Origin: a virus
Length of the DNA stretch: 48,627 bases
Strand: one strand, 5' to 3'
Virus record (IMG/VR): IMGVR_UViG_3300008266_000964
Coordinates: 1-48,627 of that record
In this document: positions 1-48,627 of the stretch, piece by piece
Layout: each line of letters begins with the position of its first letter
Position numbering within the stretch: position 1 is the first letter of the stretch
Program-made: the position numbers and the translations under genes
Notes under the pieces: model-generated
The model's input: the letters and a program-made list of their open reading frames with translations, nothing else
The model's database searches: none
Told to the model about the DNA's origin: nothing

Positions 1-4
1 CTTT

Positions 5-40
5 GGGGCGCAGGGTGGCCCCGGTTTCGGGTGGTTTCGG
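5..40 (-). repeat. Intergenic hairpin-plus-RBS spacer, copy A
   Basis: On the minus strand this spacer reads CCGAAACC, then an inverted repeat (GGGGC at 18-22 complement pairing with 5-9), then CCCCAAAG, which begins a ribosome binding site for a leftward gene that lies beyond the left edge. The same block recurs near 277-310, 1828-1860 and 2206-2240, each time between the stop of one leftward gene and the RBS of the next. The stem here is only 5 bp. Confidence 0.6.
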
Positions 41-56
41 AGTGTTGGCGCTTGGG

Positions 57-263
57 TCAGAGGGTGGCCGTCTGGACCATGCGGCCCGTGATGCGCCCGC
101 AATTTGCCGCCGAGTCAAGCCAAGCACAAAAGTCTTGGCGCGTGTCGGTCTTGCAGCGGTTTTGGGGTTTCCGTTTGCCGCCTTCGCGGATCAGGGCTTG
201 CGGATTCTCGCGCCAGAATGTAGCGCGGAGGGCTTTTTGTGAGGTGATGGCGTGGCGGGACAT
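57..263 (-). CDS. Small phage protein of unknown function (68 aa)
   Basis: A 68-residue basic protein starting MSRHAITSQK and containing the segment TDTRQDFCAWLDSAANCGRI. I do not recognise a family. The start at 263 is chosen because AAAGGATCC lies just upstream of the ATG on the minus strand, directly after hairpin spacer copy B; a longer upstream reading would run through that hairpin. It is the most distal gene seen of the leftward cluster that begins near 2509. The amino acid composition (even spread, acidic and basic residues, two Cys) looks like a real small protein, but nothing beyond that indicates its role. Confidence 0.55.
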   Translation of the reverse strand: MSRHAITSQKALRATFWRENPQALIREGGKRKPQNRCKTDTRQDFCAWLDSAANCGRITGRMVQTATL

Positions 264-276
264 GGTTGGATCCTTT

Positions 277-310
277 GGGGCGCATTGGCCCCGGTTTCGG
301 GTGTTTTCGA
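277..310 (-). repeat. Intergenic hairpin-plus-RBS spacer, copy B
   Basis: Second copy of the leftward spacer: CCGAAACC, a 5-bp stem (277-281 with 288-292), then CCCCAAAGGATCC, whose AAAGGA is the ribosome binding site of the gene starting at 263. The downstream tail CCGGTTTCGGGTG (plus strand, 291 on) matches copies A and C. Confidence 0.6.
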
Positions 311-324
311 TTTTGGCCGGAGGG

Positions 325-636
325 TCAATGGTAACGAGTTGCGCGGGCGATAGCTTCGGAGGCGAGATACATGTCGTGCCCGAGACTGGCGCCGCCAGCA
401 TCGGCAGGGATATGGCGCATGACTCGACGGAGGCAGTCGAGAAGGGCGGGGGCTTCCGCAATCAATACCGCATTCGCAAGGCAAACGGACCGCATGGTTT
501 CGCGTGGCTCGCCCGGCTTATATTCTTCGTCCTTGTGAAGCCCGGTTTCGACGATGCTGGCGCTTCCATCGGCGGCCATGATAAAAAAGCCGTTGTCAGA
601 AACGGCCCAGGGGCCGGGAGTGTGCTTGGTTTCCAT
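325..636 (-). CDS. Phage protein of unknown function with HTPGPW N-terminus (103 aa)
   Basis: The protein begins METKHTPGPWAVSDNG, a start widely seen in small phage hypothetical proteins, and continues with a segment rich in Ala/Leu (LANAVLIAEAPALLDCLRRV) typical of the same group. The function of that group is unknown to me. The start at 636 is supported by GAAAGGATC eight bases upstream; an ATG 21 codons earlier in the same frame would overlap the neighbouring gene. It follows the 51-residue gene at 650-805 by 13 bases, so the two are very likely co-translated from the leftward transcript. Confidence 0.75.
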   Translation of the reverse strand: METKHTPGPWAVSDNGFFIMAADGSASIVETGLHKDEEYKPGEPRETMRSVCLANAVLIAEAPALLDCLRRVMRHIPADAGGASLGHDMYLASEAIARATRYH

Positions 637-649
637 GGTTTTGATCCTT

Positions 650-805
650 TCAATGGTAACGGGTGGGAAATTGGCGGCGATCTTGGCAGAGGAGGGCATT
701 CATCTTGGCCAGAGTGCGCCAATCGGCCCGCCGGTAGATTGGGGGCAGAGGTGGACGACGAAAGCCGAGTGCAATAAAGAGGGCGCGGGATGCGGAGCGG
801 ATCAT
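650..805 (-). CDS. Small basic protein (51 aa), coupled to upstream gene
   Basis: A 51-residue reading frame (MIRSASRALFIALGFRR...) whose ATG overlaps the TGA of the upstream leftward gene in the classic ATGA arrangement at 802-805, and whose stop sits right before the RBS of the next gene at 636. It fills the only gap in this part of the cluster. The product is Arg-rich with a short hydrophobic N-terminal stretch (ALFIALGF). No family recognised; support comes from the coupling and spacing rather than from homology. Confidence 0.5.
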   Translation of the reverse strand: MIRSASRALFIALGFRRPPLPPIYRRADWRTLAKMNALLCQDRRQFPTRYH

Positions 806-1116
806 TGCGGCGCCTCCTGGTGCTTTCGTTCTGGTGGATCGTAGAGGGCGTGCATCAGCCCTTGTTCAGCATCTTCCAGACCGCACAGCAATAAGGTGTG
901 GTCTTTCATAACAATTTGCAAATGCTCGGGGTCTTTACTGTTGCCGATGGCGGCGCGGCGGTCTTTGTCCAGCGTCCCGAGTGTGTGAATGTTTGGCCCT
1001 GGCCCATAGTTGGGCACGGCTATGGCGAATCGGTCTAGGTCTTTCCTGGCCGCTTGCACCCGGCCAAGGATAAACTCTAGGTGCTTGCGGTCTTTTCGCG
1101 TAAGTTTCATGCTCAT
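802..1116 (-). CDS. Phage protein of unknown function (104 aa)
   Basis: A 104-residue protein (MSMKLTRKDRKHLEFILGRV...) with a basic, probably helical N-terminus followed by a mixed region with conserved-looking acidic patches (KDPEHLQIVMKDHTLLLCGLEDAEQGL). I do not recognise the family. Its start overlaps the stop of the gene at 1113-1802 by 4 nt (ATGA) and its stop overlaps the start of the gene at 650-805 in the same way, so three genes in a row are translationally coupled. Confidence 0.7.
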   Translation of the reverse strand: MSMKLTRKDRKHLEFILGRVQAARKDLDRFAIAVPNYGPGPNIHTLGTLDKDRRAAIGNSKDPEHLQIVMKDHTLLLCGLEDAEQGLMHALYDPPERKHQEAPQ

Positions 1117-1802
1117 GGTACAACCTCAGTATTTAATGGGACGTTAAAATGGGCCGATGGCGTGAAAATGTCGAGGCTGGCGCGCTCATCGGGAGTCCCC
1201 TTGTGTTCGTAGCCTGTGCGCGTCCAAATATTGCGCGGGACTTCCTTGGAAAGGGCTTTTTCCACCTTAGCGCGAGAATCCTTGGCAACCCAACCGATAA
1301 AGAACGATAGCGGGCGACACTCGCACCCTTCGGGAATCTCTTGCACAATCGGCGCCGGTTTCGGGCACGTTGGCGCCGGAGTCAAAGCCAAGGGGATGGG
1401 GTGCGGGTTCATGTTGCGAAAATCGGCGCCGCATTCGTTGACTTCTTCCATGACAACGGGGAAACGTTTTTCTCCGCTGAGGGTAGAAAAAACATGGACA
1501 AAAATCCGCCCGGTTTCGTGGTCAAAAATGGCATCTTCATTGGAGGACCCAGTCTGCATTTTGTTCGCGATTTCCAAGAGGGCCCCGCTATGGTCGCCGA
1601 GGCTCCTACGGCGCCCCTGTAGATCGATAAAGGAGCAACGGAAAACCTTTGGGCGCGGGGTGGTCAAGGCTTTCCGCAGGTTGTCAAAAGTGGCGGAGAA
1701 TGCCGCGAAAGCCAAAGCCGGAGGCTGGTCCAAGCCGTGGCGTTCATATTCCGCCTGGGGAACGACACGGGGGCCGGGGGGGATTGTGTGCGTTTTTTTC
1801 AT
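1113..1802 (-). CDS. Phage protein of unknown function (229 aa)
   Basis: A 229-residue, proline-containing protein. The N-terminal half includes a block that reads as a beta-rich domain (IFDHETGRIFVHVFSTLSG) and the C-terminal part ends with SLDIFTPSAHFNVPLNTEVVP. Cys residues are few (about 3) and no catalytic motif was found. The start at 1802 has an excellent RBS (GAAAGGAAAAAACCC before ATG) placed immediately after hairpin spacer copy C. It is the largest gene of the leftward cluster and is coupled to the next by ATGA. Function unknown. Confidence 0.75.
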   Translation of the reverse strand: MKKTHTIPPGPRVVPQAEYERHGLDQPPALAFAAFSATFDNLRKALTTPRPKVFRCSFIDLQGRRRSLGDHSGALLEIANKMQTGSSNEDAIFDHETGRIFVHVFSTLSGEKRFPVVMEEVNECGADFRNMNPHPIPLALTPAPTCPKPAPIVQEIPEGCECRPLSFFIGWVAKDSRAKVEKALSKEVPRNIWTRTGYEHKGTPDERASLDIFTPSAHFNVPLNTEVVP

Positions 1803-1827
1803 GGGTTTTTTCCTTTCGGGAAAGAGG

Positions 1828-1860
1828 GGGGCGCACGGAGGCGCCCCGGTTTCGGGTGGT
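1828..1860 (-). repeat. Intergenic hairpin-plus-RBS spacer, copy C
   Basis: Strongest copy of the spacer: a 7-bp perfect stem (GGGGCGC 1828-1834 with GCGCCCC 1841-1847) with a 6-nt loop, flanked by CCGGTTTCGGGTGGTT on one side and by the RBS of the gene starting at 1802 on the other. It could act as a transcription pause/processing site or a recombination spacer between modular genes. Confidence 0.65.
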
Positions 1861-2180
1861 TACGCGTCAAATGCTACTGAGTATGCCGCTATTCGCGGGT
1901 GGTGCTGCTGGCAATACACTGCATCTTGCGGCACAATTTTAATAGAATCATATGAAAAAATTTCCCCTTTCCTATAGCCTGCGGCGTCTGAACTAACCAT
2001 GGCGGAAACTCTCACCCGGGAATCTCCCGTTCCATTTTGAAAGAAAAACTCTGGACCAACGGAACCGGGCGGGCGAGTAACTGACCGAACGACAACAGGA
2101 ACAAGTCCGCGCAGGGAGTCATAGTATGCTTTGCATCCAGTCTTCAGGACTGGGATGTTTTTTGGATGGGTTTTTTGCAT
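1860..2180 (-). CDS. Phage protein of unknown function, possible SH3-like domain (106 aa)
   Basis: Begins MQKTHPKNIPVLKTGCKAYY and contains alternating hydrophobic stretches (GLVPVVVRSVT) that resemble the small beta-barrel type domains seen in other proteins of this phage, but I cannot assign a family with confidence. The start at 2180 is chosen for its RBS (AAAGGAAAACGAT before ATG); an ATG 11 codons earlier overlaps hairpin spacer copy D. The C-terminus ends QQHHPRIAAYSVAFDA. Leftward cluster member, separated from its neighbours by spacer copies C and D. Confidence 0.7.
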   Translation of the reverse strand: MQKTHPKNIPVLKTGCKAYYDSLRGLVPVVVRSVTRPPGSVGPEFFFQNGTGDSRVRVSAMVSSDAAGYRKGEIFSYDSIKIVPQDAVYCQQHHPRIAAYSVAFDA

Positions 2181-2205
2181 ATCGTTTTCCTTTGGGAAAG
2201 AATGG

Positions 2206-2240
2206 GGGCGCACGGTGGCGCCCGGTTTCGGACGGTTTCG
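2206..2240 (-). repeat. Intergenic hairpin-plus-RBS spacer, copy D
   Basis: Fourth copy: 6-bp stem (GGGCGC 2206-2211 with GCGCCC 2218-2223), flanked by CCGGTTTCGGACGGTTTCG on the right and CTTTGGGAAAG on the left, which supplies the RBS of the gene starting at 2180. Confidence 0.65.
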
Positions 2241-2257
2241 AGGCTAGAGCGGCACGT

Positions 2258-2509
2258 TCAACGTTCAAACACAAGCGCACCGCAGGGGATTCCCCCGCGA
2301 CCAATAAACTCCACTCGGTCCTCGGAATAGCAAGATCGGTCCTCTTGAAACGTGCCTCCAACCCTGTTTTTTGCGAAAGAAACAGGGTCCTCTTGCGCCA
2401 CTCTTGCATCTTCACCCTCTAGGGTCTCCGTGTGGATTGTCCAGGCATCATTGACGTGATCTTCCCGCACGTCATAGCGCTCGATCCGAATGGACAAGGT
2501 TGTAGTCAT
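2258..2509 (-). CDS. First gene of the leftward cluster, unknown function (83 aa)
   Basis: An acidic 83-residue protein (MTTTLSIRIERYDVREDHVN...) ending GGIPCGALVFER. The start at 2509 is preceded by AAAAGGACCATCCC. It is the first gene after a promoter-like sequence at 2568-2594, so it heads the leftward transcription unit that runs to the left edge. No domain recognised. By position it may be an early-expressed host-takeover or regulatory protein, but that is inference only. Confidence 0.65.
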   Translation of the reverse strand: MTTTLSIRIERYDVREDHVNDAWTIHTETLEGEDARVAQEDPVSFAKNRVGGTFQEDRSCYSEDRVEFIGRGGIPCGALVFER

Positions 2510-2567
2510 GGGATGGTCCTTTTCTGGTGCTTTCGGTTTTTTCTGATTCACTCGCATCATGAAAAAG

Positions 2568-2594
2568 AGTATACATGCAATTCCAGTCTGTCAA
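2568..2594 (-). promoter_or_regulatory. Leftward sigma-70-like promoter
   Basis: On the minus strand a perfect -35 hexamer TTGACA (2594-2589) is followed after 15 bp by TATACT (2573-2568), one mismatch from the -10 consensus. The predicted start point lies about 50 nt upstream of the ATG at 2509. The spacer is short (15 rather than 17 bp), which weakens the call, but both hexamers are strong and the position in front of a leftward cluster fits. Confidence 0.6.
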
Positions 2595-2724
2595 TAGCGC
2601 TGCCAATCGTTGCAAGTCGTTGTCAGTCAGGGACTTGCGGAATCATCGGGGGAGTGGTTTTCGATTGTAAGCGATTGTAAGGACGGACCCAGGGGGGAGC
2701 GAGGGAAATCGCTACGGGGGAGAG

Positions 2725-2828
2725 CGTTATAGTTTTTGGCAGTGTTATAGTTTTGTTACAGTTTGGCGTTTGGGAAACTATGACAGAGCGTTAAAGGTGT
2801 TTGGGAAACTATGACACGTTATGGTTTT
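2725..2828. repeat. Five 12-bp boxes in mixed orientation (operator or iterons)
   Basis: Consensus YGTYATRGTTTY. Forward copies: 2725-2736 (CGTTATAGTTTT), 2743-2754 (TGTTATAGTTTT), 2817-2828 (CGTTATGGTTTT). Reverse copies: 2774-2785 and 2805-2816 (both GAAACTATGACA), which sit in an exact 18-bp direct repeat GTTTGGGAAACTATGACA at 31-bp spacing. Five occurrences within 104 bp of non-coding DNA suggest binding sites for a phage regulator or replication initiator. Confidence 0.65.
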
Positions 2829-3318
2829 GATACTGTTTTAATCCGCGTGGGCCACGGTTCTGCATATAAATACATGGCGTAATGAAGAGAGTTATACTAC
2901 CTACTTCATGGGCTAAGGTTCTACTATACAATAGGTTTTATCTATTGAGTGTAGATATGTGTATGTAAAACGGAACCTTTGACAACAACGGAAAGGGGGC
3001 GCCCCTTGGGGCGGCGGCTGGGCGGGACTGAGGGGGGCGATCGGTGGCGCCAGGAATTTCAAAGGTTTCCCATTTTCTCTGCATTTCTACACTCAAAGTA
3101 TGTAAGAGTTTACGGCGCAAGCGGTTTGCCAGTGTAGTTCCGATTCATTCCGGTCGTGCAGTTTTGACCGAGTGGAGCAAACTACACAAAACGGATCCGC
3201 ACTAGCCAGATCGGGATTGTGGCAGAATGATAGCATGTCATGATAGCATAGCATCGTTGCCGTTCTCGTGCGCCTCCGATCGCAAGAATCCATCGACGCA
3301 TCGTGATAGACCGATGGC

Positions 3319-3394
3319 GTCAAGAAAAGTTGACATCGATCGCCCACGTCAAGAAAAGTTGACATCGATCGCCCACGTCAAGAAAAGTTGACAC
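3319..3394. repeat. 29-bp tandem repeat, 2.6 copies
   Basis: Units at 3319-3347, 3348-3376 and a partial 3377-3394. Each carries the interrupted palindrome GTCAAGAAAAGTTGAC and the palindromic ATCGAT; units are identical. Each also contains a TTGACA hexamer. Head-to-tail arrangement without spacers rules out a CRISPR array; iterons, repressor operators or terminase binding sites are the plausible roles. Confidence 0.8.
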
Positions 3395-3647
3395 GCCAGG
3401 TTCCGATGGGTCCGGGCGGGCAAGCGCGGCACGAAGCAATCGACCGAAGCCGAACGCAACCGATCGCTAACAATCGATCAAAAATGGACACGCAAGCGCC
3501 GAGGGACTCCGTTCGCCAAAAACGCGAAAGCACGAAATCACCAGAATCCGCGTTCCATCGTGTCCGATAATGTATATTATGTCAATTTCGAGCGTTTTTG
3601 GTAGTCTGAGCGCATCCTCGCATCCTATCGCAAACGATCGAGCAAGC

Positions 3648-3690
3648 GCGCAATCGTAGCGCAATCGTAGCGCAATCAGACGCAATCAAT
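3648..3690. repeat. 11-bp tandem repeat (GCGCAATCGTA family)
   Basis: GCGCAATCGTA at 3648-3658 and 3659-3669, then GCGCAATCAGA at 3670-3680 and a decayed CGCAATCAAT. The 11-bp period is close to one helical turn, so a bound protein would see all copies on one DNA face. Confidence 0.7.
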
Positions 3691-3749
3691 GCAACATAAG
3701 CCCTTTCGTGCCCATTGTTTGCGCACTTGCTCAAAGTTTGCGCATGGGG

Positions 3750-3791
3750 CCCCAACATCCAGATATCCAGATAGCCAACCCCCAACATCCA
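3750..3791. repeat. Direct repeat CCCCAACATCCA
   Basis: Two exact copies at 3750-3761 and 3780-3791, with further ATCCAGATA repeats between them. Non-coding, function unknown. Confidence 0.5.
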
Positions 3792-4368
3792 AAAAGAATG
3801 AAGGGGGCATTTTCATACTATCCGTTCGTACACGCACGGCCAAAATACGATTTCGCTGATCCCGTTCTACCACAAGCACTTACAGAATGATTCCGATGAC
3901 CCCTTTCGACCACGATCGACCACGTCTCCCCTGCCTTTGCCTCGGTGGCGGGCTGGAAACGAAGGCTCCAGGCGAAGCCGAGCGGCCAGTGGCGGGGTAA
4001 GAGCGGACCCCCCACATCACCAGGAAACGAACGTTTTCAAAAAGGTCGTTTCCGTCCGGGGGCGAGCCCTCAAAACTCGATTTCGACTGCACCGAGCGGG
4101 CACGAGGCAGGCCGGTGCAGGCGATACCGCCAAAAGTCTATACCAATGGTACTACCAGAAAGCGGGAGCCGCCCTATTTTGACCAGAAAATAGTAAGTTT
4201 CGACGCATTCTGACACGGCTCTGGAGGCGCCGTTGCCTGAGGGGGCACCATTCGCTACTTGCGCGAAAGAACCGTCCCGTACACTAAAACAAAATCGGTG
4301 TGCGTTTTTCTCTCGAAAAGGTAAAAAATCTGCGAAAATCCGTCAAGATTTCTAAAGGGGGGAATCCG

Positions 4369-4788
4369 ATGGCGAAAAGTGACGAAGGGTCAGGGAGCGG
4401 CATGTCCGGTCAGTCCGGTAACGCATCAGGCTACGGTGTCGATGGGTTGAATCTGGTTCCGACTCTGAAGTTGGGGCCGGACAATCTCAAGACTGTGCGG
4501 CCTATAGTCGCCGCACTTGCAGCCAAAGGGGCCAGCGCGTTGGACGTGGCGGAACTCCTCGGAAACAAATATCCCGTGCCGGTCATCCAGGCGCTCTTTT
4601 CCGAAGAGTTCACTGCGGGACAGGCGAGGTGTACGATCGCGGTCGTTCAGAAACTTCATGATGTCATTATGGAGACTGGCGATCCTCGACTGATTCAGTT
4701 CTTCCTTTCCCGGCGCGGCGGGACGGCTTGGTCGGATGCACCGGCGGCAGAGAAGGAAGCAGTACCGAAGAGATTGGCAATTTCATGA
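4369..4788 (+). CDS. terS: Terminase small subunit (probable)
   Basis: A 139-residue protein with a Gly/Ser-rich N-terminal tail (to about residue 30), then a predicted helix-turn-helix region (SALDVAELLGNKYPVPVIQALF, roughly 55-77) and a C-terminal segment DPRLIQFFLSRRGG that resembles the common small-terminase ending where a helix is followed by a Trp/Gly-containing loop. Small terminases bind the packaging initiation site and deliver DNA to the large subunit. Position directly before the large terminase with an ATGA overlap supports the call. The start at 4369 has the RBS AAAGGGGGG; an earlier in-frame ATG at 4300 lacks one. Homology is weak, so the assignment rests mostly on location and architecture. 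Confidence 0.7.
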   Translation: MAKSDEGSGSGMSGQSGNASGYGVDGLNLVPTLKLGPDNLKTVRPIVAALAAKGASALDVAELLGNKYPVPVIQALFSEEFTAGQARCTIAVVQKLHDVIMETGDPRLIQFFLSRRGGTAWSDAPAAEKEAVPKRLAIS

Positions 4789-7385
4789 ATCTGCCATCCA
4801 ACGGTGTTTCCTGCGGAAAACTCTCAGCCGAGAGTGAGACTCTGATGGAGCGGATTCTTGCGTCCCTGAAAACTGGGGGCGCGGAGGCGTCCGACAGTCA
4901 GGGCCACGGGTCCGACACTTCGTCAGTGCCGACAGCGACATCCCCCGAGGCCACCAGGCGAGCGCCAGACCTCCGCATGATGCCGTCGGCCCAGAGTGCG
5001 AAGGCACCGGGGCAGACTGAGCGGCGGAGAGTGGGCCGACCTTCCTCACCAGGAAAAGGCGTCCGCCCAGTAAAGATCCGAGACAAGGCACACGGGAAGA
5101 TCGACCTGCCCGCCAACATAAGCAAGATCACCGACCTCCCTGCCAGTTCCGACTGCAGCAGTTTGGGCGAGTACGATGCCGGCGTTCCCATCGATCACAT
5201 GAAAGCCGCTATCGCCCGATCTCTGGCGCAGAACCGAAATGCTCCTACCGAAACCTTAGATCAAAAACTGAAGCGGATGCGCGGGTTGACCAGCGGTCGC
5301 ATATCGGCGTTTGTCGAAGAGGAGAAACGGTTGGCCGAGGCGGCTGCCGCAGCGGACAAGGCGGCGCAAAAAACATTGATGGACGGTCTGATTAAAGAGT
5401 TTGAAGCCGAAGGTCACGATCCTGAGAAGTTGGAGGCGCTGAAGAGGGCGGCCTCGGTGGCACTCTCTGACGATCCCGATGCGCACACTGACGACGGCGA
5501 AGTGCGTGAGGTTGTCAAGATCGAAGGGAACCAGCCGGCTCAGACCGCTTTTCTCAGAGACATGGAGCCGGGGGCGGTGTTGGCCCAGGGCGGCTGGGGG
5601 TGTGTGGCTGGATGGACGAGAATAGATCACCCAGATGGAACCTCGACGCCGATCGCAGACTTGTTTGAAGCCGGATATCCTTTTACCGTTGTCACAGGGC
5701 TGGGTCCGAAAGTCTGCCCGCCACCCATCAAACTGCCCCCGGCGGAACTGTTCACTGTGAAGTTCACGAATGGGTCGGAAATCACCGTCCACCCAGACCA
5801 TAAGTTTTTCGCACCCTGGGGCTGGAAGCCGCTACGTGAGATGGAAGTCGGGGATTACATCAGTTCTTGCCACGAGAAATTCGCAAAAAAGCACGACTCG
5901 CATCCGTCGGAGCAGCCGGTACCGAACGCACCTATCAACCAATTGACGTGCATGGCGTTGAATGCGCTGGACCGTCTCGACGGTATCGGTCGAAAGCGCG
6001 AGCACCAAACCGCTGAAGAATGGGGTCCGCTGGGTACTAGCGTTCAGTACGCGAACAGTAAAAATTTGTTTTATCACAAGGCATTCCGAAAGATTGCATC
6101 CATCACGTCCGCTGGCGTCCACGAATACTACGATCTCCACGTACCCGACGTTCACCACTACGCCGCAGAAGGCGTGTGGAACCATAACAGTGGAAAGAGT
6201 TGGAGCGGGGCGCGCAAGTTCGCATTTCTTCACGCACTCAACACTGAGTCCGAAGGTATGATTATCGCCCCCACTCGTGAAGACTTGGTGCGCGACATCG
6301 TGCCGAAGTTCATTGATTTTTGCAACGAATTGAATTGGACCGTTACCCGAAAGGAGCAACCGCTCCGGTTGAACGTCCTGGGCCGAACGATCCATTGCAT
6401 GTCGGCGGAAGAACCACGGCGCATCTCTGCATTTACCGTTGGCCACGGGTGGGTCGATGAAGCCGCTCGTGTCCGAGAGTCAAAGACTGATCCGTTGGAC
6501 GACGCGCCGACTCAGATTCGCGGGCGCCTGCGGTGTAAGAAAGCGAAGATTCTTCAGTTGATTGTGACGACAACGCCGGAAGGCGTCGGCACCTGGGTCC
6601 AGCGGGATTGGATTGACGACAAGACGAAGAAGCCGAATCATCGGGTGTATTTTCTGAAGACGGTTGGAAACACTGCGCTGCACGAGGACTACTTCAAGGA
6701 TCTGATGTCAACGATCCCAGCGGATCTTGTGGATCAGTATTTGGAAGGCCATGCGGTTGACTTCGTTGCGGATCGGGCGCACAAGACTTTCACCCTGGAA
6801 AATCACAGTCCAATCGAAATGGATCCTCGTCTGCCGTTGCATATCGGACTCGATTTCAACGTGGACCCCATGTGTTGGGTGGCGGTCCAACTTCACGACG
6901 ACCAGGTGCATGTGGTCGATGAAATACATATCACTAATGGGACTGTGGTTGACGTGGCCTTCACCCAGGCGGTTGACAAAGGCTGGTTCAAGTGCCCTCG
7001 CGTCATCTATCACCCGGACAAGTCATCGAAGGCGCGTAGTACGACGGGTGAAGGCGAGTTCGCTACGGTCCAGGCGTTGACCAGGAAACTGGGCGTCCCA
7101 TTCACCGGGTCCGCCATGGGCCAGAATCCTCCCGTTCTTTCGCGCATCGGCAAACTGAGTCGAGCGATTCTGTCTGCCGACGGGCAGCGGCGATTGAAAG
7201 TCAATGAGAACAAATGCCCTCGCGTGATTCTGGAGATGCGCACGACTGGACGGAAGTCTGATGGCGCGTATGATCCAGGCCGCGATGGAGACAAGGGTCA
7301 CGGTTTGGATGCGCTCGGCTACGTTGTGTATGACGTGATGCCGGACATTCCCAACGCTGCTGGCACGTTTGCGTTTAAGTATTGA
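4785..7385 (+). CDS. terL: Terminase large subunit containing an intein
   Basis: Packaging motor ATPase/nuclease of 866 residues as translated, about 670 after removal of a 196-residue intein (residues 273-468). The spliced Walker A is GGWG+SGKSWSG, interrupted exactly between Gly and Ser. Downstream are a Walker B-like GWVDEA, the coupling motif TTTPEG, and an RNase H-fold nuclease with acidic positions in IGLDFNVDP, VHVVDEI and GHGLDALGY. The start at 4785 is chosen for the ATGA overlap with the small subunit. The 270 residues before Walker A are unusually long; they are charged, Pro/Ser-rich early on, then helical (KRLAEAAAAADKAAQ), and may be an extra DNA- or partner-binding region. Confidence 0.93.
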   Translation: MNLPSNGVSCGKLSAESETLMERILASLKTGGAEASDSQGHGSDTSSVPTATSPEATRRAPDLRMMPSAQSAKAPGQTERRRVGRPSSPGKGVRPVKIRDKAHGKIDLPANISKITDLPASSDCSSLGEYDAGVPIDHMKAAIARSLAQNRNAPTETLDQKLKRMRGLTSGRISAFVEEEKRLAEAAAAADKAAQKTLMDGLIKEFEAEGHDPEKLEALKRAASVALSDDPDAHTDDGEVREVVKIEGNQPAQTAFLRDMEPGAVLAQGGWGCVAGWTRIDHPDGTSTPIADLFEAGYPFTVVTGLGPKVCPPPIKLPPAELFTVKFTNGSEITVHPDHKFFAPWGWKPLREMEVGDYISSCHEKFAKKHDSHPSEQPVPNAPINQLTCMALNALDRLDGIGRKREHQTAEEWGPLGTSVQYANSKNLFYHKAFRKIASITSAGVHEYYDLHVPDVHHYAAEGVWNHNSGKSWSGARKFAFLHALNTESEGMIIAPTREDLVRDIVPKFIDFCNELNWTVTRKEQPLRLNVLGRTIHCMSAEEPRRISAFTVGHGWVDEAARVRESKTDPLDDAPTQIRGRLRCKKAKILQLIVTTTPEGVGTWVQRDWIDDKTKKPNHRVYFLKTVGNTALHEDYFKDLMSTIPADLVDQYLEGHAVDFVADRAHKTFTLENHSPIEMDPRLPLHIGLDFNVDPMCWVAVQLHDDQVHVVDEIHITNGTVVDVAFTQAVDKGWFKCPRVIYHPDKSSKARSTTGEGEFATVQALTRKLGVPFTGSAMGQNPPVLSRIGKLSRAILSADGQRRLKVNENKCPRVILEMRTTGRKSDGAYDPGRDGDKGHGLDALGYVVYDVMPDIPNAAGTFAFKY
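5601..6188 (+). other. Mini-intein in the terminase Walker A loop (196 aa)
   Basis: Protein splicing element encoded in frame within the large terminase. Block A starts at Cys1 (CVAGWTRIDHPDG); block B is GSEITVHPDHKFF with the conserved His; block F is VHEYYDLHVPDVHHYAAEGV; block G is WNHN followed by the +1 Ser of the C-extein. The length, about 196 residues, and the absence of LAGLIDADG or HNH motifs between blocks B and F mark it as a mini-intein without an obvious homing endonuclease. Excision restores a P-loop GGWGSGKS. All splice-junction residues (Cys1, His-Asn, Ser+1) are present, so it should be active. Confidence 0.93.
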
Positions 7386-7395
7386 AGGAAAAAGT

Positions 7396-7668
7396 ATGAG
7401 TCTCGAAAAAGACATCGCGCCATACGTCGAATCTTATGTCGAAGGTATGTCCCTTCAACAAGCGTTGAACACTGCGATGAAGATGCAGACGTTCCTGGAC
7501 GAAGCCGTTCGGGATCGAGGGGACTTTCTTGCACGTTGGGGCGAGCAGAGCGGAGTGGAAAACGGGACGTATCTGGCGTACATAGTCCGAGAGGATTCAA
7601 TCAAACGGGCGACCGTTGCGCTGCGCGAGGCAATCGTGGCGAAGTTCGGCGGTGAGGTAAAGGCATGA
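7396..7668 (+). CDS. Phage protein of unknown function (90 aa)
   Basis: An acidic, mostly helical 90-residue protein (MSLEKDIAPYVESYVEGMSL...) with predicted helices around residues 5-45 and 60-85. No family recognised. The start at 7396 has AAGGAAAAAGT upstream; an earlier in-frame ATG overlaps the terminase end. It overlaps the next gene by ATGA, so it is translated with the following zinc-finger and methyltransferase genes rather than with structural genes. Confidence 0.75.
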   Translation: MSLEKDIAPYVESYVEGMSLQQALNTAMKMQTFLDEAVRDRGDFLARWGEQSGVENGTYLAYIVREDSIKRATVALREAIVAKFGGEVKA

Positions 7669-8072
7669 GCACGCAGGCAAGTTCAACCGATTTTGACGAT
7701 CAATTCGCCAGCCCACCGCCAGAGTCAGTGCGCATCACGGACGACACGACTCCGCTAACCCAAACGGTTCTTCCGTGTCCGTTCTGCGGGGCGCAAATGC
7801 ACGTCAACGAATCTGGACACCTTGGGCACCCTTCTGCAAAATGCGTCATCGTAGCAATCCTGAATGTTTGCCACGGTTCGCAGGCCGTAAAAGTCGTCCA
7901 AGACAAAACCGGAACCGTCATGCACGTCCTACCCGTGGACGATACCAAACTGCACGAAATGAGTTCGACGTGTCTGTGCATGCCGGCAGTGCGGAGCGTT
8001 CATGGCTTCGGGTACACGGTCGTTCACAACGCTTGGGACGGGCGGGAAGTGTCGGAGAAGTACCATGCCTGA
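7665..8072 (+). CDS. Zinc-finger protein, Lar-like
   Basis: 135 residues with a zinc-binding CPFCGAQMHV knuckle (about residues 38-47) followed by a Cys at about 59 and additional Cys further on, then a C-terminal NAWDGREVSEKYHA. The CPFCG-...-WN.R arrangement is that of the Lar/restriction-alleviation-like small proteins common in phages, where the end often reads as a W-N-R motif. If related, it might reduce host restriction; its direct neighbour is a DNA methyltransferase, which fits. The Lar assignment is by motif only and the protein is longer than typical family members (about 65-90 residues). Confidence 0.6.
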   Translation: MSTQASSTDFDDQFASPPPESVRITDDTTPLTQTVLPCPFCGAQMHVNESGHLGHPSAKCVIVAILNVCHGSQAVKVVQDKTGTVMHVLPVDDTKLHEMSSTCLCMPAVRSVHGFGYTVVHNAWDGREVSEKYHA

Positions 8073-8784
8073 TGCGGACTGGTACGAATTGCATCTCGGC
8101 AACTGCCTGGACGTCATGCCGACGCTCCCGGCTGGCTCGGTTGACATGGTGCTTGCGGATCCGCCATATGGAACGACAGCGTGCAAGTGGGACAGTGTAT
8201 TGCCGTTTGAACCAATGTGGGCCGGAATCAAACACGCGGCGAAGAAGAACGCCGCGATTGTTATGACGGCATCGCAACCGTTCACCTCCGCACTAGGGTT
8301 TTCCAATATCAGCAATCTTCGTTACGCATGGGTATGGAATAAGTCGGCGGCAACTGGTCACCTAAACGCCAAGCGCATGCCGATGTCAGACTGCGAGGAC
8401 GTGCTGGTTTTTTATGAGTCGCAGCCAACATATAACCCGCAGGGTCTTGTTAAATGCAACAAGACAACTAGGCGCGGAGGCAATGGCGGGTGCTATGGCA
8501 AGTCTGGCGCTGAGAACTTTCAAGAGTTCACAAACTATCCACGCCGACTTGTGCGTTTTGATTCGCAGGGAAGGACAGTACACCCCACTCAAAAGCCTGT
8601 CGCCCTGATGGAATACCTCATCAAGACCTATACCAACCCTGGCGACACAGTGCTGGACTTTACGATGGGCAGCGGAACGACCGGAGTTGCATGCATGAAC
8701 ACCGGGCGGAACTTCATTGGGATCGAATTGGACCCAGGCTATTTTGAGATTGCCAAACGGCGAATAGGGGTGGCGCACCTGTGA
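8065..8784 (+). CDS. DNA methyltransferase (N4-cytosine/N6-adenine, beta class)
   Basis: 239 residues. The catalytic motif DPPYGT is at residues 32-37 and the AdoMet-binding motif VLDFTMGSGTTGVA follows near residue 205; catalytic motif before AdoMet motif marks the beta group, which modifies exocyclic amino groups of A or C. The segment HPTQKPVALMEYLI is a hallmark of this group. It overlaps the zinc-finger gene by 8 nt. It probably protects phage DNA against host restriction; no cognate nuclease gene is adjacent, so an orphan enzyme. Target sequence cannot be read from the gene. Confidence 0.92.
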   Translation: MPDADWYELHLGNCLDVMPTLPAGSVDMVLADPPYGTTACKWDSVLPFEPMWAGIKHAAKKNAAIVMTASQPFTSALGFSNISNLRYAWVWNKSAATGHLNAKRMPMSDCEDVLVFYESQPTYNPQGLVKCNKTTRRGGNGGCYGKSGAENFQEFTNYPRRLVRFDSQGRTVHPTQKPVALMEYLIKTYTNPGDTVLDFTMGSGTTGVACMNTGRNFIGIELDPGYFEIAKRRIGVAHL

Positions 8785-8848
8785 CGGTCCCTTGCCCAAC
8801 GGCCAAACCAAATAGAGTCACCGCACTCATTACGGAGGCATTGCGCCC

Positions 8849-10426
8849 ATGGAAATCGATCCAGGCAAAAAGATCAAACTTTCCGAAGAGTACCTCGTCG
8901 GCGTTCGTGAACGCGCATTCTGGCAGGCGGCCTACGACTCGAAGCATACGTTTGCACGCGGGCTCGATGCGGACAATCACCCCATCCTGCCGAAGTACGA
9001 AAAAGAGCGGGAACCAGATTACATTTTCCGCACGAGAACCTCTATCAGCCGTCCGTTCACCCGGTCGGTGATTGGTGCGTATTACAACCGGGTGGCCAGG
9101 GCGCCAATCGTTCGCCAAGTGGGCAGTGCGGACTACGAAGCGTTTGTGTCCGACTGTGATGGCCTGGGCACCACGTTGACAACTTTCATGCATAAAGCGT
9201 TGAAGAAGTCTCAGATTCGCGGAAAAGAGTTTATCCTTTGCGACTCCACCGTTGACCCTCGGGTGCAGGTCGTAACCGTTGCGGATCAGCAAGCCATAGG
9301 CGCAAGATTGGTTTTGGTCGCCATCGATGCGGATTGCGTGCTGGAGTACAACCTTTACCGTGGCGTCGTGCAAAATGCTGTGATTCTGATGGAAGACATC
9401 AAGGGCGTGAAGTTTCTGTTTGTTGTCACGCCCACCTACACCCAGCGTGTCGAAGTCGATCAGGAAGAATTCAAAAAATCTTCCCCAGAGTTTTTGGTAA
9501 CCAGCATAGGTCCGATTGTCCTCCACAAGTATGGCGCATGCCCGCTCATCAAATTGGAACCGCTTGAAGGATATTCCCAATCCGGTTCCGTGGCGGAAAG
9601 CCAGAAGCGTATTTGCGGTCTGGAATCGATGGAATACTTGGAGTACGCTCACGCGACGTTCACGACCTGGGCATTCTTGGGTGTTGACCCTGAACAGTTG
9701 AAGCAGATTCAGGAAGTCGGCGCGGGCATCGCTATCGCAATCCCGCCTAGTGCGGGGACCAATGACATTCCCGAGATGGCGAAACTCGGAGCTGATCCGG
9801 CCCAGTCGGCCAGCCTCCGTTCGGCCTACGACAAAGAAGTCAAAGAACTTTACCGCGCTGCCGGCCTGAGTCCGGGGAATCCCACCGACGCGGGCACCCC
9901 AGAGTCAGGCATTGCGAAGGCGTTCCGTGTCGATGAAGTCGATGCCATCTTGGCGACCATTTCTTCGTGCGGAGGCGATGCGGAAAACCGCGCCACCAAA
10001 CTGCTTGCCAACGCAAAAGCCTTTTCATTTCCAGGAAAAGCGCGTTGGCCAGAAACCTTCGATTCTCCTTCACTCATCCAAGAACTCGAAGCAGTCTTGC
10101 GCGTCTGGGAAAGCAATCTGCCCGACACCCTGCGGAGAGACGCTGCCAGGCGGTACATGTCGGCTCGGCGGCCCCTCCTGTCACCTGAAGAAACGGCGAA
10201 GATGGAGAAGGAACTCCAGACTGTTCCCGTCAATCGGCTGCCCGCAGATGACGACATGGACGGCCAGGACGATCCTAAAGATCCCGAAGACGGAGACGAC
10301 CCTGACGACAAATCGGATGAACCTGCGCCGGCCACTGCGGCAAAAGGTAAAAAGCGGAAAACCGCGCCCAAGACAGGCCGCATAGGTATCCGATCGTTCT
10401 CGGACGGCAGCCAGCATCAAACTTGA
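8849..10426 (+). CDS. Portal protein
   Basis: 525 residues. The location between terminase and scaffold/capsid genes, the length, and the internal layout (mixed N-terminal part; a central stretch with TTWAFLGVDPEQL; a long C-terminal helical region; an acidic tail from about 470 such as DDDMDGQDDPKDPEDGDD followed by basic KGKKRK) fit a portal, the dodecameric channel at the capsid vertex through which DNA enters. The motif GIAKAFRVDEVDAIL resembles the region where portals carry a conserved E-(A/S)G-like helix. The start has a good RBS (CGGAGG). Sequence-level homology is not obvious by eye, so the call leans on synteny. Confidence 0.8.
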   Translation: MEIDPGKKIKLSEEYLVGVRERAFWQAAYDSKHTFARGLDADNHPILPKYEKEREPDYIFRTRTSISRPFTRSVIGAYYNRVARAPIVRQVGSADYEAFVSDCDGLGTTLTTFMHKALKKSQIRGKEFILCDSTVDPRVQVVTVADQQAIGARLVLVAIDADCVLEYNLYRGVVQNAVILMEDIKGVKFLFVVTPTYTQRVEVDQEEFKKSSPEFLVTSIGPIVLHKYGACPLIKLEPLEGYSQSGSVAESQKRICGLESMEYLEYAHATFTTWAFLGVDPEQLKQIQEVGAGIAIAIPPSAGTNDIPEMAKLGADPAQSASLRSAYDKEVKELYRAAGLSPGNPTDAGTPESGIAKAFRVDEVDAILATISSCGGDAENRATKLLANAKAFSFPGKARWPETFDSPSLIQELEAVLRVWESNLPDTLRRDAARRYMSARRPLLSPEETAKMEKELQTVPVNRLPADDDMDGQDDPKDPEDGDDPDDKSDEPAPATAAKGKKRKTAPKTGRIGIRSFSDGSQHQT

Positions 10427-10471
10427 AAATAAGTTTTCGACTCCCCACCAACCCTTGAAAGGAAGGATTTT

Positions 10472-11107
10472 ATGAAGACCGTTGACATCGACGGCGTCAC
10501 TATCGAAGTTGCGGACGATGCCGTAGCGGAGAAGTTGATCGCCAAACGCCAAGAGGCCAAGGAGCAAATCCGAAACCAAGCGGCAGAACTCGCAACCATC
10601 CGTGAAAAATTGGCGGCCATCGACAAAGAGAAGGCCGATCAACTCGAAGCGGAAAAGGTCAAGTCGCTCACGGAAAAGAAGAAGTTCGACGAGGCCCTTG
10701 CCACAGTCAAGTCTTCGACCGAAACCAAATTGAAGACCTTGGCCGAATCTTTTCTCCACGCGGAACTCAAGTCCAAAGTTGCGTCGAATCCTGAGATCGT
10801 ACCCAGTGCGGTCGAGGACGTTGTCTCGCTCATCCGAGGGGCTTGCACGTTTGATTTAGACGCTAAGGTTGTGCGTGTGATGGATGGGTCTTCGCCGAAA
10901 ATTGGCGATGACGGTCAACCTGTGAACGTGGACACGTTCATTGCAAACACGTTGGCTGCCCGTCCCCACTTCCGAAAAGCGACTGCAACCACTGGATCTG
11001 GTGGCGCGTCAGGAGCAGGCGGAACGCAGGTTGGACAGACACCTTCTCAGGAAGCGTTCCTGGCGATGTCTCCGACTCAACGCGCCGCCTCTCTCAAGAA
11101 AACCTAA
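10472..11107 (+). CDS. Capsid scaffolding protein
   Basis: 211 residues with a strongly predicted coiled coil over roughly residues 18-90 (KLIAKRQEAKEQIRNQAAEL, then KLAAIDKEKADQL), a smaller ordered middle part and a flexible Gly/Ala/Ser-rich C-terminal tail ending SLKKT. Internal scaffolds typically have this charged helical make-up and sit between portal and major capsid genes, as here. No protease motif is visible, so removal of the scaffold may not depend on a fused protease. RBS GAAAGGA precedes the ATG. Confidence 0.8.
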   Translation: MKTVDIDGVTIEVADDAVAEKLIAKRQEAKEQIRNQAAELATIREKLAAIDKEKADQLEAEKVKSLTEKKKFDEALATVKSSTETKLKTLAESFLHAELKSKVASNPEIVPSAVEDVVSLIRGACTFDLDAKVVRVMDGSSPKIGDDGQPVNVDTFIANTLAARPHFRKATATTGSGGASGAGGTQVGQTPSQEAFLAMSPTQRAASLKKT

Positions 11108-11177
11108 GAGTATTAGGGGTTCATGGGATGGTGGCTAACCACCTTCCTCTTGGAGTCCCATCCCATGGCCAATACTC
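11108..11177 (+). promoter_or_regulatory. Predicted leader RNA structure enclosing the capsid start codon
   Basis: Nested inverted repeats: GAGTATT (11108-11114) pairs with AATACTC (11171-11177), and CATGGGATGG (11122-11131) pairs with CCATCCCATG (11158-11167), which contains the capsid ATG at 11165. Inside, GGTGG-CTAA-CCACC (11130-11143) can form a small alternative hairpin that shares two bases with the large stem. The RBS GGAG (11152-11155) sits in the loop region. The start codon would be paired in the closed form, suggesting translational control of the most abundant virion protein. Confidence 0.65.
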
Positions 11178-12319
11178 TCACTTCCCTCGCCCAAACCCTT
11201 TACCGCGCCTATCTCGAAGTTCCGATGGAAGCCACTGGCTTCTTGGATTCCTTGGGCGCTAACTGGAATGCTGAAGCCGTCGGCGTCGGCGCTTCCGTCC
11301 GCGTTCCCGTCATCACTCCCCGTGCCGTTGAGTCAGTTCCCACTGCGGGCATGACCTGGACAGCCGGCTCGGATTCCACCACTTCCACTCGCGAGTTCAC
11401 TCTGTCTGGCGTCGCCCAGTACAGTTTCAACATGACCGCTGAGGAAGAGAAATACCTCTCCATTCCTGAAAACACCAACGCGATGGAAATGCTCCGCTTG
11501 AACATGGAGCAAGGCAAGCGCGTCATCCGCAACACCATCGAAGCCGCTGTTGGCGTCGCCCTCAACGCGGCAGCCAGTCGCGCAATCGGCACCGCTGCAA
11601 CCGCGCCTTTCGCCAGTGACATCACTCTGCTGAACGAAGCCATTCGCCAACTCCAGGTGAACGGTGCGGGCGACTCCGCTCGCGTCGGCATCCTCGACTT
11701 CAATGCCGGGTACAATCTCCGCAGTATCGCTCAACTCCAGAAGATGAACGAATCGGGCGGCGACCTGGTCCGCAGCGGCACGATTGGCCGTTTGGCCGGT
11801 ACGACCCTGTTGGAATCCGCCAACATCACCTCGCACACCAAAGGCGCCGCCACTGGCACCTTGGTCAACGCGGGATCCGGTTTGGCCATCGGCACAACCA
11901 CTATCCCCTACGACACCATGACCGTGAACACCACCGGCATTAAAGCCGGCGACGTGATCACCTTCGCTGGCGACACGACCTACAAGTACGTTGTCAAGAC
12001 TGGTGCGACCGCCACATCTGGTAACATCGTCATCCAGGAACCTGGTCTGCGCGTTGCCATCGCGGACGACAATGCTATCACCGTTACCGCTTCGCATGTC
12101 GCCAACATCGTTGCCACGCCCTGGTCCACCAAGATCATCGCTCGCCCCTTGGCTCAACCCCAGTCACCCGCTGTCGAGCAGATCGTGCTGTCCGATGAAA
12201 AGGGCTGGAGTTGCAACCTGATCCGCGTTGTTGGCGACCAGATGGCTAGTTGGTACATGCGCGTTGCCTACGGCGCGTTCGTGCCCAACCCATTCGGCGT
12301 CATCAAGATCATGGGTTGA
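11165..12319 (+). CDS. Major capsid protein (P22-coat-like)
   Basis: 384 residues, beginning MANTLTSLAQTLYRAYLEVP. The early segments GASVRVPVITPR, EFTLSGVAQYSFNMT and a long helix MLRLNMEQGKRVIRNTIEAA match the layout of P22-type coat proteins (HK97 fold), and the C-terminus AYGAFVPNPFGVIKIMG is typical of their last strand. An inserted beta-rich domain (about 220-330, with LVNAGSGLAIGTTTIPYDTM) resembles the extra domain of that family. The codon choice is more uniform (C-ending) than in flanking genes, as expected for a highly expressed gene. The start at 11165 follows GGAG; an earlier ATG at 11123 would be in the leader structure. Confidence 0.87.
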   Translation: MANTLTSLAQTLYRAYLEVPMEATGFLDSLGANWNAEAVGVGASVRVPVITPRAVESVPTAGMTWTAGSDSTTSTREFTLSGVAQYSFNMTAEEEKYLSIPENTNAMEMLRLNMEQGKRVIRNTIEAAVGVALNAAASRAIGTAATAPFASDITLLNEAIRQLQVNGAGDSARVGILDFNAGYNLRSIAQLQKMNESGGDLVRSGTIGRLAGTTLLESANITSHTKGAATGTLVNAGSGLAIGTTTIPYDTMTVNTTGIKAGDVITFAGDTTYKYVVKTGATATSGNIVIQEPGLRVAIADDNAITVTASHVANIVATPWSTKIIARPLAQPQSPAVEQIVLSDEKGWSCNLIRVVGDQMASWYMRVAYGAFVPNPFGVIKIMG

Positions 12320-12334
12320 TCTTAAAGGTTCGGA

Positions 12335-12366
12335 GGTGGCGTTGGCCCTCGCGGGTCAGCGCCACC
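12335..12366 (+). terminator. Strong hairpin after the capsid gene
   Basis: GGTGGCG (12335-12341) pairs with CGCCACC (12360-12366) and the inner TTGGCCC pairs with GGGTCAG through G-U pairs, giving about 14 bp with a TCGC tetraloop. It lacks a U-tract, so it may be an RNA-stabilising 3' hairpin or a partial terminator that raises capsid mRNA relative to downstream genes. Confidence 0.55.
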
Positions 12367-12492
12367 GACAACCCGATTCGTACCCTCGCCTTTTGTGGGC
12401 TTGTTGGTTGCGCCAGAGATCGAGCGGATGGTTTTCCTCCTTTCTCATTCGTCGCGGACTGGATCGGCTGATAAGCCCACTTTGGAGTGCGC

Positions 12493-13203
12493 ATGATCCC
12501 AGGGGAAACTCTTTATCTCGCGGTCAGAGTCACGGACGCCAACGGCGCGGCAGTGACGGGTCTGACTGTGGGGTCGTTTTCAAACGTGACCACTCAGGGT
12601 CCGAACGTAGTCACCATGACCTTTTCGGCAGTTGTCGAAGTGGGATCCAATGGCGACTACATTCTGACCGCTACCGCCCCGGCAACACCCGGCCAACTTT
12701 GCATTCGGCTTTTCAGTTCAACGCGGACCATGACTCCTCCGATGTATGTCGGTGAAATTGAGTCGAACGATTTTGATACGATCGCCTCCGCAGTCATCAG
12801 ACCTACGGTGTCAGTCATTGACCCTGCGTCGCAGTATGCGGTACAAAACTTGGTAATGACCGCGTATCGGTACACCCCCCTTTCCATTGTGTTTTCCTCG
12901 ACCACAGACTTTAGCGCCTGGAACAACTTCAGATTCAACGTGTGGGACGCTCGGCGCACGGGCAGCATTTACACCTTGGCGGTATCCACTCCGTCTGCAC
13001 CCGTCAATGGAGTTTCCACATTCTCCGTCGTCATCCCAGAAAACGCAGCATTCTTTTCTCGCATCGATGCCGTTGTAACCGCAGGGCAGTCGCAGTTGGC
13101 GTTGGTGTACGATCTGGTCGGTGACGAGGCGGCCACGTCTTCCAAGTCCCGCACGGTTGTCGCTGGCGCATTGAACCTCCAGGCGAACGTAGGTGCCGCA
13201 TGA
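12493..13203 (+). CDS. Virion structural protein with Ig-like N-terminal domain
   Basis: 236 residues. The first 95 residues read as an immunoglobulin-like beta sandwich ([20 protein letters not shown] and a Tyr-containing [10 protein letters not shown] strand), a pattern shared with phage decoration and upper-baseplate proteins; the second half (from about 100) is also beta-rich and unassigned. The start at 12493 has GGAG at a good distance. It overlaps the next gene by ATGA. Lying next to the capsid gene it may decorate the head or anchor the fibre encoded downstream. Confidence 0.6.
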
Positions 13204-14297
13204 GCCTAATTCCTGTGTCTGCGGACAACGGCACGATCCCAGACGGAGCGGTCACAAACTCTAAACTCGCCGACATGGCTGAAGCGACGATCAAGGGTCG
13301 TGCGGCCAGCGCGGGTGCCGGCGACCCACAAGACCTATCGGCAGCGCAGGTCCGCACGACCCTGGGTCTGGTTATCGGCACCAACGTCCAGGCCCAGGAT
13401 GCAGAACTTCAGGCAATCGCAGGTTTAACCAGCGCGGCAGACAAACTACCGTATTTCACAGGGGCAGGAACGGCATCGCTCACGGACATCACTGCCGCAG
13501 GCCGAGCAATTTTGGACGATACGAATGCCGCAGCGCAAAGGGCGACCTTGGATGTTCCTGGGCTCAACACCGCCAATACCTTCACCGGCATCCAAACCGT
13601 CCAGGCCGCAGCAACCCAAGACGCAATCAAAATCGCAGGACGCACAGGCGGAACGTCTTCATATGCTGTCACGATCACACCGTTGGCATTATCCGCAAAT
13701 CGAAACCGCTCGGAACCCGACGAAGATGGAACGTATGCCCTTCGCGGTGCAAACACGTTCACATCAACTCAAACTGTATCGATTGACGGCGAAAAAGCAC
13801 TCGACATTACGGGTGGTGCCACCGGCACGTTTGGACGTTTCGTCACGGCTAATCGTACGCTTGGCTCATCAAGTATTTCATCATTTTGTCAGTGCGCGTA
13901 TTGGTGGATGACTACTCCAACCGTTTTCTCTTCGTCTAACGAAATGAATGTTTTTGAGATTGCACTCCGTGCTGGAACAGCCGGTGGTGGTGGATCGGCA
14001 GGAACCATTGCGATTGGATCGTGCATCAATGCTAGTATCCAGGTTGCAAACTCTGTAGCTGTAACCACAGGATATGTTTTCAGGGCTGTGTCAAATGCAG
14101 CGACAACGAAATGGGCGTTCTATGCAGACGTTGCTGCTGGCAAGTCATATTTTGGTGACGGGGTTATCGTCCCGCTAATAACTCCAGCGAGCGCAACTGC
14201 CGCAGGAGTCGCCGGTGAAATCTGCTGGGACGAAAACTACATCTATATCTGCACAGCAACAAACACCTGGAAGCGCGTTGCAATAGCAACGTGGTAA
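13200..14297 (+). CDS. Fibre-like virion protein
   Basis: 365 residues. The N-terminal part is built of short fibre-type repeats ([36 protein letters not shown]) typical of trimeric phage fibres, the middle is Ser/Thr/Gly-rich, and the end ([20 protein letters not shown]) is a widespread C-terminal motif of phage fibre and head-fibre proteins. Its place among head genes, well before the tail genes, favours a head- or neck-attached fibre. ATGA coupling to the Ig-like protein suggests the two assemble together. Function in host adsorption is inferred. Confidence 0.7.
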
Positions 14298-14306
14298 GGA
14301 ACAACC

Positions 14307-14666
14307 ATGCGCGGAAAATACGACCAAATCGAAGCCGATGGGCAGACCCGCACGCGTAGCCAAAAGCAAACGGCGGTCACCCCCTCCGGCGGCATTCCGT
14401 CTATCGAAATCTGCGAGCAAGAAATGGTAAAAATCGCCGGAAATGGCGAAGTGGTCTTGCGCGAAACCCCTGCATTTTCAGTGAACCTCACTCCGACAAG
14501 ACTGGCAAAAACATTCCCACTGAGAAACCCTGTGGACGATTCTCTGCTCGGCCAGACGGTTGACGGAAACCAAGCAATGGCGTTTTACTACAGTTTTATC
14601 CGCGACTGCCAACTCGAACGTGACGCATTGGCGGAGCAACCAATCGTACTCGAAGGAGCCGAGTAG
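14307..14666 (+). CDS. Phage protein of unknown function (119 aa)
   Basis: 119 residues, basic near the start (MRGKYDQIEADGQTRTRSQK) and acidic at the end (PIVLEGAE). The central part VRETPAF-like beta segments suggest a compact domain but no family was recognised. RBS AAGGAAC precedes the ATG. Its stop TAG overlaps the GTG start of the next gene by one base. It lies between fibre-like and membrane genes. Confidence 0.7.
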   Translation: MRGKYDQIEADGQTRTRSQKQTAVTPSGGIPSIEICEQEMVKIAGNGEVVLRETPAFSVNLTPTRLAKTFPLRNPVDDSLLGQTVDGNQAMAFYYSFIRDCQLERDALAEQPIVLEGAE

Positions 14667-15103
14667 TGGATCCTCTTCTCGCAAAAACCATATTCGACGT
14701 TGGCTTCACCGTCGTGTGCGGTGCCGTCGTTATCTTCCTTTTGGTCCTGCTGTTCCGCAAGTTCCTGCTGAACGCGAACGCAGACCGCAAGGACTTATTC
14801 GACATGCTCCAACGGCAGATCGACAGCCAACAATGCCAGATCGTCGAACTCACTCGCGAAGTGCGAAAGCTGCGGGAAGATAAAGATAAGTGGTTCCATC
14901 GCACGCTGGAAGTCCAAGAACGTCTGTCGGACGTGTTGGTCAGCGTCGTCCAGATGGGAACCTGGTGTAAAAATGGCCGTCATGGTGATCCGCCAAAGGG
15001 TCCGACCGAATCCGATTTTTTCACACCTCCGATGGATTGCGACGTGTCAACCTGTAGCGCCCCTGCGGTAGAACGATTTCGAGACAAAGCGTGTGGTTTG
15101 TAA
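14666..15103 (+). CDS. Membrane protein with coiled coil (possible lysis/injection role)
   Basis: 145 residues with a GTG start inside TAGTG. One transmembrane helix (VGFTVVCGAVVIFLLVLLF, about residues 12-30), then a predicted coiled coil (RKDLFDMLQRQIDSQ through VRKLREDKDKW, about 40-75) and a soluble tail with several Cys. The layout N-anchor plus periplasmic or cytoplasmic coiled coil resembles inner-membrane spanins, and the next gene encodes a lipoprotein-like protein, which would be the expected partner. However, both could equally be virion membrane-interaction proteins; the evidence is topological only. Confidence 0.55.
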   Translation: MDPLLAKTIFDVGFTVVCGAVVIFLLVLLFRKFLLNANADRKDLFDMLQRQIDSQQCQIVELTREVRKLREDKDKWFHRTLEVQERLSDVLVSVVQMGTWCKNGRHGDPPKGPTESDFFTPPMDCDVSTCSAPAVERFRDKACGL

Positions 15104-15205
15104 GGCTCCTTCGATGTTTGCACATTTTGCACCGCAGGCGCTTGCGGAAGATTTCGTTTTTCCACACCGATCCCAACAGCCAACGACTTCGTAAGAGGAG
15201 ATAAT

Positions 15206-15721
15206 ATGCGAGCAACCTTCATCAGTCTTTTCCTTGGGTGGGCGATCGCCCTTGCGGTCCTGGCCGGGTGCTTCGGCTATCGCGTTCCTGTCCAGGTCGT
15301 CCAGGTTCCTTCAGATCAGCCCGTTGTCGTTGCTGCCGTCGGAACAGTGGAAATGGTGCCGGCCACCGCCACCCAGCCAGCGATTGCGATTATGAACCCC
15401 AGGGTGATGGATCCGGCTAAGGTTGGCCCATTGCCGGAGCCGCAGCCTGCGCCAGAGGGAGGCGGCTGGTTGCAGACCATTCTGATCGGCGCCGTTGCGA
15501 TCCTATTTCCCGCAGCGGTCCCGTTCGTTCGCGGATTCCTCCAATACCGCGCAGCGTTTGCGAACGTGATCGGATCAGTCCAAGCGGTCAAGGACGCTTT
15601 ACCTGCGCAATATCGTGATAGGGTAAATGCCACGTTGGCAAGTTCACAGTCAAAATCAACCAGTGACCTTGTCAACAAGGTCAAAGTCAAGGCCAAAAAG
15701 CCTACAGGAGTCCAGCCATGA
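15206..15721 (+). CDS. Lipoprotein-like membrane protein
   Basis: 171 residues. The N-terminus has a lipoprotein signal peptide (helix FLGWAIALAVLAGC with a lipobox-like LAGC; Cys near residue 22), a Pro/Val-rich linker (about 25-85) and a second hydrophobic segment LQTILIGAVAILFPAAVPFV (about 90-109), then a basic tail ending KAKKPTGVQP. A lipobox protein beside a TM-coiled-coil protein suggests an outer/inner membrane spanin-like pair, although the second TM segment is atypical. RBS GAGGAG is strong. Coupled to the next gene by ATGA. Confidence 0.6.
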   Translation: MRATFISLFLGWAIALAVLAGCFGYRVPVQVVQVPSDQPVVVAAVGTVEMVPATATQPAIAIMNPRVMDPAKVGPLPEPQPAPEGGGWLQTILIGAVAILFPAAVPFVRGFLQYRAAFANVIGSVQAVKDALPAQYRDRVNATLASSQSKSTSDLVNKVKVKAKKPTGVQP

Positions 15722-16314
15722 ATCCCATCTCATTCCTCGCCCGCGTGCTTATGGCCGTCTCCAAGGCCGCCAAAGGCATTCGCAGCGCATGCGCCGCCAC
15801 TGCAACCGCAGCGGTCGCCTTGGTCGCCCGTGCGTGCTTGCACGAGACCTTCGTCGCCCCCTTCTTCAGATACGATGTCACTTGCGTTGGATCTGATGGT
15901 GCGGTCAAATGGACCGAAGGGTTCCGCAACGTCGTCACCACTGTCGGCAAGAATGACCTGCTCGATAAGTATTTCAAAGGCTCGGCTTACACTGCGGCAT
16001 GGTATCTTGGCCTGAAGGGCACGGGGACTGCGGTCGTGGGCGACACGTTGGCAAGTCATTCAGGTTGGTCTGAAGTCAACCCATATTCCGGCAACCGTCC
16101 AGCCATTACGTTCGGCACGTCGTCTGCCGGCAGCAACACGGCCACCGCAGTCTCGTACTCGATCACGGGCTCCGCTACCGTCGCCGGCGCATTCGTTGCA
16201 TCTGCAAATACCGGAACCAGCGGCACCCTCTATAGTGCTGGTGATTTCAGTGCGAGTCGATCGGTTCAGGACGGAGACACTTTGAACGTTACGTTGACGG
16301 TTTCCTTTACCTGA
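15718..16314 (+). CDS. Virion-associated protein of a widespread phage family
   Basis: 198 residues. After a basic hydrophobic N-terminus (to about 45) the protein has a conserved-looking core: AWYLGLKGTGTAVVGDTLAS, then NRPAITFGTSSAGSNTATAV and GTLYSAGDFSASRSVQDGD, ending LNVTLTVSFT. I recall these segments from many phage hypothetical/structural proteins, usually near fibre or tail genes; the exact role is not known to me. The N-terminal extension could be a membrane or packaging signal. Possibly a fibre or capsid appendage. Confidence 0.65.
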   Translation: MNPISFLARVLMAVSKAAKGIRSACAATATAAVALVARACLHETFVAPFFRYDVTCVGSDGAVKWTEGFRNVVTTVGKNDLLDKYFKGSAYTAAWYLGLKGTGTAVVGDTLASHSGWSEVNPYSGNRPAITFGTSSAGSNTATAVSYSITGSATVAGAFVASANTGTSGTLYSAGDFSASRSVQDGDTLNVTLTVSFT

Positions 16315-16428
16315 TTCTGGTTCTGACTGGGATTGTCGGCATCGCAGGCCGTTACGGCTGGCAATACCTGGTCCACCACCGCCGCAACCAAAGTCGGTTC
16401 TGGCAACGCAACTTAAAGGAGACACATC

Positions 16429-16512
16429 ATGTCACTGATCGACATCCGCAACCTCTCCTTAGGATCATGCGATCTAAAGGCCAATCAAACAAACACAGGA
16501 GTTATACCATGA
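16429..16512 (+). CDS. Short peptide gene (27 aa) with strong RBS
   Basis: A 27-residue frame (MSLIDIRNLSLGSC...) preceded by AAAGGAGACACATC, one of the best RBS sequences of the window, and ending in an ATGA overlap with the next start at 16509. It could be a leader peptide that couples translation of the downstream gene or a real micro-protein. The coding potential cannot be judged at this length; RBS and overlap are the only support. Confidence 0.4.
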   Translation: MSLIDIRNLSLGSCDLKANQTNTGVIP

Positions 16513-16856
16513 CCACCCCATACGCAGACCTTACTACAGAACAGAAAGAAATCGTATCTATATACGATAAGACTGCCCGCGAGTTTTATGAAGCGACGAT
16601 GGAGGTACACCGAATCGCTCAGCGCCTAAGTGCTATCCATTCGCAAAACTCGACTTTGTTTCTGACCACCATGAACGCCTCCGAAGTTTTGCCCGTACCA
16701 ACTGGCGGAACTGGGTCAGTCACGCGAACAGGCAGCACAACAAACGGCTTGAATAATGCGCGAATTGAAGCGGAGGCACGCATATCTGCAAACGTTTCCG
16801 CGAAAACACTATTCCGAACCTATCTTGGATCTGATAAGTGCGCGGAACTCGGATAG
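16509..16856 (+). CDS. Phage protein of unknown function (115 aa)
   Basis: 115 residues, with helical N-terminal half (TTEQKEIVSIYDKTAREFYE, then VHRIAQRLSAIHSQ) and a Gly/Thr/Ser-rich middle (VPTGGTGSVTRTGSTT) linking to a second helix. Such helix-linker-helix proteins occur among virion accessory proteins. The start at 16509 follows CAGGAGTTATACC; an earlier in-frame ATG at 16467 lacks an RBS. No homologue recognised. Confidence 0.6.
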   Translation: MTTPYADLTTEQKEIVSIYDKTAREFYEATMEVHRIAQRLSAIHSQNSTLFLTTMNASEVLPVPTGGTGSVTRTGSTTNGLNNARIEAEARISANVSAKTLFRTYLGSDKCAELG

Positions 16857-16912
16857 CCTAAGCGCCCAGACAAAAATAAACTGTATTTGTACCCACATAG
16901 AAAGGGTAGCCC

Positions 16913-17395
16913 ATGGCCGCTGGTGATATCAAAGACGCTTTCGCAGCGTCGGCAGCATTCACGATCACGCTCGCCTCGCTTGCCAATGCCACTGCGCAGC
17001 AGTCCAGCATGATCGACAACTCGTCGAACTTGTATTCAAGTGCAAACATCTTTGTCAAGATCACGAGCGGATCAAGCGCCCCGACTGCCGGATCGGTGTA
17101 CTCAGTTTATCTTCTGCGCCGCGACGATCACGCATCACCAAATATATCAGAAGACAGCGCGGGCGGATCAGATGCGGCGATCACTATCGAAAACGCGACT
17201 CCGCTTGGCGTTATTATCGTAACGGCCTCGGCCAACAAAGCATTTATCGGAGTGTTCAGCACTACAGCACTGGGACCACTTGGCAAGAGTTGGGGTATCG
17301 CAATCAAAAACAACTCTGGCCAAACGATACACGCGACGGAAGGAAACCATCTTGCAAGATGGGTTGGCGTATATAATACCGTCGCTCAATCGTAG
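16913..17395 (+). CDS. Probable virion structural protein (160 aa)
   Basis: 160 residues, beta-rich, Ala/Ser/Thr-heavy (FTITLASLANATAQQSSMID, VGVYNTVAQS). The start at 16913 has AAAGGGTAGCCC. The composition and position in the appendage block suggest a structural protein of head or tail, and I recall similar phage proteins that carry ANIFVKITSGSSAPTAGSVY-like segments next to LamG-type genes. Function is otherwise unknown. Confidence 0.6.
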   Translation: MAAGDIKDAFAASAAFTITLASLANATAQQSSMIDNSSNLYSSANIFVKITSGSSAPTAGSVYSVYLLRRDDHASPNISEDSAGGSDAAITIENATPLGVIIVTASANKAFIGVFSTTALGPLGKSWGIAIKNNSGQTIHATEGNHLARWVGVYNTVAQS

Positions 17396-17404
17396 GTACG
17401 CAGC

Positions 17405-19570
17405 ATGCCTTGTTGTTCGCCAATCATCAGGCTCCCAAAAAATGCACAGACGCTTATTCTGTGCCCGTGTGCCCCATGCGATACAACAGATGGATTCGTT
17501 GACATAATAAACGGAAACGTTGGGCAGTTGCTTAATTGGCCTAGTGATGGTTTTATAGATAAATCATGGAACTTTAACACTACCGGGCAGGTGTGTACCC
17601 TTCCAGACGGATGCGTAGACGCACTTTCTAGTTCATCGACTTACACTATTGCCGCACTGGTCAATATAAACTCCGTAGCAACATCGCCTCAGTTCTTTTT
17701 TAACCAGGGCCGTGGTGTCACCGGAGCAACCCCCGCGTTTGGGCTTGGCGCTCAAAATACGAACGGTGGTCGTTTTACTTTGTTCGGGCGGCATAATTCC
17801 ATCGATTTCACGCTAAATGGCGGAAAAATACAGTTTGGAAAATGGCAATTAGTTGTAGGTACATTAAACAACGGCGCTATGTCACTGTATGTGGACGGCG
17901 TTTTAACTGCGCAGGCGTATGGAAAAGGGCCGGCGATTTCGTTCACCAGCGTCGCCCAATTGCCATCAATTGGGGCACGAGATCAGGCAGGCAGTGCTCG
18001 CTGTGGTGGACGTATTGCCTGGGTGGCGGTCTGTAAAGATGCTCTAACGTATTCACAAATTCAAGCGCTGAGCAGACCTGGAAAACGTATTCTTGGGAAT
18101 AAGTTTCCGAGCGGCGGAGGAACAACCTACAACGACACCGTTGCGGAATCGACCGCTTCCGCCGACGCAACCGCAACCGTTCTGACCGCACTATCCGCCT
18201 TCACCGAAAGCGCAACCGCAGCCGATGTCATCGACGCCGCCCTAAGTCTCCAAGCCGCGCTGGCGGAATCTGCGGCCTCTAGCGACGATCTTTCATCGAC
18301 TGCCACGTTGGCGGTAGTCCTGTCAGAAATCTTATCCGCGCTTGACGCTGCTACAACAGGGTCGGTATTTTCGGATACCATCGCGGAATCCGCTGCCGCC
18401 GAAGCAACCAAGTCCGCGCTGATGGCGATGGTCGCGGCGATCACAGAATCCTCGTCTGCGGCAGACTCCCATGCGGTAGCCCTAACGGCGGTCAACGCAC
18501 TCCTTGAAGCCTCGGCGGCAAGCGAGAGTCTCTCCGCGACCCAAACGCTGGCCGCTGCTTTGGCAGAATCCTTGGCCGCGATATTTGCGGTGACAACCGG
18601 CTCCATATACTCCGATACTCTCGACGAATCCGCAGCAGCCGATGCGACCAAATCTGCGTTGATGGGCATGGCCTCTGCGCTGTCTGAAGCGTCCACCGCA
18701 GCAGATGCCCACGCCACGACGCTCGCGTCAGTCAATGCCATCCTGGAATCATTGGCGGCGGGCGACGACCAGACCTCTGCGCAAACGATGGCCGCGACGT
18801 TGGCAGAATCGCTTGCGTCCCTGTTCGCTGTGACGGAAGGCAACGTTTTCGGCGAATCGCTCACGGAATCCGCTGGGCTCGCAGAGGCCCTCGCGGCTAG
18901 CATTTTGAGCAATGTTTCCTTTACGGAAAGTGCGACCACTGCGGATTCTCAATCCGTCACAGCGATCCTGGCGGATGTTATCAACGAGGCGATTTTGGCC
19001 GGTTCGTCACAGGCGGCCCAGGCAGTCTTCGCGGACGCTCTGACAGAAACGCTCTTGGCCTTGGCGGTCGAATCTGCTGCGGTTGTCGGCGAGATCATCA
19101 GTCCGGCGTCCGTGCTGACCAACCGGGTCAAGGCGGTTTTGACCGCATCACAAAAGGTCCACGATCTGCTTGGCTTGACACTCGGCGCCCTGGGCAACTC
19201 CGCACGCCCGCGAATCTTCACCGGCCAAGCACGGACATTCTTGTGCGGGCGCAACCGTGGGCGCCTCCCGTTCTTTGAGATCCATGTCTCTGGGCAGGCA
19301 TTTGACCACGAGTCCTACGGTGCTGGAGCGATCACCCAGACCGCCCAGTTGACCATCCACCTCGGCGGCAAAGATCCAGGTGCGGCAGGACTACTGGCCG
19401 AGCGGGTGCTGTTGGCTTCGATGGCAGCCATTCGCAACGGCTCCGACAACCTGCTGGCCTTGGGAGACGAAACACTTGGCGACCTAGAACAAGGCCCATG
19501 GGGCCATCGCCGCACGATCACCTTTGCCGTGACGCAGACCTACGACCGCACAACTTACGAGGTTCCATAA
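17405..19570 (+). CDS. Adhesin-like protein: LamG domain, ES/AD repeats, tail-terminator-like end
   Basis: 721 residues in three parts. Residues about 25-230 form a concanavalin/LamG-like beta sandwich (WQLVVGTLNNGAMSLYVDGV is its core). Residues about 240-575 are low-complexity repeats of the type TESATAADS, roughly 14-20 residues long, rich in Ala, Ser, Glu and Asp, likely a long fibrous stalk. Residues about 590-721 form a separate domain (LPFFEIHVSGQAFDH, TAQLTIHLGG, a helix, and RRTITFAVTQTYDRTTYE) with the strand-helix plan of tail-terminator proteins. No stand-alone terminator gene is seen, so this end may serve that role. Confidence 0.7.
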   Translation: MPCCSPIIRLPKNAQTLILCPCAPCDTTDGFVDIINGNVGQLLNWPSDGFIDKSWNFNTTGQVCTLPDGCVDALSSSSTYTIAALVNINSVATSPQFFFNQGRGVTGATPAFGLGAQNTNGGRFTLFGRHNSIDFTLNGGKIQFGKWQLVVGTLNNGAMSLYVDGVLTAQAYGKGPAISFTSVAQLPSIGARDQAGSARCGGRIAWVAVCKDALTYSQIQALSRPGKRILGNKFPSGGGTTYNDTVAESTASADATATVLTALSAFTESATAADVIDAALSLQAALAESAASSDDLSSTATLAVVLSEILSALDAATTGSVFSDTIAESAAAEATKSALMAMVAAITESSSAADSHAVALTAVNALLEASAASESLSATQTLAAALAESLAAIFAVTTGSIYSDTLDESAAADATKSALMGMASALSEASTAADAHATTLASVNAILESLAAGDDQTSAQTMAATLAESLASLFAVTEGNVFGESLTESAGLAEALAASILSNVSFTESATTADSQSVTAILADVINEAILAGSSQAAQAVFADALTETLLALAVESAAVVGEIISPASVLTNRVKAVLTASQKVHDLLGLTLGALGNSARPRIFTGQARTFLCGRNRGRLPFFEIHVSGQAFDHESYGAGAITQTAQLTIHLGGKDPGAAGLLAERVLLASMAAIRNGSDNLLALGDETLGDLEQGPWGHRRTITFAVTQTYDRTTYEVP

Positions 19571-19571
19571 C

Positions 19572-20306
19572 ATGGCAAAAATCTGGAATAACTTTGGTGC
19601 GCTCCCCGCCGCAGTCGTCGCGTTATACCCTGGGACTCCACCAGCGGACTACGACGAAAACGATCCCGAAGCGGTATTGGAGGACGCGCTCGCTCGTGCG
19701 TCCGACCGCATCGTCAACAACTTCCCCGAGCGGCTCTACAAAGCAATCGCCCAACCGGAAATGGTGTACGCGGTCACGAAAGCGACAAGCGGGCAACTCA
19801 CTTTCTCTGTTCCTTTTGGCGCGGCACTATCCGGTACGGTCCATGTGTGGACTGGCTACCCTGCGGAACTGACGTACCCGAAACCGGTCATGGAATACGA
19901 GATGCGGACGGGTCCGTCTGGCCGCATGGAACTTCCAGTTGAAGACTGGACCATCAATTACTCGACCGGACTTGTAACGCTTGGCACCGCTCTCGAATCA
20001 CAAATGCAAGCGTTGATTTCGTATGAAACCGATGTCGAAGCAGCAAACTTTGCGATTGAGTCTCTCGCACGGTTGGCAGCGAGAGGCGCCGCAGCGGAAG
20101 TAGGCGCACGCCTGTTTTCAGAAGGCCAGCAAGAGTGGCTATTGGTCACCAAATACGCGGAGGGTTTCGATGCGGACCTCAAGGCACTTCAAGAGGGTCG
20201 GCTCATTCCAGAGGAAGTCCGGCGACTCCGGTTCTGGTCGGAAGTCGCGCCAGCCGGTGGTGCGGGCGCCCAGGCCGGTAGCGTTCGGTTCGGACGGTCT
20301 CGGTGA
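19572..20306 (+). CDS. Head-tail connector (adaptor) protein
   Basis: 244 residues. N-terminal helical region (EAVLEDALARASDRIVNNFP), a beta-rich insertion (about 75-150) and a C-terminal helical bundle (AIESLARLAARGAAAEVGAR, then KYAEGFDADLKALQEG). Helical adaptors that seal the portal and start the neck look like this and lie just before the HK97-gp10-like gene, as here. ATG immediately follows the upstream stop. Coupled to the next gene through a GTGA overlap. Assignment based on order and fold impression, not on a clear sequence match. Confidence 0.6.
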   Translation: MAKIWNNFGALPAAVVALYPGTPPADYDENDPEAVLEDALARASDRIVNNFPERLYKAIAQPEMVYAVTKATSGQLTFSVPFGAALSGTVHVWTGYPAELTYPKPVMEYEMRTGPSGRMELPVEDWTINYSTGLVTLGTALESQMQALISYETDVEAANFAIESLARLAARGAAAEVGARLFSEGQQEWLLVTKYAEGFDADLKALQEGRLIPEEVRRLRFWSEVAPAGGAGAQAGSVRFGRSR

Positions 20307-20725
20307 AAATCGACAAGGCTTTTGCTGCGGAGGAGGCCAAGAGGTTGGCGAATGAGATCGCTGACATGTTGGCGAAAGTCGCGGGCGAGGTCTATGTCGA
20401 AGAAGTTGTCACGCGGCGATACACCGACCAAAAAGAAAACAAACGCTTTCCGAAGTTGGACCCAGGGTACGCCAAAGAGAAAAAGAAAGAGTATGGCGAT
20501 CTGCCGATTCTTGTCCGAGAGGGAAATCTGTTCCGTGCGGTAAAACAAGGAAAAAGCAAAGTCAACCAGGGGGTCGTCACCATTACGTTTTCCCTGCCGG
20601 TCTATGCCGCCGAGCATGACGAAGGCGCGGGCAACTTGCCGCGCCGGCCCCCCGTCGAACCCAATAAATCCGATGCAAAAGCCCTAGTCGATGGAATCGT
20701 TCGCCGCCTCAAGGGCCGTAAGTAG
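20303..20725 (+). CDS. Tail completion protein (Mu gpG/HK97 gp10-like)
   Basis: 140 residues with a GTG start in GTGA. The helix at the start, then TRRYTDQKENKRFPKLDPGY and LPILVREGNLFRAVK, followed by beta strands and the sequence VYAAEHDEGAGNLPRRPPVE, are the signature of the phage virion-morphogenesis family: Y-A-x-x-H-x-x-G followed by a proline-containing RRP motif. Members join head and tail or terminate tails. The position before the tail tube gene supports this. Confidence 0.8.
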   Translation: MKIDKAFAAEEAKRLANEIADMLAKVAGEVYVEEVVTRRYTDQKENKRFPKLDPGYAKEKKKEYGDLPILVREGNLFRAVKQGKSKVNQGVVTITFSLPVYAAEHDEGAGNLPRRPPVEPNKSDAKALVDGIVRRLKGRK

Positions 20726-20799
20726 CCTCGGTTGCGCAAACTGCAAATCTCGTATCCTGACCGTCTAACCCGCCACTCTCTAAAAACAGGAGCCCCGCC

Positions 20800-21222
20800 A
20801 TGGCTGCCAACGCATTCCGCGCTAAAAGCGTCACGTTCAAGTCAACTGCTCTCTTGGGCATGACCGACGTATCCATCAACCAATCTGGTTCCGTTAATGA
20901 CCTGCGCACAGACGCAAGCGTGGGCGTTACCGCCGTCTTCGTTGACGGCATCGCTGCCGACGTGACCGTTTCCACCACGGACCTTACGGGTGCGGGCGGG
21001 GTGAACTTCGTCATCGGCGCCACCGGCAGCCTCGTGATCGTCGCTGAAAAACGCGCCGAAGGTTCCGGTGCTGCGGTCAGCGGCAACGTCACTTATACTG
21101 CCGCCCAGGCGACCGTCAGCAGCAACTCGGCCTCTGGCGCCACGGACGGAATCGGCGGGGCGCAGATCGCTTTTCGCTGCTCGGTTCCCAGCGGTGACAC
21201 CGACGCCATCGCCATTTCCTGA
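20800..21222 (+). CDS. Major tail protein (tail tube)
   Basis: 140 residues, almost entirely beta-strand by composition (AVFVDGIAADVTVSTTDLTG, GNVTYTAAQATVSSNSASG), without Cys until the end (FRCSVPSGD). Tail tube subunits are small beta barrels that stack into hexameric rings, and the gene for them sits between the tail completion gene and the chaperone/tape-measure genes, as here. RBS AGGAG. Codon use is like that of the capsid gene, consistent with a high-copy protein. Confidence 0.8.
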   Translation: MAANAFRAKSVTFKSTALLGMTDVSINQSGSVNDLRTDASVGVTAVFVDGIAADVTVSTTDLTGAGGVNFVIGATGSLVIVAEKRAEGSGAAVSGNVTYTAAQATVSSNSASGATDGIGGAQIAFRCSVPSGDTDAIAIS

Positions 21223-21270
21223 ACCTGAGTTGGTCGCACATCACCCTGAACGAAAGGAGAACTCGTTCAC

Positions 21271-21879
21271 ATGGCTTTTTCATACTTTTTACCAGGTGCC
21301 GCAGTATCGCTAACGCAAGGCGTTTTTGACAACCCTTGTGCGGCCCCGCTGCGGACACTCGGCGACGTGACAGGATACGGCACCCTTGCCAATTCTGAGC
21401 GGGGCGTTGAAGTCACGTTGGCCGGCGCACCCCGCCCGGAGCAATCGCTTCCTTGGACTGCGATCCCTGGGCAGACGATGCTGTTCCGTTGCGACAGTGT
21501 GAAACCAACGTGGAAGGACGTTGCACGCGCAAGCATTCCGCCTGCCGTTGACGTTCGCCTGAAGTGCGGGCACACTGTCAGCGTTGCGCTGGCGTTAGAG
21601 TCCCCTCGCAAGATGCGATTCAGCGGCGGACCAAAAGCAGACGCATGGGCCTCGGAACTGCCGGAACTTGCGAATAAGATTTACTCGTTGAAAGACGGTG
21701 ACGGATTGTCAATCGAATTGATGGGCGCGTTCATGTTGGCCGCACTGCAACCGTGTTACCGAATCACCGCAGAGATTTTGGACGCAATGGATATTTTGAC
21801 GACTGACGACTTTTACACGATTTACTTCGCGAGCCTCGGCCAAGACCCAAAAGCCTCGACGCCAGGGCAACCTACTTAG
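21271..21879 (+). CDS. Tail assembly chaperone, short (G-like) product
   Basis: 202 residues. The first half is beta-containing and the second half helical (ASELPELANKIYSLKDGDGL, MLAALQPCYRITAEILDAMD). Immediately upstream of the tape measure, this is the usual position of the lambda G-like chaperone that coats the tape-measure protein during tail growth. The gene ends with TAG at 21877, but a canonical -1 slippery site 25 bases before that stop allows a longer product (see 21271-22001). RBS AAAGGAG. Confidence 0.8.
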   Translation: MAFSYFLPGAAVSLTQGVFDNPCAAPLRTLGDVTGYGTLANSERGVEVTLAGAPRPEQSLPWTAIPGQTMLFRCDSVKPTWKDVARASIPPAVDVRLKCGHTVSVALALESPRKMRFSGGPKADAWASELPELANKIYSLKDGDGLSIELMGAFMLAALQPCYRITAEILDAMDILTTDDFYTIYFASLGQDPKASTPGQPT

Positions 21880-22001
21880 CCCTGGCGGCTGGCGGATGCT
21901 TAGACGCTGAAATGACTCCATTCGAGGCCGATGTACTTGCGAGATTTTTGATTGCGAATGGTCGGGCTCCAGACTTGAGGACATACGCCAGGAAACGATA
22001 A
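21271..22001 (+). CDS. Tail assembly chaperone, frameshifted (GT-like) product
   Basis: Ribosomes that slip at 21846-21852 read on through the G stop and translate 49 more codons (SLDARATYLALAAGG..., then MTPFEADVLARFLIANGRAP and RTYARKR) to TAA at 21999-22001, one base before the tape-measure ATG at 22003. The extension is Ala/Leu/Arg-rich and protein-like, with no start codon or RBS of its own that would account for it better. This is the lambda G/GT arrangement: the T extension recruits the tape measure and tail tube subunits. Confidence 0.78.
21846..21852 (+). promoter_or_regulatory. -1 programmed frameshift site C CCA AAA
   Basis: In the zero frame the codons read GAC CCA AAA GCC; the heptamer C-CCA-AAA fits X XXY YYZ exactly, so tRNAs can slip back one base to CCC AAA. 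The -1 frame is closed upstream by TGA at 21804-21806 and open from 21807 to 22001, which leaves this as the only good slippery site in the window. Confidence 0.8.
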
Positions 22002-22002
22002 C

Positions 22003-24132
22003 ATGACGCAGAACGTCGATCTTCAGGTAAAGGTCAAGTTCGTAGTGGATCCCAAGGATCTACAGGCGGCGTTGTCGGGGGGCGGATCTGGCGGGGCTGG
22101 TGGATCCCATGGCGGTACTGGAGGAAGCGCCCCTGGCGGAGTCCCGCTTGGTGGTTCGGGCGCACCACGGAGTTCCCGCCGCAGAAACGGAGCGGAGGCA
22201 AGCCCTGAAGAGTTACATGCGAAGTATTTTAGAGAAGCCCGACAGGGGATGAACCTGTACGTTCCTGCTATGCAGGCGTACCAAAGGGAATATCAGAGGC
22301 AGTTGAACAACCTGCCGTTCAGTGCAACCGCGCTGAAAAAATCAATGTTCCAGATGAAATTGGTGACGGAACAGTTGAGTCGTGCGAACCCCGAAGTTCA
22401 GAAACTATTCGCGGAGTTCACTGCTGGGTTCGCAGAGACTACGCTGAAAGACGCGCAGGCTGGCGTCGCTAGAGGACTGGAGAGAGCGCAAGCGAAAGCC
22501 GCACGGGCGGCGAAGACAAGTACCGGTCCGCAGGGTGCAGCAATGGATCCCCTAGCGGCATTGCACGCAAAGCGCCTGCTGCAACTACAGCAGTCTGTTG
22601 GCCAAATGGTGCCGCTTTTGAAAGCCGAAGCGTTGGCAAACGAACGCATGGCGCAGGGTCTTTCTGTCAGTCGTGTTGACCTATCCTCCGCACAACGGCG
22701 CTCTGCGATTATCCGAAACAGGATCGCTAAACTAGGGCCAGAGTTTCAACAACAGTTTGATGAACAATTAAAACCTTTTGTCGAAGCTGCGGTTGCTGAC
22801 GCAAAAGATGCGGTATCAAAAGTGCTGTCAAAATCTGTGAAAGGGGCCGTTACATCCGCCGCGACTAAGCAGATAAAACCCAAAGTCGGCAAAGGCTACG
22901 GATCCGAAGGAATGTTCGCAGCCGGTACGTCACCGATCATGCAAGGGCTGGCGTGGCAATCATTGTTTGCGACCGGCGACATTCTCGGCCCAATGTCTTT
23001 CGCCCCGATGGCGTTGTACCAGAACTACTCCCTGAAGAGACAGCGGCGCAATCGTGGGTTCGACTTGGGCGCTGGGTCCGATCTGGCCAAAGCGGCTGGT
23101 GTTGGCGACACGGGGCAGATCGCGACCGCTGGACACGCACTCGCGGCCCTGCGGAACAACGCGGCCTTGACGCCGGAGGAACGTGAGAAGCGGATGGCCC
23201 AGGTGGACATCATGTCCGCTGGGCGCGTTCGTGGGCGTTTGGGGCGTAACATTGAGATGTTTGAGTCGGGGCAATTGGGCGGAAAAGGAATGCGGGCGTT
23301 CGGCGCCAAGGTTGGTGAACTGGGCGGCGTTAGCAGCGTGGCGCTTGGCGCCGCTGCGGGGCTGGGCGCAATCGCCATTGCAGGGTACAACGTCGAAAAG
23401 TTTCTCGCCGGCTTCGCGGTTCAACTGCAAGAGGCAACCGAATCCGCCAGAGCCGCATCCCGTTCTGCCCGCCTCGGCCTGCAAGAGAAGGCCGCAGGGG
23501 ACATGCCGGCTGGGGCGAGAAAAGCCGCTCTTGAAAAATATGGAATGTTGTCCACGCCTGAACGCTTCCAGGGCTCGGCGCTGAAACTTTTGCAGCGCGG
23601 CATGTCGAAGGACCAGGTGTCAGGCTTGATTGCCAAGGCAGAGGCCGCAGAGGCGTCCGGCATCGGCGTATCCGCAGATGCGATCTTGGCCGCCGCAACT
23701 GAAGGCGGCAGGAACCTGAGTAAAACGTCCGCAGAGCAGCAATACTCTTTCGCCGGGCGGATGTTGGTCGCCAAAGGTGACATGTCACGGTTCATGCGTA
23801 AAGACTTCGCGGCGGCAGGAGGCCAGAATACAGACCGTCGCGGGGCAGAAGTGGCCGGAGGCCGATATGCAAGTGAGTTGAGACGTGGGGCTTTGCGTAA
23901 TTTGCAAGAAATCATCGCCCCCGGCAGCAAGGCGATTGCGGATGCAGTCGAAGCGTCCAAAGCGAAAATGCGAGTTTTAGCGGCGGAAATGGAGGCTACG
24001 AACGGCTTCGTCATGTTCATGCAAGACATGGGCATCTTGCTTGGTGGCGAAGGGTCCGCTGCGAGTAAAATGGTCCGCGAGTTTTCCACGCAGATCGGAC
24101 TGTTATCGATGCCGCTTGGAGACCGCCAATGA
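22003..24132 (+). CDS. Tape measure protein
   Basis: 709 residues, long and mostly helical, Ala/Lys/Gln-rich. A Gly/Ser-rich stretch (about 28-55) is followed by helices (AELSRA-type, with QMVPLLKAEALANERMAQGL) and a hydrophobic segment near 445-465 (VALGAAAGLGAIAIAGYNV) that could insert in the host membrane at DNA entry. At roughly 0.15 nm per residue this gives a tail of about 100 nm. It follows the frameshifting chaperone, as in most siphophages, and overlaps the next gene by ATGA. No muramidase or peptidase motif was seen. Confidence 0.85.
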   Translation: MTQNVDLQVKVKFVVDPKDLQAALSGGGSGGAGGSHGGTGGSAPGGVPLGGSGAPRSSRRRNGAEASPEELHAKYFREARQGMNLYVPAMQAYQREYQRQLNNLPFSATALKKSMFQMKLVTEQLSRANPEVQKLFAEFTAGFAETTLKDAQAGVARGLERAQAKAARAAKTSTGPQGAAMDPLAALHAKRLLQLQQSVGQMVPLLKAEALANERMAQGLSVSRVDLSSAQRRSAIIRNRIAKLGPEFQQQFDEQLKPFVEAAVADAKDAVSKVLSKSVKGAVTSAATKQIKPKVGKGYGSEGMFAAGTSPIMQGLAWQSLFATGDILGPMSFAPMALYQNYSLKRQRRNRGFDLGAGSDLAKAAGVGDTGQIATAGHALAALRNNAALTPEEREKRMAQVDIMSAGRVRGRLGRNIEMFESGQLGGKGMRAFGAKVGELGGVSSVALGAAAGLGAIAIAGYNVEKFLAGFAVQLQEATESARAASRSARLGLQEKAAGDMPAGARKAALEKYGMLSTPERFQGSALKLLQRGMSKDQVSGLIAKAEAAEASGIGVSADAILAAATEGGRNLSKTSAEQQYSFAGRMLVAKGDMSRFMRKDFAAAGGQNTDRRGAEVAGGRYASELRRGALRNLQEIIAPGSKAIADAVEASKAKMRVLAAEMEATNGFVMFMQDMGILLGGEGSAASKMVREFSTQIGLLSMPLGDRQ

Positions 24133-24581
24133 GTTCCCCCGTAATCCAAGCAGAAATGACAGGCGGCTTCCAGTTCTACACCTGGACTGGTCCGCTCAAC
24201 CGTCCGAAGCCGATCGCAGACGTTTTCCACCGTTTGGGCGCGACGAACAATCAGACGTATGGCGCAGGCGACATCTTTGCGCCCATCGGTGGCGGCAGCG
24301 GACAAAACCGTATGCCACGCTCTGGCGCTCAGATCGTGGACTACCGCGCCGAGACCAGCCGAGTCCAAGCGCACATGTTTTTCGAGCGGATCTACGACGC
24401 GGAACTTGCGGTCAAAGGGCTCTACAACACCATTGGAACCAATCAGCGCCTACGGATCAATGGCTACAATTCCGAGGTGGACGTTCTGGTCATCGACATC
24501 ATTGCAGATGCGCCCAGGGCCGGGTCAGGATGTTGCAGTGTTCTCCAGACGGTCACACTGGTCCTTGAGGCGCTGAACTGA
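24129..24581 (+). CDS. Distal tail/minor tail protein (150 aa)
   Basis: 150 residues, beta-rich with Tyr/Phe (MTGGFQFYTWTG, YRAETSRVQAHMFFERIYDA) and a C-terminal strand TVTLVLEALN. The location directly after the tape measure fits a distal tail protein that caps the tube and carries the hub. Overlap by ATGA with the tape-measure gene and by one base with the next gene. No specific family recognised. Confidence 0.6.
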   Translation: MSSPVIQAEMTGGFQFYTWTGPLNRPKPIADVFHRLGATNNQTYGAGDIFAPIGGGSGQNRMPRSGAQIVDYRAETSRVQAHMFFERIYDAELAVKGLYNTIGTNQRLRINGYNSEVDVLVIDIIADAPRAGSGCCSVLQTVTLVLEALN

Positions 24582-25645
24582 TGACAACTCCCGACGCAAG
24601 CACACGCAACGGCTGGATCGCTGGAGCCGAAGGGCTCATCAACGTGTGGCGCCTTACGGGCACTTGGGCGGACCAAGTTTGGAAAGAGGCGGGGCTGATC
24701 CCTGACGGCGATCTCGTCTCGCAACTGGGCGGCATGGGCTCCGCAAGTTTCAAAATGCTGCGGCGGGCGAGAGTAGAAGTCGATCCCGCCGACCCGAAGA
24801 CCATCGTTCAAGGCAGTGAGTTTTCGTTCGACGTAGAGGCTCCGCTCGATTCAGGCGATTTCATTTGTGTGACTGCGGGAATCAACTCGCCGGATTCGAT
24901 GGTAGCCTCCGACATCGTTTGGATCGGCACCGTCGTCAACGTCCAGAGAACCGAAGTCCTTTTTGACGATGCCCCCGGCTCGGTCACTGCGGTAGAACTC
25001 GGGGCGTGTTTTGACGACAAGGCTCCGTCAGGCTGGGCGTTTATCAACCGGAACGTAACGCCAACTTCGACAACAATCCAAGAAACTGCTGCCACATGGA
25101 ACTTGCCGCCGTTGTCATACGGAACGGACCTGGCGCAGACAAAGTCCCAGCCGAATCTCATTCTGCACCCGGACCAGACCACGTATCCGGGGTTGAAAAT
25201 CTTTTATACTGATATGTTGGACCTGGTCGCCGACGGAACGCTGCTTCGCGGAACAAAAGCCGATCTTATCCGCCATGCGATCACGTTTGGCCGTCCCGCG
25301 TCTTGGCCAGAGTTGGAACTCGAACTCGCCCCAGGCACGACCGCCATCATCGACTCGCTGGACCGCAACGTGGAAGTGGTGGATCCAAACGGCTTGAAAT
25401 TTCGTGGATTACTCGACATGGTGTTCCCCCGTGCGGGCGGACTCGCTTGGACCATCGGCGTTTCCAAACCCGGCATCTTGGACCCGATCAAATGGAAAAT
25501 CGTTGTGGTCCGCACGGACGCAGCGGAAACGACGTTGACCGCGAACATCACGCAACCTGTGATTTCGTTGGTCAACAAAGACAACACTCCGTCATACGAT
25601 GCCGTCGAAGGCCCACGCCGGAGTATCAATACGATTTCGTCCTAG
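24581..25645 (+). CDS. Tail hub/tip protein, 5' part of a frameshifted gene
   Basis: 354 residues up to the stop at 25645. Beta-rich throughout, with segments like MVASDIVWIGTVVNVQRTEV and IGVSKPGILDPIKWKIVVVR; the last codons (GPRRSINTISS) look like out-of-frame sequence rather than a natural end. In the -1 frame, protein-like sequence continues from about 25612 for another 790 codons. The two parts together (about 1,140 residues) would match the size of a siphophage tail hub/tail-associated protein. Whether the break is a mutation, a sequencing error or programmed is open. Confidence 0.65.
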   Translation: MTTPDASTRNGWIAGAEGLINVWRLTGTWADQVWKEAGLIPDGDLVSQLGGMGSASFKMLRRARVEVDPADPKTIVQGSEFSFDVEAPLDSGDFICVTAGINSPDSMVASDIVWIGTVVNVQRTEVLFDDAPGSVTAVELGACFDDKAPSGWAFINRNVTPTSTTIQETAATWNLPPLSYGTDLAQTKSQPNLILHPDQTTYPGLKIFYTDMLDLVADGTLLRGTKADLIRHAITFGRPASWPELELELAPGTTAIIDSLDRNVEVVDPNGLKFRGLLDMVFPRAGGLAWTIGVSKPGILDPIKWKIVVVRTDAAETTLTANITQPVISLVNKDNTPSYDAVEGPRRSINTISS

Positions 25646-27990
25646 GCGCACGCGGTTGGACGAGCGCAGCGGAAACAAAGTACGTTAAGGCGGAACTGTC
25701 GATACTTGAGGGAGACCTTGAGGCTGCGCTGCACGATGAGTACCTCAGTACGTTCCGTGGCCAAGGGAACATGGCGCGGGTGTACAAGGCGTTTCGGCCA
25801 AACATTTTTGAAGGGATTTACTGGGCGGGCGACTGTTCCCTGCTAGGGACGACGGGGCGCGAAGGTTCTCGCCCAGAAAACATTGAGAATCCAGACCTAC
25901 GAAATCCGCTATTTCCTACGTTCAATTTCGTCCTAGGCGGAAACCCCACGGTCTGGGCGGCGCCGAGCCTGAGTGGCAAAACGTCATCGGTTGGATTTCT
26001 CGCGGAGGAGTCCTACGCTTTCGCCCCGCCCCCTGCGGTCACACTGCGGGCGCTACCGTGGATCCCGTTGCGAGTCGGGGCGGTTGAGGACTTGACGTAT
26101 CAGCAAGTCGCGGCAGAGCAATTGCTGAAACCGCAACTGCATTTCTACGACGACTCCAGTGCAGAAAACATGGTGCTTGCGCCGAATAACACGGGCAATC
26201 CTCGTCCTGGCATTGGCCTGACGCCAGACACCGTTACAGAGTCAGTCATGCTTTCGGTTTCTCCTCCTGATTATTTTGCGTTTGACAGGGACGGAGATCG
26301 CGTTTCTAAGGAAGGCGAGTTCAGAGAATACCATTTGCCGGCGAACATCACGCAGCCGGCGTCCGCGTACTCGTGGGAAGACTTGCTTCTCACGGTGGCG
26401 TACCCGCACCAGCAACGGCTCCGAGTGCTTTTCTATCGCGATGGGCGAACGGATCCGAACGCAAACACTGATGACTGGATCGACTACGGCTGGATGCCGC
26501 CTGCGCTCCGTGCGGAGACAGAGCGGAGCCTAAACGTCGTCAGAAAGTTGACGGTCGAAGAAGATCGGCTCCAAACGTGGTACGTTGCTCCAGGGACGGT
26601 CTTGGCGGTTAGATACGACCAAGGAGAGGGGTTACCGCTCGACATCGCTCCGTTCACCACGACCCCCTCGAATACGCACACGTTCACTCGCAACGATTAC
26701 GATTCTGCACACGCATACGCGAAGCGTCTCGCCCGGCGGTACTTCCGTGAGCAGTCTGCGTACACGATCCAAACGCCACGCCCAGATGAAAAAGTATCGG
26801 TCGGCGGCGAGGACATTCCGCTTGCGCCAGGCCAGTGGCTCAGCCAACTCGTTCTCAAAGACCCCGACTCCGCAACCGGACGAAACAAAACGATCAACGC
26901 ACTCGTTGAAAGCGTTTCCCGCAACTTCGCCACAGGCCGCATGGTGGTAATGACCGCCGCCCCAACGCATCCGGTGTTTTACAATAACGGCACCATGTCG
27001 CCATCGCTGGGCGGCCCGGTGTCGCCGTCCCTGGGCGGAACCATGGCGCAGGCCGTTGGCAAATTGCAGTCATCGGTCAGAGACCTCCAGACTGCGCAGG
27101 CATCAGCGGCGCCCGTGGTTCCTGCGACTCCGATCTCTGGCGGCGGAGGGGGTGGAACCGGATTGGTCATGGTTCGCGTGATCGGAGGCAACCCAATCTC
27201 TGGTACGGACCACCCATTTGGCCGACCATTCATCCGTGCGACGCCGTTCTGGAACGACGACAGCGAACTTCAAGAACTGCCAACTATTCCCGACTGGACC
27301 GCGTTGGACCTTCCTTCGACGTGGGAATACGGGGTGACAAGAATCGTTGGATTCCCTGACGGAGTTGGTATCGGTCAACTCGTGCGTCCGTATTCGCTCG
27401 GAACCGCATCGTGGGACAACGGAACCGCTGCACCAAGATACGCGGCAGGCGCACCTGTCATGAACCGGGCGCAGCTCAACGCCGCTCGGACGAAGATCAA
27501 TTTAACCGGCTCATCAAAAACAATCGTGATGACGCCAGCCACGCCCGCACCTCCGGGGCCACCTGTGTTCACGGTGACCGTTGACGGGACGCCCGCCACG
27601 ATTTCGTCGTATGCGGCGATTACCGCAGGTGCCGAATTGACCCTTTCCGCAGCGGTAGCGGACACGGCGAGCGCAATCGTTGTCACATGGGACGCTACGT
27701 CATTTACCGACCCGAGCGGAACACCTACGACAGTGCCCGCAGGTACATTGACTGCCACCAAACTCGGGGACAAATACACCACTGTGTTCTTGCTGAACAA
27801 CGTTGGCGCGCAGGGGTTCGGCGACGGTGACTATGTCATTGTAGATACGTCAGCAATTTCCCTCACGGATGCAAACGGGGTTTCTCGAAGTGTATATCGA
27901 ATCCTTGGACCAGCCTCGGCGGCGATACTACACAGTCATGGCACATACGGCGCAAGTGGTCAAGGCGCGGCGTTCTTAGGATTCTCATAA
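25612..27990 (+). CDS. Tail hub/tip protein, 3' part in the -1 frame
   Basis: A frame of about 792 codons whose protein-like sequence starts around PTPEYQYDFVLGARGWTSAA and continues without a usable ATG/GTG/TTG until 25771 (MARVYKAFRPN, weak AAGGG upstream). I place the start of this feature where the upstream frame loses coding character; it has no start codon of its own there. Beta-rich, with DWIDYGWMPPALRAETERSL, a Gly/Pro linker around 600 (ISGGGGGGTGLVMVRVI) and a C-terminal Ig-like part (about 640-760). Probable tail hub or central tip protein. TAATG overlap with the next gene. Confidence 0.65.
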   Translation, partial: PTPEYQYDFVLGARGWTSAAETKYVKAELSILEGDLEAALHDEYLSTFRGQGNMARVYKAFRPNIFEGIYWAGDCSLLGTTGREGSRPENIENPDLRNPLFPTFNFVLGGNPTVWAAPSLSGKTSSVGFLAEESYAFAPPPAVTLRALPWIPLRVGAVEDLTYQQVAAEQLLKPQLHFYDDSSAENMVLAPNNTGNPRPGIGLTPDTVTESVMLSVSPPDYFAFDRDGDRVSKEGEFREYHLPANITQPASAYSWEDLLLTVAYPHQQRLRVLFYRDGRTDPNANTDDWIDYGWMPPALRAETERSLNVVRKLTVEEDRLQTWYVAPGTVLAVRYDQGEGLPLDIAPFTTTPSNTHTFTRNDYDSAHAYAKRLARRYFREQSAYTIQTPRPDEKVSVGGEDIPLAPGQWLSQLVLKDPDSATGRNKTINALVESVSRNFATGRMVVMTAAPTHPVFYNNGTMSPSLGGPVSPSLGGTMAQAVGKLQSSVRDLQTAQASAAPVVPATPISGGGGGGTGLVMVRVIGGNPISGTDHPFGRPFIRATPFWNDDSELQELPTIPDWTALDLPSTWEYGVTRIVGFPDGVGIGQLVRPYSLGTASWDNGTAAPRYAAGAPVMNRAQLNAARTKINLTGSSKTIVMTPATPAPPGPPVFTVTVDGTPATISSYAAITAGAELTLSAAVADTASAIVVTWDATSFTDPSGTPTTVPAGTLTATKLGDKYTTVFLLNNVGAQGFGDGDYVIVDTSAISLTDANGVSRSVYRILGPASAAILHSHGTYGASGQGAAFLGFS

Positions 27991-30347
27991 TGTTCCACTA
28001 CATGGATGCAAAAATCCGTCGAAGCGGATACTTGATGTCACACGATGGTCATTTCGTGGACTTGCGCCATCCTGACAAGATCCGCCAGGATAAAATCGCT
28101 GAAATAGAGGCGGTAAAAACGGCAAGGCAATACTACGTTCAAGCACTAGAAGGGTTGTACAACATAACGTACCAAAAAGGTGCCACCGGCGATCCTGTGC
28201 GTACTTTCTCAAAAGTGCAGTATTTCATCGGTAAAGACGACGATAGACTATCCACAGGGCGGATACCTAGCGACAATATGCTCGGATATTCGTTTGGATT
28301 CACGACTACTCTAGTCCCGGCGCAAGTCCGAAATTACAACGGGCATTATCCGACCGTGCGCCCGTATGAAAAAGCAGTTCACAAAGAAGTACAAAACAAA
28401 GACATTAAAACCTATACGCATTTTACGTTCCCAGATGGACCATACGGTTTTATACCAGAGGGTGAGAATAAGTATGCTGTATCTGAGCAGTGGTTATCCT
28501 CCGACGGCTACAACTCTGGAAGGATACAGGGCGGCGGTGGGGTTTTCATCGGCGGGATACGGTACGATCTGACCGGAGCATTCCCGGCGAATGGGACAAC
28601 CTATACGGTCGAATGCGCCAGGACCGTTCAGCGACAAAGATACCTTATCGCTACAGGTGCAACTCAGGATGACATTACCTTTCCGTGGGTAGTTCCGATA
28701 TATGACGAATGGTCAGTAAAAGACATGTTAGACGTAGTTACGCTGTTGCAGACCGCACGGGCGCAACCAGACCCGCACCCTGAAACTGACTACACACGAG
28801 GCTACAATGGTATTGATGAGTATTTGCTGCGTTACCGAAGGTCTCGGCGAACCGATTGGCGAGTCCTAGTTAGCGGCATCTCATTTGGGCAAGACATCGT
28901 TGCGTTCGGCGAACAATTTTGCGACGGAAACGCCATATATTACTATTCTGAACTGGGAATTGGATTGGCGCTGTACCAGTCTGGAGTGATATGGCCCTCT
29001 GGGGTCACGGCGGACTCTGTTGGAACTGCCCCGTGCGGACCCGTAAGTCTCATCCAATCCGACGCGCATTTTCATAAGTCGTACATTCGTGGCGTTGATG
29101 GCAGAAAACTTTCAGGCGATTTTTTGTTGACGGGAACGTCTTGGGGACTTCAGCACAGACTTGCGGAGATGGTTAATTGCCGAAAGGGTGTTTTTGTGTC
29201 CAGCGGTAACTCCTATGAAGCCGGTGCAAGACACCAATGCCTACTGAATACAGACCCAGCAGCGAATCATATATTTCGGCAAACTAGTGCGTCAGTTCTT
29301 GAGGCTCAAATACCGTATTCGGTGGCATTCTCCCATACGGCAGATACACACGGAATCAATATCGCGGAAAGATGCTTAAGAATCCATTGGTCGGGTTATC
29401 CGTCGCTAACCACTGGACAGGACCAATACATACCGTTTGTAACGATGGTCGTAAATGATACTCTTGTTCCAGTAGTTGGGCCTACTCGGGCGGTAATAGT
29501 TCCGACTGGTACTGAGGCTACTTTCATACCTGGAGGGGAAGACTTTACGTCATGCACATCGCAACAGTACCAAAGCGCAGTAAGTATTAACGCCCATGGC
29601 GCCGCGCTGTACACAAGAACTGATGGCGAGTATAAAATTGACGTTTTGACATTTCACGATGAAATCGGGTCGGTCAGTTTTCCGACTTACAGGTCTCCAG
29701 AAAAATTACTAAATCCAAACAGCGGAACATTGCACTACATCGATTACGCAATCGTTGCGTCGGTATATCATTGGCCGTTTTCTACAACAAGTAGCAATTC
29801 TTCTGCAAGATATGTGGTCAACAAGTTACCGGCGGATTCTCCGACTGGCGGAGGAGAATACGTTACCGTGACATGGACCCTTGGCGGACAATCGCCGAAT
29901 CCAACACTTGTGACGCCGACGGTTACAGGGCGGACAATAACGTGTGATCTTCCGCAAGGGTGGATAGCGTACTTATCCAGACGTTATCGCAGCGGACCCT
30001 CTGCGAATGTCGATAACCACATCGGAGAAGGGCCTAGCGGCAACTCACGATTTGCGCCGATGGTCGATGATCCGTCCGCTGCGACACGCTTCGGATATTC
30101 ACACACCTTTTGGTATGACAAGTATGACGACGCTGGCTTTCCAGGAAATGAAGCGAAAGTTATGGCGTCCCGTCCAGACACCGCAGGATCGACGCCATCA
30201 GGTAGGCTTCCATCACCTGGAGCGTTTGAACTTCCACGGCCAGTAAATAGCCAAGTCAATATACCTGCGGCATTTACAGGCGACTGGTATCTTCAAATCG
30301 TTGACACATATTATTGTATCATGCTGGAGTTTCATGTCAGCCTGTAG
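27990..30347 (+). CDS. Large tail-tip or receptor-binding protein candidate
   Basis: 785 residues, the last gene of the late operon. Rich in Tyr, Gly and Ser with short beta strands, for example GVFIGGIRYDLTGAFPANGT and LLTGTSWGLQHRLAEMVNC; no enzymatic motif seen. Large, beta-rich, terminal genes of the tail module are usually receptor-binding or host-specificity proteins. Its codon choice is visibly more A/T-ending than that of the neighbouring structural genes, which would fit recent acquisition of a host-range determinant. No family recognised, so the role is inferred from place and composition. Confidence 0.6.
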   Translation: MFHYMDAKIRRSGYLMSHDGHFVDLRHPDKIRQDKIAEIEAVKTARQYYVQALEGLYNITYQKGATGDPVRTFSKVQYFIGKDDDRLSTGRIPSDNMLGYSFGFTTTLVPAQVRNYNGHYPTVRPYEKAVHKEVQNKDIKTYTHFTFPDGPYGFIPEGENKYAVSEQWLSSDGYNSGRIQGGGGVFIGGIRYDLTGAFPANGTTYTVECARTVQRQRYLIATGATQDDITFPWVVPIYDEWSVKDMLDVVTLLQTARAQPDPHPETDYTRGYNGIDEYLLRYRRSRRTDWRVLVSGISFGQDIVAFGEQFCDGNAIYYYSELGIGLALYQSGVIWPSGVTADSVGTAPCGPVSLIQSDAHFHKSYIRGVDGRKLSGDFLLTGTSWGLQHRLAEMVNCRKGVFVSSGNSYEAGARHQCLLNTDPAANHIFRQTSASVLEAQIPYSVAFSHTADTHGINIAERCLRIHWSGYPSLTTGQDQYIPFVTMVVNDTLVPVVGPTRAVIVPTGTEATFIPGGEDFTSCTSQQYQSAVSINAHGAALYTRTDGEYKIDVLTFHDEIGSVSFPTYRSPEKLLNPNSGTLHYIDYAIVASVYHWPFSTTSSNSSARYVVNKLPADSPTGGGEYVTVTWTLGGQSPNPTLVTPTVTGRTITCDLPQGWIAYLSRRYRSGPSANVDNHIGEGPSGNSRFAPMVDDPSAATRFGYSHTFWYDKYDDAGFPGNEAKVMASRPDTAGSTPSGRLPSPGAFELPRPVNSQVNIPAAFTGDWYLQIVDTYYCIMLEFHVSL

Positions 30348-30415
30348 CCAATTTCCCATTCCGATATTCGAGGAACTTATCGACCACCGGGCGGGGCGTA
30401 ATGGCCTGCGTCAGG

Positions 30416-31078
30416 TCAGTTGGGATCAGACGCAGCCGATGGCGCCTTGCGCACCTGACGGTTTTCGTATTTGCCCCAACCGGCGACTTTCGGTTCCGCT
30501 TTGCCCAGGGCCAACAGAACCAGGATCGCCAGTGGGCACGCAAGCGTCACCCAGAACCAAACGACTTCATTACGGCCACGAGCGCACGCGATGATCTTCG
30601 CGCAGATCGCGGGCGTAATCATCAGCGCAAGCACTTGCACGATGAGATAGAGCATCCAGATCGCCTGGAAAAGCATGGCTGTGCTGTTCACCTCTTGCGC
30701 TTTACGCATGATTTCGAGGGTTTCCGCGTCGGGGACTTGGCGGTAGTAGTCGGACATCCCGGCGTGTTGCACGATCAAAACGATTCCGTACTTCACCAAC
30801 CAGCCCGCGCAGTTCTCGCAGGCCGCAGTGTGCCCGAAGAGAAACATTCTCGGTGGGCACTTTCGCGTCCGTTTGAGATCGACCTTGGCGGCGAGTGCGG
30901 CCTTGATCGCTGCGACTTCGGCATGATCCGATTGGCCGCAGATGGATTTACATGCGTCGTAGCCTTCGCCGGGTTTCCGAGGGCACACTCGTTGGGGAGC
31001 GGCACACCGGTTTTCGCCAACAAAGTGCCTATCGTCAACGACGAGAACGGCTGAGACTTTTCTTTTTGCGCAAGTCAT
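30416..31078 (-). CDS. dCMP/cytidine deaminase-like protein with C-terminal membrane helices
   Basis: 220 residues. The first 110 form a zinc-dependent deaminase-type domain: a Cys-rich N-terminus (CPRKPGEGYDACKSICGQ), the zinc ligand and catalytic Glu in SDHAEVAAIKAAL (HAE) and the second zinc motif GHTAACENCAGWL (CxxC). Deaminases of this kind convert dCMP to dUMP for thymidylate synthesis. Unusually, residues about 135-200 hold two transmembrane helices (AMLFQAIWMLYLIVQVLALM and VVWFWVTLACPLAILVLLAL). The usual PCxxC is ACENC here. RBS AAAAGGATTCACC supports the start at 31078. Convergent with the late operon. Confidence 0.7.
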   Translation of the reverse strand: MTCAKRKVSAVLVVDDRHFVGENRCAAPQRVCPRKPGEGYDACKSICGQSDHAEVAAIKAALAAKVDLKRTRKCPPRMFLFGHTAACENCAGWLVKYGIVLIVQHAGMSDYYRQVPDAETLEIMRKAQEVNSTAMLFQAIWMLYLIVQVLALMITPAICAKIIACARGRNEVVWFWVTLACPLAILVLLALGKAEPKVAGWGKYENRQVRKAPSAASDPN

Positions 31079-31141
31079 GGTGAATCCTTTTCGCTTTGGT
31101 GTGCGGTTGTTCTGCCGGTTGCCCGCACTGCCGGCGCGTAA

Positions 31142-31279
31142 TCATTTCTTCGGGGCCGCCTTCTTCGCCTGGGTGACTGGAGCCTTGCCGCTCACTTTGG
31201 CGACAGGTTTGCCGACTGGCTTCATGCCGCACTTGGCGGCGGCTTTGACTGGGGCGGACTTGGTTTTACTGGAGGCCAT
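31142..31279 (-). CDS. Small Lys/Ala/Pro-rich basic protein (45 aa)
   Basis: A 45-residue frame with RBS AAAGGGAACACC before its ATG at 31279. The sequence is composed of Lys, Ala, Pro and Val repeats (VKAAAKCGMKPVGKPVAKV then KKAAPKK), resembling the tails of histone H1-like and other DNA-condensing proteins. It could bind phage or host DNA. The composition is too non-random to be a chance frame, and it sits alone between leftward genes with normal spacing. The single Cys and two Met are its only other features. Confidence 0.65.
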   Translation of the reverse strand: MASSKTKSAPVKAAAKCGMKPVGKPVAKVSGKAPVTQAKKAAPKK

Positions 31280-31346
31280 GGTGTTCCCTTTCTAGGAAAC
31301 GGGGTTTTCTGCAATGGGTCCGCACACGCAGACCCACGGAGACGGG

Positions 31347-31841
31347 TTAGTTCATTTCAGGACTTGCTTTTGTTTCACGCGGAGGCCCGCCGATCCATGC
31401 GCCTTCTTTGGAGAAGCGCGGATCTTTCGGGAATCGGAGGACCATTTCACCATCTGAAGACTGTGTTTCATCGTAGAACGAATTGTCCGCCCAGAGCGTC
31501 CCTTTGGCGATGGACACGAACATTGCACTCAGGAGCAGATCGGGAACGCCAGAGCAGAGCGTCCGTAGAATCGTTTGGACAAGTGCTTCGTTTTGTTCCG
31601 CCGGGGCCTTTTCGCACAAGAACGTGAAGACGAACGCACCCATTGCAGGCGGCTTCCACTTCGGATCCTCGATACCGAGACCGTCCAGGAGTTCGTCGAT
31701 GCCAGCCTGCATTTCTCGGTGAGCGGTGCGAGGATACGAGTCCATCATCCGCTTCAGGTCCAAGAGAGTGCAGGGTTCGCCTACGTTGACTTTTCCGTCA
31801 ACGAGGCAGATCGTTTGGTCGGGGACAACGGCGTCAGTCAT
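31347..31841 (-). CDS. Phage protein of unknown function (164 aa)
   Basis: 164 residues, mixed alpha/beta with a helical middle (AEQNEALVQTILRTLCSGVP, LLLSAMFVSIAKGTL). No domain recognised. ATG at 31841 overlaps the stop of the RuvC-like gene (ATGA), so the two are co-translated and may work in the same pathway, but nothing in the sequence proves that. Confidence 0.7.
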   Translation of the reverse strand: MTDAVVPDQTICLVDGKVNVGEPCTLLDLKRMMDSYPRTAHREMQAGIDELLDGLGIEDPKWKPPAMGAFVFTFLCEKAPAEQNEALVQTILRTLCSGVPDLLLSAMFVSIAKGTLWADNSFYDETQSSDGEMVLRFPKDPRFSKEGAWIGGPPRETKASPEMN

Positions 31842-32392
31842 TTCTTTTTTCTCCCTTTCGCTTTTGGTTTCACAGGTTTGTGAGGCTGGCCCCAGGTTCT
31901 CAGTGCGTATTCAGCGAGGCATGCCGCATCCGCTCGGTTGTGATCTTCCACTCGGCACCCAGGGCGGATAAGTTCCGCGTGGGGCCAGCGGTGAGAAACG
32001 TAGGCGATCGCTGCCGCTTTTCCCTCGTCGCCATCGTGCGGCAGCCCTGGCAGGATAACGTCTTTCCATTCTCCCGGGCGGACTTCACACGCAGGCAGGC
32101 CGAGCAGGTTGGCGACGTTCCATGCGCAATGGTAAGATCCACCAAAGTTGAAGGCAGACTGACGGCCTTGTTTGAAAGAGCATAATGATTCAAACGCAAT
32201 CGGTGGAACACATTCGATGTCGATTGTCGGCCAGTAGCATAGGATGGCGTCTATCGCTTTTCTCAGAACCAGATGCTTACCGTCGTAAGGCATATCAACG
32301 AAAATAGGCGTCCCGTTTCGCGGAAGGAAACTGATGGAACCCGACATGCCGATGTCCATGCCGATTGCGAACGAGGGGGGCGTTGAAGTCAT
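31838..32392 (-). CDS. RuvC-like Holliday junction resolvase
   Basis: 184 residues with the RNase H/RuvC fold signature: first acidic position in FAIGMDIGMSGSISF (Asp, about residue 13), the Glu in PPIAFESLCSFKQG (about 69) and the C-terminal acidic pair in EDHNRADAACLAEYA (about 149-155). The short basic tail KPVKPKAKGRKKK would contact DNA. Phage resolvases of this type trim branched replication and recombination intermediates before packaging. It is linked by ATGA overlaps to neighbours on both sides. Confidence 0.88.
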   Translation of the reverse strand: MTSTPPSFAIGMDIGMSGSISFLPRNGTPIFVDMPYDGKHLVLRKAIDAILCYWPTIDIECVPPIAFESLCSFKQGRQSAFNFGGSYHCAWNVANLLGLPACEVRPGEWKDVILPGLPHDGDEGKAAAIAYVSHRWPHAELIRPGCRVEDHNRADAACLAEYALRTWGQPHKPVKPKAKGRKKK

Positions 32393-32565
32393 TTGCGCTT
32401 CGTGGGAGTGGACCGAGGCTTAAAACTCTCGCACTGGGCGAGGGGCAAACGTCTAGCGTCTTTGTCGATAACTTCTGGAAAAAACGCCTTTACCGTGAGT
32501 GCCCAGCAAGCCTGGCGCGTACTCGGAGCCCTGTCGCCGTATTCACACTTTCTACAGAGTTTCAT
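32389..32565 (-). CDS. Small Cys-containing protein (58 aa)
   Basis: Begins MKLCRKCEYGDRAPSTRQAC, giving a CxxC pair plus a third Cys and a fourth later in LAQCESFKPR, so a zinc-knuckle is possible. The start at 32565 overlaps the 3' end of the regulator gene by 14 nt; upstream in-frame sequence is the shadow of that gene. The stop overlaps the RuvC-like start (ATGA). A basic C-terminus ends PRSTPTKRK. Function unknown; nucleic-acid binding plausible. Confidence 0.65.
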   Translation of the reverse strand: MKLCRKCEYGDRAPSTRQACWALTVKAFFPEVIDKDARRLPLAQCESFKPRSTPTKRK

Positions 32566-33169
32566 TTTTATTCGCTTTCGCCAAAGCTGCGAGCGCGGCT
32601 TTCCGAGACTTTGTGGCAAACACTTTAGACATGTCAAAACCACCGACGAGTTGATAATACTTTCCGCCTTGGACGGACGTACGGTTTTCGCATCCACATG
32701 CCACCCGTTTATCGGATACGAGGGATTCCAGCATCGTGCCGCATGCGAGGCAGACTGCAAAATTGCCTTTGTCTTTCACTTTCCCCCGTGCGGGTTTTGC
32801 ACGGACAATAGAAATCTTACCATCCGCACCGACTTGGATCCCCAACGATGTCAGGGTATTCGTTGTCTTCGGGGCGGACGTGGATAACTTCGGCATTGGG
32901 GAACACTTCGAGTGCAGTTGGACCTCGATCCCTAGCGAGTGGCACAATCGGAGCACGACTGTAATCTGTCGAAGCACGGTACGTCCAACGACGTGGGAGC
33001 CCCCTAATATCTGAGATAAGGTCGCTAAACTCACGCCGGAGTTCTTTTGTAGCGCACGGTACGATAAGCCCGATACCGCCTGGCAGAAAATCATCGTCCT
33101 GCGCACGTCCTCGGCGCTTTCGACGACGGTGACTGTGGCTTTTTTGGTATTGCTCGGCGCAGTAGGCAT
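32552..33169 (-). CDS. Helix-turn-helix regulator with C-terminal zinc ribbon
   Basis: 205 residues. A helix-turn-helix region lies at about 35-70 (SYRALQKNSGVSLATLSQIL then VLRQITVVLRL), like Xre/Cro-type DNA-binding domains. Near residues 140-165 a putative zinc ribbon follows (CLACGTMLES, then VACGCENR), and the C-terminus is Lys/Ala-rich. A DNA-binding protein with a zinc ribbon suggests transcriptional control. Its first 350 bases overlap the 3' part of a different frame on the same strand (32817-33458). Start at 33169 has only a weak RBS. Confidence 0.65.
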   Translation of the reverse strand: MPTAPSNTKKATVTVVESAEDVRRTMIFCQAVSGLSYRALQKNSGVSLATLSQILGGSHVVGRTVLRQITVVLRLCHSLGIEVQLHSKCSPMPKLSTSAPKTTNTLTSLGIQVGADGKISIVRAKPARGKVKDKGNFAVCLACGTMLESLVSDKRVACGCENRTSVQGGKYYQLVGGFDMSKVFATKSRKAALAALAKANKNETL

Positions 33170-33458
33170 AGAGATCCTGGTAGTGTATCCTGGTGGCTGC
33201 CGTCGCGGGGACGGCTACGGTTGGTCCGATGAGATGTCCGGTTCGACTGAGCGGTGCGACTGCAAGACGTGGGATTGGGTACTCGGTGAACCATTCTAAA
33301 ACGACGTGGGCGAGCGGACGCTTATGCCCCTTCTTGACCACCAGCACACCCGGGTGCAGATGGCCGTACATTCCCGCTGCTGCAATCTGAGCCTTGGTTA
33401 CTCCGTTCAGTAGCGTTTGCAATGACAACGGCGTAGGATCGGTTTTGGACGGCTTCAT
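32817..33458 (-). CDS. Overlapping protein of unknown function, C-terminus uncertain
   Basis: Starts MKPSKTDPTPLSLQTLLNGV with a good RBS (AAAGAGGCGCAGA before ATG). Residues 1-96 read as normal protein (VLVVKKGHKRPLAHVVLEWF, LAVAPLSRTGHLIGPTVAVP). From residue 97 on, the frame overlaps the regulator gene starting at 33169 and becomes basic, low-information sequence (SHRRRKRRGRAQ), so the functional protein may end earlier or continue in the other frame through an A6 run near 33147. I annotate the full frame but trust only the first 96 residues. No family recognised. Confidence 0.5.
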   Translation of the reverse strand: MKPSKTDPTPLSLQTLLNGVTKAQIAAAGMYGHLHPGVLVVKKGHKRPLAHVVLEWFTEYPIPRLAVAPLSRTGHLIGPTVAVPATAATRIHYQDLYAYCAEQYQKSHSHRRRKRRGRAQDDDFLPGGIGLIVPCATKELRREFSDLISDIRGLPRRWTYRASTDYSRAPIVPLARDRGPTALEVFPNAEVIHVRPEDNEYPDIVGDPSRCGW

Positions 33459-33864
33459 TCTGCGCCTCTTTCCGTGCGGCGGCCCTGGAGGCTTTTGCTT
33501 TGCGCCCAATGCGGGCGAGTTTCACGAGTTCGGCGACTTGCTCACTGCCGCGAATCTTTCCGTTTTGAGCGTGCGTAATCTTGCGCCAATCGTCTGCGGT
33601 TTTGCCTGGGTGCCGATACAACCAATGATACATGCGCCGCTTCATCAATTTGACGTTCCGTGCTGCGTCTTCCATTTTCTTGCGGGCCATTGCATGGCCT
33701 TCGATGACGGTGCGGAGAACCGGCGGAAAGGTTTCAGACGAGAGCAGATATTTACCGCCGATCTTAGCGCACTCGACTTTTCCGCCTGACGCACGGAGAC
33801 GAAGGACCACAGAGGCCCGCGTGATTCCGGTCGCTTTCGCTACGTCTTCGGTGGTTACAAGCAT
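33322..33864 (-). CDS. MerR/excisionase-like DNA-binding protein
   Basis: 180 residues. Residues 3-50 form a winged helix-turn-helix of the MerR/excisionase type: VTTEDVAKATGITRASVVLR (helix-turn-helix) and KIGGKYLLSSETFPPVL (wing). The rest is strongly basic (NVKLMKRRMYHWLYRHPGKT, RIGRKAKASRAAARKEA) and could bind DNA or RNA. The last 45 codons overlap the next gene and look out of frame. GGAG sits 9 bases before the ATG at 33864 (an alternative ATG at 33870 is two codons earlier). It has its own promoter-like sequence at 33886-33914. Confidence 0.65.
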   Translation of the reverse strand: MLVTTEDVAKATGITRASVVLRLRASGGKVECAKIGGKYLLSSETFPPVLRTVIEGHAMARKKMEDAARNVKLMKRRMYHWLYRHPGKTADDWRKITHAQNGKIRGSEQVAELVKLARIGRKAKASRAAARKEAQNEAVQNRSYAVVIANATERSNQGSDCSSGNVRPSAPGCAGGQEGA

Positions 33865-33885
33865 TTTCATTTTCTCCGACGGATG

Positions 33886-33914
33886 ACAGTATGATCGTAT
33901 TCGCAAACAGTCAA
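33886..33914 (-). promoter_or_regulatory. Leftward promoter for the regulator genes
   Basis: Minus strand: TTGACT (33914-33909), a 17-bp spacer, then TACTGT (33891-33886). Both hexamers match the sigma-70 consensus at 5 and 4 positions and the spacing is ideal. Transcription would begin about 15 nt before the ATG of the MerR-like gene. Confidence 0.55.
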
Positions 33915-34225
33915 GAGTCGGCGCGTTTTGGAACTTTGACCCCTTTGTACGCCAAGAAAATAGGGATGATACGGAATCCCCATTTTGAAAACGGAGTTCC
34001 TGCGCAACGCCCAAGACTTTGGCGCAGGTGAGCCTGGGCCTGGGCTTTCGATGAAAAAGCCATTCCCGCACCACGGGAGAGTAATTCATCAGGGAAGGGT
34101 TGCCCTGGAAAGCCGTAAGACAGTACTTCCGGTTTTATTCCGCTGCGCCTTGGCGGGACCGTTACCACGATCCAGACGCAAGGGTAGGAGTCGAGGGGTT
34201 TCGGAGGGAGGCGTAACTTAGCCAT
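33911..34225 (-). CDS. Phage protein of unknown function (104 aa)
   Basis: 104 residues, basic, Pro-rich at the N-terminus (MAKLRLPPKPLDSYPCVWIV) with a compact middle (GAGMAFSSKAQAQAHLRQSL) and a basic tail (GVKVPKRADS). RBS AAAGGAAAACCAA before ATG at 34225. No domain recognised. The downstream promoter at 33886-33914 overlaps its last codons, so the next gene has separate expression. Confidence 0.65.
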   Translation of the reverse strand: MAKLRLPPKPLDSYPCVWIVVTVPPRRSGIKPEVLSYGFPGQPFPDELLSRGAGMAFSSKAQAQAHLRQSLGRCAGTPFSKWGFRIIPIFLAYKGVKVPKRADS

Positions 34226-34265
34226 TTGGTTTTCCTTTCAAGGGAAGTAGGGCGGCGGGGCGCGT

Positions 34266-34685
34266 TCATTCGCAGGTCTTTCTCGGAGGATTCAGTGCGT
34301 GCAAGGCTTTCACGAACGAAGCCGATACGTCTTCTAGGTCTTCGCCCGGCACGGTCAATTTCCGAAGATTTTTCGTCTTCGCCTCGATACCGTCATGCTC
34401 CGCGACTGTGACGTACCACTGGGCCGCCATGGAATCGTAGCAGATGGATACTGTGAAATCTTCGGAGCAATCGGCAACGGCGGACATGATCGCGTCGATT
34501 GCGTCGAGGTGGGACTCGTTTGCCTCTTTTGCGACGACAGCGGGCTCGGCGGTAATCTTGCACGCTTTTGTGTGCCGAATGCACATGTCGCGCATGCGTT
34601 CTGCTGCGCGGTATTCTGGCCCAGAGCCGCAGGTGTTGCAACTCTCGTTATCGTCAAACGCATCGTGCGGGTCGAGACGTCTCAT
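34266..34685 (-). CDS. Phage protein of unknown function (139 aa), start uncertain
   Basis: 139 residues from the ATG at 34685 (MRRLDPHDAFDDNESCNTCG). A CNTCG zinc-knuckle-like motif and further Cys lie in the first third, and the C-terminal half is acidic and mixed (FTVSICYDSMAAQWYVTVAE). The frame remains open upstream through the 3' end of the neighbouring gene; TTG at 34706 is an alternative. The RBS AAGGAGG at about 34727 lies too far away, suggesting either a leaderless coupling or an indel near 34717. No family recognised. Confidence 0.55.
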   Translation of the reverse strand: MRRLDPHDAFDDNESCNTCGSGPEYRAAERMRDMCIRHTKACKITAEPAVVAKEANESHLDAIDAIMSAVADCSEDFTVSICYDSMAAQWYVTVAEHDGIEAKTKNLRKLTVPGEDLEDVSASFVKALHALNPPRKTCE

Positions 34686-34716
34686 GCCTTCGATGGCTAA
34701 ATCCAAGCGGACATGT

Positions 34717-35421
34717 TCACTCGATCGCCTCCTTGCACAAATGGCGGACCAGCGCGTCACCATATCTGGCTGGTCCGTCCGGCACCGTTTCCCATCCGTT
34801 CCAGGTGTACTTGGACGCGCCATGGGCCGAGACTTCAGCGACGGCGAGGATTGCACGCGGGAAATACTGAATCACTCCGCGCAGGACAGGAGCCTTGCCG
34901 GCATCGAGTTTTGCCCCTGGGCTCCCTGGTGCGCGTCCGGTTGGATCGGATTCAGTTTGTGGCGAGGCGGCTACGGACGGTTGCGGTTTTTCCAACGCCT
35001 TCACGAAGTGCCCAATGCCGCCGCACGGAGCCAATGCGCACAAACCATGCCCAAGCAACGCGCAAACGCCGCAAGACTTGAGCCCCTGGGGCCTGTCCCA
35101 GACGATGTCTAAGCCGTTCGCGGAGGCAAAGTCTCGGCACCGTTGGTTGAGTACGGACATGAAGGGACTTTGAGTTTGCGTTTTTTCATCGGCTTCTTCT
35201 TCTTCTTCTTCATCGATGAACCCAACGGCGTCGAACGGATGGGTAAAACTCAGGTAAAGCCTGCCCGATGCCGCGTACCGGAGCGTCCCGCCAGCAGACG
35301 CGGACTCTATCGTTGCGGGATAGTCGGCTTCGCCTGTGTCCCAACTGGTAATCGTACCGGACGCGCCGTTGCGCAAGCGGACCATGCGGCCTACGTCGTC
35401 TTTGGTGATAATAAAACTCAT
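34717..35421 (-). CDS. Two-domain protein: MSFIIT domain plus dATP/dGTP diphosphohydrolase-type end
   Basis: 234 residues. The first 75 form a small beta domain (VRLRNGASGTITSWDTGEAD, ending HPFDAVGFIDE) also present in the next gene upstream. A poly-Glu stretch (DEEEEEEADEK) and a Cys-rich linker follow. The C-terminus (KLDAGKAPVLRGVIQYFPRA, then HGASKYTWNGWE and RYGDALVRHLCKEAIE) matches the phage dATP/dGTP diphosphohydrolase N-terminal family, which usually continues with further metal-binding residues after the R-H-L motif. Here the gene stops right after it, so the domain may be truncated. Confidence 0.65.
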   Translation of the reverse strand: MSFIITKDDVGRMVRLRNGASGTITSWDTGEADYPATIESASAGGTLRYAASGRLYLSFTHPFDAVGFIDEEEEEEADEKTQTQSPFMSVLNQRCRDFASANGLDIVWDRPQGLKSCGVCALLGHGLCALAPCGGIGHFVKALEKPQPSVAASPQTESDPTGRAPGSPGAKLDAGKAPVLRGVIQYFPRAILAVAEVSAHGASKYTWNGWETVPDGPARYGDALVRHLCKEAIE

Positions 35422-36005
35422 GTGTCGCTCCTTATCAGTTTATAGGTTCCGCCTTCGCCGAGGAGTTGATCTACTGCCGTCAGGATCTCTTCGTTGCGGT
35501 TCTTCATGATTTTTTCGATGCGCAGTTTTGCGTCAACGATTTCGCGGTCGGTGGCGTAGCGGGAGAAATCGACGTGGAACGGGAGCCCACAGAAGTATCC
35601 GAGGCCGAGAATCTTTCCGCGCTCCATCGCGGACACAAGGTCCTGGTGGGCCGATTTACGCCGAGCGTATTCGTTGGCGGCCTCTGCGGACTCGAACGTA
35701 TTCCCGTCCGCAGTTTTATAGATGGGCACGACGGTTACGCCGGCTTCGAGTGCGGGTGTTTCTGGCAGAACTTGCGGGGCCTGCGGAGATGCTTCATCGA
35801 CGAATCCAACGATGTCGAACGGAGTAATGTGATCACTTTGTATTTTGCCGTCGCTATGGTAACTGTGGCCATGGAAGTTGCCCTCCCATGTCGCCAGCAC
35901 AGACCAGGGCGCAGGATGCCACGACGAGAGGCGGGCGTATGTGCCGTTGCGTAACCGCACTTTGCGCTTTTTATAGCAGTCAGATTCAGTGATAATAAAA
36001 CTCAT
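35418..36005 (-). CDS. Protein with N-terminal MSFIIT domain (195 aa)
   Basis: 195 residues. The first 70 residues (MSFIITESDCYKKRKVRLRN, ending TPFDIVGFVDE) are clearly related to the start of the following gene. The C-terminal half has a different sequence (AANEYARRKSAHQDLVSAME, a helix-rich region to the end). Coupled on both sides by 4-nt overlaps. The shared beta domain resembles small SH3-like phage domains; role unknown. Confidence 0.65.
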   Translation of the reverse strand: MSFIITESDCYKKRKVRLRNGTYARLSSWHPAPWSVLATWEGNFHGHSYHSDGKIQSDHITPFDIVGFVDEASPQAPQVLPETPALEAGVTVVPIYKTADGNTFESAEAANEYARRKSAHQDLVSAMERGKILGLGYFCGLPFHVDFSRYATDREIVDAKLRIEKIMKNRNEEILTAVDQLLGEGGTYKLIRSDT

Positions 36006-36304
36006 TTCAGCCCCTCTCCAAAAAGCGGTTTCTCAGACCAAGTTTTGATGTTGTGCTCCCGTTGTTTCTTCGCGTCATATCCGCCAGGCAAAGATTCGTA
36101 ACGCCACCCATCGCCCTCGTTCGTCTGCACTCGCCCGCACTTGAGGCAGCAACGCGCCAGGCCGTACCGAGCGAGAACTTCGACAACGTGCTTCGCCAGT
36201 TTTTTACAGTCGCGGCAATGGACGGTTTCTTTTGTGCGGGCGGAAACAGTGGGAGAACAGAGGATCGTTCGTGTTCCTCCGATCATCATTTTCTTGCAAG
36301 TCAC
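36002..36304 (-). CDS. Small zinc-ribbon-like protein (100 aa)
   Basis: 100 residues. Cys pairs at about 29-32 (HCRDCKKLA) and about 52-56 (CCLKCGRVQT) form a likely zinc-binding site with a helix between them. A C-terminal segment is charged and mixed (YDAKKQREHNIKTW). Coupled at both ends by ATGA overlaps with neighbours. A nucleic-acid or protein-binding adaptor is plausible, without specific evidence. Confidence 0.65.
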   Translation of the reverse strand: MTCKKMMIGGTRTILCSPTVSARTKETVHCRDCKKLAKHVVEVLARYGLARCCLKCGRVQTNEGDGWRYESLPGGYDAKKQREHNIKTWSEKPLFGEGLK

Positions 36305-36735
36305 TGAGGATTTTCCTTTTTCATTTTGGGATCGTACTGAACTCGTAGCAGGCTGAACGCCAGACTCATGAATCGGGCGGCGATGTCGTTGGCCGTAACG
36401 ATGTTCACGCCTTCATCGAATGCGCAGCACGCGAGATTGCAGTGCCACGTCCAGGCGTAGTCGGGATCTTTGCGCATGGACTCTTTCAGCGTTGTCATGG
36501 CGTGCGCAGTGGCATTGACTTTTTCGACCTGTTCGTTTGGCGGCGTGCTGTCGTTGCGACCAATGATGCGGTCAACTTCCGCAAGGTCCGTGGCGCTACC
36601 TTTGAGGCATATTTGCCACCGGGTGCCGCAGTATTCTTCGCGACCGTCGTATTCATCGTGTGAATCGAACCATGCGTTATGCGCGACCATCACTCGCCGG
36701 AGATCATCAAAAAACGCTTTGGCTTTGTCGTCCAT
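36301..36735 (-). CDS. Phage protein of a widespread family (144 aa)
   Basis: 144 residues. The segment SMRKDPDYAWTWHCNLACCA followed by EGVNIVTANDIAARFMSLAF recurs in many phage hypothetical proteins that I recall (PDYAW..HCN.A motif), usually among nucleotide or DNA-metabolism genes, but the function is unknown. The N-terminus is helical (DDKAKAFFDDLRRVMVAHNA). RBS GAAAAGGGAAAAC before the ATG. First gene after the promoter at 36778-36805. Confidence 0.7.
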   Translation of the reverse strand: MDDKAKAFFDDLRRVMVAHNAWFDSHDEYDGREEYCGTRWQICLKGSATDLAEVDRIIGRNDSTPPNEQVEKVNATAHAMTTLKESMRKDPDYAWTWHCNLACCAFDEGVNIVTANDIAARFMSLAFSLLRVQYDPKMKKENPQ

Positions 36736-36777
36736 GTTTTCCCTTTTCTAAAGTGCGTTCCGTTCGTGTCTGCGAAC

Positions 36778-36805
36778 ATAGTAACAAGCGCCGCCAACCT
36801 GTCAA
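36778..36805 (-). promoter_or_regulatory. Leftward promoter between primase-helicase and accessory genes
   Basis: Minus strand: perfect TTGACA (36805-36800), a 16-bp spacer, then TACTAT (36783-36778). It lies in the only gap of this part of the map, just after the primase-helicase stop, and would drive the accessory genes from 36735 down to the RuvC and deaminase genes. Confidence 0.6.
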
Positions 36806-36809
36806 GTGG

Positions 36810-39275
36810 TCAGATGGATCCAGCGGGCGCGAAGCGAGCGCCATGTTCACTCCAGGATATTCCTACCCATGCGGTCCCCGCGCCGACGCGAGTCTTTTCC
36901 GTTGCGATGCCGAGCGACCGTAGCGCGGGATCAATGCGGCGCGAGAACGTCGTTTGTTGGCAAGAGTATTTGCGCCCGGTGTCTTCTGCCCACCTGCGGT
37001 ACGACTGAAACAAGTCGCGTGCGGATAAACGCCCGCCGACGGAGGGGGCGCAGCACTCTTTGATAAACGCTAACACGGGCATAACTTCATCACGGTACTC
37101 TTCCAAAAGCACGGATTCTGCCATGGTTTTCGTGCCGAACCCTTGGTCTTCCTGTAACAGAATCCGAAGGCCGCGAAGTGCCTCGTTCATAACACCCGGC
37201 ATTTCGGATTCGATGCGGGCTGGTAAGTCGCGGTCTTCAGAGCCAACGAATGAAACCTTGAAGTGTAACGCAGTCAAACGGCGCAGAATGGCTCCGCTTG
37301 GATCGGGGAAGGTGGGCAATTCGTTCGCAACCAACAGGATTCGTCCTGGCATCTGCGCGGTGAATCCGTCGCCGTAGATTTTACGCACGGGGATTTGGTC
37401 GCCGCCTGACCACGCTTTGATCTTGTCCGTGATCGCCTTGCCGTGTCCTTCGGACGAGTTCGCTTCTGGCATCAGAATGATCCGAGCGGACAAGAGCGGG
37501 AAGGTTCCGAACTCGCCCTGAACCGATTGCATCGTTGCGCTGGCCAGGGAATCTTCGCCAACGATTCCGCTCATGACTTTGGCGAAGGTCGATTTACCGG
37601 AGCCGGGGGCGCCGCAGAGAACAAAGATCACTTGAAACCGATTCTCAGCCAGGAGACTTGCGCCCATCATCTTGTGGGCGAGCCGCTGCTGGTCCGCGTC
37701 TGGCAAGGCTTCCGAGAAAAACTTACGGAGCGAGGGCGCAGTGGCGGACGGGTCGTAGTCGTAGGGGAGCACACTTTGGCAGAACAGATTCGGCGTGTTT
37801 TTGGCGAGAGCAACCGTCTTACTGTTCGACAACCATTCGGTGACGTTGAGGACGCCATTCTTGAACGCGATCAGATTTGGCGCAGGCCGTAGGTATTCTT
37901 TGCGCCGGCCAGGGCCTTCGGTGAGTTCAAACTGGGGTGGCATCACTTTCGGCAAGCAATAGACTTGGGTGTAACTCTTGACCGCTGACAGGATGCCTTT
38001 GATTTTCCGTTGGGGCAGGTGGCCACAGCGGAATGTGATTCGACTTTCCATCTCTTCGTCTGAAATGATGTAGTATTTTCCGCTGCGCCATTCGTAAAAC
38101 ATCTTGTGCATGCGGATCAGACCGCCCTCGGGGTAGTACAGGGCAAGGTATGTGACTGCGTCTTGCGTGTCGTTTTCACCGAGGATCACGGCGCTGACTT
38201 GGCCTGTGGCGGCATTGGCCGGCGTTTGGTCTTGCTGGTCCGCTTGGGCGGGCGCCAACGCGACTGGAGGCATTTGGCCCTGAGCAGCAATCTGAGCCTG
38301 GAGGATCGGAGCGAGCAGGGCCGATGTCGTCACGGGTCCGTGCAGAGTCCCTTGGTCTTCTTTGCTCCGTGCGGACTGGATCATCCGCTCGATTTCGCGG
38401 GAACCAGGTTCGCGGCCTTGCTCGATGAACAGTTCGGTGATGGTTTCAACGATGGTGTCGTCGTCGGCACCAACGCTGACTAGATCGCAAACGCACGCAA
38501 CCGCATGGTGATGGCGGGATCCTTTGGCGCGTTGGGCCAGAACGTCGATGACAGCGGCCCTTATCTCGCCCGCTGATCCCTTGGCGGTTGACGTAGATTT
38601 AACCGGCGGCACCCATTCGGGGATTAAGTTGACATCGACCGTGTCCGCAACGATTCCATCCAGAATCTCCCAACGCGATTGGCCGGCGTGTGGATCAACG
38701 GCGCCATCGACGAAGATCGGATCCGCGAGGAACACGGGGTGACAAGCCGCTGCCCAGGGAGAAACATCGAGACCGGGAATCTGTGACCAATCGTAGGCGT
38801 GGAGCAGATCGCGGCGAATGTTCTGGCGGTCGTGGGGGGTCAGCAGGAACCAAAGGCGAAAGAAGCGAACGTCTTGGGCGGGATCGTCGCGGCTGGTCCA
38901 CTGGCGGACGCAGGAGACTTCCTGGAGAAAGGGCGGCAAGATCACGTCAACGGGCGATCCATCGAAGTCGAGACAGAACGCTGTCAGATTGGTGTCAACG
39001 ATGGCGCCGCACTCTTCAGGAGTATCTGCTTTGTTCAACGGTGAGTTCTTCAGGCGGCGCGTGATTCGTTTGCCTGGGTCAACGTCCGCAGGGATGTCGC
39101 CATGGACGTAGATGGCGTCCGAATGATCCGTCAGATTCTTGAGCAAGTCGGGAAGGTTGGTTGCGTTGGGCTGGCGGGAGAAGTGCCACCAGAAGACAGA
39201 AGCGCGAGGAAGCGGGCCAGTCGGCGAAATGTGTTTGCCTGTGAACTGACCGCTCGCGGGAGTGAGGAAGAGCAT
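36810..39275 (-). CDS. Primase-helicase (primpol N-terminus plus D5-like SF3 helicase)
   Basis: 821 residues. The N-terminal region has an archaeo-eukaryotic primase-like acidic motif (CLDFDGSPVDV, about residue 100) with an associated DVRFFRLWFLL strand. The C-terminal half carries the SF3 helicase P-loop GAPGSGKSTFAK (about residue 555), a Walker B-type segment ARIILMPEAN and the downstream ILLVANELPTF, as in phage/plasmid D5/P4-type helicases. It would synthesise primers and unwind the replication fork. The start at 39275 has AAAGAATG upstream; a TTG 10 codons earlier overlaps the methyltransferase stop. The family A polymerase is its natural partner. Confidence 0.9.
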   Translation of the reverse strand: MLFLTPASGQFTGKHISPTGPLPRASVFWWHFSRQPNATNLPDLLKNLTDHSDAIYVHGDIPADVDPGKRITRRLKNSPLNKADTPEECGAIVDTNLTAFCLDFDGSPVDVILPPFLQEVSCVRQWTSRDDPAQDVRFFRLWFLLTPHDRQNIRRDLLHAYDWSQIPGLDVSPWAAACHPVFLADPIFVDGAVDPHAGQSRWEILDGIVADTVDVNLIPEWVPPVKSTSTAKGSAGEIRAAVIDVLAQRAKGSRHHHAVACVCDLVSVGADDDTIVETITELFIEQGREPGSREIERMIQSARSKEDQGTLHGPVTTSALLAPILQAQIAAQGQMPPVALAPAQADQQDQTPANAATGQVSAVILGENDTQDAVTYLALYYPEGGLIRMHKMFYEWRSGKYYIISDEEMESRITFRCGHLPQRKIKGILSAVKSYTQVYCLPKVMPPQFELTEGPGRRKEYLRPAPNLIAFKNGVLNVTEWLSNSKTVALAKNTPNLFCQSVLPYDYDPSATAPSLRKFFSEALPDADQQRLAHKMMGASLLAENRFQVIFVLCGAPGSGKSTFAKVMSGIVGEDSLASATMQSVQGEFGTFPLLSARIILMPEANSSEGHGKAITDKIKAWSGGDQIPVRKIYGDGFTAQMPGRILLVANELPTFPDPSGAILRRLTALHFKVSFVGSEDRDLPARIESEMPGVMNEALRGLRILLQEDQGFGTKTMAESVLLEEYRDEVMPVLAFIKECCAPSVGGRLSARDLFQSYRRWAEDTGRKYSCQQTTFSRRIDPALRSLGIATEKTRVGAGTAWVGISWSEHGARFAPAGSI

Positions 39276-39301
39276 GGTTACATTCTTTCGGATTTTAGTT
39301 G

Positions 39302-40453
39302 TCAAACGGACATGAAGGCTTTTATGAACTCTTCCGCTTGCGTGGCGACGATAGCGTTACCATACCCGCGCAAACGTCCCACGCGGGAGGGAGCGCCATT
39401 AGCCAACGGGAATGTGCCGGGTTCAACTGGCCGCCACTTTCCATCCCGGCATCCGAGCCAGTCAGCATCTCTCCAGAAACCGTTAGTCGGGCCGGACCGT
39501 CCGATAGTGTCCACTTCGACATTGACGGCAGATCGTCCAGCCCGCCCTTCCGCGCTATCTCCGCCGCACAACCCTCCATCGTGCGCGAACCCTTCTCCCC
39601 GTCCGAGGATCGTGGAGTCGGCCATCCCGCAAAACAGACCGTCTCCTGCAAGTTTTTCTGGCGATTCTGGAAGAACCGTTTTTCCATCGCAGTCAGATCC
39701 TTGTATCCCCCGCGATCCGCATTGGCCGCATTCGGTGTCGGCCATCCAGCAAAACTTGCTACTTGCGGAAGGCTGACTGTTGCCTTCGATCCGTCCGCCC
39801 GGCGGCCTGTTGCACTCGCGCCTTTCGCCATCTGACTGCCGTCCGCGTTCCCGACTGTCGGAGTCGGCCAGGATGACAGAAATACTGTTTTTCGGCTGGA
39901 GTCTGTGTTTCCAGCCGCGTTGTATCCCTTCTGCGCAGGAGTTCCGGCCATCGGAGTCGGCCACCCAGTACAGTCGCTTTCGTTGGTGCGGCGCACCGAA
40001 ACCACAAGCTGCGGTAACAGTCGCCCCAACGGTGTATAACGATCCTTCCAAGTCATTGCATACAAGGTCGAGCCAATCGATTCCGTCCTTGCCCGCAACT
40101 TGCTCCCCAAATACACAGTCAGGGTGGCACTGTGATATGAGCCAGTGGAACGCCGGCCAAAGATGCCGCTCGTCATCAAACCCAGCGCCTTTGCCTGCCG
40201 TGCTGAAAGGTTGGCATGGGCAGGATCCGGTCCAGACGGGGCGGTCGTCAGACCATCCGGCTTTTCGCAAGGCGTAGGACCAGACTCCGATACCGGCGAA
40301 GAAATGGCATTGAGTGAATCCGCTGAGGTCTGAGGGCAAGACATCTTCAATACTCCGTTCGTCAACGATGCCGTCCGCAATGTGTCCGGCTTTGATGAGT
40401 TCTCGCAACCATTGCGCTGCGAATGGGTCGATTTCGTTGTAGTAGGCGGTCAT
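39302..40453 (-). CDS. DNA cytosine-5 methyltransferase
   Basis: 383 residues with motif I FFAGIGVWSYAL (about 51-62), motif IV with the catalytic Cys in CPCQPFSTAG (about 78-87), motif VI-like VFGEQVAGK (ENV variant), motif VIII QRKRLYWVAD, a variable target-recognition region with repeated ADSD/ADTE segments, and the C-terminal motifs PVEPGTFPLANGAPSRVGR and GYGNAIV. It methylates C5 of cytosine, likely against host restriction. The start (MTAYYNEIDPF) uses the ATGA overlap with the preceding gene. About 88% of the gene is overlapped by a second frame, 39322-40344. Confidence 0.92.
   Translation of the reverse strand: MTAYYNEIDPFAAQWLRELIKAGHIADGIVDERSIEDVLPSDLSGFTQCHFFAGIGVWSYALRKAGWSDDRPVWTGSCPCQPFSTAGKGAGFDDERHLWPAFHWLISQCHPDCVFGEQVAGKDGIDWLDLVCNDLEGSLYTVGATVTAACGFGAPHQRKRLYWVADSDGRNSCAEGIQRGWKHRLQPKNSISVILADSDSRERGRQSDGERRECNRPPGGRIEGNSQPSASSKFCWMADTECGQCGSRGIQGSDCDGKTVLPESPEKLAGDGLFCGMADSTILGRGEGFAHDGGLCGGDSAEGRAGRSAVNVEVDTIGRSGPTNGFWRDADWLGCRDGKWRPVEPGTFPLANGAPSRVGRLRGYGNAIVATQAEEFIKAFMSV
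39322..40344 (-). CDS. Overprinted protein with GWPTP repeats, in frame +1 of the methyltransferase
   Basis: A 340-codon open frame lying entirely within the cytosine methyltransferase gene on the same strand, starting at an ATG with GGAG 8 bases upstream. The product begins MSCPQTSADSLNAISSPVSE, has LTTAPSGPDPAHANLSARQA and four WPTP blocks (near 39614, 39734, 39859 and 39953), and ends QLNPAHSRWLMALPPAWDV. I recall phage proteins with recurring GWPTP and LNP.HSRWLMG.PP.WD motifs, which argues for a real protein family, but I cannot verify it here. Each WPTP block coincides with an ADS/ADT segment of the methyltransferase. Function unknown. Confidence 0.6.
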   Translation of the reverse strand: MSCPQTSADSLNAISSPVSESGPTPCEKPDGLTTAPSGPDPAHANLSARQAKALGLMTSGIFGRRSTGSYHSATLTVYLGSKLRARTESIGSTLYAMTWKDRYTPLGRLLPQLVVSVRRTNESDCTGWPTPMAGTPAQKGYNAAGNTDSSRKTVFLSSWPTPTVGNADGSQMAKGASATGRRADGSKATVSLPQVASFAGWPTPNAANADRGGYKDLTAMEKRFFQNRQKNLQETVCFAGWPTPRSSDGEKGSRTMEGCAAEIARKGGLDDLPSMSKWTLSDGPARLTVSGEMLTGSDAGMESGGQLNPAHSRWLMALPPAWDVCAGMVTLSSPRKRKSS

Positions 40454-40650
40454 GGGGTGACGACACCACGAGTACGAATCTGATGCTTCAGTTGCGCCAG
40501 CCACAGCGGATCCGTGCTGCCACGTGGGACAAAGACCGGCGGCTTTATGGCGTCCAATGACTGCCGGGCGCCTTCGAGTGCGGCGCGGCCTTCGGCTGCA
40601 TCACGCGCCAAACGGGCCTTTTGACGATGGGATTGCGGGGTAATCGGCAT
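40450..40650 (-). CDS. Small protein of unknown function (66 aa)
   Basis: 66 residues, basic and helical at the start (QSHRQKARLARDAAEGRAAL), with a C-terminal PPVFVPRGSTDPLWLAQLKH. It bridges the polymerase stop (one base away) and the methyltransferase start (ATGA overlap), so all three are co-translated. A DNA-binding accessory is possible but unproven. Confidence 0.65.
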   Translation of the reverse strand: MPITPQSHRQKARLARDAAEGRAALEGARQSLDAIKPPVFVPRGSTDPLWLAQLKHQIRTRGVVTP

Positions 40651-40651
40651 G

Positions 40652-42649
40652 TTACTTCCGGTAAAAGGGAGAAATGAAACCTTCTGAACGTACTGGCAAT
40701 CCCGGCATACTGGGCACGGGGGTTGCCATGATGGCCTGCAATTTCTTCAGGCAAGCCTCCGCATCGGCAAGCGGAACCTCGCAGCCGATCTCATCGTGCG
40801 AGTGGAGAACGGGGTTTAGGCCCATTTTCTCCGCCGCGCACATGTTGTTCGCCTGGACATCGCGGTCAGCCGCTTGGACCAGGTTTTCAAGGACGGATCC
40901 GCCCCAGACGCTATCGGAAACCCACTGATGCGACTCGCCATCCTCGAACCAGTAATGAACCGACGGATTATCGAAACGATTGGGGGCGACGAAAGCGTGG
41001 TTGTAAGTCAGCCAACGGCCCGATGGCAAACGGAGGCGAAGGGCGGGGGCTTCAAAGCGGAAGGCGCAGGGGCCGGCGACGAAGTCCCGCCCAGGGGACC
41101 GCATGGCCGCCAACATTTGGCGGTCTATCAGGCGCCAGTATTCGACGACTTCGTGGTATTCGGCCCGCACTTTTGGAATGAGCATCTCGCAGATTTCAAG
41201 AGGTAACTTTGTTACCCCGTGCAATTTCTTCGGCCCGGTACCATAGGTCCAGCCGATACCGAACTTCTTGCCGAGGTCGCCGCGTTCTTCGGCGGTGATG
41301 GTTTCGGCGGGGCGCCCAAGGATCATAGCCGCTTGGTGCCGGTAGAAACCAGGGAACTTCTCGATCAACACCGTCAGTAGTTTGTCGCACCCTGACATCC
41401 AGGCGGTTGTCAGCGGTTCGATACTGGAGAGGTCAGCGATGACAAACGTATGGCCAGGTTTGGCGATGAAACAGCAACGGATCATGCCGGATAAAATGTC
41501 AAAGATTGATTTGGCGCCGTAGTAGAGCGCCAGGTTGTCGTAGGTCGATTGCGGGTCTTTTCCTTCCGCAATCAGTTGGCGGACAAGGATAACGTCTTTT
41601 TCTTTCAGCACTCCGCGTGGTAAGTTTTGAGTCTGTACGCCTCGCCCCGCCCAACGCATCGTGGTGTGAGCACCGCCATACTGATAGACCCAATGGACTC
41701 GATCTGTTTCGGGGTCTGCAAACAGAAGGATGCGGTCGAGTTTTGACAGCGAGGTTTTTCCCAACATTTGGCGAAGTTCTACGACTCGTCCGGCTTCCTC
41801 GTCTCCCTTTTCCACGATCTGCGGGATGATCTTTTCGGCCATGGCTTTCTTGTCCATGCCGCCTTTTTCATAGACGGCTACGATGCCCCTGGACGACAAC
41901 CACGTGGCCATCCCGCGCAGATCGGTGCCGCCTGAGACTTGGCCATCCGTCAGATCCCGCAACTCTTTGCGAAGGTGCGCCATGTTCACTTCGCGCACGT
42001 CGATGAGTTTCTGAACGAACGGGCGGTCGATCATCAGCCCACGGTCGTTCACTGAGGCATCGGTACGAATGATTTCGGTTTCGACCGGAGTTGCAGGCGG
42101 GAGAAGACACGAGATTTCGTTTTCTGACTTCGTGTCTGTAACGCAATACTCTAGCAATCTGGCAACGTTCTCGGGCGTGTGGTGCCGCCAGGGATCTTTG
42201 AGGTTCTTTGTGATCCGTGCGGGCTTGCACATTTTCAGCATCAGATCGTGTCCCTCCATGTCCTTTTGGATTTTGACACGAAGGACACGCCCGGCGGCTT
42301 CGAGACTGCCGGGAATGTTTGCTGTGTAGCAGCGGTGCATCGTATCGTCCCACCGTTCAACGGGCGGACACGCAGGCCATCCATGGTGAACGGTGAAACA
42401 ATGCTTCCACATGAGGCGATCGAAAGCCATCACGTTCATCCCACGAAAAATAACATCAGGATCCGCTAAGACTGCTCGGAACTCGGGGAACATCGGTTCC
42501 AAGATGGTCCACGTCAGAACTTGTGGCCCATCGACCAAGGCGGCGCAGATGCCGCGAGTGGAGGAGTGCTTGGAGTACGTCCAGGCTCCGCACTCTTTCA
42601 GGTCGAGTTCGGATCGGCTTTCGACATCGAAACTAACGTATCGGGGCAC
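40652..42649 (-). CDS. Family A DNA polymerase with 3'-5' exonuclease domain
   Basis: About 665 residues. Exonuclease motifs: SFDVESRSELDL (ExoI, D-x-E), RGMNVMAFDRLMWKH (ExoII) and YCVTDTKSE (ExoIII), so proofreading is expected. Polymerase motifs: A FVIADLSSIEPL, B-like ERGDLGKKFGIGWTYG and C HSHDEIGCE. No N-terminal 5' nuclease. It replicates the phage genome with the primase-helicase. The start is uncertain: GTG at 42649 follows AAAGA, and a TTG 10 codons earlier is possible; no strong RBS is present. The cassette-like array starts right upstream of it. Confidence 0.93.
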   Translation of the reverse strand: MPRYVSFDVESRSELDLKECGAWTYSKHSSTRGICAALVDGPQVLTWTILEPMFPEFRAVLADPDVIFRGMNVMAFDRLMWKHCFTVHHGWPACPPVERWDDTMHRCYTANIPGSLEAAGRVLRVKIQKDMEGHDLMLKMCKPARITKNLKDPWRHHTPENVARLLEYCVTDTKSENEISCLLPPATPVETEIIRTDASVNDRGLMIDRPFVQKLIDVREVNMAHLRKELRDLTDGQVSGGTDLRGMATWLSSRGIVAVYEKGGMDKKAMAEKIIPQIVEKGDEEAGRVVELRQMLGKTSLSKLDRILLFADPETDRVHWVYQYGGAHTTMRWAGRGVQTQNLPRGVLKEKDVILVRQLIAEGKDPQSTYDNLALYYGAKSIFDILSGMIRCCFIAKPGHTFVIADLSSIEPLTTAWMSGCDKLLTVLIEKFPGFYRHQAAMILGRPAETITAEERGDLGKKFGIGWTYGTGPKKLHGVTKLPLEICEMLIPKVRAEYHEVVEYWRLIDRQMLAAMRSPGRDFVAGPCAFRFEAPALRLRLPSGRWLTYNHAFVAPNRFDNPSVHYWFEDGESHQWVSDSVWGGSVLENLVQAADRDVQANNMCAAEKMGLNPVLHSHDEIGCEVPLADAEACLKKLQAIMATPVPSMPGLPVRSEGFISPFYRK

Positions 42650-42703
42650 TGTGTGATTTTTCTTTCGGAGGTGGGTCAAAGTCTGGGATAGACGGATCGA
42701 CGG

Positions 42704-43111
42704 CTACACATGGCCCGCAGGGAGTTCCTGGTTAGACGGCTGTCCGTCTAACCCAGTTAGCATGGCTGGCTGCATAACAAGACTGTTGGGCGGATTGAAA
42801 TACCAGTAAATTGGTATTTTTTGGGTTTCGTTCCAGTCTTTGACTTCAGGGACGTTCAAAACCATATTCCCATAATCGTGCGGACCCCATGGACCAAGAA
42901 ACCCTCCCTCAATTACCGCAGTACGCTTTTTGTTTTTGGTGTTTTCATGGTGCTGTGATGCGTGCTGATTGCACATAAAAACAGGACGGCCCATCACATG
43001 TTTCATTCCATTACAGCCACCAGAGACCGCGCAGGGAATTTCCCAAGACGATTTCCTTTTGCATCGTTCACCGTTTTTTTTAATGCAGTCGCATTGATTG
43101 GTTCTTATCAT
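42704..43111 (-). CDS. Cys-rich protein next to the cassette array (135 aa)
   Basis: 135 residues starting MIRTNQCDCIKKNGERCKRK. Cys/His spacing (CDC, ERCKRK, PCAVSGGC, FMCNQHASQHH) suggests a zinc-binding domain of the type 'C..kkG.rCkr...C..H' found in many small mobile-gene products. AT-richer than flanking phage genes. It lies left of the first attC-like site and could be the first cassette. The start at 43111 is preceded by GAGAAAGTG. The stop region contains a perfect 10-bp hairpin (42730-42753). Confidence 0.65.
   Translation of the reverse strand: MIRTNQCDCIKKNGERCKRKSSWEIPCAVSGGCNGMKHVMGRPVFMCNQHASQHHENTKNKKRTAVIEGGFLGPWGPHDYGNMVLNVPEVKDWNETQKIPIYWYFNPPNSLVMQPAMLTGLDGQPSNQELPAGHV
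42730..42753. repeat. Perfect 10-bp hairpin in the 3' end of the Cys-rich gene
   Basis: GGTTAGACGG (42730-42739), CTGT loop, CCGTCTAACC (42744-42753). The arms read GTTAGAC and GTCTAAC, which match the integron core consensus GTTRRRY and RYYYAAC, but in the inverse order of a normal attC. It may be a terminator-like RNA hairpin inside the coding end or a remnant recombination site. Confidence 0.5.
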
Positions 43112-43147
43112 TGTATTCACTTTCTCGAAATAGTGTTGAAAATTATC

Positions 43148-43200
43148 GCCCAACAAGTCAATGAACCGGTGCCTTCGGCCCGGTTATCCGGGCGTTAGGC
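43148..43200 (+). other. attC1: attC-like recombination site 1 (short type)
   Basis: Terminal boxes GCCCAAC (43148-43154, RYYYAAC) and GTTAGGC (43194-43200, GTTRRRY) enclose GTCAATGAACCGG and CCCGGTTAT around the inner GCCTTCGGC hairpin. It is 53 bp long and can fold into one imperfect cruciform. Shares 30-odd bases with sites 2 and 4. Confidence 0.8.
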
Positions 43201-43213
43201 AGAAAGACAAAAA

Positions 43214-43489
43214 ATGGACGATGAAATATCTAACTTGCTTACCGAATTGAAACAGATTTCTGAGAATGGATGCGCACCTCCAGTGGCGAGAGTGCCTTTA
43301 CAAATTCCGGTTTTTGCGAAACTTATCGCCCGCATTGCTGAAGAACGGGCGAAGTCTGCGGAAAAGATGGAGCGACAAACAAACAAACTGATTTTTCTTA
43401 CTTGGGCAATCGTTTGGCTGACCATGGGCCTCTTTGTGCTGACAACGGGTCTTTTGATACTCACGCTTCTCTTGGTAAAGTTCGCGTAA
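43214..43489 (+). CDS. Cassette 1 gene: C-terminal membrane protein (91 aa)
   Basis: 91 residues. The first 55 are soluble and helical (ISNLLTELKQISENG, LIARIAEERAKSAEKMERQT), then two closely spaced transmembrane segments or one long hairpin (KLIFLTWAIVWLTMGLFVLT followed by GLLILTLLLVKFA). It sits alone between attC-like sites 1 and 2, in the forward orientation expected for a gene cassette. Its codon use is A/T-richer than in the phage genes around it. Small membrane cassettes are common; a superinfection-exclusion or stress role is possible but unsupported. RBS is weak (AGAAAGAC). Confidence 0.65.
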   Translation: MDDEISNLLTELKQISENGCAPPVARVPLQIPVFAKLIARIAEERAKSAEKMERQTNKLIFLTWAIVWLTMGLFVLTTGLLILTLLLVKFA

Positions 43490-43633
43490 TATTTTTAGTA
43501 ACATCACAAGAATTACTAAAAAATAAACCATGAGTAAGCACAGTCCTATTCTCACGCATATGATCACTGGGTATGTACTCACTGGTAATGTAATCACAAT
43601 GTATCTCCTTAGATACGGGGTTAAGAAAAAGAT

Positions 43634-43687
43634 GCCTAACACGGCAATGGACCGGAGCCTTCGGCCCGGTCATCTTAGACGTTGGGC
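43634..43687 (+). other. attC2: attC-like recombination site 2 (short type)
   Basis: GCCTAAC (43634-43640) and GTTGGGC (43681-43687) enclose CAATGGACCGG, GCCTTCGGC and CCCGGTCATCTTAGAC. 54 bp, almost the same as sites 1 and 4 but with substitutions, as expected of independent attC sites rather than a simple duplication. Confidence 0.82.
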
Positions 43688-43699
43688 GGGCAAAAATAG

Positions 43700-43873
43700 T
43701 TACCACTCAAGCGCCATCTGGTGATTGCTCGCGCACTGTAGGGAACAAAAAACCATATCATCTGTTTTTATTTTATTATCATGCGTCCTATAAATAATCT
43801 TTTTTCTAAACGGAGAGAGTATTGATGCGCCACATTGTGGGCATTTTTCTTTTTGTGCTTGTGATGGTTCCAT
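43700..43873 (-). CDS. Cassette 2 gene: zinc-ribbon protein on the minus strand (57 aa)
   Basis: A 57-residue frame with an excellent RBS (AGGAGATACAAA before the ATG at 43873). The sequence EKCPQCGASILSPFRKK, then VFCSLQCASNHQMALEW, forms a treble-clef/zinc-ribbon type CxxC...CxxxC site. It fills the segment between attC-like sites 2 and 3 and runs opposite to the array's inferred direction. AT-rich. No closer family recognised. Coding confidence is high for its size because of the RBS and the paired Cys motifs. Confidence 0.7.
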   Translation of the reverse strand: MEPSQAQKEKCPQCGASILSPFRKKIIYRTHDNKIKTDDMVFCSLQCASNHQMALEW

Positions 43874-43909
43874 TTTGTATCTCCTGGTTTTTGTAGCTCA
43901 TTAAATGCC

Positions 43910-44005
43910 TCCCAACAAGCGCGATTCAGCACGAGCGGGCGACTGGGTGTTTTCTATGCTTCACGGACGGGCAACGCGCCCGCCGGCTGATCTGTGGCGT
44001 TGGGC
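43910..44005 (+). other. attC3: attC-like recombination site 3 (long type)
   Basis: TCCCAAC (43910-43916; first base differs from RYYYAAC) and GTTGGGC (43999-44005). Inner arms GATTCAGC and GGCTGATC pair with one extrahelical T, and CGGGCG pairs with CGCCCG. Length 96 bp. It shares its plan and much sequence with site 5 but not with sites 1, 2 and 4. Confidence 0.75.
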
Positions 44006-44028
44006 AAATACACGAAAGGCATAAAGAC

Positions 44029-44259
44029 ATGAAACCATACAAAGACATAAACAGAGACTCCGGCATTTCGTCCTACGAATACGGTGATGATTGGATCGCC
44101 ATACAGTTTAAGCACGGCGGAACCTACGTGTACCGTGCAGCAAGAATCGGAATGACACACATTACGAGAATGAAAAAACTGGCAGAGTCTGGTGATGGAT
44201 TAAATGCCTACATAAATACAAATGCGGACGTTAAGAATGGGTACTCGGACAAGCAATAA
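44029..44259 (+). CDS. Cassette 3 gene: KTSC-domain protein (76 aa)
   Basis: 76 residues (MKPYKDINRDSGISSYEYGD...) with the KTSC-type pattern: Ser-Ile/Tyr start, a strand pair with IAIQFKHGGTYVYRA, then a short helix and SGDGLNAYINTN. KTSC domains are small, of uncertain function (proposed link to RNA or membrane proteins), and occur often as stand-alone genes in gene cassettes and mobile DNA. Forward orientation relative to the attC-like sites. RBS AAAGGCATAAAG. Its 3' end overlaps the convergent gene 44231-44419 by 29 nt. Confidence 0.75.
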   Translation: MKPYKDINRDSGISSYEYGDDWIAIQFKHGGTYVYRAARIGMTHITRMKKLAESGDGLNAYINTNADVKNGYSDKQ

Positions 44260-44419
44260 CGTTATCTCGTCGCATAACCAGCGCCTGCCCTTCTACTATC
44301 TCGCATCGCTCGCTGTCAACGATTGCCTTACAGTGCGGATGGCAGTTTGTGTTTAGCCACTCCATCAACGGCATTGCGGCCTTGTTTAGTTCTTGTACTT
44401 GTTGGTCAGTGAATCGCAT
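44231..44419 (-). CDS. Cassette 3 second gene, convergent (62 aa)
   Basis: 62 residues (MRFTDQQVQELNKAAMPLME...) with a strong RBS (TTTAGGAGTTTTT before ATG at 44419). Helical N-terminus, then Cys/His-bearing NTNCHPHCKAIVDSERCEIV, possibly zinc-binding. It runs opposite to the KTSC gene within the same cassette-like unit and overlaps it at the 3' end. No family recognised, but the RBS makes it credible. Confidence 0.6.
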   Translation of the reverse strand: MRFTDQQVQELNKAAMPLMEWLNTNCHPHCKAIVDSERCEIVEGQALVMRRDNVIACPSTHS

Positions 44420-44447
44420 AAAAACTCCTAAAGAAGAAAGGTTAAGC

Positions 44448-44501
44448 CCAACCAGTCAATGAACCGGAGCCTTCGGCCCGGTTATCTTAGACGTTGGGCG
44501 G
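44448..44501 (+). other. attC4: attC-like recombination site 4 (short type)
   Basis: GCCCAAC (44448-44454) and GTTGGGC (44495-44501) are exact reverse complements. Inside, GTC pairs with GAC and AACCGG with CCGGTT around the GCCTTCGGC apex, leaving unpaired internal bases on each side. 54 bp; the clearest of the five sites. Confidence 0.85.
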
Positions 44502-44735
44502 ATCAAATAGTGGAATGCGCCCAATCGCGAATTTTATCGCCTCTGCACGCATTGCACACTCTGAAGCCTCCTTGTACGCGCCAATTCGTAAAAAATTACT
44601 GCATATTTCTGGAAATTCTCTTTGCCAATCAAGCATTTCATTCTTAAATGCTTCTAGTCTAGTTCGCATCATTTCATTTTCTTTTTCCAAAAAATGCAAT
44701 CTATCAATAATAGAATCAGGATTGTTATCGGTCAT
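44487..44735 (-). CDS. Cassette 4 gene: coiled-coil protein ending inside attC4 (82 aa)
   Basis: 82 residues starting MTDNNPDSIIDRLHFLEKEN, with a predicted coiled coil (LEKENEMMRTRLEAFKNEML) and a further helix with Cys (CAMRAEAIKFAIGRI). RBS AAGGAGATATATA before ATG at 44735 is strong. Its last codons (DPPNV-stop) lie within the right end of attC-like site 4; running into an attC is a common property of cassette genes. It lies on the minus strand of the unit between sites 4 and 5. Confidence 0.7.
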   Translation of the reverse strand: MTDNNPDSIIDRLHFLEKENEMMRTRLEAFKNEMLDWQREFPEICSNFLRIGAYKEASECAMRAEAIKFAIGRIPLFDPPNV

Positions 44736-44769
44736 TATATATCTCCTTGGATGAATAGTTAAAATTACC

Positions 44770-44864
44770 GCCAAACAAGACGATTCAGGCCGAGCGGGCG
44801 ACTGGTCGTTTATGGTGCTTGGCTGGCGTCACTTGCGCCCTCCGTCTGATCGTTTGCGTTGGGC
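44770..44864 (+). other. attC5: attC-like recombination site 5 (long type)
   Basis: GCCAAAC (44770-44776, one mismatch to RYYYAAC) and GTTGGGC (44858-44864). Arms GATTCAG and CTGATC pair with one extrahelical T, and GGGCG pairs with CGCCC. Length 95 bp; same type as site 3. Marks the right end of the array, next to phage genes. Confidence 0.72.
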
Positions 44865-44879
44865 ACAAAAACCAAAACC

Positions 44880-46187
44880 TCATGAATCCTGGACAGCCGA
44901 AGCGCCGCAAGCCGCACGGCCAAAAATCATTTCACGATGCGTTTCAATCCCGCTCATCAGACTAGCGACAAGGTGCTGGTTTTCGCTCAGTTTCAGATCG
45001 CCACGAACGGATGCGGTCTTCTTCACAAAATCATCAAGTCCCGAAAGTAACGCCGCCAACAGAACACTATCGCTCGCTTTCGACAAGGCCAACGCTTTCT
45101 CTTCGGCGGCGATGCGCTCAACTTCAGCCTTGTGCAGATCGGCGGCTTTCGCTTTCGCTCCGGCCAACCATGCCCGCGCCATGTCGATGCGGCCTTCGGC
45201 TTCCATGTCCATTTCGTCCCACTGCATCCCGGCGAACTCGTCCAGTCTGGCGCCCATGCGGTACAAAGTTTCGCCAGACGATGCCGTGACAGTGTGCGAA
45301 GTCATGTCGCGGATTTCGTTGAGGCGGTCTTGTAGCAGCAGAATGCGGAGAGATTCCAAACGATCCTTGCGGGCTTTTTCTTCCGCATCTTTGCGAGCCT
45401 TTTCTTCGGCAGCACGCTTGGCCTGGTCTTCGGCCCGTTGCTTCGCGGCCAATTCCTCGCGCAGTTTTGCTGCTTCGGCCTCCGCTGCTTGGCGTTCCTG
45501 ACGGGCTTTCTCAGCGGCTTCGTCCGCAATCCGCGCGGCCTCTTTCAACGCTTTGTCGACGGCTTCCCGTTCGATTCTGCGAGCGAGTTCGGCACGGTCG
45601 GAACTGTCTTTTTCTTCTCGTACTCGCAGCAGCAAACGCTGGTACATGTCTTCCGACATCGCCAGGAAGTCGTAGCCTTCGGTGCTGGCGTACTGTTTGA
45701 TTTCGGCCTCACGGAACCGAGCGCTATCTTCGGCGACTTTGCGCTCCGCAGCGGCTGCATCGTCCACGATCTTATTGAGGTGCGCTTCGACTGGACTCAA
45801 AACGTGGAGCAGAACCCTATTGGTCCCATCCACGGCGGCGATGCGCGAGCGGGAATCTTTGTTGAGTTCGAGGCGGTTTTTCTCCGCTGCCGTTCGGATC
45901 CGCTTGACTTTGAGGGCCAACGTTTTTGCAGTGGCGGCATCGCTGGGATCAACGGCGGCACACGCGGGAATGATTTCGGCCAGATCCGCCATGTGCTTGT
46001 CGAACACCGCGCGGATGACTTTGACCTCTTGCATGCCAACGGTCGTGACGGGGTCGATGCCAGCGGAAATGATGGCCGATTGCATCTTTTCGGTTGTGGC
46101 GGTTATGAGGGCCTGAGTGTCAGCGGAGGGGACCGAAGGCGTAATGGGTTCGGTTTGGGCCGGGGAGGGCGTGGGTTTCTTGGCCAC
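44880..46187 (-). CDS. Long coiled-coil protein of a recombination/replication module (435 aa)
   Basis: 435 residues from a GTG start (MAKKPTPSPAQ after the initiator) with AAAGGAAACTCCT as RBS. The N-terminal 40 residues are Pro/Thr-rich; then helical segments, and from about 190 to 320 an almost continuous coiled coil (EAARIADEAAEKARQERQAA, KQRAEDQAKRAAEEKARKDA). Phage proteins like this are common beside single-strand annealing or exonuclease genes (DUF1351-type neighbourhood) and may act as SbcC-like or scaffold accessories. Here they sit with a DUF2815-like SSB and a DUF2800-like nuclease. Confidence 0.7.
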   Translation of the reverse strand: MAKKPTPSPAQTEPITPSVPSADTQALITATTEKMQSAIISAGIDPVTTVGMQEVKVIRAVFDKHMADLAEIIPACAAVDPSDAATAKTLALKVKRIRTAAEKNRLELNKDSRSRIAAVDGTNRVLLHVLSPVEAHLNKIVDDAAAAERKVAEDSARFREAEIKQYASTEGYDFLAMSEDMYQRLLLRVREEKDSSDRAELARRIEREAVDKALKEAARIADEAAEKARQERQAAEAEAAKLREELAAKQRAEDQAKRAAEEKARKDAEEKARKDRLESLRILLLQDRLNEIRDMTSHTVTASSGETLYRMGARLDEFAGMQWDEMDMEAEGRIDMARAWLAGAKAKAADLHKAEVERIAAEEKALALSKASDSVLLAALLSGLDDFVKKTASVRGDLKLSENQHLVASLMSGIETHREMIFGRAACGASAVQDS

Positions 46188-46230
46188 AGGAGTTTCCTTT
46201 GCAACATTGGGCGCGATGCTGTCGAGAGAT

Positions 46231-46264
46231 AAAAAGCCCCGCCAAGGAACACCCTTGACGGGGG
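46231..46264 (-). terminator. Rho-independent terminator, leftward
   Basis: Minus strand: CCCCGTCAAGG, GTGTT loop, CCTTGGCGGGG (one mismatch) followed by CTTTTTA. A near-perfect 11-bp stem with a T-tract, placed between the SSB-like gene stop (46280) and the coiled-coil gene start (46187). It would lower expression of downstream replication genes relative to the SSB. Confidence 0.88.
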
Positions 46265-46279
46265 AGCGCACCAGTCCGC

Positions 46280-46972
46280 TCAGAGTTCTTCGGGTGCAGG
46301 TGGAATCGGGGCCGCCATTCCGCCAAACATCGACTTGACTTGGGAAACAACATGGTCGCCGCCGAGGAACTTGCTGCCGTCGCCCGCGTGGGAACGGATG
46401 CAAGACTTCAACGACGTTGACATGACGACTTCTTTATTTCCTTCATGCAGGTATTTACCTTTGGCCTTGAATACGTCGATCATATCCTTTTTCAACGGGA
46501 TAAACTTGACGCCAACCGTAATCTGGCAGTAGCCAAAGTCTCCGTGCTTGATGATCTGGCGGCTTTCGTCCAGAATAAGATCGCCTCCTGCAACGGCAGG
46601 AAGTTGGAAAACCTTCGGAGGCTTTGAAACGCTTTCGACTTTACTGAGCGACGTTTGGAAGTTTTTGGACCAAGTGCCAGCCCGACCTTTTGACTTGTAT
46701 TCGTCCGAATCTCCGTCGGCGATGTTCAGACTGATATCCTCGTTTTTGATATGAACGATCCCCAGTTGGCGCAAGAACTCCTGCGCGGCCTTCAGGAGAT
46801 TTGGCTCCGTGGCGTTCAGTGTGTCGGTTTTAGGCCACACTACGCAGGTGGAAAACTTACCGATGGAGTTCTGGTATTCCGAGCGTTCGCACGGGACCAA
46901 GAGTCGCGGGTGGATAAACTGGACAAGTCCTGTTGCACAGGGTATCCAGAAAGGAGTGTTTCCGGTAGCCAT
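46280..46972 (-). CDS. Single-stranded DNA-binding protein (DUF2815/Enc34-like)
   Basis: 230 residues. The early strand IHPRLLVPCERSEYQNSIGK followed by STCVVWPKTD, the middle KNEDISLNIADGDSDEYKSK and the later GDLILDESRQIIKHGDFGYC fit the Enc34-type phage ssDNA-binding family (DUF2815). These coat single strands during replication or recombination. The start at 46972 has AGAAAGAATCCC; an ATG 14 codons earlier has none. It ends before a strong terminator, as expected for a highly expressed protein. Neighbouring DUF2800-like nuclease and coiled-coil gene are frequent companions of this family. Confidence 0.78.
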   Translation of the reverse strand: MATGNTPFWIPCATGLVQFIHPRLLVPCERSEYQNSIGKFSTCVVWPKTDTLNATEPNLLKAAQEFLRQLGIVHIKNEDISLNIADGDSDEYKSKGRAGTWSKNFQTSLSKVESVSKPPKVFQLPAVAGGDLILDESRQIIKHGDFGYCQITVGVKFIPLKKDMIDVFKAKGKYLHEGNKEVVMSTSLKSCIRSHAGDGSKFLGGDHVVSQVKSMFGGMAAPIPPAPEEL

Positions 46973-47038
46973 GGGATTCTTTCTGCCATCTTTTGTTTGC
47001 GTCAGGCGTCGCATTTGGTGGTAAGCGTTTGGACCGTG

Positions 47039-48145
47039 TCAGTCTTCAGAACCAGAATCAGAAACAAGTTTCGGCGTGCCTTCAGGCTTTTCAGACAATC
47101 GAGATACTGCCGCCGAGGCAACCGCCTTGCCATGAACTTTTGCCAGGGCCTTGCGGGCGGCGGCGGGCGTAATCACATCTACCGCATCGATACCGAGTTC
47201 TTCCAAGGCGGCGATGGTATCCTTGACGGGGAGTTTCCATTGGTCGTGCGGTTTCGTTGCGCCGACTGACCATCCGGGGACGCCGCCGCATGCCAAGGCC
47301 CGCTTTTCAATCGCTGTGAACAGTTTGGTGACATACGATTTCGCATCTAACACTTGGGCCATCTGGGCAGGAGTGAGAGCGCCCGCAACGTCTTTTACGT
47401 CCGGCAGATCGCGAAGGCTCATGCCCACGGGTGTAGCGACTGCGATGACTTCGGCCAGTTTCTTGTGGTGCGAACGGCAAACGTCGCGACCTTTGCAGAA
47501 TCCGCAGTGGTCGCCTGGAAGCGTGTTGTCGAGTGTCGAGGTCATGTTGACTTTGTTTGATTGAATAGAATCGAATGATTCTTGCTGAAACAAATCAACT
47601 TCGCCGACGGTCGGCGCCCATTGCCGCACTTTTGCGCCTTCCACTTCGTCGTAGTGAACAATTGTCAACTGGAACGCCGATGGACCAATGTCGTTTGCCA
47701 CGCAGTACGCAACGGCCCCGAATAAAAGCTGGTCGTTCTGGAACGCCTGCACCGGCATGTCACCGGTTTTGAGGTCGGCGACGTGCAGAGTGTCCGTCAA
47801 TTCGTCGTACCAAACGGCGTCGAGCGTGGTCCCGGCGGTGTCTTTCAGGAGTTCGCAAGGGACTTCGATCCGCCAGCCAAGCCGAACGTCAACAACCGAT
47901 TTCCAGGCGTTGGCGAGCGGAAGCAACCACAGGGGGACATCTTCGGCTTTCCGCGAGCCAATAGCGTACTCGTGGCAGATGGCGTGGTTTGCGGTGCCGT
48001 CTTCCATCGCCTTGGTGACGATGGTTTCAGCCTTGCGAGTGGTGGCGTACCAGCCAGGGCAGCGCAGCCATTGCTCGCACGTTGACCCGCCGAAGGGCCA
48101 ATGCCGCGTGGGCGCCAAGGTTGGCGGGAGTACGCTGCGGCTCAT
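47039..48145 (-). CDS. Cas4/RecB-like PD-(D/E)XK nuclease (DUF2800-like)
   Basis: 368 residues. N-terminal STCEQWLRCPGWY and an ANHAICHEYA helix, then the nuclease core TTLDAVWYDELTDTLHVADL followed by KTGDMPVQAFQNDQLLFGAV (D...D-x-K with the later Q/Y), and a Cys cluster CGFCKGRDVC (about 215-225) that with the N-terminal Cys can hold an iron-sulfur cluster as in Cas4/AddB nucleases. The C-terminus is helical. It likely resects DNA ends for phage recombination, partnering with the SSB-like protein downstream. ATGA overlap with the partial gene on its right. Confidence 0.85.
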   Translation of the reverse strand: MSRSVLPPTLAPTRHWPFGGSTCEQWLRCPGWYATTRKAETIVTKAMEDGTANHAICHEYAIGSRKAEDVPLWLLPLANAWKSVVDVRLGWRIEVPCELLKDTAGTTLDAVWYDELTDTLHVADLKTGDMPVQAFQNDQLLFGAVAYCVANDIGPSAFQLTIVHYDEVEGAKVRQWAPTVGEVDLFQQESFDSIQSNKVNMTSTLDNTLPGDHCGFCKGRDVCRSHHKKLAEVIAVATPVGMSLRDLPDVKDVAGALTPAQMAQVLDAKSYVTKLFTAIEKRALACGGVPGWSVGATKPHDQWKLPVKDTIAALEELGIDAVDVITPAAARKALAKVHGKAVASAAVSRLSEKPEGTPKLVSDSGSED

Positions 48146-48627
48146 TTGACGATACCAAGGCGGACGGCCAATTCGCCGCGCTGCTGATCGGTTAGTTCTT
48201 TTATCTTGGAGTTAGGGACGCCCGAGACGGCGGCCTTACCAGCGACGATCTTGTCACGGCGCTCGTCATAGCCCTTTGGGTCCGTGATGCGGTCGCCGAG
48301 GTACTGGACCTGGAGCGGAAGGAACTGTTCGTTGGTCATGGGGGAGGCCGTAACGATAGCGGCGGCAGGCGCCGGGGCAGATTCGGCAGGTTGCGCTTCC
48401 ACTTTGGTTTCGATCTTTAGCTCCGCCTTGACTTCGACTTTCGCCTCGGGTTTCGTTTTAACCGTTGTTTGGGTCGAGGCCGTCTTGGTTTCGGTCGCGG
48501 GGGCGACAACCAAGGACACCGTTGCGTCTTCCGGGCGGACCGAATAGGAAAAGTCTCCGTCGAGGCGGTCCGCGAGGGTTACGATGGCCGCAGCGACTGC
48601 ACGCCATGCGTCGGATAAGGTCGGGAC
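48142..48627 (-). CDS. Partial gene at the right edge, Ala/Glu/Lys-rich linker protein
   Basis: The frame is open to the window edge (161 codons seen, start not included). A GTG at 48519 could start a shorter form, but the upstream sequence (AWRAVAAAIVTLADRLDGDF...) is protein-like in the same frame, so I treat the gene as incomplete. It has a low-complexity middle (Thr/Lys/Glu/Ala, then Pro/Ala) and an ordered C-terminus (FLPLQVQYLGDRITDPKGYD, then LTDQQRGELAVRLGIVK). It is coupled to the nuclease gene by ATGA. No family recognised. Confidence 0.6.
   Translation of the reverse strand, partial: VPTLSDAWRAVAAAIVTLADRLDGDFSYSVRPEDATVSLVVAPATETKTASTQTTVKTKPEAKVEVKAELKIETKVEAQPAESAPAPAAAIVTASPMTNEQFLPLQVQYLGDRITDPKGYDERRDKIVAGKAAVSGVPNSKIKELTDQQRGELAVRLGIVK

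Follow-up and report, generated by a model that had tools for sequence, protein, structure and literature searches.

A tailed phage carries, within its replication module, a cluster of five attC sites interspersed with small genes. The sites are of two types, and both types recur at the corresponding position in a related phage, around other genes. The most probable explanation, which we put at roughly 70%, is that this is a phage-borne array of integron cassettes that lacks an integrase of its own and is exchanged by a host integron integrase (IntI) acting in trans. The sequence analysed, referred to here as the window, is a linear record of 48,627 bp from the IMG/VR virus collection, without host genome, and is that of a tailed phage with genes for a terminase large subunit with an intein, a portal, a P22-type coat protein, a primase, a family A DNA polymerase and an exonuclease.

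Several other features of the window were seen. The intein (PF14890, 4.1e-10) interrupts the terminase large subunit gene at 4728–7385. A C5 cytosine methyltransferase (PF00145) is encoded at 39302–40504, and a long second ORF (39322–40380) lies there on the same strand in another frame. Inside a 721-aa ORF (17405–19570), a sequence of about 222 bp occurs twice as imperfect direct repeats (69%; 18353–18815), and near the left end of the contig lie four GC-rich repeats, related to one another and hairpin-like (GGGGCGCA...GGCGCCCCGGTTTCGGGTGGTT; 1–39, 273–309, 1808–1864 and 2185–2240), possibly terminators or an origin feature.

attC sites at the polymerase/coiled-coil junction

The array lies where the original prediction had placed it within the phage replication module, at the junction between the family A DNA polymerase gene (40652–42679, minus strand; phrog_17, 4.1e-76; 74% identical in contig L013, from a sister phage) and a coiled-coil gene (44880–46313, minus strand), the homologue of which occupies 5453–6700 of L013. 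It is also, as had been claimed, richer in AT than the phage, with 44.6% GC compared to 55.6% for the window. A near-identical contig, L004 (99.96%), covers only 37206–42531, and so the array is known from one assembly; however, both flanks are syntenic with L013, which speaks against a chimera.

Five sites with RYYYAAC and GTTRRRY ends had been proposed and all five are present, except that the fourth ends at 44446 and 44499, two positions from where it had been drawn. All are on the plus strand and they are of two types: the type-1 sites are about 54 nt long (attC1, 43148–43200, 53 nt; attC2, 43634–43687, 54 nt; attC4, 44446–44499, 54 nt), and the type-2 sites 95–96 nt (attC3, 43910–44005, 96 nt; attC5, 44770–44864, 95 nt). 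The last of them closes the array about 16 nt short of the end of the coiled-coil gene. The sites share one polarity, conserved spacing and extra-helical bases in register. With pairing read by eye, one arm consists of RYYYAAC, a seven-base spacer (lengthened to eight in some type-2 sites), a T, an extra-helical base, a stem of 6–7 bp and a second extra-helical base, which is A in most; the other arm has an A, then 7–8 bases, then GTTRRRY. The T falls 8 nt after RYYYAAC in 15/15 bona fide sites and in all type-1 phage sites; in the type-2 sites it stands there or one base away. A search with the type-1 pattern, allowing up to 3 mismatches, gave 3 matches compared with 0.00 expected. Of the imperfect hairpin claimed for each site, the unpaired and extra-helical bases stood, but the strength of the fold relative to shuffled sequences varied, from a z of −4.4 for the bottom strand of attC4 to only −0.4 for attC5. 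Since the folds were not all stronger than those of shuffles, hairpin energy by itself is insufficient to make the case for attC.

An independent model, R1, was built from 15 attC sites adjoining integron-integrase genes in other bacteria and contained no site of the window; the reference integrases (TIGR02249) came from a single bacterial class (143 genomes) and from one MAG outside it. R1 recovered dozens more attC sites in the reference integrons, with few exceptions on the expected strand. In the window it matched the short sites attC2, attC4 and attC1 on the plus strand with 43.5, 42.7 and 37.5 bits (E 1e-10 to 6e-9; 9.5e-11 for attC2), scores equal to the best among the several dozen bona fide integron sites that it found. 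In an unfiltered search the next matches were the same short sites on the wrong (minus) strand, at about 14 bits or less (maximum 14.3); with default filters attC5 also scored, at 19.3 bits. attC3 was absent from the cmsearch matches of R1 in the window. The unfiltered search missed attC3 and attC5, a likely effect of the loop trimming in the sequences from which R1 was made, and a loop-excised version of the profile was therefore used for scoring. With this profile the five sites were the top five of the 48.6-kb window (43.4, 43.4, 42.1 for attC1, 31.5 for attC5 and 28.6 for attC3), the next scoring 17.9 and six shuffled windows reaching 11–21. attC3 is called from the loop-excised scoring and from its resemblance to the other type-2 sites; a second model, R2, made from four phage type-2 sites only, gave it 104 bits, but attC3 is a member of that training set. 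In the reciprocal direction, R2 matched a bona fide attC of an unrelated integron (contig L063) with an E value of 2e-5 on the correct strand. Rejection of all five sites by a covariance search had been named as a refutation of the prediction; here such a search, with R1, accepted four of the five sites by cmsearch and all five by loop-excised scoring.

The absence of a visible integrase was also confirmed: there was no match to the integron integrase model TIGR02249 in the window or any phage contig tested, and none above cut-off to the tyrosine recombinase family PF00589 in the phage contigs, which are linear and possibly incomplete and leave room for a phage integrase elsewhere. The window has no intI gene, as a complete integron would, and a cluster of attC sites without an integrase is a CALIN; the five sites span 1.72 kb, well within the proximity of about 3–4 kb by which CALINs are defined.

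Cassettes and the orientation of their genes

The claim that sites alternate with units of one or two genes held for all five cassettes, which are 318–494 bp long, lie in the plus orientation and each contain a single attC with one or two very small genes; their content also differs between relatives. Cassette 1 (42786–43194, 409 bp) has an ORF on the minus strand (42704–43111) for a Cys/His-rich protein of 135 aa, which runs into the boundary element described below (site 0). In cassette 2 (43195–43681, 487 bp) the ORF is on the plus strand (43214–43489, 91 aa, with one membrane helix judged by eye) and there is a second possible ORF at 43530–43724. Cassette 3 (43682–43999, 318 bp) encodes on the minus strand (43700–43873) a zinc-ribbon-like protein of 57 aa that matched PF24461 and zinc-finger families weakly, and also phrog_1520. 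Cassette 4 (44000–44493, 494 bp) has a plus-strand ORF (44029–44259, 76 aa) converging with one on the minus strand (44231–44419, 62 aa); the former, which we take, as in the original prediction, to be KTSC-like, had no Pfam match. Matches of this cassette were to phrog_17428 (5.5e-17) and phrog_16206 (7.2e-8), and it showed 47% identity to a stretch of a phiKZ-group protein. In cassette 5 (44494–44858, 365 bp) a minus-strand ORF (44487–44735) preceded by an AGGAG ribosome-binding site encodes 82 aa that by eye appear coiled-coil-like. A search of viral contigs for relatives of the cassette proteins gave none that were useful. A shared motif, GTTGGGCGGATYAAA or similar, follows the core site at 42785–42800, 43681–43690 and 44493–44505, and such a cassette-start motif also occurs in L013, beside 14788 and 7062; the cassettes concerned carry unrelated genes.

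In the bona fide arrays the longer ORF was in the sense of the attC site in 29/35 cassettes. The phage cassettes do not have this canonical orientation: from our own reading of the ORF lists, 7/9 had antisense genes only, one was sense and one mixed, a count that is less clear when automated with ATG starts only, because some ORFs start with GTG or overrun the cassette ends. The antisense genes run in the direction of phage transcription, and it is possible that the bias reflects selection within the cassette pool for genes that can be expressed from the phage.

Variable content in a sister phage and an attI-like boundary element

The sister phage was found by scanning viral contigs for both attC types, and was present in two samples (contigs L011/L013 and L012/L014) as sequences identical over 17,986 bp. 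The phages sampled amount to three lineages, represented by contigs that may be fragments. At the polymerase/coiled-coil junction of L013 there are one type-2 and one type-1 attC, with genes unrelated to the cassettes of the window, one of them carrying a Phage_ABA_S domain. Inside the array the sequence common to the two phages is limited to the att sites and a few adjoining bases, and the only match between cassette proteins was a stretch of about 30 residues overlapping site 0. A second, two-site array was present in L013 at 14459–15270, after an HTH gene. The window has the HTH gene at this locus but no attC up to the next shared gene, and the distance between these genes is about 480 nt in the window compared to about 1,500 nt in L013. 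Comparison of related phages therefore gave different cassettes at the same locus, as well as an array present in one relative and absent from the other. It had been argued that a gene block fixed together with its hairpins in distant relatives would point to ordinary intergenic hairpins; instead, the relative has the same att types with other genes at the same spot, and this suggests that the phages trade the units through a bacterial enzyme. L015, with a polymerase 26% identical, proved too remote a relative to be of use and had no attC match above noise. The attC at 7062 of L013 has a GTCGGGC R box. Between the coiled-coil gene and the attC array of L013, a 66-bp piece of the 3′ end of that gene is duplicated (6508–6573 and 6965–7030, 97% identical), perhaps a trace of insertion or recombination.

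The original prediction had overlooked an att-like element of 62 bp (site 0; 42730–42791, plus strand) at the polymerase-side end of the array, the position of attI in an integron. It contains the half-sites GTTAGAC, GTCTAAC, GTTAGCA, GCATAAC and GTTGGGC, of which the last is a core site (42785–42791), and from the other end of the element weaker conservation runs on to about 42684. Copies 91–92% identical were found at the end of array 2 of L013 (92%) and in contig L088; array 1 of L013 ends in a shorter, diverged relative. The L088 copy, found by a pattern scan, lies beside terminase genes, 148 bp from the end of the contig, and is the sole similarity of that phage to the window, so that the element is common to unrelated phages. 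Similarity between array 2 of L013 and the other copies drops at GTTGGGC, whereas the window and L088 share four further bases, the motif that is also present at several cassette ends.

Two other identities for site 0 were considered and rejected. It does not follow the spacing grammar of attC, and its R1 scores on the two strands were only 12.9 and 10.2 bits. A conserved protein C-terminus would explain the roughly 30 residues shared by the adjoining ORFs, but the variable columns, counted by codon position in the overlapping ORF, are 1/6/2 for positions 1/2/3; being mostly second positions, they fit constraint on the DNA better than on the protein. The known sites closest to site 0 are attI sites such as attI1, and attG sites: it is at the array end, where attI lies, and like attI1, in a form confirmed to be present in plasmids, it has repeated GTTA half-sites before a GTTRRRY core. 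Unlike attI it has no adjoining intI, nor a significant match to attI1. We call it attI-like rather than attI: its place, its conservation as DNA and its terminal core site are features of sequence, from which attI activity does not follow.

No bacterial integron with these attC or site 0 sequences was encountered. Exact attC pattern scans of GTDB contigs gave nothing and later six chance matches without attC ends, the type-2 model had no match in 146 bacterial genomes, and site 0 was not matched in 695 bacterial genomes from two phyla. Searches by blastn of phage and plasmid collections with the array or with site 0 gave chance matches only, and the array region had no match in Rfam.

Proposed exchange of the cassettes and its alternatives

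Integron integrases act on attC in the form of its folded bottom strand, which they recombine at G|TTRRRY with attI, attC or secondary sites. As the phage contigs have no integrase, the enzyme would need to come from the host. A host IntI supplied in trans would act on the folded bottom strands, cutting at the core sites, so that cassettes would be excised and inserted and the phage could vary which small accessory genes occupy its fixed landing places. We infer exchange by IntI at these particular sites; the boundary element would be the landing site, and the cassettes would presumably benefit the phage, for example against host defences.

The sites are intergenic and form hairpins, as would ordinary terminators or other small repeats resembling attC, but the E values near 1e-10 with an independent attC model, the strict polarity and the fact that R2 in turn matched a bona fide attC largely refute such an origin, which we regard as highly improbable. 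A different question is whether IntI is still involved. Cassettes derived from bacterial integrons might now be moved by phage exonuclease and annealing functions, the attC repeats of 54–96 bp and site 0 recombining between co-infecting phages. An exonuclease-like DUF2800 protein is encoded near the array (47042–48145), the repeats are long and similar enough for recombination at short homologies, and the lack of an integrase in the phage contigs would fit. However, homologous recombination requires no attC pattern, and features of use to IntI only (the RYYYAAC and GTTRRRY ends, the T, the extra-helical positions and the unpaired spacers) have been kept in two differing types of site, and we consider this explanation unlikely.

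CALINs are often taken as leftovers, and the arrays might likewise go back to a single capture from bacterial integrons, by illegitimate recombination, with nothing but decay afterwards. Imperfect sites, such as the attC with the GTCGGGC R box and the diverged boundary element of array 1 in L013, would be in keeping with decay. But a single capture does not predict two phage species with one landing place, different cassettes and the same two attC types, nor a boundary element common to an unrelated phage, and a passive relic of this kind seems to us quite improbable. Exchange by a host IntI is thus the reading that we favour.

The expectation that an array inside a phage would be unusual holds, but the kind is already known: 17 CALINs in phages, with virulent and temperate phages both represented, have been described (Qi et al. 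2023, PMC9892861), and further reports may exist beyond the literature accessible to us. In that work IntI1 recombined 5/6 tested attC sites from virulent phages, and the CALIN of phage TJE1 is preceded by a hairpin that has inverted GTTRRRY motifs (Qi et al. 2023, PMC9892861) and resembles the hairpin in site 0. The array of the window is like these in being an attC cluster without integrase in a phage genome; the present case differs in that two relatives carry different cassettes at the same place, one of them also has another array elsewhere, a boundary element is common to otherwise unrelated phages, the genes are mostly antisense and the phages are uncultured. With sedentary chromosomal integrons the array shares attC architecture, cassette size and the presence of several similar attC sites, but unlike them it has no intI, mostly antisense genes, a phage context and five cassettes only.

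What is added to the known CALINs is therefore the difference in content between relatives at the same locus, a second locus, a boundary element found across phages and a reversed gene polarity. Different cassettes at a fixed landing place in related phages are evidence that isolated phage CALINs could not give. A broader proposal is that phages keep integrase-free integron platforms of their own, with an attI-like landing site across unrelated phages and phage-adapted cassettes turned with phage transcription, worked by host IntI during infection; we advance this tentatively, our own leaning being somewhat against it. Should the boundary element be an attI, phages would carry a dedicated platform on which small accessory genes are swapped by a bacterial recombinase, and this would be a possible route by which cassettes travel between bacteria. 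The element also provides a sequence handle for locating more such phages and the helper integrase.
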